Shown: positions 1 through 64,000 of the stretch, piece after piece
How positions within the stretch are numbered: the stretch's first letter is position 1
How the letters are laid out: every line of letters starts with the position of its first letter
Assembly: GCA_964035545.1 (NCBI GenBank)
Contig: OZ037768.1
Span: 23,586,819 to 23,650,818, forward strand
Reading direction: 5' to 3'
Source of the DNA: Bugula neritina
Lineage: Eukaryota; Bryozoa; Gymnolaemata; Cheilostomatida; Bugulidae
Length of the DNA stretch: 64,000 nt
Notes under the pieces: generated by a model
Seen by the model: only the letters and a program-made list of their open reading frames with translations
Database searches by the model: none
Told to the model about the DNA's origin: nothing
Program-made: the position numbers and the translations under genes

Positions 1-600
1 CTTTATTTGGAAAGCACAACTGATCACTACGAACACATATCTAAAACTGACAATATGAATATATACAAACAACAAAGATAAAGAGATTTAGAACACAAAG
101 GAAAAAAGCACAACTATAATAATATTTATAAAACAGGTTACATAACTGCATGCACATGCACATTACAAAATTTAATGATTATCTTTACAGTTTACACTTA
201 CAGATTATGATTAACATAGCTCTAAGTCTATCGCTATGACTATCAGTATCATACTCATAGTAAGTCTAATAGTAATACTCATAGACTCGTAGTCATACTC
301 ATACTTTAAGTTTATAGACTTAAAGTTAAAGTTCTAAGTTTAAGTTAAGCAATTATTATATTTACAACCATAATCATACTGATAATCATATGACTATGTC
401 TAGTAAAAATATTTTTCAAAGGATAAATCAATTTATTATTTAATAAGTAATAATTATATTTCCTCAGATTGAAAAACAAAAATTGTCACTTTAAATTTGA
501 TTTTCATTTTTGTTGCAAGTATCATCGTCATTTAATTTTATGTTCATCATTAGACCGTCTGACTAAGAATTAGTACATCACTATCAATATCATGATAACT
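1..600. other. AT-rich stretch with no recognised gene
   Basis: I see no coding frame or RNA gene here. The stretch is AT-rich, with loose short repeats built on CATAGT/ACTCATA words at about 240-320. It abuts the decayed retroelement remnants that begin near 600. Confidence 0.6.
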
Positions 601-619
601 ATGATAATGTTTATAGTTA

Positions 620-1400
620 TGAAACTGTGGGTCTAATTTTAATGCTGATTTAGATTGATAATGTGATATCATTCACTAACAGTAACTCTAGGTCTACTCG
701 ACTATGGTTATCAGCATCAATGTTTTTTGGGTTTGGAATACTATACCCATTACTTCTACTAATTGGAATTCAGATTCATTCATTATGAACTGTTACATTG
801 CCTAATGGAATGCTTCTGTGGTTAGTGGTGGAGATATGCTGATACAATTTTGAATTGGTTTCATGGCAATATTCATGTACCCTGTGTGATAGGCGACGTC
901 CAGTTTCGTCTACATATGCTTATTGACATGAAGCTTCAGGGCAGGTTATTTTGTAAACTAGGTTTTGTAGGTGTTCTTTACTGGTTTTGTTTTTGAGATT
1001 AAAGGGGGTTCCTTTGAATAAAATTCGTGCGTTGAGCTCATTTGGCAGTGAGTCTGCAATTAATTTGTGGAGGGAATGAAATAGTTTTTCTCCTGTTACT
1101 CCTTTATAAGGTAGTTGAAGTAAAATGTGTTTCCTGGTGTCTTTTTCACTAAGTAGTCCGTCACTAATGTTGTTAATAGTTTTTCTATTACATATTTAAG
1201 GTAACCTTTTTATGTTCAAAAACATTTCGAATATATTTTAGTTCTTGGGTCTTAAGTGCTGGAGTAGAACAGATTTTATTAGCCCTTAATACTAGCGATT
1301 TCAGTGTGCTTAGCTTCCACATTTTAAGTGAGAAAGAGTTCCAATGCAAATATGTATCATTATGATGTGCTGGCTTACGGAATACTGTGGTTTCCACTGA
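620..1400 (-). mobile_element. GIY-YIG retroelement remnant (RT C-terminus plus endonuclease)
   Basis: Read on the minus strand. At 1188-1397 a frame starts near an FRKPAHHNDTYLHW motif and continues to a LRANKICST motif, the segment that follows the reverse transcriptase in Penelope-type and other GIY-YIG-bearing retroelements. It continues at about 1180-830 with a GIY-YIG-like stretch containing VYKITCPEASC, an in-frame stop, then YVDETGRRLSHRVHE. The stop and further frame breaks show a dead copy. Its family differs from the element at 1653-2340, because the two GIY-YIG segments are clearly divergent. I see no intact ends or target-site duplication. Confidence 0.7.
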
Positions 1401-1502
1401 GCTATTGTGTCACAAAACTGTAACATCCAAAAAAGAAATATATATATACATAATGTAGTGCTTTCAGATTGTTGAAGATATATATTTTTTATTATAAAAA
1501 AA

Positions 1503-1560
1503 TCTCACACGACTAAATAGTTTCGTACAGTGAACTGCACTCGTCAGGTGTCAGACTAAA
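1503..1560 (-). ncRNA. Hammerhead ribozyme motif (type I) linked to a Penelope-like element
   Basis: On the minus strand the core CTGACGA (1547-1541) is followed by a six-pair stem II (GTGCAG/CTGTAC) closed by a TTCA loop, then GAAA (1524-1521). A short stem III (ACT/AGT, loop ATTT) leads to a GTC cleavage triplet ending at 1511. Stem I pairs the CAC before the core with GTG after the cleavage site and extends imperfectly. All conserved core positions are present. Hammerhead motifs in the terminal repeats of Penelope-like retroelements are established knowledge. This one lies just 3' of a Penelope GIY-YIG remnant, as expected. Cleavage activity is inferred, not shown. Confidence 0.8.
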
Positions 1561-1619
1561 AATAAATAAAATAAATAAATACAATCTATAAGGCATTCCG
1601 ATTATAAAAGGATTAGACT

Positions 1620-2345
1620 ATGAAAGCTAGTTATTCAATGGAAAAAGCTAATTTATACTAGGTAATAAGTGCTTGTATTGTTATGTAATGTTGCCCAAGT
1701 GGTGCTTTCGTGCATGTCTGCATGTGGATAAAATCTCATTTCTGTTAAGGGAAGATTTTTGGGCTGGTATACTATGAAATACTTTTCCAATCGGCAGAGG
1801 TTGCGCTTTTTAGTAACTTTGTTGTATGAGTTGGTCTTTTTCATAATTTTCCATGTTATGTTAAAATTAGTGTTCGTTTTTTAATTCTCAGATGTATTTG
1901 CTCAATTCAGTATGGTTCTTCTTTGTTTTGTTGTTAACAGTTGATTTGTGGTTATATAATATGGTTTTTAATTCTGTTTCTGATGTTCCCACGTAGGTTT
2001 GGGGTTGGTTGCCATCTTTGGTTGTAACTGTAGCTTGGTATATGATGCACTTTGTGAGGCATTTTCTATCTATGGGGCACACTGTGTTGCTTCTGCAGTT
2101 CCATTCTTGATGGGGTTGGATTTCTGGGTTGAGTAATCTTTAATTGTGGCTGTTGATTATGTTGTTTAAATTTCTGCAGCAACTGTAACTGAGTTTAATG
2201 TTGTTTTTGTTGAAAATTTTTTTAGAGTTTGTGACCTCTGGGTATTTCTTCCTCCAGGATTCTAAAAAGTTGCTTTCCCAGGTTACTTGTTACACTTTTG
2301 GAAAATGGGGAGTTATACCATGTGATATTTCGTCTTCTTCCTTTT
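1620..2345 (-). mobile_element. Penelope-like element 3' fragment with GIY-YIG domain
   Basis: The minus-strand frames read in order: a basic KKGRRRNITWYNSPFS motif (2300-2350), the GIY-YIG domain with IIYQATVTTKDGNQPQTYVG (1888-2082), and a tail ending around CRLEKYFIVYQPKNLP (1653-1844). This is the typical C-terminal order of Penelope-like retroelements: a linker, a Cys-containing motif before GIY-YIG, then a conserved tail. Frames shift between the pieces, so the copy cannot encode an active protein. The reverse transcriptase core is absent. A hammerhead motif lies downstream at 1503-1560, and a foldback of the same element lies upstream at 2361-2433. Confidence 0.8.
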
Positions 2346-2433
2346 TTTGGTCTGCTAGTCAACATAATCAACAGCCACAATAAAAGATTACTCAACCCAG
2401 AAATCCAACCTCCTCGAGAATGCAACTGCAGAA
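2089..2433. repeat. Inverted duplication inside the Penelope remnant
   Basis: The arm at 2089-2161 is repeated as a reverse complement at 2361-2433 with only a few mismatches over about 73 bases. The spacer is about 200 bases. Both arms encode the same Penelope segment, just upstream of the GIY-YIG domain: the right arm gives NPEIQPPRECNC in a plus-strand frame and the left arm gives its minus-strand counterpart. It marks a foldback or inverted-insertion junction, and beyond it the Gypsy-like sequence begins. Confidence 0.75.
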
Positions 2434-4170
2434 GCACTGTTGCAGCCAGCCCTTGGAAATCCAGCTTTCCAGCTCAGCATAATAGCGCTCATGCATCAAG
2501 GGCGCTTGAGTGCACTTATACTCAGTTACATGAGTTTGCAAGCCTCTTAGAATTTCGCTGGACCATCGCCAACTCACAGTCCACCGGCCCTTGAAAAACT
2601 TTGCCACAAAGTCAGGGTCCTACACTTGCAGTGTCTCCTGATCACTGTTACGCCTGGCAATGACCGCATCGCCCGCAACATATGCCAACCTTCGGTCTGT
2701 ATTCACTTGCCGGGGAGAATCACAGCACCCTGCTGAACTAAGCGCACCCCAGACAACCGAATAGCTCGAGCTAGGCAACCTTTTGGCTGTGACCCCTCCT
2801 ATGTGATCAATTACGTCTCCCCCAAGGAGACAGTCAACACCAAGGTTGCCCAGCTTACTCATAACCAGCCCAGTGACACTAAAACAGTGCCTCTGCAGCC
2901 CTACCAAAATGCGGCTCAAGCCACTCACATGAGAAGCACTTACATCCGCTGTCAAAAGCGGCCTACTTAGCCGCAGGCCTATTCCCACCTCTACCCGCGG
3001 ACTGACCAAAGCTCGCTCGCTTCCAGTATCAACCAACACAAACATTGACCATTCAAAACAGCCAGGACAACTGGCATTCAACCTGATGTTAATTTAACAC
3101 CAGGTGCCCTCGACAGGTCCAACCTGCCACACGGCACACACGCACCGCTCAGCAACTCTCTCTTGGGAAAAAGCTGCCACTTTCGGTAGGTCTGGCCTAC
3201 TCGATCTCCATCAGAAGAGGTGCGTCGCCCCGGTCTGCACCTCCCACCAGAAAATCTTGCGCACTGACAGCTGCAGTTGCCTGCAGGCAGCTACTGATAT
3301 AGTGCTCGATGCTTCCACACCGAAAACACCCGGACTTCCTGGGTCCCCTCGTACTAGGTGCCTTACGTTTCTAGGTGCAGTCCTTCACTTTGTGAGGACC
3401 ACCACACCAATATCAAGCATTGCTATCCAGCTGCTGCTTCCCAGAAGCCGTCGCAGCAACCACACCCTGGCCTACTTTGCTACGGCTGGCCACTGCTCTC
3501 CGCGAGACCACCTTGTCTCGCACCCGTGCCAGCACTGACCCAAAATCGGCCGTGTAGGCATGGTCGTGAGTCACTGCCCACTCGTGAATCGCGGGCGGCA
3601 AGCCTTCATAGCACTGAGCTCGAAAGCCCAGGTCATTGCAGGACATGCAAGACATGCCGAACCTGCGGCCGAACCGCTCCAGGCAGTCCAAGAAGGTGTC
3701 AATGGTGTCACCTTCTTCCATCTTACTCGACAAAAACTTGCGCCATGCCTCCTGCCTGGGCATGGCATACTCGGCCCAAAGCGCCTCCTTCACGACGTCC
3801 CACTGGGACGCCTCCCCCATCATCATTCTGCTGTACACGCGAGCAGCATTGCCTCACAGCATTTAGGCTACACCAGGAGATCCGTCGAAGAAATATTCTC
3901 CACACGACGGTACCCCTCGTACTTTGCCAGCCACTCCGAGATGTCTTCGCTTCCATCTCCGGTGAAGGGATTCGCCAACTGACGAATCCTGGTGAGAATC
4001 GGCTCCCTTGGCCTGGTTTAGCATAGTAGCTAATATTTTAACGTCCACAAGGACCGGCACAGTCTCAGCTGCCGAGGTTGGAGGCACAGCTACGCTAGCT
4101 GCGCTGTCAGCCTTCAAACTCTGAGCCACGCTTCCAGAGTCCACATGTCTTTCTCCAGGCTTGGACATCT
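2434..4170 (-). mobile_element. Decayed Ty3/Gypsy-like LTR retrotransposon (gag-protease-RT start)
   Basis: Minus-strand pieces in order: a gag-like N-terminal frame starting at 4168; a gag core at about 3980-3413; a retropepsin frame at 3081-2620 with the catalytic motif FVLVDTGSERALVS and a later LGVDCLLGGDVI; and the start of a reverse transcriptase module at about 2607-2434 with GRWTVSWRW and ELESWISKGWL. In-frame stops and frame changes in gag show it is dead. The element is cut at the Penelope foldback near 2433, so most of the RT, the RNase H and the integrase are missing. Its GC content is visibly higher than that of its flanks. No LTR was identified with confidence. Confidence 0.75.
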
Positions 4171-5158
4171 TGAACTAATCGCAAAAACTGCCGAAATAGC
4201 TTGTTATCTAATTATAATAGACGGCAGCTCCAAGCTGCCTCCGTGACCTACCACCCCTGCGTCACACCAAGCGCCACTTCGACTTGCCCCACGCAAGCCA
4301 ACACAATTTGGCTCCCCAAACTGCCAAGCAGTACACACTGACGACTACACTAGTAGCCCCCTACCAGTAACACTTTACTGGTAGGCAACTAAACTTAAAA
4401 CTATAAATAAGAAACTGAAAGACTAACAATAACTAGACTATTAATATACACAAAGAAATAACTACCTACTGATAATACTAATTAAATATAACAATATAAG
4501 TATTCTAATAATAGTTATAGTTCAATGCTCAGACATTTATAAAAATGACTGATATTTTACATTACGGCGTACGATACGGCAATGTGTGAACAGGGGGTAA
4601 GAGATTGAGGACTATTATAATATAATATTGATTATTAGTTGATTATACAGATAATGTTATTGTTATCTCAAAACCCAAATTATATCACCAAAATACAGAC
4701 TATGAGTATGTCGACCAAGTTAAATTTAATAAATATTGAATTTAATGACTCGTGCTTAAGAACTAGAAGCTTTAAACTTACACAGTAACATTTATTATGA
4801 TAGTAGGACTAAGAGAAAGTTTTTCAGCCTCAGACTTATTTAACTCTAACATGTATAAGATTAGTGAAAGCTAAAGTTGAGAAGTACCTGCCGATTCAAT
4901 TTGATTTATTATATGCCGTTCATGTTGTTAAAGTTTTTGTTTAGGTTATTTAATTTTATTTCATATTCATTTGACATTGAATAAATAAATTATTGGTTTA
5001 GGAAGCTGATTGTAAAATATTTGTAGGGTCATTAAAAATTCTGAAACAACATATGTTGTATATGGAAAATAGTCGATGATTTGAAGATTTCAATTTGTAT
5101 TTGTTAGAAGCCTATTTTAAAGTTACTTTTTGCAGACTACCTCAAGTCCGTCTGTGAA
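4171..5158. other. Upstream flank of the Roco-caspase gene
   Basis: At 4171-4350 the sequence is still GC-rich and probably belongs to the 5' untranslated part of the Gypsy-like element. From about 4390 it is AT-rich with no coding frame. A pyrimidine-rich TTTTTGCAG at 5127-5135 could be the acceptor of a 5' UTR intron, 24 bases before the chosen start codon. No TATA-type promoter can be assigned. Confidence 0.5.
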
Positions 5159-8100
5159 ATGGGCAACAATAACAGTAAAAACACGCTAGGACATGGTTTG
5201 TAATACTGAAAATACATCATTATTGTTATTCTTTTAAAAGTCATTTGGCATCAATATTATTATTTATTTGAAAGATCATTTTTAGGCATAAATACTAATA
5301 CTTCATTTACAAAATTAGCTTAAGAGTGTTTTGTAATTGAAATCCGTTGTTACTCATTATAATTTAAAAAAGGTTATGTTTGACAATTGTACATGTCCAG
5401 TGTTGATATCTAAGTCAGCGAATTCTCAAAATGTAGTTCACTAAGGATTGTTGTTTCTCAAATGAAAACGTTTACTTGTAACAAATATGCAATTTAACTT
5501 AAGAATTAAATTAAAATGTAGCTTTGTCTCCTTTTTTGCAGAATTGAGATATAAAATTTGGTTCAGGCACTCTGGGGAGGAAGAAATGAACAAAATAGGA
5601 TTTACTGGGAGATGGATGTTGCAGTCTGCACCTGTGACTGATTACTCTAAGATAGATGTTGGAGAACATTACATCACACATATGTACATAGAATCAACAC
5701 AGGTTATGCCTCCTTTAGATGTTGTTGCTCCACGACTCACTCATCTCACCTTGTCTTTTCTATCTCCAGACCATGATTTAAGCTGGTAGGCCTAGAGCCT
5801 TATTTATATGTAAACAAATCTGAAAAAATGGTTTCAACTGTTTATTCATTGTAGCTTTTACCCGTCCCTATTGTGTATTGTTTATGTTTACAGTTTGAGC
5901 CGTCTACATTATTTGCGAGTTTTGAAATGCAAGAATTTTTCGGCATCGTTGAAGAAACTGCCTCCTGAAATATACAAAATCCGGTCTCTTGAAGAGTTTA
6001 GATTTGGCTCCAACCATTTAGATTTGTTTCAAAATGGGTAAATAATATATAAATCGCTAAGTTGATGTTTTTAATAATTTTGTTTGTTTGAAAATACATT
6101 GATTAGATCATCTATTCTTTTATAGAACAGAAGAGTATCAACAGTGGGTGACTTTGCCAATGGGCAGAAGCTATTTAAAAACTTTACCTTCTAACATTGG
6201 CAAGCTAACATCTTTAAAGAAATTGGTCATTGAAGCACCAAGTATTAAAACTTTACCAAAAAGGTTGCATTTTTATAGTGCTCCATTATCGACTGAATTT
6301 ATGCAATTTTTTTGTCAAATCAAGTGTTAAGTGTTGGATTTGAGAAAATAAAATGGTTTCATTTTTATTTTTGTCTAGTTTTAAAGGTTTGAAGAATCTG
6401 AAGACTTTGCAGTTTAAAGGTTTAAATTTTTCTTGTGGTTTCCCATGTCCGATAACATTTGTGTCTCTAAAGGAATTACATTTTGACTCGTGCCGGTTCC
6501 CTCAGCCACCAGATGGGTAAGGAAATGTTTCAGTAGATATGATGTTGCTCGTGTAGCAGCTTTTGCTATACTGGTAGCTCCTTTAACTCATTTACTTCAG
6601 TCTGACTACAGTACTGTAATTGTATATAATGCATCTCTACTATCTCAAAGTACCTGTTTATGTTTTATCTGGTTCCTGACCCTCAGGTTTAGCAGCAATT
6701 GACAGAGTAATAATTCTACACTATTCAGTGGTACTCTAAATGATAAATATGATAATAATTATAGGAGAGTGTGTCAATCTGTGAAATAGCTAAGTTCACT
6801 CTTTAATTAACCCAAGTATATAACTTTCTTCATAAATAATGCAACCGTATTATTGACCCATCGTGTGGAATTACTCAATCATCAAAGCCAGTAGTCAATA
6901 AAAACCTTTTCACATCCAAAGCTAAGCAACCAGCTAGCACATTTTATCTATTCATTTGATTGAGGCTTTTCATGGAGTAAGTTAAAATTTAATTACTTTC
7001 CACATGTTTGGATTCATATTCAAAAGAAGAATTTATCATAAATGCATGTTTTAATTTATATTAGATTACAAACCTGACAGTGTTGGCTGTTATAAACATT
7101 TTGCAACTTTCACAAGACTCCTTCCTAAATGCTGATTTGACTGTCAACCAGTGAATGATCTACCTGAACAGAAAGTCAAACTGGTTCTAATCTTAATTCT
7201 TTTTTTTTCAGCAATAGCTCAATTTAAACAATAAATTTAGCTGTTTTAGTCGCTTAGAAATTTCATACTGTTTTCAGCTGATCAAAACACAACCATGGTT
7301 AGTTGAAGTTTCAATTTGATTTTATAAGAATAAGTTTATTTATAATTGCGAAAAGTCAATAAATAGTGTATTGAAGAGCCGTCAATGCAGTGACTGTAAC
7401 CAGAGATAACTTCTGGCCGTGTCTTCTGCAGTTCTGAGCCCCAGTTGCCAAAGGAGATTTCCATGCTGACTGGCCTCACTTCACTGAGTCTCATTTACTG
7501 CAATGTTGGCAGTCTACCTGAGAGGTATGTATACGTGAGAGATTAGTCTAACAACAAGGTTTTTGTAATTGAATTTGTTTTATAATTTTTATCTAATAAG
7601 AGGTGTGGGTGACATTTAACAATCGGAATAATAGCTTCACCATTGTTGATAATCCGCATAATAAATTTCCATTAACAGCTTATTAGAACAAATTCAATAT
7701 GACTTCAGTTTCTTGGCAACTTATATCTCAAATTCAAAGTTTTAGGGATACTGAGTTTTAGAATTGTAGTGAAATTTTACGATAATAGTTTAGCGTGTGT
7801 TTTACCTAGAGTTGTCTTTTCAAATTTTATACTTATTTTCATAATAGCTTTATGATTTATGATCATATAAATCGATCCCGGCTGAAAATCAGAACATATT
7901 CCGATGTCTGTAAGCGCGACAATTTATCGGAATGACCGACAATTTGTTGGTGTGTTCGACTTTCGAATGTGACCGATAGAAGTTTCCAGAAGGGTTTTTG
8001 TCCCTGTATATAAAGAGGTGAGCTCACAGAGTAGATCAGTCTACCACTGGAGCTTGCAGGGTACAGACCTACCTATACACACTACTTTTCATACTACAAT

Positions 8101-11100
8101 AAAGATTCTTCTCTCAAGACTACAACTCTACCTGGTTTCTTCTATATTGGAGTTATGCTCCCCACTTAATTTCATTCTACCCACAAAACTACTACAGTAT
8201 TTAACCATTCAATCAACTTTTTGAAACTATTTTGTAGCGCAAGAGCTTTACAGAATCTGGAAGTGTTAGAGATTACTACGGATGATTTCTTTGCAAAATT
8301 TTCACCCGTGATATCAGAATTAAAGGCTTTGAAAGAATTAGACCTGGTAGCTCATGGAATATCCTCTCTTCCCATGAGGTAGTAACCTGATTAAAAAAGT
8401 CCTGCTTTAACTTTTATAAGATACTAACAGGACTTTAAATATCAGATTAGCCCATTGGTTTGATTTATCTGTAAAAAATTTTTGAATTACATAACTAAAT
8501 TTAAGTATTTTATGTTACCCAAGTATGTTTTTCATTTTATTAAATAATTTTGAGTGACTACATTACTTGAATTGACTACACAGAAACTAGCTCACAACGT
8601 GATGCCATGATTGGGCATTTCTCTCAAGTAAACATTTTCAGTTTATGATTGAATTTTCTTTATTTTATGTTATCTTGTATACCACTATTTTCAGCCTACA
8701 AAATCTTGAGCAGCTACACACACTACACTTCTTTTCTTTGGATTTTCGATCTGGTCTGCCAGAAGTTATTTCACATTTGCCATCTCTTAAACAGTTGGTG
8801 TTAAACAGATGTGGTCTTGCAGAACTTCCAATGAGGTAATAGTTTAACATCACCATGTTTTGATAATTTATTTGAAAAATATTCTGATCTATACTTGTTA
8901 CTAAAAAGGTCGTGTCCAACTGTTTGCCTTTCTCATGTTTTAGTTTGGAAAATTTGAAAAATCTAGAAATTCTCAACATTTTGGCAAATGATTTTCAAGG
9001 AAAACTCCCCTCTGTCGTTTTTACACTCGCCCAGTTACAAAAACTAAATGTTGGGAACAACATGCGTCTCACAGAGCTAGGAGCTGATCTGATGAAACTA
9101 AGCAAGCTCACAGAGTTGAAATGTGAAAATTGTTTCAATCTTGAGTTTCCAGACTATACTGTGTGCCAGCAGGGTATTGATGCCATCAAGAAGTTTTACA
9201 GGGACTGGGATACTGCAGCTGGCACAGGCGTGACTGTTCTACCAGTTGCTGTCGTTGGCAATACACTGGCTGGTAAAACCAGTCTTGTGTTGAGTTTGAA
9301 GGAAGAAAAGCAAGTCCTTACATTTCGTGATGAAACGTCGCCTTTGGATGAGACTACAAAAGTGTTTGATTTCCACAGTTTGAACCTATCAGATTCAATT
9401 GTCAGGTTCATTGATTTTGGTGGCCATGAAGTATATCATATGGCCTATCAGCTAACAATCAATAAGAATTGTGTCCCATTGGTTGTTGTTAATCTAGACG
9501 AATATCAAAAGTTGGCCAGTAGCCGAGGCGGCAGAGAGGCAACGAGAAGGTTGTGCTTGGATTGGCTGTCCCATTTCTATTTAGCATGTCCACATCTGGG
9601 TCCGCCAATTCTTGTGCTTTCTCACAAAGATCTTCTCTCAGATGTCGTGTTCGAGGAATGCAAAAGTCAGTTGCTTAGCTCAGCTGAAACTCTTCGAGTT
9701 GAGTTGCTTAAAGAAGAGAACAACATGTCTGAAGGCACAAGCGATTACTGCCGAATTGTTCATCTGTGTGATACCACTAAACCCTTGTTTCATCCAGATG
9801 ACATATTTGTTTTTGGTAATGAGCACGAAACAAAAGCCAGCATTCAAAGCCTCAGGCAATGCTTTAAAGGGCGCAGTAAGTTCAAAAGCCCTAACCCTAG
9901 GTTATGGGAACAAGTTGGTTCTTACTTGGAAGAACAACGATCTAAGCTGCTCATCTCCCTGTCTCAAATAAAGTCTAAGTTTCCCGATGAAAGTGGCATT
10001 GAAATCATTTTGAAAACTTTTCACAACAGTGGAAAGATTCTGTGGTTTGATCACCTATCAGATTTGCGCGAATATATTTTTCACCAAATACCAGCAATTG
10101 TAGAAATGATTGCTGTTCTTTTTCATCATGCTGGTGAAGAAAGATGGAAAAGTCGAGAAAATGATTTTGTTCCTTTTAAACATAAAAATCGCAATGTTGG
10201 GAAAATTGCCTACAAAGACATGGTGAAGAAATTTCTTGTGGAGGGTATTTTAAGTGAAGCTATTTTGGTAAATCTACTCAAACTAGAGACAGATTTTCCG
10301 GTTGACATGGCTTTGAAGCTACTTACCTCTTTTTGCATAATTCATGGGCCAATAACACAACAGGGCTGTGACGCTTTCATCCTGCCCTACTTTTCTAAGC
10401 AGTTCAAAGACCGAGAATGGAGAACTCATGGCTATCTGCAGCTTAGAGCAGATGTTGTGTTTGAGGGCCTTCCTCTGCCCAAATATGTCTACCAGTTGAT
10501 TACTGTAGCATTTTTGAATCATTTTTCAAACCCCACATATGCTTTGAAAGCCGCCAACAATGGAGCTACCGCTCAGTTTGGAGGATGCACTGCTCATCTG
10601 GTACACGATTGCTACACTAAAACTATCACCATTCAGGCCTCTACCCCTGTCGAAGCTGTCGGTAACTCATGGAGTATTTTGGTGCAGCTCCTAAAACTTA
10701 TTGTAAGACACACAACTAAAGTTTGGAAGGCATGTCGACCAGAAGTGTTAATCTACTGTTCCCACTGTCTCTTTATCAAAGCTGAAAATCCTGACTACCA
10801 CGTCACACCTTCCTGGTTTCAATCCCAATTAAATATGACAGACATGCCAGTGTTTAACCCACTTGAGCCTGTGGCCTGTGAAAATTCTAAACTCGATAGC
10901 AACGGGCAGTTGACTGTGCCCTCCATCCTTCGTTTCCCTTGTGAGTAGGTTACTTTATCATCTTGTACAACCAGATATTGAAATCATAAAACTAAAATAG
11001 GTTATAATATGAAATGCTTTTAACACACTCTGTTGCAGGAAGTTTGTGTCAGTTTCTTGGGTGTAATTTGTGAAATTATTTTCTTTGCCCAATTAGCTTG

Positions 11101-13537
11101 ATACTTTGTAGGCTATTGCTCGGAAGGAGATGAAGTATCAAGTCTAAAGAACTATCTCAGTGCCCTGGAGAACACTCTTCCATCCAAAACGAGTTAGTGT
11201 CAAACTATTGCCTGCTTTTCAGTGCTATGAGACACAAACTGCAATGTTTCCAGTATTATTAGTCATTAACTACAGTCTACTGGCATCTAGAATAGTTTTC
11301 TTAGTTTGGTTATACACACTTTGAGTTGTTGATACCAGGTTTCTGCAATTATTATTATATTGCATATTATCTAATTATTGGCAAGCTGCTTCGTTTTTTA
11401 TTCTCGCTTTCTTAGTCAATAATCCACTTGCCTTTTCTAGGCCTTCAAATAACTACTTTTCATTTATATTTCATAAGGTTCTACACCAACAAAAGCAGGT
11501 GAATATCCTGACCTTGATGATCAAGATGACCTCGAAAATGTTGACTGCACGCATGAGAATGAAGAAGAAAGTGACATCTCTGACATCGAGGAGGCGGGTT
11601 ATGCTGACTTTAATAAAGCTGACCTTGACCCTCATATCTGCAACTTGATGCAACTCCAGCCAACCAGGAAAAGGAATATCAAAAAGCTGTTTAACAACAA
11701 GAAGGCGGTAAAACTTTAAGTTATTATATTCCAACTTGGATTATTATATTCCTATATTCCGTGATATTCTTTGTTGATTGTGCCATGAAAACTTTCTATT
11801 ACTGGTAAAACTCCCCCCCCCCCAAAGTTCTCCCTGTATGCTGGATTTATTAGCTATTATCTACTGTACTACCATGCCAACCCCGCACGGTGTTTGTTTT
11901 TCCTCTACGCTTCTTTTTCTCTCAGGTGTACGAGATGAGTGACCCTGTTAGAGGTCGTGCGATGATCATAAACATTGAGAACTTTCGCAAAGATGGCCGA
12001 CACCGCCCGGAGCTGACAAGAAAAGGCTCTTATATCGACTATCAAAACATTCGCAGACTGTTTCAAGATATGACATTTGATATTGTAAAGAAGGACGAAG
12101 AGATGTCAGATCTGTGCAAAAACGTTTGTATCCAACATAGTAATAAATAGATGTATGATCAACACAACCAAACCAAGTTCTATTTTTATATTGATTTTTA
12201 ATAGAAAAACTGACTATAATTAAGCATGTTTGACCAGCAGTTTAGCTAATTTAAACTTTTGTAAAAACATGGATTAGCTGTAAAGCTGATTCTAAAGTTA
12301 ACTAAGAGCACACCAGTTAATAGCCTGTTAACTGTTAACACTGACTTTGGTTTCATTCACTCACAGGAGATACTAGCCGAGATTAAAAAGGAGACGGAGT
12401 TGTCCGTCCACAAGACCCTTGGGATGTTCGTCCTCGTCATCATGTCTCACGGCTCGGCCAATAACATCTTTTATGACAAAGACTGCGTACCTGTGAATAT
12501 TATGACTGAAGTGAAAGACTTGCTTTCGGCCAGTCGTTTTCCAGCTATGAGAGGAAAACCTAAGCTGATAATACTTCAGGCATGCTCAGGCAGTGAGTCA
12601 TCGTGTCTGTGTGTTGATGAGTCAGCTTTATACTATATGCTGCTTATATACTGGTATACTATATATATTTTGTATACTATCTACTGTTTAATATATAGTG
12701 TATACTACATACTGGTATACTGTATATATTATACTGTATACTATATACTGTATATTATATTCTGCTATACTGTATATTATGTACTGTTCCAGGTCAGGTT
12801 GATCTTGGTGGTGCCACGAGCAACACTCAAACTGCTTTGCCAACTTCTACCATCTCAAGTGATGACCCTAGCTCTGTTGACAGTGCAACGCCATCTGAAC
12901 CAATCATTCCCTCAGCTGGGCCAGTACCCTCAGCCAGGCCAGTACCCTCAGCTGGGCTAGTACCTTCAGCCGGGCCAGTACCCTCAGCTGGGCCAGTATC
13001 TCCAGCCGGGCCAGTTACAGATATTGACGTTAGCCGACTGGATTACCTGGATGTTGATGATTTCTACATCATGAAGTCAAGCACAGAATGTAAATATAGA
13101 TAGCTGTCTTTTATTAGATGTATACAAAACTTACGGTTGGTTAATATTTCACTAACTTCTTTCCTAAACTCACCTTTCCTCTCATTAAAGCATTCACAGC
13201 AGGGAGGGATGACTCATACGGCTCGTGGTTCATCAGAGTTCTGGTCGCAACTTTCTACAAACACAGCTGTCACAGGGACGTAGATCAGCTCTTTCTAATA
13301 GTGAGTCATTCTGTTCTCTTTTTACTACGGCCTGCTCTCATTGGTCAATTCCTTCTAACCAACAGTGTAATTGGTTGTGCATTGCTCTGGTAGATACAGG
13401 AGAGAGTTAGACAGGCGAGTATTGCGTACATGAAGAAGACTGGCTTAGCTGTTGGAGGAAATGTTCCTTCCAGACCAGACTGTACTTTCACTCATGGCAG
13501 GAAACTGCTCTTCTTCCCAAAGGTCAACGAAAAGTGA
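5159..13537 (+). CDS. LRR-Roc-COR-caspase fusion protein (kinase-less Roco with C-terminal caspase)
   Basis: Sixteen exons: 5159-5195, 5542-5785, 5894-6037, 6126-6263, 6379-6516, 7432-7524, 8238-8378, 8695-8835, 8944-10940, 11112-11192, 11478-11707, 11926-12123, 12367-12592, 12793-13089, 13191-13300 and 13400-13537. All junction phases agree, giving about 1450 residues. It starts MGNNNSK, a candidate N-myristoylation site. LRRs fill about residues 90-440. The Roc GTPase has a P-loop GNTLAGKT (464-471), DFGGHE (516-521) and SHKD (585-588). COR follows to about 1024, then an acidic linker (1026-1128) and a caspase domain with MSHG (His1222) and QACSG (Cys1267). The LRR-Roc-COR part resembles MFHAS1-type Roco proteins, with a caspase where LRRKs carry a kinase. 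Inferred role: GTP-controlled protease in cell death or immunity. Alternative: two neighbouring genes, since reading through the exon 9 donor meets a stop immediately. Confidence 0.85.
5894..9120 (+). other. Leucine-rich repeat region built from modular phase-2 exons
   Basis: Domain entry within the Roco-caspase gene. Exons 3-8 (144, 138, 138, 93, 141 and 141 bases) all end in phase 2, and most encode about two LRR units of roughly 23 residues, ending in patterns such as GISSLPMR and GLAELPMR. The final LRRs lie at the start of the long exon 9. Because the exons are symmetric, whole LRR pairs can be added, lost or skipped without breaking the frame. LRRs usually bind ligands or regulate the GTPase in Roco proteins; the ligand here is unknown. 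Confidence 0.8.
7900..8175 (+). mobile_element. Possible solo LTR-like segment in Roco-caspase intron 6
   Basis: The segment contains a TATATAAAG box at about 8007, then an AATAAAG signal about 90 bases later, followed by a pyrimidine-rich end. This order (TATA box, short transcript start, polyadenylation signal) is typical of an LTR. I could not define terminal TG..CA ends or a target-site duplication, so this is tentative. Confidence 0.25.
9215..10940 (+). other. Roc GTPase and COR dimerisation domains
   Basis: Domain entry within exon 9. The Roc part has a G1 motif GNTLAGKT, DFGGHE as the G3/switch II motif, and SHKD in the G4 position. All are compatible with nucleotide binding; SHKD departs from the classical NKxD, as is common in Roco proteins. 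The COR part follows, with the typical FHNSGKILWF and ILPYFSKQF segments. COR normally mediates dimerisation that controls GTP hydrolysis. No protein kinase motif follows, so this is not an LRRK orthologue; MFHAS1 is the closest animal layout. Confidence 0.85.
12620..12790. repeat. TATACTGTATAT low-complexity repeat in the caspase intron
   Basis: An imperfect repeat of TATACT/TGTATAT words fills the intron immediately after the exon with the catalytic cysteine. It creates a spurious open frame rich in Tyr and Ile; the donor GTGAGT at 12593 and the acceptor before 12793 exclude it from the message. Confidence 0.7.
12905..13015 (+). repeat. Coding 18-bp minisatellite in the caspase linker
   Basis: About six copies of an 18-base unit (CCAGTACCCTCAGCTGGG and variants) keep the frame and encode PSAGPV-type hexapeptides. 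They sit between the large and small subunits of the caspase domain, where caspases are processed on activation. The copy number is likely polymorphic. Confidence 0.8.
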
Positions 13538-13618
13538 CCTTTCTTGTAGTTCTAACAGCTCATTGAGAATTACTGCTGAGGTGAAAACAAACTAAACCAG
13601 GTCACTATGTTTCATTGT

Positions 13619-13624
13619 AATAAA
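13619..13624 (+). terminator. Polyadenylation signal of the Roco-caspase gene
   Basis: AATAAA lies 82 bases after the stop codon at 13535-13537. It is the first canonical signal downstream and supports ending the gene here. Confidence 0.55.
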
Positions 13625-13942
13625 CAGTCCACATTGACAATTAGTATATATATAGTCGTCATATGTACATGGCAATGCTTATCTGGTGCATTCATGATAC
13701 TTCTATTATATGATGCCAATACCTTTGGAGCTTAGTGCTATTTTCTATATTCCAAAATTCTAACCAACACTAAATGCACTCTATTTCACCCCTAGTTTTA
13801 TTAGCTACATATTTAATTTTACATAATTTGTGTACTGCTCAGTTTTTATAGCTATACAATTTATATGCCACATTTATACTGTTTGGTCACTTGTAAATAT
13901 AAACATCTGTACTACATAATCATAAGGTACATCTACTTGTAA

Positions 13943-13980
13943 TCCTCACAGGGATAGTGACTATGAACTTGTGTGAGTTT
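13943..13980 (+). mobile_element. SINE 3' tail fragment
   Basis: The motif CTCACAGGGATAGTGACTAT followed by GAACTTG matches, in plus orientation, the 3' tails of the SINE copies at 49924-50139 and 59442-59650, which lie in minus orientation. No tRNA-like head is attached, so it is a 5'-truncated copy or the tail of a partner LINE. Confidence 0.65.
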
Positions 13981-14411
13981 ACACCTGCTTGTATGTCGTG
14001 ATATGAAAGCCTTGCTACAGGCTGGAACAGTTAACAGAGTGCATGCTTCACTGTGTAGAGGTGTAGGCTGTTTCATTCCTGAGTTCAAATTATGGTAGAA
14101 AGTCTTCGTTTTATGTCAGACCTAAAGGAACAACCTAATTAGTGACTCCATTAGCACACAGTCTCTACTTCCTGTTAGGGGAAGAGCAGCTGAACACTGG
14201 TAGAGCATCTCCCTATGAGAGCAAAAAACTTCGCAATTTTTTCAGTAAGACAAAAACTTGTTAAAAATTTATTGAATACAATTATATTATATAAAAAGTA
14301 ATGAGAAAATGTATACTATTTAATATAACAAAATGATATTGGTGAGATTGTCCATGATGGTATATAACAGATCCTTCAGATAAATGGAGAGCGACTGATA
14401 GAAGAATACTG

Positions 14412-14612
14412 GTGTATATATTGTAAAGTGACACTGTTAGTGTATACATTTTAAAAGTGACACTGTTGGTGTATACATTGTAAAGTGACACTGTTGGTGT
14501 ATACATTGTAAAGTGACACTGTTAGTGTATACATTGTAAAGTGACACTGTTAGTGTATACATTGTAAAGTGACACTGTTAGTGTATACATTGTAAAGTGA
14601 CACTGTTGGTGT
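14412..14612. repeat. 28-bp minisatellite
   Basis: About seven copies of a 28-base unit beginning GTGTATACATTGTAAAGTGA, nearly identical, in the intergenic gap. A minus-strand frame across it (repeating VYT/SLYN) is an artefact of the repeat. Confidence 0.85.
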
Positions 14613-14980
14613 AACCAGAGCACAGAAAGTTGGAAAGTAAAAACTACAGTCAGTTGAACAACGGACTGTATTATCACATATTGACGATTGACTGTATATA
14701 ATATACTTGTATATTATATAATATAATATAAAATACTAATATAGTTATATAATATACTAGTATACTATATAATATATAGTTATATAATATGCTTATATAA
14801 TATAGGTGTAACATGAATGAATAAAACAGGCTTTTATGTTTGATAAACTAGTTGTGGCGGGAGGGGAAGGGAGAGCACCAACATAATCCACCAGGATTGT
14901 AGGCTATAGTAAGTCATGTAATGCATAGTGCTGTTATAACAAGTTCTGCTGCAGATATCATCTAAAGCTATTTCTCTAGA

Positions 14981-17900
14981 TTACACTTGCTCATCCTTAT
15001 AGCCTAAGTCCCCGGTATTGGTGTCCATAGTGTTGGTGTTCAGTGGGTACGTCTCGTCACAATCCCCCTCCGCAGTGCTGGGTACACTGTGGCTATAACT
15101 TGAGGGTAGGACCGGAGGAGGGGGTAGCATCTGACTGTATTCCTCGGCACCCGTACCTTCTGCAACAAAGAGTATATGACTTACTATGAGCTCTACACTC
15201 TAACTATGAGCTCTACACTTTAGCTATGAGCTCTACTTTAGCTATGAGCTCTACACTCTAACTATGAGCTCTACACTCCCACTATGAGCTCTACACTCTT
15301 ACTATGAGCTCTACACTCCTACTATGAGCTCTACACTCTAACTATGAGCTCTACACTCTAACTATGAGCTCTACACACTAACTATGAGCTCTACAATCTA
15401 ACTATGAGTTCTACACTTTAACTATGAGCTCTACACACTAACTATGAGCTCTAGAAGAGGGGTGGGGGAAGAGAGAGAGTTGAGAGGGAGAAGATAGAAA
15501 GACTTACCGCCGCTGCTCAAGTCCGTGTTGGTGTTGTAGTCCCTCCCAGAGCCGGGGTTTGAGTGGCTCAACATCTGATCTCGCTGACTTCTCTTCTTCC
15601 TGCGTTTTCGCTGCTGATTGACTGGCGGGTGGTCACTGGGTGCAGGAGAGTGGCAGTGAGGGACGGGTCTCAGACCTTCCAGTAATAATATAGTAGTTAA
15701 TAATTATACAATAAGTCCTGTGTGCCAGACACCCCAGGGCAATGGGAGCTGCAAGAAAGCAGCTTGAAAAGGTATTTCAAATCCCACTGCAAAATAATTC
15801 AATAAACACATAAAATATTTTCAACTACGGCCGTGACCTTCAACTAACCTTGAGGATGCGGTAGTTTATTATAGTGAGTCGGAACAGGCGGGGCAGGGGA
15901 GCCTTCCTTCGTGGTTCTAGGTAGGAAGGTGCTGAACTGCGGGGTGTTGGAGCGAGACCTCTCGTACTGCTGGTGTACGTTGTAGTGTGGCAAGGAACCA
16001 TGGGAATAGTGATGACCATTGGCAGCGTCGTGCTGACTTCCGGCATCTAAAGCACACATAGACATAGAGAGTATATTATATACATGTGTACACATAGACA
16101 TAGAGAGTATATTATATATACATGTGTACACATAGACATAGAGAGTATATATATATACATGTGTACACATAGACATAGAGAGTATGATAGTATATATTAC
16201 CTATGACGCTGTGATGAGAGCTATGAGGATGCTGCTGAAAGGAAGAGGGGGCGTGTCTGCTGCCGTTACTATTATAGTGAGGGTAGTGCTGCATCAAATT
16301 GTAGTCCAAGTGTTTCGTGTCCTATAAACAGTGAAGTTTATAATCATATATAATATAGTGTGTATAGTATAACGTGTAGTGTGTATTATACCATCTAGTA
16401 CAGTGTATATTATAATATCGTAGAATGTATATTTTATTATAGAATACAGTGTATATAACGTATACTATTACACAGAATACAAGCAGGTAAAACATCCACC
16501 TGGTGGTTCTCATTGGCTGCATAACTTTCATCGAGTTCATTCAGTGGATTTATATTCAGACTGATTCTCTGGGAGTGAACGGAGGACAGGGTGCCGTTGG
16601 AAGGGGCGGACATTGGGCCCACCCCGCCATTCATTGTGACAAACTGCGTGGATCCGTTGACACTCGGCTGTTTCAGCTGCTCTCCGTACAGAACTTTGGA
16701 GGCGTCTGCAAACTTGTTGTGACTTCCTCTTCCTCTTGCTAACAATACAACGGGGAGACAATAGAAACAACACATCAGAATTGTCTTCTCTTACATTCTA
16801 TTAGAGAGAAGACAATTACATCAGCTGCTTGTACTCTAGCTGAATTATAAAGTTTTGAGAAATCTAACAGAGTATTGGGATTATTAGTCTACCCATGTAA
16901 GCATATAATGTCGAGTATGTAAACAACAATGTATGTACACTCAAGATATTTGTATTCTATGTTATCAATGCGGTCAAAAGAATACATCAATATTTCTACA
17001 GGCGAAAACATATAGTTCTAAACATATACACATATAATTCTACACGTGTGTAGATATACAATTCAACACATATAGATACAGCATGCTCACCCAACACAGT
17101 TCTGCGACGCTGCCGCTGCTTGAAGCCGCAGACGGCTACAAACACTATGAGTATGAGAATCATGAGACCGAGCACCGAGCCGAGAATTATGTAGAGAAGA
17201 TCGCTGTCGCTCGTCAAACCAAAGATGTTCTTATCTTTGTCAGCGTTGATGTATTTCTGGTCGCTATTAGTTCCTCTTGTATCTGATCCGGGGTTGTCTC
17301 CACTGACGAGAGTTGGGAGGGAGTAGTCTTCAGTGTTGTAGTTTGCTGAAAACACAAGGAAAGAGTTTACAGGAAGACAGAGTGAGTTTTAGCACACAAG
17401 GGAACTTCACAGTAGAAGTGGGTAAAGGAACATCATTTATTCTTTTATTTAGGAGAGAAGAAAAGAGAAATTAATGATACCGAGTTTTGTGAGAGATTAA
17501 TAAGTAAGGAGTTCAACCAAACAGGAAGTGATAAACTCGTCGTACCGGAGAGCGAGTGAGTGAGCACAAAGCTGGGAGGACTCTGACCGTACGAGTTCTC
17601 GGCCGTAACTCTCACTCCGTACTTCTCTCCCGGAGACAGACCAGTTATGGTGGCTTCCATCACAACGTAGGACGGCTCTGCTAGGACAGACAGCTGTGAC
17701 CACGTGACATCCGCCGGCATGTCCCACACCTTGTACTGTAACACAACACAATAAACTGAAGAGAATTTCAAATGTATGCAGACAATGTGACACGACTTTA
17801 GCACTCTCGTAATATTTTAAAATATTGATAACATAATTACAAGTGAACTGAATTGCGATATTATATGTAAAGGTTATATAATGTAACTTACATCTTTTAT

Positions 17901-18670
17901 AAGTACTATTTTGTGAATACAAGTGGAGATACTTGGTCTAGACGTGGAGTTAGTTAACATGAATGAGTAGCACTATGAGTGAGTTGCACTGTGAGTGAGT
18001 AGCACTATGAGTGAGTAGCACTGTGAGTGAGTAGCACTGTGAGTGAGTTGCACTGTGAGTGAGTTGCACTGTGAGTGAGTAGCACTGTGAGTGAGTAGCA
18101 CTATGAGTGAGTAGCACTGTGAGTGAGTAGCACTGTGAGTGAGTTGCACTGTGAGTGAGTTGCACTGTGAGTGAGTAGCACTGTGAGTGAGTAGCACTAT
18201 GAGTAAGTAGCACTGTGAGTGAGTTGCACTGTGAGTAAGTAGCACTGTGAGTGAGTTGCACTGTGAGTGAGTAGCACTGTGAGTGAGTAGCACTGTGAGA
18301 GTTAGTTAGAGTCAGAGAAAGTGCTAGACAGTGAAGTACCTCAACTATGTATCTCTCCACCAGCTCCTTCTTGCTGCTGGGCCACACCACCGTCAGCTGA
18401 GTGCGACCCGTCTGCACGACGGAGGACACGGCGGGAGGAAACTTGGGAGCTGATGAAACTGCAGCTTTGAGCAGTTTGACTTTCCGCGTGCTGGGGCTCA
18501 CTTCCACCTGATTGTCCACATAAACAGCACCTATTCTGAATCGGTAGATCCCACCTTCAACATAAGAGTAGTACTAGTAGTAACAGTAGTAGTACTGGTG
18601 GTAGTAGTAGTAGTAGTAGTACTAGTAGTAGCAGTATTAGTAGTGGTGGTGGTGGTAGTGGTAGTAGTAC

Positions 18671-18705
<35 letters not shown>

Positions 18706-18734
18706 ATAGTAGTACTAGTAGTAACAGTAGTAGT

Positions 18735-18769
<35 letters not shown>

Positions 18770-21700
18770 CTAGTAGTGGTAGCAGTAGTTAGTAGTAACA
18801 GTAGTAACAGTAGTAGTACTAGTGGTAGTAGTACTAGTGGTAGTAGTGGTGGTGGTAGTAGTACTAGTACTAGTAGTAGTAGTACCTGCAGAGAGACCAG
18901 CTAGTCTGTACTCATTTGTCTGCATAGAATCAACCCGCAGAGTGAACCACTTTGACCAGCCATCTGGATCCAGTCTCTTGTACTGTACTTTATACATAAC
19001 GACAGGCACACCCCCTGATACAGGGGTGTAAGTTATTCTTACTTCAGTAGAAGATATGACCTCCACCACTGGCATGGTTGGGGCGACTATAGCTATAAGA
19101 AGTGTAAGTGTATTACTCATGATATGTATTATATATACAGTAATATATCATATGATACTCATGATATGTATTATATATACAGTAATATATCATATGATAC
19201 TCATGATATGTATTATATATACAGTAATATATCATATGATACTCATGATATGTATTATATATACAGTAATATATCATATGATACTCATGATATGTATTAT
19301 ATATACAGTAATATATCATATGATACTCATGATATGTATTATATATACAGTAATATATCATATGATACTCATGATATGTATTATATATACAGTAATATAT
19401 CATATGATATCTGCTGTATATAACCAAATAAACAAACTGATTCAATAGTCAGCAAATCATTAGCTCAACATCAGTAGTATCTATACACATGGAAAACTTC
19501 CCACCAGTGATCAGTTTCCATGGTGACAATATTACTCAATGACAGGAACAAAACTTCAGAGCTATCCTACTTATGTTTTATAATGTTTGTAACCAAGTTA
19601 TCCTTCCAGTTCAACTTCATAATGTCTCAAATTGAAACTTCAATCCGTTAGTTACGCACTTTGACTAGCTACATTATAAATACAGTATAAATATAAACTA
19701 GATGTTAGCATGAGGCATGCATCTACCTGTTATAACGGGTACGTAACTACAAAGCAACTAAATACTACCAACTATAAGTATAAGTGCTACTAGCTCCGAG
19801 TTTTGTCACAGTATAGGTGCTGGGGGCAAAACATTTCTATGGGGCAACAGATTTGAGGGGCGATATGACAATAAATGCTGTCTGTAAATCTTTGAGTTTT
19901 CAATTCAAATAGTAGTCACTTACTTTTGGAAGGCGTAGTTGTAGTTGAAGTCACGAGTATACTATTAGGGGACGTTGGTGATGGGGTTCGCTCTGAAAGC
20001 AAATGGACATGCCAAGAACATTAGTCTATTAATAAAGTCGCAAGGTGAGATATACAGGCAAGGAAAAGGCTAATACTACTCTACGTTGATAAAGCCTTAG
20101 AAAGTCCACTACAAAAACTAGTCCATGTAAAGATAAGACAAAATGTTACATGGTTTTTAGTCTGTAGCATTATGAAGGATAAAGCTGGTTATTCAGGAAA
20201 AAGAGAGTGAGGCATCTTTGTTAGAGTTTTGCATGAAAACCAAAATTAAATTACACAAACGTGTTTATAAATTCAAACTCAAACAGAGATCCCAATTCAC
20301 GTGGATTTCTGTTAGGAAAAATATTTCAGGTGAAAGTAGAGTAAGTGTGCTTTTATTTTTAATATCCATATGAAACTTTATACTACTCACTGCAAAAAAA
20401 GAATCATTCTGAAAAAGATTCTTTTTTACAAAAAGAGTGGTGGTCATAAGATGAAAAAATTACCTTGCTCAAACAGGTTAGTTGGAGTGACAACAGCTAT
20501 AGCACTACACAATACACAACTTTACTTTCACCTGCACACAGGTTTGACGTGAGAGAAATAGAAAACAGTGCATCAAACAGATGAGTTGGTAGCATTTTAT
20601 TGTTTGATTAGTTACAAAGAGCCAGCACCAAGAGAGTAGCTAGGGGTTACTATACAAGCAAGGCTACCTATTGCGGGCGGGCTGGAGAGGACCCTCAAAT
20701 AGGCAGTCGAGTTTGTGGATCCGTACTGATTAGCAACTTGACAGCTATACCATCCGGTATCAGCTGGTGTCAGCTGCATGATCACTAAGATGTTCATTTG
20801 GATGAGCCGGCGGGCGGGTACTGCACTCAGCTGGACGCCGTCTTTATACCATCCGTACTCGGCATCGTGATCGTTGACTATACACATGAGTCTAACATCG
20901 CTGCCAGAGCTACGAGTGGCATTCTCTAGCCCAGTGATGACTGCTGGAGGCCGACACTGATTGACACACACAGGTGCTTGCAAAGTGGCTGTTAGTTGCG
21001 TGACAGCAGCAGCGGGTGGTTGGGAAGCAGAAGACAGTGAGACAGCTAACAGTAGAGAACAGCAGCATGTGACAGTAGCATGTGACAGCAGCACTAGCTA
21101 AAACTCATCTCCCTATTGTACATTGTTAGCAGCTATTATATAATGCTACAGAAATTTTAAATGTGAAAATTTGCACTTCTAAAAAGCTATCAAAAACAAG
21201 TCAATGTTAAAAGGTGCATATTGTGGAATAAGACAGGGTGGGATAGAAACACTAATCAGTATTTAGTACAGTGAGATGGTTAAAACATTCATTTGCTATA
21301 AGTCTCGGAGATTTATTGTTACAAAAAGCAAACAGTAGGAAATGTTAGTATAATAAATAGCGGACAACTCCAGTGTGTAGCCAGGGTTAGAAGAGACAGG
21401 GAAAGACAACTACTGTACAGACAAGCAACAGCTGATATATAACTGCAGCAACTACATACAAAGGGTGTAAGCAGATACCTGTAATTGGGGTTGTCTCCTC
21501 ATCGCCAAAGGTTGGATCCAGGCGAAATCTAACACTAGGGGGACTGTCTACTTGTATGTTGTTACGATACAGCGCCACTATGATGAACTTGTACTTTTGA
21601 CCTGATGAGATGATGTAGTTTAATCAAACATAGCAATATAATACATATAATATAATATACATGTATATAATATAATATATACATGGTAATATATATAATA

Positions 21701-24700
21701 CAATACATATAATATAACATATACAATATAATATAATATATACATGGTAATATATATAATACAATACATATAATATAACATATACAATATAATATAATAT
21801 ATACATGGTAATATAATATATATAATATAATACATATAATATAACATATACAATATAATATAATATAATATATGCAATGTAATATAGTAACATATCAAAT
21901 CATATTATATAACACAGTATAAGAAGTGCATACAGTAGACTAATATTAGCATGCAGTATACAAGAAATAGAAATATAGTCACAACTGCCAAACTGTTTAT
22001 ATCTTGCATATCATCTTCAGCTAACTGTCCTCACAGCAGCAGAGAATGGGGTTTCTAACTTTTCCTAACAAGAGTTGCCGTCTTTGGAATAGTAGTTGAA
22101 CTGTTTACCTGCCACGAGGTCGTTGTTGACCTCCACGGAGCTGGTCTGCCTGGGTATGTCTCTCAACACAACCAGCCAATCATCTCCTGCGGTCTTCGCC
22201 TTCACCCAATAGGAGAGCACATTACTTAACCCCTGAGTAGACCAGGTAAGTTTGACTCCTTCCCTCCTGATCTGCTCCACGGAAGGCTGGCCAGGAGCCG
22301 GTTGGGCCGCAGTGACGGCTACACGAGAGTAAGAGTAGAAACACGAGGGTTAGACATTTACATGAGAATTCTTAAAACTCCAAGCCTAAAACTACTCGAC
22401 TTTGATTCAATGGCATCTCTTAGATCTTTAGAAGACTTAAGATTTACTGATCGCATTTTATACTCTTTAAATATATTCCTAGAAATGGCAAGACAAAACA
22501 TATAACTTTACACAATGCCTTAACTAAATATAACGTGGACATTAATCACCAGATAATATCATACAGAATAAACTCTGTAAACATTGCACGATATGAAAGG
22601 AATAGGGCAGAGTTGAGTTGCCAAATGAGGGGCAACTCCAAAGAGAATACAACTCCTGAGTGAAATACTACATCTACAGCTGCGTACCAGAAGCAGACGT
22701 GGTGACTACAGGAGCAGACGTGGTGGTGGTGGTTGTGGACGTGGTAGTAGTCGTCGTCGTGGGTTCCTTAACAACGTGCAGCTTCACATAACCGCTGTCG
22801 GAGCCGACATCATTACCCACAATGCACTGGTACAGCCCGGCAGCATCCGAGGTGAGGTTTGATATCGTCAGCGAACCTGGTAAACAACCAAATCACACTT
22901 AGTCATGGGAGTTATTCAGTGTACTGGAAAACAGTTTACAGGGTCTGGGAATTATCTTCTCACTGCAAACTGACGAGTAAATATTGCACAGCAAACAGTG
23001 TATTACAGCATTGCTAACTAAAATGTGCTGTTGCAATGACTAAACCGTGGAGATCGGAAGCACAAATCGGCAAAATTGAAATGCAACGAATAAGGTATCC
23101 AAATCCAGCGCATCATAAAATCGTCTCAAAGCTGAGTTTCAGGTTGGAGATTGCTAGTTTTTCAATTTATTTTTCAAAAAATGATCAAATTGAGATTTAA
23201 TTACATGTACATAGGATATGTATATTGTGGAGACTGGCATTATGTTTAGTGAGAGTGGAAGTGAGAAGCTAAGCTACAGCAGGGTGAGCACACAGTTTCA
23301 ACCTCAGCATGTGCCGGACATGTGTGTAGGCTTAAACAGTAACTAATATATTGCATAACATGGCTGATAGTCATTTATCAATTTAACATTTCCTGTTCGC
23401 TGATAAACTTGAGGAAAACATCTAAAACTGCTAGCAGACACCATCTGTCTACATTCTGTAGGATCCATGAGGAACTAGAGTGGGAGGAGCTAGAATGGGA
23501 GGAGCTAGAATGGGAGGAGCTATTATTTTGTACAAAGAGACAGAAATTAAAAGTGAATACAAAGTTCAAAGATTAGAGGTGAGAAATGAGGCTGCCGAGT
23601 GTTATAGCTTGAGGCAGCGCAAATAGGTGAACAGCAGGGGCCTCCACTACCCTCAACACTGACTGTGAGTAATTAATCTAGAGCTGATATGCAGTTATGG
23701 ACTCAAGTGTTTGCTCTTAATTAGTATCTAGTATAACATTATTGATCAGCCCCCAGCTTCAACTCAATTCTGATTCACTCTCATCCAGCTGAGTGCAGCC
23801 GATTTTAGGTGCTGCCTCAATTAAGGTGTTGTTACACACCAAACTTAGGGGCCTCAATTAAGGTGTTGTTACACACCAAACTTAGGGGCCTCAATTAAGG
23901 TGTTGCTACATGCCAAACTTAGCAAACTATATATAAGAGACTTTAGTGTACAATAGAGGAGTTGTCCTCACTCCTCACACAGAACTGTCCGTAAAGTAGC
24001 TGGTGAACCGACAGTTATATTCTGCTCAAATGACTTCATTTCTATTGAACAGGAAGACCCTTTGCCTGTGCATAAAGCGCTGCAGTTAATCACTACTCAA
24101 ATTTAATTGGTCAGCTATAAAAAACGAACCGAGAAATGTCTTGCAAATTACCTACTAGGCTTTTCTTCTGAAATGTTTATAGCATTTCTTTCCCAAAATA
24201 ATAAGAAATGCATATATTTTTACTGCAGAATACACCCAGTGTGCCGGCAGGTGCTATAAATCTACTGCAGATTCACTCACCCTCGTAATGCTGCAGATCT
24301 TCCCCGTTGAAGTACCACTGATACTCTACGTCTGCAGCTGAGTCGTTCTGCAGAGAACACTCAATCTCCGTAGACCGAAATTCTACGGCATGTTTTATGG
24401 AGCTTCTCGGGGAAACCTTAGGCTTAGCTAAAACATATCGGCATTTGTGTGAAGGAATTGTACAACTCGGGCCAAAACATGGAATTCATAACAGGAAATA
24501 TAGAGAGAACATAACTCATAGCAAATATATTAACTAACAAAGAAATTAATACTTTCATACAATAAAACATCAACTGAGAAAACTAAACTTATTATCATTA
24601 ATATATTAATTTATTATCATTAATATATTAATTTATTATTATTAATATATTAATTTATTATTATTAATATATTAATTTATTATTATTAATATATTAATTT

Positions 24701-27700
24701 ATTATTATTAATATATTAATTCATTATTATTGAAATTATTTTGGAAAAACAAACATCCCATAATGTAAAAACAAACACAGATGTGATAACACAAATGGGA
24801 CCTACAGCTGTACTTACAGTAAACACTCAAAAGGTAAGTAATGGTGGTGGGAATGTTTCCATTCTCTATGATACAGTTGTAAGTTCCCTGATCTGTTGGT
24901 TGTATGTTACTAATACGCAGGGCATCTGTAATACACAGTGACTTAGTGTGATGTGAAATTCAACAAGAAAAATATACAAACAAACACACACATGTATTAC
25001 ACATAGTACACACACTACACATGTGCATCTACAGTAAATATATACACAACACTGCACACCACACTGTCTGCCAACTACCACACTGTCTGTTAACTACCAC
25101 ACTGTCTGCCAACTACCACACTGTCTGCTAGCTACCATACTGTCTGCTGCACTCACCGCCCACGTAGGAGGTCCTATTGAGCGGAAGCTCTTGCTGGTAT
25201 CTCTCCCAGCTAGTGGAGCCCAGCGGGTTGGCTCTGTACACGCAGGGCAGCACCAGGGTGTCCCCTTCCATCGCTGTCACCTGGGGGCCAAGAGACCAGC
25301 TGATTGGTTCGGGTGAGACCGGTGTCTGGGGAGCCACTACAATATATATTACATTCTCTTACACTGTGTTACACTTGAATACTAGTCACAGTAACTCACC
25401 TACTACTACTAGAGTCACAGTGACTCACACTTGACTACTAGTTACAGTGACTCACACTCTATTACTAGTCACAGTGACTCACCTTGTACCAGTAGTCACA
25501 GTACCTCACCTACTACGACTAGTTATAGTAACTCACCTTCTACTACTAGAGTTATAGTGACTCACCTTGTACTACTAGAGTTATAGTGAAAGGTGCTGGA
25601 ACTTTATCATTCAGCACACTGTTGATGGCCACACATTTATAAGCTCCAGCGTGTTCCTGTTGAACATTGGATATCTGCAGATCTCCGGAACTTAGCAAGT
25701 AGTGATTACCTGCAGAACAGAGAGAATATCTACAGAACAGAGAGATTATCTGCAGAACAGAGAGAATATCTGCAGAACAGAGAATATCTGCAGAACAGAG
25801 AGATTACCTACAGAACAGAGAGACTACCTGCAGAACATAAAGGTGACTAGCTGACTAGCTACTATATTTAGCATATTTGTTGTCAGCTGAAGTATCGCCC
25901 TGACACGTTTCAATTTCCAAATATGAAGGTCACTTATAGAATAAAATGATCTTTATAATATACTACTGTCTATATAACACTGTCTATATAACACTGTCTA
26001 TATAATACTGTCTATATACTACTGTCTATATAATACTGTCTATATACTACTGTCTATATATTATATAATACTACACAAAAAAGAGATTTATACATTAGTG
26101 GGGAAATAATTCCCAGCTTTTTCTTAGCAGAAAATATTTTTTACTAATTCCTATGAATAAATGAACTAATGATAATATAACGTGTTTCTATAAGCTCCAA
26201 TAACTGCCCCCCCCTCTCCCTCTACCACCACTACACTGCTCTAAGTCAACATGATGGGTAGATAAAAATTGATTTTATTAGTTGAACAACATCTTGACAA
26301 TGGCAAAGTCAAATAGCATAAAGAAAGCATACAATTTCACCTGTCACACTCTATTAGAAGAGTATTTATGTATTAACAGTATAAAACCTTTCCCCACAAA
26401 AAGAAAGCTAACCGACTATCAAAATATCATTCAAGAACCAACTCTGACTAATAAGATCTGAAAAAGATAGACCAGGATGGTTTCTGCAAGACATAACAGT
26501 TAATTAAGTGAGTATAACCCATGGGATAAGAATATGTGAGTGAATTATTATTCGCTCCTACATAAGCTGACATAACAGCACATCGAAGGCTGACTAACGC
26601 AAACCAGCCGTGTGACAGAGTGCTCAAAGCCGACATTTATTTGTTCAACTGGATTGAGTTTTAAAACAATGACAATAAATTATCTTCTAACAATAGAGTA
26701 TGGGAAGCCGTGAGTTCATTTAATATTTTGGATTTGTTTGGAGGTGAATAGAAGAATAATATTTACAGTTATGCTGTGATTGGGTATTGTTTTACGTGGT
26801 AGAGTATTGGTAGGACGGCATTTGCACCTCAGGGGTATTCAACAAGTGGCTGAGTTAAATGTTCAGTTTAAAGGTGAATCAGTGCAATTTTGTAGTAGTA
26901 TATTACAGTATATAGTACATACAGTGTGTATATTACAGTATATAGTACATACAGTGTGTATATTACAGTATGTAGTACATATAGTGTGTATATTACAGTA
27001 CATAGTACATATAGTGTGTATATTACAGTATATACAGTGTGTATATTACAGTATATAGTACATACAGTGTGTATATTACAGTATGTAGTACATATAGTGT
27101 GTATATTACAGTATGTAATACATATAGTGTGTATATTACAGTATATACAGTGTGTATATTACAGTATATAGTACATATAGTGTGTATATTACAGTATATA
27201 TAGTGTGTATATTACAGTATATAGTACATATAGTGTGTATATTACAGTATATAGTACATATAGTGTGTTTATTAGATGATGTGAAGAGGCAGCACCCACT
27301 AGAGCTGAGCTACTCTAGTAATGCAAGTGACAGCAAGGACTAGAGAGTGACAGCAAGGACTAGAGAGTGACAGCAAGGACTAGAGAGAGACAGCAAGGAC
27401 AAGAGAGTGACAGCAAGGACTAGAGAGAGACAGCAAGGACTAGAGAGAGACAGCAAGGACTAGAGAGTGACAGCAAGGACTAGAGAGTGACAGCAAGGAC
27501 TAGAGAGAGACAGCTGTATTGGGTAGAGTGGTGACCTGGGGGGATAATTGCTACTACAACGAGCTCATTACTTTGTTTACTACAACTTCTAACAGCTTCC
27601 TGTTGCATTCACAAATAACTACAGGATACATCACTGGAAAGTGCCACTGATGTCTAACACACTATAAAACTGACCTCTAGACTCGTCTATAGTTTGGCCA

Positions 27701-30077
27701 TTGATCTCAAAGACCGTGTGGGCCGTAGGTCTACTGGCAGGCGGCTGGCAGGGTATGAGGGCGGTGGCGCCCTCTATCACAGTTATAGTCTGGTCTTTCA
27801 GAGTTGACGAGAATGGCTTGATCTCTACAAGAAAATACAAGAATCAAAAACTTTTATTCAAAGTATTTGATACAAGCTTTAGAGAGCAGAAACTCTGAAA
27901 ACTAGATCCTTGCAGACGTCAACTTAGCTATGTTAGTTACAGACGACTTTGAGAGACAAAGCAGTCCATCGATGCAAACTCTACTGAGTCACGAATTTAC
28001 AAATTATCTCAAAACTCAGACTTGCACAAAATTTTTCAAAAGAAACTGAAGCTCTTTTAGACTCAGAACAATGAACATTATGAGGAATTTATTGTGGAGG
28101 TGTTGCTGGACTCCCTCTTGGATAACTTGAGAGCTGTGAAGAATCAAGTCTTTGCTCAATTTATTAAAAAGCGAATATTTATCTGATAAAAGGATAAATA
28201 GTTGAAAAAATTTAGAGACAAACAGACAGACAATTTCACTCACTCGCTTTTGTCAGTACGAACACTTGACTGACGAGCTGGTGTCTCACGCACTGCCAGG
28301 ACCCGGTGTGAGACGTCCTCACAGCTGGTATGCGGAGGCCACCAGTGGAATTGATTACCACTCTGTCTTTTGGGTCGACAGAGACTGTGGGTACAACTTG
28401 GCCATCCTTTAGCCATGTGACCGGAGTGTCGTACTGATCGTCTCCGGGATTACAGTACAGTTCTACTACAGATTTCAGTTTAACTACTCCATTTGCTGTG
28501 TTGGAGGTTATTGTTGGCGGATCTACAAAAAATATTATTATCAGAGACTTGGGAAGATTTTAGCGTTTTTCTGATGTCATTGGCTTTGATGATGGTGAAC
28601 TGGCAATTCTCACAGTCAACTGCCCTTTGAAACTGCACTACTTGGTTAAATAGTCTAATAATGAGAAATGAATAACTTTTTAGCAGAAAAAATTATTACA
28701 GCTCAATAATTCCATCACTCAGTCTCACTCACTAATCACTCTGTCTCACTCTCTACTCACTCAGTCTCACTCTCTACTCACTCAGTCACACTCTCTCTTT
28801 CATTTACTAAGTTGCTCTAGATGTGTTCCTGTAAAATGATTTTATCTGCTGTATTTTATGCACATTTAAAGGGAATACACTGCTCTAGTAGTTCCGGTAG
28901 TAACCATTCAGAAGAATTTATCATCTCATTAATACATAATATCATCACCAAAAGATATCCTGCTAAAGGAAATAGGAACTCCACAATTTCATAAGAATTT
29001 AGGAATAAATTTAGATACAGTGGCTTCTGTCTCACTTTGAATACCCTTAAACTAAGTTAGCAGGGTGGTTTGGGACGGGATCTACAATAGGCCTAGCACC
29101 CACACCACCAGAGTTCTCTCAGGGGGGGGGGGGTGTGTGAGTGGATCCTCAAATAACAGGCAACATAACCCAAAACCTCAAGTCCTGTATCAGACTGCAG
29201 AGGAGGGGGGGGGGTAAGGGCGTTTGGCTGACCAGCGTTTAGAGACAAATGCTAAGATGATCTCTGGATAATCACTGCTTACAGTAGACTGTTGAGGTAG
29301 AGACATCCAATATTTTTAGGGTCTCAATGTTTGTAGAAGAATAATTAATTCACAGCCTTCTGACCACTTCAAACAGCCCCGAGTATTCAGTTACCTTTTA
29401 GTAATTATATCTAAATAACTGGTAACCTCTGCTCAAGGAAAGCAACCAGCAACTGGCAATCAGCAATTAGCAACTGGCAACTAAAACTTAAGGTATGCAT
29501 TCTTGTTTCATTCATAAATGGCTTTCCAAATTAAAGTTTTTACACCCTTTAGTTTTTTGTATTACAGAGATAAATCTACAACCTTCCATATACACTAAAA
29601 CCTGGTTACATATTACTACATAAACACATATGTTTATATATAATGAAATATATAATATCACAGCATATATAAACATCACTACATAATACATACTGCTACA
29701 TATAAAATACTATATACATGCATGTTCAATAAAACCCACATGACCCACATACAATATGTTATTTCCATTATTAGTCCATTATTTGTATTTCCAAATTACT
29801 ATTTAGTATACAACTGGCTGTTGCAATTCCATGAGTCATGGAGACTGCAAAACAGCTGAAAAACGGATACAAAAGCCTGTCACAAACAGTGAAGCAGAGA
29901 CAAAGCCAAATTAAATGTAAAACCAGTGGAAAACAAAAGTAATGCTGGTACAAAACCCTGCCTTGTACTGTTTGTGTTTGTCCTGATAAAATATCTACTA
30001 ATTCATTCTACTGTTACTAGCCAAGTACTAATATTACCACTATATTACTACTAATACTGCTAATACTGCTAATACTG

Positions 30078-30122
<45 letters not shown>

Positions 30123-30280
30123 TTACTGCTACTACTACTACTACTGCTACTACTACTACTACTAGTACTACTAATACTACAACTGATGCTGTCAGGCAGC
30201 AGTGACTCACCAGGTAGAGACTGTTCCCCACTGACCAGAGCTACACACAGAAGAAGTAGGGAGAACTCTCTCTGATACAT
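14981..30280 (-). CDS. Ig/FN3 single-pass receptor, BOC/CDON (Ihog)-like
   Basis: Twenty exons on the minus strand: 30211-30280, 28244-28522, 27675-27824, 25566-25709, 25157-25336, 24818-24925, 24281-24427, 22688-22876, 22109-22318, 21479-21601, 19924-19992, 18886-19092, 18340-18554, 17546-17735, 17091-17345, 16500-16738, 16201-16321, 15849-16046, 15508-15675 and 14981-15159. Phases agree, giving about 1146 residues. Order: signal peptide (MYQREFSLLLLCVALVSG), four Ig domains (about 25-400), a Thr-rich linker, FN3-1 (430-533), a second Thr/Pro linker, FN3-2 and FN3-3 (557-760), a transmembrane helix (811-834), then a 310-residue tail ending in a PPPP-containing segment. Four Ig plus three FN3 domains, with a linker between FN3-1 and FN3-2, is the BOC layout; those proteins bind Hedgehog and act in adhesion. 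Robo (five Ig) and neogenin (six FN3) fit less well. The orthology is inferred. Confidence 0.8.
15177..15455. repeat. 20-bp minisatellite in receptor intron 19
   Basis: About fourteen copies of a 20-base unit (CTATGAGCTCTACACTCTAA and variants) lie in the last intron of the Ig/FN3 receptor, between the exons at 15508 and 15159. Confidence 0.85.
16050..16195. repeat. Roughly 38-bp tandem repeat in receptor intron 17
   Basis: About four copies of a unit containing CATAGACATAGAGAGTATAT and TACATGTGTACA fill the intron between the exons ending at 16201 and starting at 16046. Confidence 0.75.
17965..18300. repeat. 16-bp minisatellite in receptor intron 13
   Basis: About twenty copies of GTGAGTGAGTAGCACT and a TTGCACT variant. 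The two variants alternate. On the minus strand it gives long THSQCYSLTVQL-type frames, which are artefacts because the flanking exons splice cleanly around it. Confidence 0.85.
18565..18885. repeat. GTA/AGT trinucleotide repeat in receptor intron 12
   Basis: A long (AGT)n array with GTG and ACT interruptions lies directly next to the donor of exon 12 (18886). The donor GTACTA is itself embedded in the repeat edge. It yields spurious poly-Val and poly-Thr frames. Confidence 0.85.
19115..19408. repeat. Seven perfect copies of a 42-bp repeat
   Basis: Seven consecutive 42-base units beginning ACTCATGATATGTATTATAT span 294 bases with no difference visible between copies. Since 42 is a multiple of three, frames stay open on both strands with a 14-residue period, but there is no start, homology or splice support for coding. 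It lies in receptor intron 11. Confidence 0.9.
20612..21097 (-). CDS. Ig-domain reading frame nested in a receptor intron
   Basis: A minus-strand open frame lies within intron 10 of the Ig/FN3 receptor. It encodes a hydrophobic signal-like start (CCCSLLLAVSLSSAS), a linker, and one complete Ig domain with VRLMCIV, YGWYKDGV and PADTGWYSCQVANQYG, resembling FGFR-type Ig domains. It stops at 20612, and AATAAA follows 11 bases later (minus strand, 20601-20596). There is no in-frame ATG before the Ig domain. A TTTTAG acceptor at 21103-21098 suggests it is a terminal exon (phase 0) with an upstream partner I could not find. It does not match the phase of receptor exon 10. It may be an independent secreted Ig protein, an alternative last exon, or a retrocopy. 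Confidence 0.45.
   Translation of the reverse strand, partial: LVLLSHATVTCCCSLLLAVSLSSASQPPAAAVTQLTATLQAPVCVNQCRPPAVITGLENATRSSGSDVRLMCIVNDHDAEYGWYKDGVQLSAVPARRLIQMNILVIMQLTPADTGWYSCQVANQYGSTNSTAYLRVLSSPPAIGSLACIVTPSYSLGAGSL
21640..21890. repeat. AT-rich tandem repeat in receptor intron 9
   Basis: Three to four imperfect units of about 63 bases contain ATATAATACAATACATATAA and TATACATGGTAAT. Tyr/Ile-rich open frames on the minus strand are artefacts of the repeat. Confidence 0.7.
23813..23925. repeat. 37-bp tandem triplication in receptor intron 8
   Basis: Three direct copies of a unit beginning GCCTCAATTAAGGTGTTGTT and ending CCAAACTTAGG. Nearby, at 23465-23525, a 17-base GGGAGGAGCTAGAATGG unit is repeated about three times; the rest of this 1.4 kb intron (22877-24280) shows nothing else. 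Confidence 0.75.
24590..24722. repeat. 22-bp AT repeat in receptor intron 6
   Basis: Six copies of ATTATTATTAATATATTAAT plus TT, with the first copies carrying ATTATCATT instead. Confidence 0.8.
25695..25835. repeat. 20-bp repeat carrying splice-acceptor-like CTGCAG
   Basis: About six copies of CTGCAGAACAGAGAGAATAT lie just upstream (on the minus strand) of exon 4 of the Ig/FN3 receptor. The first copy reaches the exon border at 25709-25715. The exon acceptor itself is the CTGCAG of the innermost unit in minus orientation. Confidence 0.7.
26892..27270. repeat. Compound minisatellite in receptor intron 3
   Basis: Units of about 30 and 23 bases contain GTGTATATTACAGTATATAG with either ATACAGT or ATATAGT, about thirteen copies. 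Plus-strand frames that repeat VYITVYSTYS come from it and are not genes. Confidence 0.8.
27318..27515. repeat. 20-bp minisatellite in receptor intron 3
   Basis: About ten copies of GACAGCAAGGACTAGAGAGT, alternating with an AGAGAGA variant, in the same intron as the preceding array. Confidence 0.85.
30050..30180. repeat. CTA trinucleotide repeat beside receptor exon 1
   Basis: A (CTA)n array with CTG and TTA interruptions starts about 30 bases downstream (minus strand) of the first receptor exon. It gives spurious poly-Ser and poly-Val frames that appear joined to the signal peptide. The donor GTGAGT at 30210-30205 ends the exon before it. Confidence 0.85.
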
Positions 30281-30354
30281 AACGTGGCAGCTTTTCTCTC
30301 GTCTAGCAGCACTCACTCATTTCCTGTAACTAGAACAGCAGAGTACTACTACAG

Positions 30355-30690
30355 TTAGATTTATTGAGACTCACTGAGAGTTACTGAGAGTTACTAGTTA
30401 GAGTTACTGAGAGTTACTAGTTAGAGTTACTGAGAGTTACTAGTTAGAGTTACAGAGAGTTACTAGTTAGAGTTACTGAGAGTTACTAGTTAGAGTTACT
30501 GAGAGTTACTAGTTAGAGTTACTGAGAGTTACTAGTTAGAGTTACTGAGAGTTACTAGTTAGAGTTACTGAGAGTTACTAGTTAGAGTTACTGAGAGTTA
30601 CTAGTTAGAGTTACTGAGAGTTACTAGTTAGAGTTACTGAGAGTTACTAGTTAGAGTTACTGAGAGTTACTAGTTAGAGTTAGCTAGTAT
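30355..30690. repeat. 23-bp minisatellite upstream of the receptor gene
   Basis: About fourteen copies of GTTACTGAGAGTTACTAGTT plus AGA, nearly identical. It begins about 75 bases upstream of the receptor start codon, so it may lie in its 5' UTR or promoter. Confidence 0.85.
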
Positions 30691-33600
30691 TTTTATAGAC
30701 AGTGTCAAAGTTGCACTAGCTGGCCCAGCCTGACATTTTCCAGCCTAAAATCACTCTACTGACCTTTAAAAACACAAATAATTAAGTCATTAAAAGAAGT
30801 CAGCAGTGACTCATGCAGGGCTGCCAGATAAGAGAGCATCTGCTGCTAGTCTGCTATGAATTTATATATACTACTCTGTATCCTATTGCATGATTATATT
30901 ATGTCTAACACCCTGCTTGTACAAGATACAATAAACTTATTCTATTGAATGTTATTCTTTAAATTATGTTCTTCATAAATAAAATAATATATTACTACAG
31001 TATAAAATAATATATTACTACTGTATAAAATAATATATTACTACAGTATAAAATAATATATTACTACTGTATAAAATAATATATTACTGTTGTATAAAAT
31101 AATATATTACTACTGCATAAAACAATGTATTAATATGATATAACATACATGTGTTATTCATGTATTATTTATGTATAATAATATATACTAATACATATTA
31201 TTTTTCACCATAATATTTTCCCTGTGCAAAATCAAAATCTCATAAAATTAAAACAATTTGTTTATTTCCAGCTGAGAAATAAACTATAATTATTGACAAT
31301 TGTAATAAGCCAGTAAGAATTTGCTAGCCAAGTAATCACAAGTAAGGGTGGCGCAGTGTGTGCTCTTCAACACAAAGGGAGAACCTTGGGTTTGGGAGGT
31401 AAAAACTGTAGCAGAAAGTCAAGTGAAAGCATAAATACCTACTAGAGACTTAAGTTGAAGTAGTTACTCAATTATATCTCAAGTAACACTTAAATCTACT
31501 TAAACAAATTGACAGTAATTTAAAACCAAGGTCCCAGCACAAATGGTTGCTATTTATGATTATATACAGTAGATTTTCCCACCTGAGCTATGCATAGCCC
31601 AAAACTATACAATATATTAGTGTGTAGAGGGTGGGTCTGCACCATGCCACATTACTTTTGAAGCAGATGAAAGCGAGACTAGTTAAGTTACCAATTGCTT
31701 TCATATTTAGACATAATGTATCAAAAACTGAGCTACATACAGAATTGCCATAAATATTCTATTTTCAACTCTGCTACACCTTAAAAAAACTAAACATGGT
31801 CACAAAATAGCCTGAAGGAAGTTGAAATACAACCATAAGTTTTACAGATACATAACATTATTTCGATAAGAAAGTTATTTGTTTCCATGACAACGCATAC
31901 ACAAGATGTCTAATGAATCACATAGATTTTCCTTTGTATTTCCTGCATTTAGCCATTTACTATCGGAGTTGTAGATTACTGGAAGTAGATGTTTTCCTGC
32001 TGATGTTAATTGTCCTACCTCGTAATAAGTTTACTATTATCTTTCAAATGACTGATGTTTGCCAGAATATGATTACAAAATTACATTACAAAATTACTGA
32101 GGGAATAGATAGTGCCACTGGATGATGGCAAACATAATCAAGTGGTTTGCTTTAATATTATTTAATTTAATGTTTGTTGGAAAGGTTATACAGATAACTT
32201 CATGTTTGTATTTTGATTGGACAGCCAGTTCTTAGGGACAAAGGTTAAAATAGTCCTCTAAAAGTTTATTTAAATTGTAATTAGTCCAAAGATATAGCCG
32301 CTATTAAAAAGCATTACAGTTTAAGAATCAATTTGTAAACATTACGTGATTGATTTCTGAGAATTTTAATTAATCAAATGTCAAATTTAAAGAGAAAATA
32401 TTTTTAGCAAAACATCAAAGGACACTAGGAGTAGGAAAACTAGAGGTGGTTGGTTGAGCTTCAAGAGTTGCATAATTTGGCAGGTGTGGGCAGGTTCTTG
32501 CTAGCACACACCTGCCATACGAGGGGAAACGTATATAAAGAATACCAAGATTGAGTACAAAGTATTCAGTAAATGAAGTGATAATAGCAGACAAATTGAT
32601 CAAAATGATAAGCTGAGTGGACCATTTCCACTGAGAGTCACCACGTAGTCTGAAATAAGTGCCACTAATTACAAGTTTGAATAAAGTCAGTCTATTTTTC
32701 CTTCTCTGCAGATACTACGTGAGATGAAGATTTTATAATTGCAGAATGAAGATAATTAGAAGTGAGTTAGTGCTCTGACACCTACAGCTATGGCATGTTT
32801 AGTTAGTCTACATCAAACAACTCTATCAAATAATGAGCAAAGGCTCCACTGAGTAAACAATTCACACCAACTTGTTAATGATGTCATGAGGGCAGATTAC
32901 TAAGCTATTTATATTCACAATAAGACTTATAAACAAAAATATTGTAGTATAATAAATTAATAGCGTTTTAGGAATGAAATTAAAGTTATATTTACAAGTA
33001 GTACGTTGACATAAAGAGAGAAAATATTATGAAGAGCCTTTACAGTGTTCATAGTACACAGAACTGATGCTATAACAGGATGTGTGTCAGCTACTGTATG
33101 TGATGGCGTAACAGCAATGTGATTGTGTTAGCTATGTGATGGAGAGGGAAATTTATACTTTGAAAGAATCACTCAGATTGGTGTCCAAGTTGTGTTAAAA
33201 CCGGCACTTAATTAAACATTGTAATTTATAAATTGCTAACAACTCTATTTTGAATTTTATACATTGCCATCAAGTTGTAGTGATGTTTGTATATGTAATG
33301 TGATTGTATTTGTAATGTAAACTATTGCATTTCTAATTGAGACATGTACATAAATTATTTATTCCCACACAGTGAAATGAGCTGCCCAGCAAATTACAGT
33401 TATTAGTCACAAATCAGACAGATATCACAAAGGTATTAGAAAGGTATCACAGAGGTATTAGAGATGTATCAAACAGGTATCAGACCAGCCTTAATAAATG
33501 TCAGAGAGGTATCAGGTAGTGATTCAAGGACAGACTGCATGAACGTTCGGTGAACAAACTTATTGCAAGAAGTAACACGAGCCTCAACAAACAGGCAATT

Positions 33601-36600
33601 GGTTATCCTCAACTTTATACTAAAACTTACTTTCCAAGCATAGTAATCCTGCATAGATAACTTCTAAACTGTACAGCTACAAACCTATCCGTGGAGTGAA
33701 TAAATTCGAGTAGAGGTATTTGTGTAATAGCTGTATGTAGACAGATGTAGGGGACCTGTGAATGATTAACTCTTTATATAGCTACATCTGGATGTGTTTT
33801 AGCCTTTATTGTTCTAATTAAACTGAGTAAAATATGTAGGATTAGCTTGCAGTTTTTGTGTTTAGTAAAGTCAACATGACCTTAACACATTTATATCGTA
33901 CTATACTAGATTGGAGGGAGAGAGGAGATTTAATAAAGCCAAACTATAATATAATAATTAGTTATATTTCCAACTATTAATAGAGATAACACTTTTAATA
34001 CCAATTAGATCCCCATGATAATTTGATATATAAGTAGATCAAAGTGCAATTATGTAGGGGATCTCATTTGATGTATGCTAGGAGGCTGCCTTTATTGCTT
34101 GTACAAGACTATTATCATTCACTAGTCTACTCAAAAGTGGTCCATAAAAATGCTATTCCACAGAGATCAACCTTTAGATCGTGCAAAATCTAGTCATGAT
34201 ATCATTAATATGGGAGGGAAGGGGGGCAGGGAAGGGAAAGGGAAGGGGGTATTCTTTCCTTTAGAGAATTAATACTCAGACTTTAAACAAGTAGGAAATG
34301 AGATTAGCAACCACTACTTCCTAGACTCTGATGGACATTCAACACCAACTAGCATAGAGCTAGATTCTAAGGCTACTAAAAGTGGAAAGATGATAATTAC
34401 TTTAGTAAATAACCAATTTCCAGAAATGGAACTTCTGACTAACAATTACATTCCAATCAAGGCTGAGAAGGCTGTTAGAATGTCATTAGATTTTCGTAAA
34501 TAAACTCATTAAAACACTTCTAACAAATACAGAAAAATTGTAGAACCTAAAAAATCCGAATACTTAAGAGAAATGCTATACAAGACCCTTCAACAGATTA
34601 TTAGCTTTAAATTTATGTACTTATACACCAGCCTACTATAACAGTATTTAGATTTGATTGTTTTCACTCTCTTTTGTTCCAACAATTTGCTTTAAATTCA
34701 AGTTCGTTTGTTAAAATAAGCTTGTTTTTTCAGTTTGTGCATATTGTGGTTGCTACAGGTGCTTACATGCAGTTAGCAAGTTTTGTACAAATGCCAAGTG
34801 TTCAACTATGTTATATGCATTATATGTAATTTTACTATACTATGTTATATGCATATGTAACTTCACTATACTATATGCATATGGAACTTCACTATACAGT
34901 GCAGGCTTAGATGAAACCGGCGCCACAGTTCTTCAAGTACTGGTCTCATTTGAACTGATCCGAGAAGTATCGTCAGCTTTAACATTCTTCTATTATTTCA
35001 TCATTTTAATCTTGTGTAGTTACTTTCTCTTACACAATCAGAGCAGTGGTGGAAAATTTGGCTCCTGTGTATTTAAGTTAAAAGTCTTTTAGTTGTTAAT
35101 GTCCCATTGGTCAGATGAAAAAAAGCTGTTGTATTAACTGCAACTATAATTCAGTTTCAGATTTTCCTTTGTTTCAAGTGTTTATTGTAATTGTGTACTT
35201 GTTTACAATTGTGTATTACAAAATACTAACACCCCACATCACCCTACCAGCATTTGAAAATGCTAAGTTGAATTATTCAACACAAATGGTATTTCATAAT
35301 TTACTTGCAAATATTATATTTTTAGAATTCCTGAGTTGCCCAGTCCAAATCTACCAGAACAGAACAGAACAGAAAGATTAGCTCAGACAAACTCGAAATG
35401 AGGTTAACACAAAAGACAATGAACTTGAGACTGCAGCTTTGAAAGTAACTCATCAGACTAGAGTTTTATTGCTCAGCACTTGGTTATACTTTTCTCAAAC
35501 CAGTAGTAAGTAAAGTCAAAGGTCACAGCATTGTTCTATTTTGACACCATTTGGCAAACTGGATGTTTTCAATCAAATCACAGCATAAATGTGTCTACAC
35601 AGAGTTCCACATCTGGTCTTTTGAGAACCATTTTAAACAACTGTGACAGGAATTAATAGAAAAAATGAATACAATTTGATTTTTGTAGCCATCAGCTTTT
35701 ATTTCAACAAGTGCACTTTCGTGTGTACCAAAGGGCTGGGAAGAATTAGACACACGGTTGCAATAGGGTATTATTATCAACTGGTATCAGTAGATTGCGA
35801 GTGACTAGAGAGCTGGGTGACAGATAATGAAGCACATTTCACGGCCAGTGGCAGTAGTGAATTAAAGACACAAAGCAATGAACCTACATACAGCACACAT
35901 TGTTTACAATTATTGTAACTGAATGAATCAATGAATATTTTACATACTGACTATTGATAAACATATGTTAAGATGAAAAAATTCCTTTGAGCCTTGTCTA
36001 ATCAACTGCCTGTAAAGCAGATAATGGGGTGACAATGATTGATCTACGAGGCAGCGAGAGAATTGCTGTGATTAGAGATCAATATCCTGGACGTACATTG
36101 TGCAGATCATTAAAGCTACAGCAGAAGATCTATCTGCATCAGTGGAACATGAAATGAGCCAGTAGAACATGAAATGACATGTAACCTAGTAACTGTGACT
36201 CCATCAAAGGCATGCGATGATTTTTTTCAATTTAAACAGCATCAAAGATCAAATAATAATATAATTATAATTGCCAAAACATCGGTGATGTTTGCCAAAC
36301 ACATAAGCAGCTTCTGTCAGAATAGAAGTGGCTGCCATAACATAAGAAGGCCGATTGAATCACTCAACTTGATTGAGTAGGACATATCTTGCTCAATCTC
36401 ATTTATTTTTTTACGACTTAGCAAAGTGAGAGTTGTGGTCAAACAAAACCAGAAAGAACAAAGACTGGCACAAATGACATTAGTTGGCTTGTGTATACAA
36501 CTTTTGTATCAGTTATTTAAATTAAAGATAAAAGACATCAATTGAAATATAAACATGAAATAATACCAAAAATAGACCCATAAACACATTCACTTAAGTG

Positions 36601-39600
36601 CATCCTGTCTTTCTATGTATCAGAAAACTGTTAGACACTCAATGAAAACAAAGAACTTGTAAACAAAATGCTTACAGTGATTAGTACTCCCATAAAAACT
36701 TACTAGATTACTGGACTTAAATGTTAGTAGTAGTGGTTTAGTTAAAACAGTCAAGAGCAAAAAGGTCAGTCATAGTAATAAATAAATTAAGTTTGAGAAA
36801 AAGCTGTTAGTTTAGCAAAAAAGCCTAAACAAAGGATTTTAGTCTTATAATTTACTTAATATACAAAAAATATAGAAAGAACACCTGCTAACTGCAAACA
36901 AGTAATCAATGGGGGTATTAAATAGGACTGAAGTTTGATGCTTCTTAGAAAACAACAGTGCAGGAATTCCAAGTCAAGAGAATTAATTTACTGATCTATC
37001 ATATACCTTAGCTAAACTCTAAATATCTAAAAACTGTAGCACTGAATGTTTATATTCATCACAAATATAATAGTAGTGAAATTTTCTTACCAACTGTAAT
37101 CAACACACCTACGAACTAATAGAAACAAACAAATTTAAAGGCTAATTTCCATATATTCAACTTGTTAGTATAACAACTACAATAATACAATATAACCGAT
37201 AAAAATAGTGAATATATAAATATTAATATAAATATGTACATGCTTAGAATCAATATGAGTCAAAGTCCATCTTTTAATATCTTTACACTCACTGCAGCTT
37301 TTTTATATATGGTATGCCTAACTCCACAATTTAAAATTATTACTAAAAATATTTTAAAATATTTATTAGGTTTATTTAGTAGCTTAATACTCATACTTTG
37401 CTTGTTGCAGGTAGTAGCATTATGATCAGTATGAGTATGAGTGAGTACAGTGTGAAAATCTGCAACTCACTAAAAGGAAAGGGGCTTTTCTAGCTTACAG
37501 TCTGTCCCCAGAAGTTTACTAGTACTTCTAGTCATTGTGATTTTCTTTACATGAATTAATATCTATACCAGACAACAGATGATATAAATAATAATATTAC
37601 ATCAGCACGTCAACAATCTAACAACTTAAAATAAAGCTTACTTTGATTTCATAAATAATTTAGGAGTATTAAAACAAGTACTTGTAAATAATAACATGTA
37701 ATAAGTAAAAGAAACACAATAACTTGAAGTTAATTTTATACAGATCCTTACAGTTATGGTAAAACCAAATGCAATAGTAAAACATTAACTGTAACATCAA
37801 CATGTAACAGAAACACTAACAGACACAGTGCCCAGTGGTGAGACTGAGTGGCAGGCACACCCATAGTCATACTCATACTCACAGAAACAGTGAAAGTATT
37901 ATATTAGATGGTAAATGTATTAGCATCAATATTTGAGTACTACACCCACAGTTGTCTTTATCTTAAAGTCTTTAAGTTTAATTTTAATAGATGAAAATAT
38001 ATTATCAATATAATACCTCATTAATCTTTAAGGTTAATGATTGTCAATACCTACACAGTTTTGTATAGAATTGATTATTGATTGTATTAAATTTAAAATT
38101 ATATAATAATAATAATTGTAATTGTTGAAAGAATTGTTATAAAAAGAAACTATAAGTATAAGTATATTCATAACTAATTTTACTCAATAACACTCAGTCT
38201 CACTCACAGTTTTACTTTTACTTTTAGTTATACTCCAACTACTTGTAGTTGTAGTTGTACTTCTATCTTTACTTATAGAAATTGCGTGAATAAGAAAATA
38301 ACTATAAGTAAGCTGTTTACCTGTTTATATTTATTAGCAGCCAAAGTGGAACAGGACTACTAAGTTTTTCTCTTCGTACTATCACTGTGACTATGCTTAG
38401 TTATTATTATCGCACATCAACATGAATGGGGAACCCGTGTTGGTACTTGCAATGTGATCGTTTTTCTATACAGTTGCAGAGTTAAGAGTATTGCCGCAGC
38501 TGTCTGTAAAATCAGCATGTGATTTGCTCAACCAATCAATTCATGATGTTGTTAGGTTCTCAGTCTATTTTTGTTGAAAGTTTGCGATTCAAAAACAAGG
38601 TCTCATAACCCTTAAATATACAATACTGTGTTATTCACAACACTGATCATGGCACAATTGAATACCAAGAGTTTTCAACCAAAAGTACAAATACTACCAG
38701 AAGCTCATTTTAAAAACTAAACAAGTATTTTGCTGATCGTTTGCAATTTCTTCTTGCTCTAAAGACTATAGTTAATATTGATAGCTTAAACGAATTGTAA
38801 TACAATATCCATTGCTGTTATTTATATATGGTACAATTGTTTTTCAGAGCTTGTATTAATTGATTAACCAGTGTTCAGTATACTTAATCAACTATAAACA
38901 TAGTGAAGTAGTCATAATATTATTATGCATGTTTTAAACATATATAGTAAATTCTTATTGCACAAATATCAATGGATTTAACATATTTATTAAACACTGT
39001 TGACATCAACCTGAAGTTGATGATTTGAGTTTAACAAATTATTTCTTAACTGCTACAACAGGACTTACAGTTTTTAATCCCAACAGAAACTTAGTTGATA
39101 GGAAGAATTTACAAAGGAACTAGAAAATTTTAGAGAGCAACCATTTTTAGTTAGGTAGTGTAAATGCTTGCTTAAAATTTACAGTTAAAATTCAGTTCAG
39201 CCTATCTAAAATTTTTATGAATCTAGCAGTAATAAAATATTTTGGCCGTAGTTCCATTATAGCTTCCATCACTCCAAAAAATATTTTGTACTATTATAAT
39301 AATTATTAATAATTAGTATAATTAATTATTATATTGTTTTATATTATTATTACAAGGTATATTTATTATTTGTGTACAACACTTTATTTTAATCAATCTC
39401 AAAAGATATCATCTACAACTTTGATCATATCAGCAGCAAGAATCTTTAATTAGAGCTCATTGTGAGATGACTAATGGAAATAGACATCAATTGAACTGTG
39501 ATAAGTTGGCATCAAACATGCAGACTACTGTAAGATTTGAACCACCAACTAGAAATGCTGTGATACAAAGTTACATAATAATCTTCAATATGTCCTTTTC

Positions 39601-39745
39601 AAACAACACATAAAATTAGAAAGACCATTGGGCATTATAATATATAAGATTTAGATGAAAGACAATTGGGTAAGTTTACAAAAATAACAGAAATTTGTAA
39701 ATGTTCAGTCAATCGACATGCTGCCAGGATCCTCTAAGTTCAAGG
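30691..39745. other. 9-kb AT-rich intergenic region, no gene seen
   Basis: I find no exon with family resemblance or a supported splice structure. The short open frames here (for example 34808-35092 and 36174-36380) are low-complexity or isolated. A 23-bp ATAAAATAATATATTACTACTGT-type repeat lies at 30970-31120. A degenerate tRNA-like piece lies at 31345-31402. Candidate polyadenylation signals for the squalene monooxygenase gene occur on the minus strand near 39388. Confidence 0.55.
31345..31402 (+). mobile_element. Degenerate tRNA-like (SINE head) fragment
   Basis: The stretch GGGTGGCGCAGTGTGTGCTC and, further on, CCTTGGGTTTGGGA resembles the A-box and B-box parts of a tRNA-derived SINE with several substitutions. 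No tail or duplication was found. Confidence 0.35.
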
Positions 39746-45688
<5,943 letters not shown>

Positions 45689-48600
45689 GATAATTATTAT
45701 TATAATAATAAAATAAAATACAACTATTATTTATTAATTAGAGTTGACATATCACATTTGGCATTAGCTTTGGTAGTTCAAATTAAAATTGCTTTTTCCT
45801 TCCGACTTTCAGCTTCAGTCTCTCTCTGACTCCCAGTCTGAGTCTCACTTCAAAGGCAAAGCAACTTTTAATTTAATTTTTTTTACATTATCATTACACT
45901 ATTAAATTAATTTTTATATATCTAGCACATAAATCTTCCACACAAAAATATAATTTTAGTATTGACTTAGTGTTAGTAGTAGCAGCTTAATAAATAGTTG
46001 CTAATGCATCCACTCTGATATTGAATTTGATAATAATTGATAGTGATGGACTGCAGTTTGAAGCCTTTTTATAATACTCGCTACAAGTTGTAGTGTAAGT
46101 TTTGAACTCTTTTTTATTTATTGAGTGTTCACATAGTAGGTTACATTACTATTACTGCATAAATGCGAACTGAGGCTTACGACAGACTGATCGCCTGAGA
46201 GGTGGAGTGACCAATAAGAGGCTGATAGAAAGAGATTCGCATTATTATGTCGGATTATTATCGAAGATGACCTACGATACGCTGTTGCTACGGTACGCGT
46301 GGACGTTATTCACATTGTTATGGAGTTGTCTAATCAAAAAAGTCAGCGTAGCCTAAAAATCAACAGTGATATAAAAAGTTAACGGATAAGTTAACAAAAC
46401 TAATAAATTTGTAAGAATAGGCTAAGGGAAATCCCCGATTTTACCTTGAGTTTAGCTATATTATATCATTCAATAACTGGTGCCTAGAAATTTCACAACT
46501 GAAATAGCAGTTTCACTTTGATTTAAAGCTTCGTTCTTTACGATAACTGTGTTCATGAGGCTAAGCATAGTACATAAAATCAATTTTTATTGACACATAG
46601 TAATAGTACTGATTGTGATAATTTTCATCACTTGGTCTTTCATATTGATATTGATATTGATAATCATAAAACAGAGATTGGTTAAAGTTAAACTTTGAAG
46701 GTTGAAGTTATCGTTAGACTAAGACTTCGACTTGGTATTAATATTTTTTTTATTATCATTACTATTAGTATTACGCTCACAATGATGATGATATTGATCA
46801 TCATAATCATAGTGATAAAATAAATGTCCATATTCATGTTGAATATAAATACCAATAGCTATAGCCTATAGCCATAGGCAATATCAATATGGAAGAGAAA
46901 TTAGAAATAGCTTCAAGTTGAAGTTATATTTATAAGTGTATCACATGGGTTTACCGTCTCATAGTCACAGTATAACTACAACTACAAGTCTATAAGTATC
47001 ACCATCAGTATTTAAAAAACTAAATAAATGAGTAATTCACTAATAGTAATTGCATTATGATTAAAAGAAAAATAAATTTATCAATATGACTAAGTGAAAG
47101 TGATAAGACTAGGTGATTATTTCTTATTTTCTATTAGCATTAATTATAAATTCACAATTAATTTTAATATTGTAGATATTATAACGATAATTGTCATCAG
47201 TTATTGACTTACAGCTATTTATTTTTAATAAGTTAGTTAGTGACCTTAGCAAGTGAAAATAAATTGCTGTATGAGTATATAATTAACCATGATGATGATT
47301 AATTAGAATTGTTTCTTAGAATTTACTTACCTCAAGTTCAACTTTGACTATAGCAATTAATATTAGTATATGATGAGACACACTTCAACTACAATATAGT
47401 AATCATACTAATAGTATGCATTAATAATACTTATAATGATAATTGGTAATGATAATTATAATGATCATTGGTCTAACAGATTTAAAATAGGGTTATATCA
47501 TTAATTTTCTTTAAGCCGAATATAATTCAAATTATAGTCGACTGTTGAAATAACTGTTCATAATATTAGTGTTGATAAATTGTTTTTATATAAAATGATA
47601 AACTGTCCAAATGCTTGCTATAAAGGCTAGGCAGAAAGCTTAATTAGGAAATTCAGAATCTTGAAATGCCTTAATTTCAAAATCTTACTATAAGTCAATC
47701 AAAATTTAAAGTCAAATTAGTTGGTTGAGCAAGTAAAGTCCGGCTAATTTTACCAGGTCACCTAGGTCAAAGAGTTTCAAGTACTGAAGTCAACACTGTC
47801 TCCAATTGTTTGACAGTGTGGTTATATCCGTGTTCTACTTTCAGCTTGTTTGTTTGCTCTTAGGAATTATGGTTATACATACTGTTCATAGGGATGAAAT
47901 AATTGTACTGATGGTTATATTTAGTCACATACACTGCATATGCTATTGTATCGCACGTAGTCTGAGGCATGTGGTCACATGTATATATTAATATCTAGCA
48001 TTTGCAGTTACCAGAGAAAAATGTTCTAGTGAAAGAACATTATTTTATAGTAACTGATTGTTAGTTAATAAATCGTTTTTATTAAAGCGTTTGTAATTAT
48101 AATTTTAACTTGTACATTGTTCAGTATGATTTTATTTTGTGTATTGACTCATATTTTACCATTTAATGCTACTACCATTGTAAATAACTTTTGAAAAGTA
48201 TTAGAAAATAGAAAAGAGCTTGTATGAAATTTCTCTCTAACTAGTTATCACTAACCAAGATCAGAGATAATTGACAAAAAGTTAAAGTATGTGATTGCTT
48301 AATATTACGGATTCTTGACTTTCAGTGAACTAAGTCACTACAAAACAAGGTTTCTTCCCTGTAACTCTTATTTATAGTCTAGCAAAATGTACTTAGTCAG
48401 TTATTTATCAGATAAGAGTCACTATCGCACAGTGACTGACAGTCACCAACAATAACTGTAAGATAATCACTATACTACAGTCACTATAACTCAACAACAA
48501 TTACTATACAACATTACCACTATAAGAGTCACTATACGGCAATTAGTGTAAACAATTAGTGTACGAAATGGTTTTCATTCCTTGCAATGATTCACCTACT

Positions 48601-49146
48601 AAAAATAGAATTACACTGTAATTATTACTACACAAATATTGTGACCAGGCTGAGTAAACACTATGCACTCCACCTACTTTTATATGGTTGTTATCTGTTG
48701 AAATAGCAGAGTTTAGCTACTTTAAAGATAGGAATGAAATATACTTTCCTTTATCTATCTATAAGTAAATACAACATTCTGTTTGCTCTATTTGGCATTA
48801 GAGGACTTCACGACTGGTTGACTGAACATTATGTAGATATATATTGACTTTGGCAGTGTAATGCAATATTTTAAAATGCTGTAATAAATTGCTTACTAGG
48901 CACACAAAACATTTTGAATTGACAGAAGTTTACAAAAGGTGAATCAATATGCCTTTTATTTAATTTATTATGACATGTTTTTTGTAGAATAAAGTTTATT
49001 CACGATCTGTTTGCTGACAATTTTTGTGCATAGCAATAAACTTGAGTAAACACTAATGTTTCTTAGATGTAGTCACCTTGTATAAATCTAGCCTTCTGAC
49101 ATGTTAATAGGTTTTAAACGAGAATGTAGCAAGTTAATCCGGAAAT
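45689..49146. other. Divergent intergenic region, no gene seen
   Basis: This stretch separates the squalene monooxygenase start (minus) from the small unrecognised gene (plus). It is AT-rich, with short open frames lacking family resemblance. Tracts of ATAAT and TGATGAT words occur at 46560-47480. The promoters of both genes presumably lie at its ends, but no distinct element can be named. Confidence 0.5.
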
Positions 49147-50573
49147 ATGGTTAAGAGTTCCCACAAACTTCCTCCAAAATCTGACAGGTAAGTGAATGAT
49201 TGCACATGAAAGACCTTTGATTTCCGCTATCATTTTACTATAGAATGTTTTGTACATTGTGAAATATCCGATGATGAAAGCACGTACTATCGTTCAGTCA
49301 TTATGTAACATAAGTCATGTATGTATAGTTGAAAAGAATATCACAGAACGTAGTATGATATTTCTATATCATATACAATTTAGTATAACATATAATACAA
49401 TTTCATATAATATGTAACATTTTTATTTTATGTGGATTCATTTAATATATCAAGTTTTATCGTGATATTTTGTGTCTTTGTGGTTAGAGCAATTAAGCAC
49501 CATCATGGCATATAAATGCATAACATAGAAATTGGTCTAAGTTTGCCTGATTTTTTATTGCAGTAATAATTTGCTAATGCTCGATTACAATGGGAAACGT
49601 TAATTTTATTAAAAGCAATTTTTTGAGATACTGATTTCTAACATTCACTAGTTACTGTTTAGGACTTTACTCCGTCTCATCAAAGCCAATGAAAATCTTG
49701 ACACCAGGAGCAAGTTGATCAAGTTATCACTGGTGATGAAAGAGCAAGGTCAGTGGTGTCAGGTGGTTAGTGTAGATCGAGTAGGGCTGTAGGGCTGTTT
49801 CTATAGGTTTTTTGAGTATAGAAAACTTTAATATGGTTTAATTGAATATTAAATATTTAAAAACTGTAAAGTTCGGTGCAGAATGTTGATATTTGTGTGA
49901 ACTGCAAATCTGAAACTTCTTAAAAACTCACTCATGCAAGTTTATAGTTACTATCCCTGTGAGAAACCCCTGATGGAAAGGGTTTTTGTTAAAGCGGGCT
50001 AAGGACTTATTTAGATGAAGCACAGGAGCAATTATGACTGAATGCCCTAACATCACCAATAGCCTTTGTCGGGGTTCGAACCCATGACGTCGTGTTCACA
50101 AAGCAAACGCTTTAACCCCTAGACCACAGCTGCTCCCTTAAATCTGAAACTTCTTAAGGTCATGGTGAATTAGTCATATAACCTTTGAAGTTTATGCTGC
50201 CAGTACTACTGTCACCAAATTTTTGTCATACCTCTGCTTGAATGTTGAGGGATTCCTTTTGAGTATTAGAATTAGTCAAGCTTCATACCGTGTTTACAAA
50301 TATACTCAATGATTTATAATTGTGTGTAATAAGGTTTTCTCCTTGGACCTGTGATGAGTGTTGTTGTTTCAATTAGATGAGTTAAAAACGGCCATTGCCA
50401 GTATAAAGGCAGCAATGTCTCAGCACGCCAACAGCAACGCACACTCTCCTTTGCTGCCTCAAGTTCAACATATCATATCTTCTAACTGCAAGACCGTTGC
50501 AGCTGGACGTGATGTCATTAAAGGATATGACATCACAACTCAACAAATTGTTGTGGATGATAATCAAAGCTAA
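49147..50573 (+). CDS. Unrecognised small three-exon protein
   Basis: Exons 49147-49187, 49663-49748 and 50377-50573 join in matching phases to encode 107 residues, starting MVKSSHKLPPKSDR and ending TTQQIVVDDNQS. The splice sites are strong (AG|GTAAGT, AG|GTCAGT, TTTAG and ATTAG acceptors). The middle part (about 14-60) is basic and probably helical, with RLIKANENLDTRSKLIKLS and ELKTAIASIKAAMSQ stretches. The C-terminal part is uncharged to acidic. There is no signal peptide or membrane helix. I do not recognise the family. A small adaptor or coiled-coil subunit is possible. A SINE has inserted in the second intron. Confidence 0.6.
49906..50157 (-). mobile_element. tRNA-derived SINE with perfect target-site duplication
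   Basis: The element occupies 49924-50139 in minus orientation. It is flanked by an exact 18-base duplication, AAATCTGAAACTTCTTAA, at 49906-49923 and 50140-50157. Read on the minus strand it starts GGGAGCAGCTGTGGTCTAGG (A box) and has a perfect B box, GGGTTCGAACCCC, with a TTTGTGAA anticodon-loop-like stretch between them. A body of about 90 bases follows, then a tail containing CTCACAGGGATAGTAACTAT. The intact duplication indicates a fairly recent insertion. A second copy lies at 59442-59650, and a tail-only fragment lies at 13943-13980. Confidence 0.88.
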
Positions 50574-52492
50574 TTGACAAACTTTGTTCTATATATTATA
50601 TTCTCATGCGGGTTAACACAGTAGTGAAGATACTTACCTTTTTTGCTATAAGTATTTTATAACTAAGTTCTTTAATGTTGAAGTACGGATGTGCATTCTC
50701 TCTGGTGCCAGATGAGAGTACGTCTGCAGCAGTAAATGTTAGACTTACATTATTTACCAAACTGCAAACTTAATTTGACTGCAATATGGCTTTATATTCT
50801 TTCTATTTCACTGACAGATTTTGTACCTGAAATTGAATGATAATTAGACTCTGCATGTAACATAGTTTTGTAAATTTACTTTGCTCTAAATATTCACCTC
50901 TAATCGCTCATGCCTATCAACTTCCAGCTTTATAAAAGTAGAATTTTTTGTTGGACCAATTTTAGCCAAATAAAAACTTCTAAGGTGAAAGTTGAAATTA
51001 GAATTATAAGTTAATTTTCTCGACACAAAAATGTAATGTTAATGGTTTGCAGTTTGTCTAGCGTCATCTGTTCATCGTGTGATGATTAGTTTACTTTTTG
51101 ATTGCACTGCTTTTGACAATATTTTTCTTTTACTATGTTTATATATGCCAACTGACGCCTACAAGATTTTTATGGTTTATGCAGATTCGTTTTTATGTGT
51201 CGCATAAGATGGGTTTCAGACATTTTTTACGTGGCTAGATTTAGTGCACTGCTTATAAATGAGTATATTTTGTATAATTTTTTGCAGAAAAGATTTTTAT
51301 TTTATGATATTCTTTACATTATCTGCTCTGATTGTTTACCTACTACTGTTATTATCACTGTTTGCTTTATTAATATTGATTGCAATTTTATACAAATGAT
51401 TTAAGAAATTTCCAGAATAAATTTAATGTCAAAAAATAATTAATTTTCAAGTTTATAAAGCAACATAAATATTATTTATATAGCCGTAATATTTTACAGT
51501 ACTGATTGAATTGAGCAATAGTGATTGATTTTTCTTCCTACAAATGAGTTTACAGGACAAAGTTAGTTCAAACAAGTATTTGCATCCTAATAGTAAAATC
51601 CTATTTACCCAGAAGCAACTATAGACTGGTTTATATTAGTAATGGGGGGATATAGAGAGTCAGAAAGCACAGTTCACAGGCTAATAGTCTACAGAAGATA
51701 AGCAGAAGTTGAGTATATCAAATAGACGCATATCATACAAAGTATAATGATGACTCAATATGGTGTTAAAATTTGTTCAGGGATTAAATATTTATGATAG
51801 CTATAGCTGCATGTCTTGGTTCATCTGCATATCAAACATGTTTACAAGTTGTTAGCATATCTGATTAAAGAAAGTATGCATGCTGGAGATATACGTCTGC
51901 ATGCTGAAGATATACGTCTGCATGCTGAAGATATACGTCTGCATGCTGGAGATATATACGTCTGCATGCTGGAGATATATACGTCTGCATGCTGAAGATA
52001 TACGTCTGCATGCTGAAGATATACGTCTGCATGCTGGAGATATATACGTCTGCATGCTGAAGATATACGTCTGCATGCTGGAGATATATATGTCTGCATG
52101 CTGAAGATATACGTCTGCATGCTGGAGATATATACGTCTGCATGCTGGAGATATACGTCTGCATGCTGGAGATATATACGTCTGCATGCTGAAGATATAT
52201 ACGTCTGCATACTGGAGGTGTACGCCTGGCTCGGTGGAGGTATATACGTCTGTATACTGGAGGTGTACGCCTGGCTCGGTGGAGGTATATACGTCTGCAT
52301 GCTGAAGATATATACGTCTGCATACTGGAGGTGTACGCCTGGCTCGGTGGAGGTATATACGTCTGTATACTGGAGGTGTACGCCTGGCTCGGTGGAGGTA
52401 TATACGTCTGCATCCTGGAGGTATATACGTCTGCATACTGGAGGTGTACGCCTGGCTCGGTGGAGGTATATACGTCTGCATGCTGAAGTCGG
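50574..52492. other. Intergenic region with no gene; right end is a minisatellite
   Basis: The left 1.3 kb is AT-rich and holds only isolated short frames (such as 51195-51404) without homology. From 51885 it is a minisatellite that runs up to the stop codon of the cysteine-rich receptor gene. Confidence 0.55.
51885..52490. repeat. Composite 21-23-bp / 46-bp minisatellite at a gene's 3' end
   Basis: The left part is built from TCTGCATGCTGAAGATATAC plus G units alternating with GGAGATATATACG variants. The right part interleaves a longer unit, ACTGGAGGTGTACGCCTGGC followed by TCGGTGGAGG. The array ends within about 10 bases of the stop codon of the neighbouring minus-strand gene, so it would form the start of its 3' UTR. 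Six-frame open frames through it are artefacts. Confidence 0.88.
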
Positions 52493-55400
52493 TCATAAAC
52501 CGGTGTACGTAATAAGATCACGTTTCCTGTTTCTGTCACTAGAGATTAATGTAGTAGACTCTGAACCAGTAGCACGGAGAGATCTACGCCTATACACAGC
52601 GCAGGCTAGTATTAGGCAGAGAAAAAGAGCACCTACAAAGTGCAACATCTTAGATAGTATATTAACTTAATATTAGTGACACCAAAATATGCATTTAGGA
52701 GCAGTAGAGGAGAAATTGAGATAGCCTAAGTTCTTCAATTTTACTAATAAATTTTGGTTTGGGGCTCGGGTTGAAACTCTCCCAAGAAGATAACTTTTTA
52801 TGCTACATTTCTAATCTAGAACACAGGCTTTTCTCAATTTCTCTATTGCTGCACCTACCTCAAAATATGACCTTCATCCAAACTTGGTAAAAATACTTCT
52901 AAATCAAAGAAAGGGCTCCAAAAACTAATGTAATGTAATAAAAAATATTGGCAACATAGTAGGGCTGGGACCCAGACAGCCTCATCACATGTAAAATTTG
53001 AAGTAAGCAGAACACTGTTAGTATATTGATAAATTAGTAAGTCAATTCTACAATGGCATTCAAGGGCAATTATTGGACCACCTCACCTACAATTGAGCCA
53101 ATCACAATGGTGTAGAGTTCTGTAGACCACACACACTGCTCGCCATTTCTCCCTTTCCAATAGGAGGGGCAAGCGGTTGGCATATCAGATCTTTCAGGGC
53201 AAATGGAATCTTCTGGACATTTATTTAAACAAAATGAGCACTGCAAAGGCAATAATTCAATAATCAATAATATTAGAAAAATTAATGATCAATTTCATTA
53301 CATGAAGACACCTACCTGTACATCATGTCATACAAATGACACACAGAATTGGTGCTCAATTTCGTCATGTCATGGTCTATAAAATTGTCGTGCATGAGTT
53401 AACCACTATAAAAGCCGAATAAGCAAACTACATAACATGCTAGTGACTGAGATACAGAATAATGTCTTTTCAGAAAAGATTTATTCAGATTAACAGAAAA
53501 ATGTAAAGAAAGGAGCCTTAGATCTCCGTGTGGGCTTACTCACGGGGCAATAGTATCCCTCCGGACAAACGGTACAAGACGTTTGGCAAAACTCCAGGTT
53601 GTAGTAACCCTTGTCACACTTTGAGCAACTTGTCGCTATGGGGTCACTTTTGTAGTTCCCTGACATGAGAAGAACATTTGTCTCAGTTGACCCTTTGACC
53701 TCGATATATCAACTCAATTACAAACTACATATATTTGTCATTCTTCAAGTGATCATCACAACATTTGTTCATATACTGCATTCATGCATCCGAAATTCAA
53801 ATATTTAGCTTTATATGCACATAACATATCACAATGAAAGCAACTATACACTCAAGGAGTTATGGGTAACTGTATAAATTGGCTTATTGTTAGCTCCATC
53901 AACTATATGGAGGAGTGCATTGTGTGTGTACGTGTGTGTGTGTGAGTTGTGTGTGTGTATGCGTGTGTGTGTGTGTGTGTGTACGTGTGTTGTGTGTGGT
54001 GTGTGCATGTGTGTGCATGTGTGTGTGGGGTGTGTGTGTGCGTGTGTGTTGCTAGGATGCCAAAAAAGAATATAAGACTAAGTTCCTACCAGGACCGCAG
54101 CAAGTGCAGGCTGCTGAGCCTATATGCTCCGTAAACGTTCCAGGTTTACAATATGTGCAAGAAGAACAGCCAGCTTCGCTAAAACCACAGAAAAACTGAG
54201 TGTGACACAAATGTACAATAAGTACTACAGCACACAGCAACTACTACGGTATACAGTAACTACTACAGTATACAGTAACTACTACAGTATACAGTAACTA
54301 CTACAGTATACAGTAACTACTACAGTATACAGTGACTACTTGAGTTTACAGTAACTAATGCAGTATACAGTAACTACTACAGTATACAATAACTACTACA
54401 GCACACAGTAACTACTACAGTATACAGTAACTACTACAGTACACAGTAACTACTACAGTACACAGTGACTACTACAGTATACAGTAACTACTACAGTACA
54501 CAGTGACTACTACAGCATGCAGTACTTTATGCAATACACTATACTGGGAAAAATGATATTATATATTATATAATATTATGATATAATATATTACGATATC
54601 ATATAATGCATATCATTTTATGATATAATATATTATGATATATTATATAATATATATTATGGTATACTATATGGCGTATATTATTATATTATATACAATA
54701 TAATATAATAATAATATTATATATGGCCTGTTCATCAACTGAATATAGGGTGTGAGCTGCACCCAGATGTACTTTGTACTGTAAGCTTCAACTCAGACTT
54801 TACCTGCAGTTAGTGCCAAGTGGACACAACTCACAGCTACTACTGCCCTCATCATTTGTGTAAGATCCTTTGTCACAGAGGCTACACTGTGTAGATCCCG
54901 TGCTATTAGAATAAGATCCTACAAATTCAAGTGAGTATAATGTTGCTCTATACAATAAACAATAAAATGTGTTGCAGATGACAGAGGTCACATGACATAA
55001 AACTGGTTGCCAATGGCTACAGCATAAATAATTCAAAGCCTGCATAGTTGTTAGTAAAGGAATTTACCTGCAGGACATGGAAGGCACTTCAACATGGTTG
55101 AATCATTTTTGTAGTAACCTGCATTACATTCCACACACGTTGATGCCCCAATAATTCTACAATACACCAGCGAGATGTAGTTTACAACTCAATGACCTCT
55201 AACATTCCAAAACATGATGTCAAACCGTTCTATTTTGCATAGTTGAAAATTCATCTCAGGACTGAATATTCCATGTCTGACCGACAACCCCCCCCCCCCA
55301 CTGACTAATACTATTATAAAATCCGAGTTTTTTGGCTAAAGTCTGACTTAGGTGGCTAAAGTTTAACTAAAACGAATACAGTTACGAGTTTATATTATAT

Positions 55401-57380
55401 TGCGAGTTTACAAACAAAACTACGAGTACTTACAGAGATTCTTTGCCAGGGGGACATAAGATGCATTCTGTTGCAGCATTATCTGGCTGATAAAAGCCTA
55501 CAGATAGAGAAAAGAGGGAAAATCAATAAAATCAATCAATCTTGTACATTGTGGAAACATCAGAGACGGCTAAAGAGTTGGAATAGACTGAAACTAATTC
55601 AAACTACTCTCATCCGATATGACAACTCTGAAGCATAGATTCACCCCCCCCCCCCCCCCAATACACTCGTCATAATAGCTGGCTCCAGTTTCTGTGGTGA
55701 TCCGCAGAAAATCCTATAAATTCAGTAATCAACTTTCCTATGAGTTGTGAAAGACCTAGAAGCTTGGCTGAGACTGTCACCATGCAATTAGAAAAGTGCA
55801 TTTTGAGTGGTTGCAAGTTGATATGAACTAAAGACTAAAGACTGAGTCAAGACGTAAGGCTGAGCATAAAATAGGTCAACACTTCATCTTAGATAAAGTG
55901 CTTTTACATATATATTGTATTTAGACAAACCATAAGATGTGAGCATTGCCTGCTAAAATAAATGTGAGAAAAATCCTAATTCTTGAGTTAATTTTATGAT
56001 TTTTGGACAAGTTGCTAGAAATATATATAACTATATAGATGTTAGCATGTGATATCCAGTAACCCTACCTATAGGGCATTGGAGACAAGACTGACTTTTG
56101 TTCTGAGGTGCATAACTTCCTGGACCACAGGCTTGGCATTCTGTACAGCTAGACTCTCTGAAATATTAAACAATTACTAATCAATATGGAAATTATAATC
56201 GGCATTCAATATGAATACAGGAAAAAAATTACATCTTTTGAAAACAGAGTTTTGGGTGCGAAGCAAAAGTTTTTTTACTGACTCCACATTTAATGCCAGC
56301 AACTGATGAGCAAAAATTATTATTAGTAATGTTGTTTGGAATCCCGAAGCCCCTGTAGCGTAATTGGTTAGCGCGCTTGCTTGCAAGCCGGAGGTCTGTG
56401 GTTCAAATCCCGGTGGGGGCAATTATTTTACAAGTACAATATACACAGATATTACGCATAAGTTTATATTTCATTTTTCAATAACTACAACAACATAAAA
56501 CCATAGTCAGAGGTATCATGGTAATATATTACGCCATAAAATGTTGGCGTGACAATAGATGATACAAAATAGCTGAGCTAACTTATCATCACAGCTATCT
56601 TATCTGGTCTCTCAACAATAGAGATCATGTGATGCGATCTGATGACAAAACAAACAGAAACTGGAGCTGGCAGATATACACGTGATGTGTCAAGTTTTAC
56701 AATGTCCGTTACTTACAGTGTATTTACATATTACTTATAGTATATACTCACAGTATATCTACCACTACATACCCACAAAAATGCCCGGGAAGACATGGCA
56801 GGCAACTGGTAGCTGCTGATATATTTTGAAAAGTTCCATGTCCGCACTCACTGCAATCACTTATATTCTTGCAGTACCCTGACAGTGACCGATTGCTACA
56901 GATCTCACATGACAAATGAGCTACAAAATGAAATTACTGATAAAATAATTTACATTAATGGTAGTGATCTTTAAGCTTTTAAATTTATGAAAAAATAAAT
57001 ATGTGCCAGGTTTGAAACAACAAATAAAGGCACTTTTTAAATAATATTATATTTGGATACACTAATTTTACAGTTTATATTATAATTAGAATAGGTCTTA
57101 CATTCATTGGCAAAAGTCCCAGGTAAGCAGGCTGTACACGTGTTTGTAGAGTTTTGATCATAAGCATAGTCACCAAAAACTTTCAGAAAAACTAAAAATA
57201 TTAAAATTATTCAACATTAAAATATAATTATTTCTACATGACTCTTAAAGCATTTTAACTTATTTTTAGTGCAATTATTTTTAAATTAGGAAATAAAAAC
57301 ACATATATCTAAAAGTTTATATAAAAATGCTGCTTTAAAAGTAAAAACTTACCAATAATCAAAAACCATAAAGAGTTCAT
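52493..57380 (-). CDS. Single-pass membrane protein with GCC2/GCC3 cysteine-rich repeats
   Basis: Eleven minus-strand exons: 57353-57380, 57102-57191, 56773-56920, 56069-56157, 55434-55497, 55068-55156, 54804-54918, 54090-54178, 53544-53659, 53087-53240 and 52493-52632. All phases agree, giving 373 residues. A signal peptide (MNSLWFLIIVFLKVFG) is followed by about seven cysteine-rich modules (about 26-310) of the form C-x2-C-x-PG-x-[YF]-x(n)-C-x2-CP-x-G, for example CTACLPGTF, CIICPPG-like and CTYCKPGTF. This is the GCC2/GCC3 ephrin-receptor-like repeat, close to TNFR modules. A transmembrane helix spans about 318-341, split across the last two exons. A short basic tail (YRRRSLRATGSES..., 32 residues) ends ITYTGL. 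There is no kinase or death domain. It is probably an orphan surface receptor or adhesion protein. Its orthologue is not recognised. Confidence 0.8.
53917..54050. repeat. TG dinucleotide repeat in receptor intron 8
   Basis: A (GT)n tract interrupted by CATG and CGTG words lies between exons 8 and 9 of the cysteine-rich receptor. Cys/Val-rich open frames through it are artefacts. Confidence 0.85.
54225..54535. repeat. 19-bp minisatellite in receptor intron 7
   Basis: About sixteen copies of ACTACTACAGTATACAGTA with small variants (CACAGTG, ATGCAG), followed at 54550-54730 by an AT-only tract of ATATTATATA words. It lies in intron 7 of the cysteine-rich receptor. Confidence 0.85.
56349..56420 (+). 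mobile_element. tRNA-like sequence, probably a tRNA pseudogene or SINE head
   Basis: A 72-base tRNA-like unit starts GCCCCTGTAGCGTAATTGGT and ends CCCGGTGGGGGC. The acceptor stem pairs with wobbles, and A- and B-box motifs (TAGCGTAATTGG, GGTTCAAATCC) are present. The anticodon and T stems contain mismatches. The loop around CTTGCAA could read as an Ala (TGC) or Cys (GCA) anticodon depending on alignment. It lies inside an intron of the cysteine-rich receptor on the opposite strand. The mismatches make a functional tRNA unlikely. Confidence 0.55.
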
Positions 57381-59784
57381 CGAATAGACTTGAATAGAAT
57401 TTGGATGCAATATAAAAATATTGCAATGCCAATTGTAAACTTTATATCAATTATTGATTAGTTCATTACGCTTATGGTACTGAGCTAAACTATTAGCATT
57501 TTTCAAACGAACACTGCTTTTACTCACACTGAATTTGATGGAACCCGTTCGTGTGTAAAACTGAAAGTCGAACTATTATTATGGTAACATAATGATAATG
57601 ATATAATTATACTATAGAGATAGTTATAGATCAAGAGCTAAAGAAAGTGCAAAAATTTGAGTCACCGTTAAACTTTCTGCATGTGTAAAACTCAAACTCA
57701 AACTGAAAGCGAAGTAAAAAGCAATTCAATAAATTTCAAAGTTGAATGTCTGACACAAAGTCAAAGTCAATCACAATGTGATGGCTTTGGGTTACTAAAA
57801 TATCGCTTTTAACTTTTAAGTTTCAACAATAAATATAATTTAAATCAGAATCCAAACTATCCAGTGAATTATAACAGATTGGCAGAGTAATTCATAGAGA
57901 ACAATTATAAATAGCCTATTAATCTTTTAAACACGAAAAGAATTATATAAATGTTTCTTTTAAAAAATAACATAATAGTAGAGTCTAACAATTATTTTAT
58001 TGAAATACAGGCATGTGATCAGTCACATGATGCTACCTCAGTAACTTTGTTTTGCTACCACCAGAGTGATAATTATATGGGTTTGGGTACGACTAACCAT
58101 GCTATCTGCTCAAACATTTAAACACAAAATGCATTTTGGAATTGAGCTGAAATGCTTATTAGCGATCCCGTTTCTGACCACAACTATTGTAACATCCTGT
58201 TATTAATTCGATCAGTAATCAATCCATGATTCGTCAGATTAAAAGAGGCTTATTTTCTATTTTTAATGAAAGCTCAACTCTACTTGTAAGTTGAAATTGA
58301 TGCCAAAAGTTAAAAATTGATACATTTTTTAATTTTGTTTTTTTCTGTATTTTAGTTTTAGTGCAATCAGCTTTCACTTTGTCTTTCAACTTTTCCTCAA
58401 TTTCACTTTTAAACTTGAAGTTAAAATTTAAATTCAAATTGAGGCCGATTTTAAATCATAAATTTAAAAGGATAAAATTAAATGATTATCTGATAAGTGA
58501 TAAATGATAATCACAGTGGTTATCATTGTGATGATAGTATGGAGAATGAATCAGTGAATATCACTGTGAATCTATCATTATTACTTTATGATTATTGATT
58601 AGCATTATGATTATGATTATAATATTAATTACATTTAGCTTTTAGTTTTGTTGCAATAAAATAAGCACAAGCGATTCATTTATACTAACAAACTACAGCT
58701 GAAACTTTGTATATTTACACTTTGACTTACACTACAGAGCTCTAAAAACAATCTACAAAGTTAGTGAGATTAACAGTCTAACATTGAGGTAGGTGCAGAA
58801 AAGCCTGTGGTCTAAATTAAAAATGTAACAAAAAAAGCTATGTTCAGCAAGAATTTCGACCCGCGCCCTAAACCAAAATTTAATAATAGAATTAAAGAGC
58901 TCAGGTTATCTCAATTTTTGTACTACTGCTCCTAAGTAATTACTAAAATTGCATTAACAATCTTCAAGGTAAAACTAAATCTCTAATTTTAATTTAGTGT
59001 GAGTTTTTAAGGATAGTCATTATCTTGATATTCATTTTTTAAATTTTTCTCTAAAGTTGGTCTGGTAGACTTGAACGGTAATATAGTGACTGCAATGATT
59101 CTACAATTACATTCACTGACAATGCTAAGGCTAAAAGGGTTAGTAGTTAATCCAATTACTTAAGTCTAATGGGTAATGGGCACTTTGTTTCTTCGTCTCA
59201 TAATTTCATAATAATTAGTTAATAAATAATTAATTAAATTCATATCTAATATTTTTAGGCTATATTATGTCAGGATAGTTATCAGAATAGTCTGATCTAC
59301 TTTCCCCCTTAAACTGTCTACATGAATTTATAATACTGCCCATTCAGTGATTTTTCTAGTTCCAGTCAATTCTGGATAAGTACCACCAACTTGTAAAATG
59401 TGTTTTTTGTATTTAGGTATAGCTGTTAGCTGCCCTGTTCAGACTCATGCAAGTTTATAGTCACTGTTCCTGTGAGATTCCCTGATGTAAAGGGTCTTTT
59501 CAGGCGTGCTAAGGACTTATTAAGAAGAGGCACATGAGCAATTATGACTGGATGCTTTTTCAAACATCACCAATGGCCTTTAATGGGGATCGAACCCATG
59601 ACTTCGTGTTTACTACGCCAGCGCTTTAACCCCTAAACCACGACTGCTCCTTAGCTTCCATTGTCTAATGTAACTATTATGTATTTTTCTGCTTTTTCTT
59701 TCATTATGTAACTATGGGATATAGTATATAATTATTGGTTACAATACATTTTAAAATATCAACTTGTATCTTGTATATTTTTAG
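57381..59784. other. Divergent intergenic region, with one SINE
   Basis: The stretch lies between the start of the cysteine-rich receptor (minus) and the first recognised exon of the HDAC6-like gene (plus). It is AT-rich with no coding frame of interest. The SINE at 59442-59650 is the only identifiable element. The 5' UTR exon of the HDAC6-like gene is probably here, because its first coding exon has an upstream acceptor (TTTTTAG at 59784). Confidence 0.5.
59442..59650 (-). mobile_element. tRNA-derived SINE, second copy
   Basis: In minus orientation it matches the copy at 49924-50139 along its length: a head reading GGAGCAGTCGTGGTTTAGGG, the B-box region GGGTTCGATCCCC, a body with AGTCATAATTGCTCATGTGC, and a tail with CTCACAGGAACAGTGACTAT. 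The copies differ at many positions and I see no clean target-site duplication, so it is older than the first copy. Confidence 0.8.
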
Positions 59785-59790
59785 CAATCG

Positions 59791-62249
59791 ATGAAAGCAA
59801 ACAGTGGGCCACGGATTGCTGCGGCCAAAGGTGGCACAACTCAGGTCTATATCTCAATGAAATATGTTACAGCTTTCATGTTTTATTTGTACATTGTTTA
59901 AAACTCGAATAAACTTCTGCAATTTTGTAAACAATAAAACTAATAAATTAATTTATGCAGGGTGGAGATAGGAGTAGGACTGTAAGACATTTGATCTCCT
60001 GTGTTTTGCACTAAATGTGACGGATACAGTTATAAATTGCCTGGCAATTTACTTCTGTCTGAAAATGTATTGTCAAATTTGTTTTTAGTCGCCTGGGAGG
60101 TCTCCAGCTGCAAGAAGTCCTGCCAGTAACTCAGGAACCAAGCCTAAGGCAAGGAGCTAATAGTATTCATAAGTTCTCAAGGTTTTGTGTTACATAAAAG
60201 GGCGCCGGCTGTTTGTGAAACATATTTTCGTGATCTAGTTCATTTTGTTTTGATTTTAAATGTAACGGTGTTTTATTTAAAGGATTGCTCAATCTTAGTT
60301 TATTACAATCACATTATAATTATGAACTATAATTTAATGTGTATGCAAACAATTGTGACTTTGCAAAGGGATATGTGCCTAGAAAACAGCTTTTCAAAAT
60401 TCCAATTTTGAGGGCGGTAAAATTTTCAGACATGAAAAAGAATAGCCTAATACGTGACGTGTGAACGCCAGTAACTATGCTGCACGTGCTAACTATAACG
60501 CTAGTATTCAAGGTTGCTGAGCACAATATCAACCAATAACGCTCAAGCAGTTACAGTGCGCTATATAGGTCAGCTTTGGTGTGCCCGTAATATTGCACAA
60601 TCTGACCTAGTTTAGATCGATCGCAGGCATTCATCCTAAAGAATGCATGTTTTTGCAATGCTTTTTTCTAATGTTTACAAGCAAAATATGGCCTAATGTT
60701 ATTACATACATGGTATTTAAAATGTCAAAAAACTATAGATTGAGATAATTCACATTTGCACTTCTATAAATATACAAATTACGAGCTGAAAGATCACATC
60801 TCACAGTCATATTTCTGTAGTTATTCATTTGTATAGTCACGTGACCAGCAGGAATGCTGGCGCTGTTACGTCACATTTCCCAGCTCATTTCAAAATCGGC
60901 GTTTTGGCTGTTACCAATCTACACCCTCAACTTCAACTAACTTTTTCTACCTTTGGTCAAATGCTTTTTGTCAATGCATGCTTAGAAAAACACAATATTA
61001 TGTGTGTTTGACCTAAATAGCCATTTATTAGACAAGATAGAGCAATCCTTTAAAGAGTGTAGATGGTAAATAAGTTTTCTTTTCCTCTCAGGTGTGTGGA
61101 TTAATCTCAAGTTATGTACTTATGTTTTACTTATTATCTAGTTTGTTCTGTAAAATGATTGGTTTGTTGTGCTGATTTAAGTCTTGATAGCAACAGTGAA
61201 GAGTTTTTTTAAGATAATAAATATTAGTGCTTAATGTGTTTAAATTTGATTGGTTATCTTTAATGTTTGATTGAATGCAAAGCGTCTGGAATATTCTTTT
61301 GCCACTTCAATATTGAATTTTCTTGAAATGAAAGAAAATGCTTTTCATTGCCTTCTATCAGTTCTTAGAATGTAAAGTATTTAAATTAATGCCCTTCATT
61401 TCAGTCCTCACCCAAGTCTGCTGCTAGTGGCAATGCAGGCGGTGCTAATAGAGGGACAACCCCCAAAGTAAGTTGAGATTTCACCTTGTAAACACTTCAT
61501 GCTTGCTAAACTACTACGTAATATGAATATTTGACAGAATTGAATCTCCTGTGTTCAAGGGCATATGATTTTTTAATATAATAAAATTAGATATTTGAAA
61601 TAATTCACTTTTGATCTGTTTTGTGTTGTATAGAAGCCTGCAGCTGGTAAACCAGCAAAGCCAGCTAGGAAGGTGATAGGAGAAGACAAATTCCCTGGGC
61701 TGGTAAGCTTTGTAATTTCTTTCTGTGTCATTTTTCAATAGATATTTGACAATATTTTTTGTTTTGTTTTGTACTTAATTGGTGATGATCTCTTTAAATA
61801 ATAATTTGCTGTCTGGTGTAAGTTGTTATGGTTGTTTCATTGTTTCATGTTTTATTTAAATTTTAAATGATATTAGACAATTGCATTCTATCGTACAAAC
61901 ATGTTCGTTAACAAAAAAGAAACAATATTTTTATTAATACCTGTTGTAGAGTTTACAGAGTAAGACTAAAAGACCAGTGAGGTAAGAAAAGAGACGTCTA
62001 AGTATTTGTATCTATTATTATGATAATCTGTACTACTACTATTACTACTACTACTGCTACTACTAGTACTACTACTGCTGCTGCTACTATTACTACTACT
62101 ACTACTGCTACTAGTACTGCTACTACTACTACTACTACTACTGCTACTGCTACTACTACTACTGCTACTACTGCTACTGCTACTACTACTACTGCTACTA
62201 CTGCTGCTGGTACTACTACTGCTACTACCACTACTACTACTACTGCTAG

Positions 62250-62286
<37 letters not shown>

Positions 62287-62372
62287 GTTGCTGCTACTAC
62301 TACTACTACTACTACTGCTGCTGCTGCTACTACTACTACTACTACTACTACTACTGCTGCTGCTGCTACTAG

Positions 62373-62409
<37 letters not shown>

Positions 62410-63648
62410 GCTACTGCTACTACTACTGCTGTTACTACTACTAGCAGTATTACTAATGCTATTTCCTGACTAGCTATTACTTATGTTGTAAAGGACAGGG
62501 TTCATGTACGATGAAGCCATGCTGGACTACAAATCGCTTCATGATGAGAATTACTTAGAAGCTCCAGAAAGAATTTCGTATACTTATGACAAATGCAGGA
62601 CACAGGGTCTTGTGAAGAGGTGCATCAGATTGAAGGTAAATTTCACTGAAGTACTCTTTGTTATTTGACCTTGACCTTGTCGGTTTAGACTGGCACCAGC
62701 GTTCCGATCCTCTGATCATGTGTCTTGTATGTTCTGGTACAGGTGGCGCCCTGCTCTGACGAAGATCTTCTATCCGTGCATGATACCGATTATGTCGAGA
62801 AAATGACATCTTCTGGCAAAATGTCTAAAGAAGACCTCATCAGTATGGAACATGGCTATGATGCTGTATGCTTTCATCAGGTAGTTTGACCCCAGTATAT
62901 TCTGTAGTAAGCCTATAGTTTAATGTCATGTCTACCATGTCGTCTGCTACTCTATAGTGTCATGTCTACCATGTCTTCTGCTTCTCTATAGTGTCATGTC
63001 TACCATGTCGTCTGCTACTCTATAGTGTCATGTCTACCATGTCGTCTGCTACTCTATAGTGTCATGTCTACCATGTCTTCTGCTACTCTATAGTGTCATG
63101 TCTACCATGTCTTCTGCTTCTCTATAGTGTCATGTTTACCATGTCTTCTGCTTCTCTATAGTGTCATGTCTACCATGTCTTCTGCTTCTCTATAGTGTCA
63201 TGTCTACCATGTCTTCTGCTTCTCTATAGTGTCATGTTTACCATGTCTTCTGCTTCTCTATAGTGTCATGTCTACCATGTCGTCTGCTTCTCTATAGTGT
63301 CATGTCTACCATGTCTTCTGCTTCTCTATAGTGTCATGTCTACCATGTCTTCTGCTACTCTATAGTGTCATGTCTACCATGTCTTCTGCTTCTCTATAGT
63401 GTCATGTCTACCATGTCTTCTGCTTCTCTATAGTGTCATGTCTACCATGTTTTCTGCTTCTCTATAGTGTCATGTCTACTTGATGGCTATTCTATCACAT
63501 ATAATGTGACACAACAATATGAATAATGTACGTCTTTTGTTGCTTTCCAGAACAGTATGAAGTGTGCCAAGCTATCTGCCGGAGCTACTATAGAAATGCT
63601 AAAGGCTATAGTGTCAGATCAAGTCACTAATGGACTCGCTGTTATTCG
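59791..63648 (+). CDS. HDAC6: HDAC6-like class IIb deacetylase, N-terminal part (gene runs off the window)
   Basis: Exons: 59785-59844 (ATG at 59791), 59961-59981, 60089-60148, 61405-61467, 61634-61702, 61950-61981, 62494-62635, 62743-62880 and 63551-63648, giving about 225 residues so far. Residues 1-99 are a basic, Ser/Pro/Ala-rich low-complexity segment. The first deacetylase domain starts at TGFMYDEAM and shows EAPERISYTYD, VHDTDYVEKM and a closing NGLAVIR. That is the stretch just before PPGHH, so the zinc-binding and catalytic residues lie beyond the window. HDAC6 deacetylates tubulin and other cytoplasmic proteins. HDAC10 is the alternative, but the long N-terminal extension favours HDAC6. 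The third intron appears to use a GC donor (AAG|GCAAGG), and the second exon has only 21 bases. Confidence 0.85.
62025..62465. repeat. ACT/CTG trinucleotide repeat in HDAC6-like intron 6
   Basis: About 440 bases of ACT units with GCT and AGT interruptions lie immediately after the exon ending at 61981. They create long poly-Thr, poly-Leu and poly-Val frames, none of which is a gene. Confidence 0.9.
62895..63478. repeat. 34-bp minisatellite in HDAC6-like intron 8
   Basis: About seventeen copies of a 34-base unit beginning CTCTATAGTGTCATGTCTAC and ending CCATGTCTTCTGCTT, with a few recurrent variants (GTCGTCTGCTAC, GTTTACC). Confidence 0.9.
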
Positions 63649-64000
63649 GTTTGTTGAATTCAAAATTAAAACATTGTTTGGCTTTATTTGAATAAACTTT
63701 CATCTATACTGTCTGTGAGATAATAGAATAAACAAAGTAAAATAGAAGATTGTATGTAAAGAAGTGAGGCTATAAGTTTATCATCGTCTTTATGATGAGG
63801 CGTCTCAATCATTTCAATTTTGATATGTTTTAGTTTAAAATGTTTATTTTGAAAAGTTTTGGATAGTTTCTAATTTCTTATCTTTTTATATATGAATTGA
63901 AAATGTTTACATATCAATCAGGATTCTTTTGTGCTTTAAGCTTACTGATTCCAACTAAGTTTTTTCGTACAATGTTGACATACATTATATTCTACAATGT

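Follow-up and report, generated by a model that had tools for sequence, protein, structure and literature searches.

Receptors of the NLR/STAND type, such as animal NLRs, plant NLRs and APAF1, combine a repeat sensor, a nucleotide switch and a death effector, and they are clustered and recombining. The Parkinson protein LRRK2 belongs to another family, the Roco GTPases. The number of Roco domain combinations in animals is put at up to forty, and brown algae have ROCO proteins that are candidate immune receptors (PMC11378527, available portion). In Trichoplax, Roco proteins encoded by at least 17 genes carry CARD and death domains (PMC4104024, available portion), and amphioxus has LRRs-caspase and TNFR-caspase hybrids (PMC2575513, available portion). 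No Roco–caspase protein was found in the literature among the matches listed. The novelty that a sequence-only reading had claimed for such a protein in Bugula neritina is to be tempered in view of these amphioxus and Trichoplax proteins and of the many animal Roco combinations.

A predicted Roco–caspase gene on chromosome 4

The window analysed here is a stretch of 64,000 nucleotides from chromosome 4 of B. neritina (assembly GCA_964035545.1), and the predicted product of the gene described below, at 23,591,977-23,600,355 of that chromosome, has the domain order LRR–Roc–COR–linker–caspase. The mitochondrial COX1 reads by genetic code table 5, with ATA as Met and AGA as Ser at conserved places, so that a sponge or tunicate source is not borne out. 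Conceptual splicing of the + strand between 5159 and 13537 joins 16 exons, all bordered by GT-AG and matching in phase, into one open frame of 1452 aa, as the sequence-only reading had proposed. Its motif placements (GNTLAGKT, DFGGHE, SHKD, MSHG and QACSG) were recovered at the same sites. All exons given below are on the + strand.

Exon 1 (5159..5195) holds a candidate start codon and encodes the peptide MGNNNSKN, which we take to fit the N-myristoylation consensus MGxxxS; the tandem copy has a corresponding N-terminal peptide, MGNNNSRN. This exon is the least certain part of the model, and an upstream exon is possible because the frame is open, by eye, for a few codons 5′ of the ATG. Exon 2 (5542..5785) encodes the region preceding the LRRs. 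The LRR exons 3-8 (5894..8835; individually 5894-6037, 6126-6263, 6379-6516, 7432-7524, 8238-8378 and 8695-8835) are all entered in phase 2 and contribute to an LRR_14 match of 88.1 bits in the Pfam scan.

Exon 9 (8944..10940) carries the last LRRs, the Roc GTPase and COR. The G1 motif GNTLAGKT (9257-9280; aa 464-471, with Lys470), the G3 motif DFGGHE (9413-9430; aa 516) and the G4 motif SHKD (9620-9631; aa 585) are all present, and COR follows Roc directly, with a COR-A match that starts near 9896; this is the arrangement by which Roco proteins are recognised. In the window protein taken alone, Roc scores 20.0 bits and COR-A 13.6 bits, below their Pfam cut-offs of 27 and 35.3. When 14 Roc-COR exons of this genome, that of the window among them, are aligned, Roc and COR-A each match all 14 (E no higher than 0.1; best values 1.7e-8 for Roc and 2.7e-10 for COR-A), and COR-B matches just four. 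When the profile of these exons was compared with solved structures, entry 3dpu was the best match (E 1.9e-15); LRRK2 was matched weakly (E 0.005). We take 3dpu to be the Chlorobium tepidum Roco protein. A Roco protein is expected to bind and hydrolyse GTP and to form a nucleotide-dependent oligomer, which the window protein may do. A single-sequence AlphaFold2 fold of exon 9, with a mean pLDDT of 35.6, was set aside.

Scanned against Pfam at E up to 1, the 1452-aa protein showed no kinase domain after COR, and no WD40, ankyrin, death, NACHT, NB-ARC or cell-surface domain was matched in the same scan. A fragment of an LRRK or DAPK gene is thereby ruled out as its identity. Neither CARD nor DED was matched as a prodomain, which bears out the proposal that a Roco module sits where the recruitment domain would be.

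Two linker exons follow. Linker exon A (exon 10, 11112..11192) has phases 1-1 and is assigned from the phases in paralogs and from linker dN/dS. Linker exon B (exon 11, 11478..11707) encodes an acidic stretch and then a NIKKLF stretch; it contains a Met that is a potential internal start, and its SDISDIEE (11570-11593) is a candidate autoprocessing site. The caspase p20 begins in exon 12 (11926..12123), with the S1-pocket Arg in LTRKGS (12013-12030), and its catalytic part lies in exon 13 (12367..12592), with His1222 in MSHG (12442-12453) and Cys1267, the residue named in the earlier reading, in QACSG (12577-12591). Exon 14 (12793..13089) encodes an Asp- and Pro-rich intersubunit linker and the p10 start. 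Exon 15 (13191..13300) continues p10 with FTAGRDDSYGSWFI; 13191 is most likely its acceptor, acceptors at 13200 and 13203 being likewise in frame, and choosing 13191 lets the p10 stretch SFTAGRDDSYGSWF align to caspase-6 without gaps. Exon 16 (13394..13537) ends p10 and contains the stop codon (13535-13537); an alternative acceptor at 13400 also keeps the frame. An AATAAA lies beyond the stop codon at 13619.

Peptidase_C14 matches the window protein with 99.4 bits. Both the p20 and the p10 half align to caspase-6, and together with the dyad this upholds the description of the caspase as complete. TRKGS, QAC and AGRDD align with the Arg, Gln and Arg of the caspase-6 S1 pocket, residues to which we presumptively assign the binding of Asp. 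The window caspase is a putative active protease.

A family with exchanged caspases

The window gene is one of about a hundred LRR-Roc-COR-caspase genes in B. neritina. At least 98 distinct Roc-COR exons were found in the genome, and 94 of these are followed on the same strand, at a median distance of 1.4 kb and at most 12 kb, by a caspase match; none of the 98 has one on the opposite strand. Within 5 kb, 92 such pairings were observed against a shuffled mean of 0.3, and chance adjacency of two genes is ruled out by these counts. A 95th pairing was read directly at its locus. The first pairing had left 13 exceptions, and the three of them that were inspected all had caspase exons. Internal stops occur in four of the 98 Roc-COR exons. 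A 2363-aa frame of one Roc-COR exon proved to be an artefact of N letters.

The LRR exons have multiplied as phase-2 modules in some paralogs, and locus L018 has four of them at an exact spacing of 824 bp. In the tandem pair, dN/dS is 0.51 for the LRR exons versus 0.19 for Roc-COR, with a range of 0.19-0.35 across switch and protease. Since dS is also higher in the LRR exons (0.27 versus 0.06), part of this contrast may come from gene conversion of the 3′ part. This pair gives no sign of positive selection on the LRRs, as 0.51 is not above 1. In the L012-L013 pair, p20 has a dN/dS of 1.07, on almost no divergence.

Four paralogs (L014, L021, L029 and L031) have Roc-COR parts that are 82-85% alike, yet two caspases that are only 38-42% alike, which shows that caspase effectors were exchanged between Roco lineages. 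Whether two of them have the same class of caspase or not, their introns are already divergent immediately downstream of the COR exon, so that only an interval, and no precise breakpoint, can be given for the exchange. The catalytic His and Cys are conserved in all 19 covered loci, the window included. The pocket residues are changed in several paralogs (LEVCSG, LETCSG, VACRS), and L014, L024 and L032 lack the Arg of p10; not all members need therefore be Asp-specific proteases.

Proposed function and alternative readings

We think it probable that the window protein, judged by its architecture, acts as an intracellular sensor, switch and protease in one polypeptide, similar to an NLR, in which caspase release would trigger cell death. 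The LRR array would recognise a ligand, upon which the Roc-COR module would change its nucleotide state and oligomeric state and so bring the caspase domains together or free them. The caspases could then self-process at two places, the Asp-rich linker (DxSD) and the linker between p20 and p10, and the released active caspase would cause the death of an infected or otherwise marked cell, which is the sense in which we infer an "executioner" role. The family would thus fill the role of NLRs, but its switch would be a Roco GTPase where NLRs use a NACHT or NB-ARC ATPase, and its effector would be built in instead of recruited by CARD or DED. The wording "GTP-switched, dimerisation-activated" in the sequence-only reading finds no support as it was put, as the C. 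tepidum protein runs against GTP-driven dimerisation: it is mainly a dimer when empty or bound to GDP, and GTP gives monomers (PMC5714945 and PMC11052575, available portions). The switch of the window protein may have either polarity.

A broader claim is more tentative, namely that these genes, about a hundred or more, form a Roco-based receptor class that has taken over the niche of NLRs, and whose sensor exons and caspases, including those with rebuilt pockets, may have been recombined in a genome nearly devoid of NACHT and NB-ARC. An exon-wise genome search, which split domains may escape, gave a single NACHT match and no NB-ARC match; CARD was matched four times.

The same architecture could serve allorecognition between colonies, with self/non-self death on contact, rather than microbial defence. 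Bugula is colonial, which fits such a role, and a large, clustered, recombining family with faster LRR exons would suit allorecognition and microbial defence alike. Contact recognition usually needs a cell-surface domain, however, and Pfam matched none in the window protein; we consider this reading improbable. We regard it as just as doubtful that the caspase performs non-lethal processing, in development, larval metamorphosis or polypide regression, and that the family expanded mainly by neutral duplication. Bryozoan polypides regress periodically, in keeping with a non-lethal role, and retroelement-like frames, seen by eye to adjoin tandem copies, could drive neutral duplication. Against this, 94 of the 98 Roc-COR exons are without an internal stop, the switch and protease of the tandem pair have a dN/dS of 0.19-0.35, and about a hundred kept copies are seemingly more than a developmental role asks.

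The Roco and caspase parts are very likely one protein, as judged from the linker. Its two exons are conserved in 16 of 19 paralogs, where each begins in phase 1 and the caspase comes next in phase 0. Six pairs, with exon A taken into account, give point estimates of linker dN/dS of 0.39-0.65. Because the aligner favours in-frame models, frame conservation across paralogs is not independent evidence, whereas linker dN/dS is. The other three loci (L019, L023 and L030) yielded another number of linker pieces; in L017, L020 and L023 the COR exon was itself split near its end by the aligner, and in L015 and L016 a spurious piece of three bases was inserted ahead of the caspase. A [DE]xSD motif is found in the linker of 17 of 20 loci.

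An alternative is that two head-to-tail genes were copied together and are transcribed separately, or that a single gene yields a caspase-only product as well. Past its donor the Roc-COR frame runs for only a few codons to a stop, and the genome has a stand-alone single-exon caspase (L001). The overhang, though, varies in length between subfamilies, as expected for an intron, one form being common to the window and L009 and another to L011-L013. Linker exon B has a Met in 14 of the 20 loci, and in 13 of these its position is about the same; a second, caspase-only product starting there is possible; it slightly raises the chance we allow this alternative. Six of the 20 loci have no Met in the relevant part of the exon. 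Since 94 of 98 loci keep the synteny, exon phases are conserved and linker dN/dS is below 1, separate transcripts for Roco and caspase are unlikely, and the alternative as a whole seems very improbable to us.

If the receptor reading is true, animals would have evolved a further large class of intracellular receptors besides the first, with a caspase under the direct control of a Roco GTPase. This would be one more case of convergence on sensor–switch–effector receptors, alongside those in plants, fungi, brown algae, bacteria and animals. Proteolysis would offer an experimentally simple readout for a question of long standing, how a Roc-COR switch affects the enzyme that follows it. The family of about a hundred genes and its caspase exchange, which go beyond the earlier single-gene reading, provide a natural set of swapped modules for testing which part sets the output.

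Comparison with known systems

The amphioxus hybrids share with the window protein a sensor fused straight to a caspase with QACxG, with no CARD or DED between; they are compared here by description rather than by gene models, and the word GTPase is absent from the available portion of PMC2575513. Trichoplax likewise shows an animal Roco expansion tied to death-fold adaptors, but there the domains are adaptors, and "caspase" occurs just once in the available portion of PMC4104024, in spelling out CARD. Brown-algal ROCO genes resemble the Bugula family in their LRR-Roc-COR layout and in having LRRs on exons of their own, which shuffle. They have one LRR per exon, whereas the Bugula family has about two (by eye), and neither "caspase" nor "effector domain" appears in the available portion of PMC11378527.

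LRRK1/LRRK2 and DAPK1 have the Roc-COR core in common with the window protein, which is without their kinase, WD40, ankyrin and death domains in the Pfam scan. Bacterial and MFHAS1-type Roco proteins are similar in that LRRs directly precede Roc and COR, a likeness of domain order and profile match, and the LxSPPxEVxxxG motif before Roc in the C. tepidum protein (3dpu) aligns with the window family. Unlike them, the Bugula family has a caspase after COR, joined by two conserved linker exons, and numbers about a hundred genes in one genome. With NLR/STAND receptors the Bugula family shares a repeat sensor, a nucleotide switch and a death effector in clustered, recombining genes; its switch, however, is a Roco GTPase rather than NACHT or NB-ARC, and its effector is fused rather than recruited.

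Structure and domain identity of the Roco–caspase gene

The gene at 5159-13537 (+) consists of 16 exons with GT-AG borders, which conceptual splicing joins in a single frame of 1452 codons plus a stop. In order, the predicted protein comprises an N-terminal region, leucine-rich repeats (LRRs; exons 3 to 9), a Roc GTPase whose P-loop lysine is Lys470, COR, the products of two linker exons, and a caspase bearing His1222 and Cys1267. Exon 15 most likely starts at 13191, because the resulting SFTAGRDDSYGSWF matches caspase-6 without gaps; the acceptors at 13200 and 13203 keep the frame too. The model is least secure at its start codon. If this is right, the N-terminus MGNNNS fits what we take to be the N-myristoylation consensus, and it is kept in a tandem near copy ~22 kb upstream, whose Roc-COR exon is 97% identical.

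Against the protein alone, the Pfam scores for Roc (20.0, cut-off 27) and COR-A (13.6, cut-off 35.3) both fell below cut-off. Aligning 14 Roc-COR exons of this genome, the window's among them, settles the Roco identity at the level of sequence profiles. At E up to 0.1, Roc was matched by 14/14 members (best 1.7e-8), COR-A by 14/14 (best 2.7e-10), and COR-B by 4/14. Amongst solved structures, the profile of this alignment best matched 3dpu (E 1.9e-15), which we take to be the C. tepidum Roco, followed by three chains labelled “Rab family” or “leucine-rich-repeat”, each near 1e-14, and by LRRK2 (E ~0.005). In the profile alignment, the motif LxSPPxEVxxxG directly ahead of Roc is common to our exons and 3dpu.

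The closest solved relatives of the caspase are caspase-6, caspase-3, CED-3, and caspase-9. The Arg of TRKGS, the Gln of QAC, and the Arg of AGRDD, which presumably form the Asp pocket, align with their caspase-6 counterparts. The catalytic His and Cys are retained in all 19 loci covered, window included, while other pocket residues vary among loci (LEVCSG, LETCSG, VACRS, LACRE, HACSG). We also observed a class of Roco-caspases (loci L014, L018, L024, L029, and L032) in which the residue two positions ahead of the catalytic Cys is Glu instead of Gln; the p10 pocket position lacks Arg in L014, L024, and L032, the three of this class whose p10 was read. Substrate preference in the Glu class is likely altered.

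Downstream, 17400-28600 (-) holds immunoglobulin and fibronectin III exons of an adjoining gene or genes (Pfam matches in six of nine frames tested), which probably encodes a receptor at the cell surface or a protein of adhesion. Long simple tandem repeats at 41200-42700, 51800-52700, and 62000-62500 give rise, on both strands, to long but meaningless open frames. Retroelement-like frames were noticed by eye upstream of the gene at 2600-4200 (-) and between the window gene and its tandem copy (stretch L010, 2400-8700 (-)). They are possible agents of duplication; the only one tested, the window frame 3416-3853, had no Pfam match.

A genome-wide family and the joining of its two halves

The genome searched (215,847,546 bases, 295 contigs) includes a 15,248-base mitochondrial contig whose COX1 fits the invertebrate code, with ATA read as Met and AGA as Ser at what we take to be conserved places. 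Another COX1 copy, nearly as strong, is found on chromosome 6 (11174072-11175412); contigs C196 (in two pieces ~2.8 kb apart) and C65 also match COX1, and contig C17 carries COX1 without TGA codons. A nuclear insertion and contigs of cobionts may account for these extra matches. Passages of the assembly report for Bugula neritina tzBugNeri2.1 give 216.00 Mb in 320 scaffolds, chromosomes of 35.64, 33.58, 32.42, 24.8, 17.72, 16.05, 15.81, 13.35, and 10.88 Mb, and a mitochondrion of 15.25 kb (PMC11480708).

Exon 9 of the window gene yielded 67 scored, nearly full-length matches among 175 candidates, and a second-subfamily query yielded 73 of 119. Their union comprises at least 98 distinct Roc-COR exons on eight of the nine chromosomes. 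The kinase-less Roco fused to a caspase described in the sequence-only reading, in one frame over 16 exons, was correctly observed and belongs to something larger than stated. The exons are often clustered, with, for instance, 10 lying at 34.24-34.62 Mb on chromosome 1 and 11 at 4.49-5.24 Mb on chromosome 6. An internal stop is present in 4/98.

Caspases were taken from a Pfam C14 search (150 distinct places among the matches listed, 176 reported) and a paralog p20 query (among the matches listed of 156 reported). With the Pfam C14 list alone, at least 85 of the 98 Roc-COR exons are followed, on their own strand and within 12 kb, by a caspase match; with both lists, the figure is at least 94, with 92 within 5 kb and a median of about 1414 bases. 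Among the matches listed, no Roc-COR exon has an opposite-strand caspase within 12 kb, and two have a same-strand caspase upstream. Across 200 shuffles, pairs within 5 kb averaged 0.3 and never exceeded 3, against the 92 observed. Three of the 13 exons unpaired under the Pfam C14 list (L030, L031, and L032) were read directly, and all have caspase exons; L031 belongs to the last four unpaired, which brings the paired total to 95. Merging gave at least 131 caspase loci, 94 with a scored Roc-COR exon upstream and 37 without, some of which may be parts of unscored Roco copies.

Other arrangements were also observed. Among the few of these 37 that were looked at, locus L001 has an entire caspase domain in one open frame or exon (125 bits), as opposed to the multi-exon family. 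In two others, L025 (chromosome 9) and L026 (chromosome 2), ankyrin and caspase frames occur together, apparently a second sensor-caspase design; the L026 model puts the ankyrin-like pieces first. Both chromosomes also hold clusters of further caspase loci that lack a scored Roc-COR exon. On chromosome 6 (14148625 and 14153371), a CARD match precedes a same-strand caspase by ~4.7 kb, probably a classical CARD-caspase. Large frames with a Polinton-type look by eye adjoin a Roco-caspase gene in L012 (60-3451).

Could Roco and caspase be separate products of two genes? As in the window, exactly two linker exons (phases 1 and 1, caspase phase 0) separate COR from caspase in 16/19 paralogs, counting L017 and L020, where the aligner also split the COR end; L019, L023, and L030 gave other piece numbers. 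Since the spliced aligner is biased toward in-frame models, selection on the linker is the stronger evidence for one gene. Linker dN/dS in six pairs, not all independent, was 0.54 (0.65 under slightly different borders), 0.47, 0.45, 0.39, 0.65, and 0.42, as point ratios with the L013 borders from another exon model than the phase comparison and some p20 ends set by hand. The open frame past the COR donor varies in length between subfamilies, as expected for an intron. What speaks for two products is a Met in linker exon B in 14/20 loci, at about the same place in 13, from which a caspase-only product by internal start is possible. Given the linker ratios and kept phases, we regard two separate genes as very unlikely.

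Divergence and exchange of the LRR, Roc-COR, and caspase parts

Comparing the window gene with its tandem copy gives dN/dS values of 0.51 for LRR exons 3-8, 0.19 for Roc-COR, and 0.22-0.35 for the caspase exons. The corresponding dS is 0.27 for LRR exons and 0.06 for Roc-COR, a contrast suggestive of gene conversion in the 3′ part of the pair. LRR exons are in phase 2 at entry and exit, the window's being 138-144 bases long (exon 6, 93). A motif scan, crude in that some exons were missed and a few were false, found four similar LRR exons in L018, at an exact 824-base spacing, and three that resemble one another in L014.

Loci L014, L021, L029, and L031 share 82-85% of Roc-COR. Their p20 regions are 89% alike in L014/L029 and 76% in L021/L031, and 38-42% between these two groups. 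The caspases of L021 and L031 are 62-63% identical to the window's, though their Roc-COR is only 32-33% identical. Of the 19 loci that have Roc-COR or p20, the 14 that have both entered the topology tests (L011, L018, and L030 dropped out because p20 extended beyond the stretch or did not fit the pattern, and L007 and L023 because Roc was cut). The grouping seen in Roc-COR is rejected by the caspase alignment (AU p 5.9e-7), and the one seen in the caspase is rejected by the Roc-COR alignment (AU p 8.3e-5). Among the four loci, DNA likeness stops 2-15 bases beyond the COR exon in 6/6 pairs and returns downstream solely within a caspase class, which places the caspase exchange in the interval from the COR exon to linker exon B.

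Proposed function and comparison with known systems

We consider it reasonably probable that the family is an NLR-like sensor–switch–protease repertoire built on Roco, its function being judged from domain content. The LRRs would act as sensor and Roc-COR as switch, after which the caspase domains would be brought together or set free. Self-cleavage could follow at two places: the acidic linker, which carries [DE]xSD in 17/20 loci, and the p20–p10 junction, where SSDDPSSVD and LDVDD are candidate sites in the window; the freed protease would kill or reprogram the cell. Passages on the C. tepidum Roco describe mainly dimers when empty or GDP-bound, and monomers with GTP, the active form (PMC5714945, PMC11052575). 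A GDP dimer might keep two caspases apart until GTP releases them into a larger assembly; alternatively, the active form might be the dimer.

An exon-by-exon genome search at E up to 1e-3 gave one NACHT match, four CARD matches, and no NB-ARC match, not even APAF1, and domains split between exons may therefore have been missed. These counts point toward a scarcity of NACHT and NB-ARC but do not prove it. That a Roco-based class took the NLR niche, with recombining sensor exons and caspases and NACHT/NB-ARC all but absent, is a tentative suggestion to which we give somewhat less than even weight. Together, the linker exon B Met and what the NB-ARC search may have missed count slightly against this suggestion and the sensor–switch–protease reading, and slightly in favour of two genes.

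No Roco–caspase fusion appears among the literature matches listed for Roco, caspases, and this species (titles and abstract starts), or in passages of PMC7159879, PMC8195603, PMC6337361, PMC7836458, and PMC13326412, and the words caspase and leucine-rich are absent from both Bugula genome papers. As many as forty Roco combinations are mentioned for animals in passages of PMC11378527, and Roco–caspase could be one of them. The scale and modularity of the family would surprise a specialist. Its nearest counterparts in the passages available are the LRR–caspase and TNFR–caspase hybrids of amphioxus (PMC2575513), the Trichoplax Roco proteins that carry CARD and death domains (PMC4104024), and the ROCO receptors of brown algae, with their shuffling LRR exons (PMC11378527). 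Receptor–caspase hybrids and Roco proteins are each already known, and the Bugula family joins both kinds.
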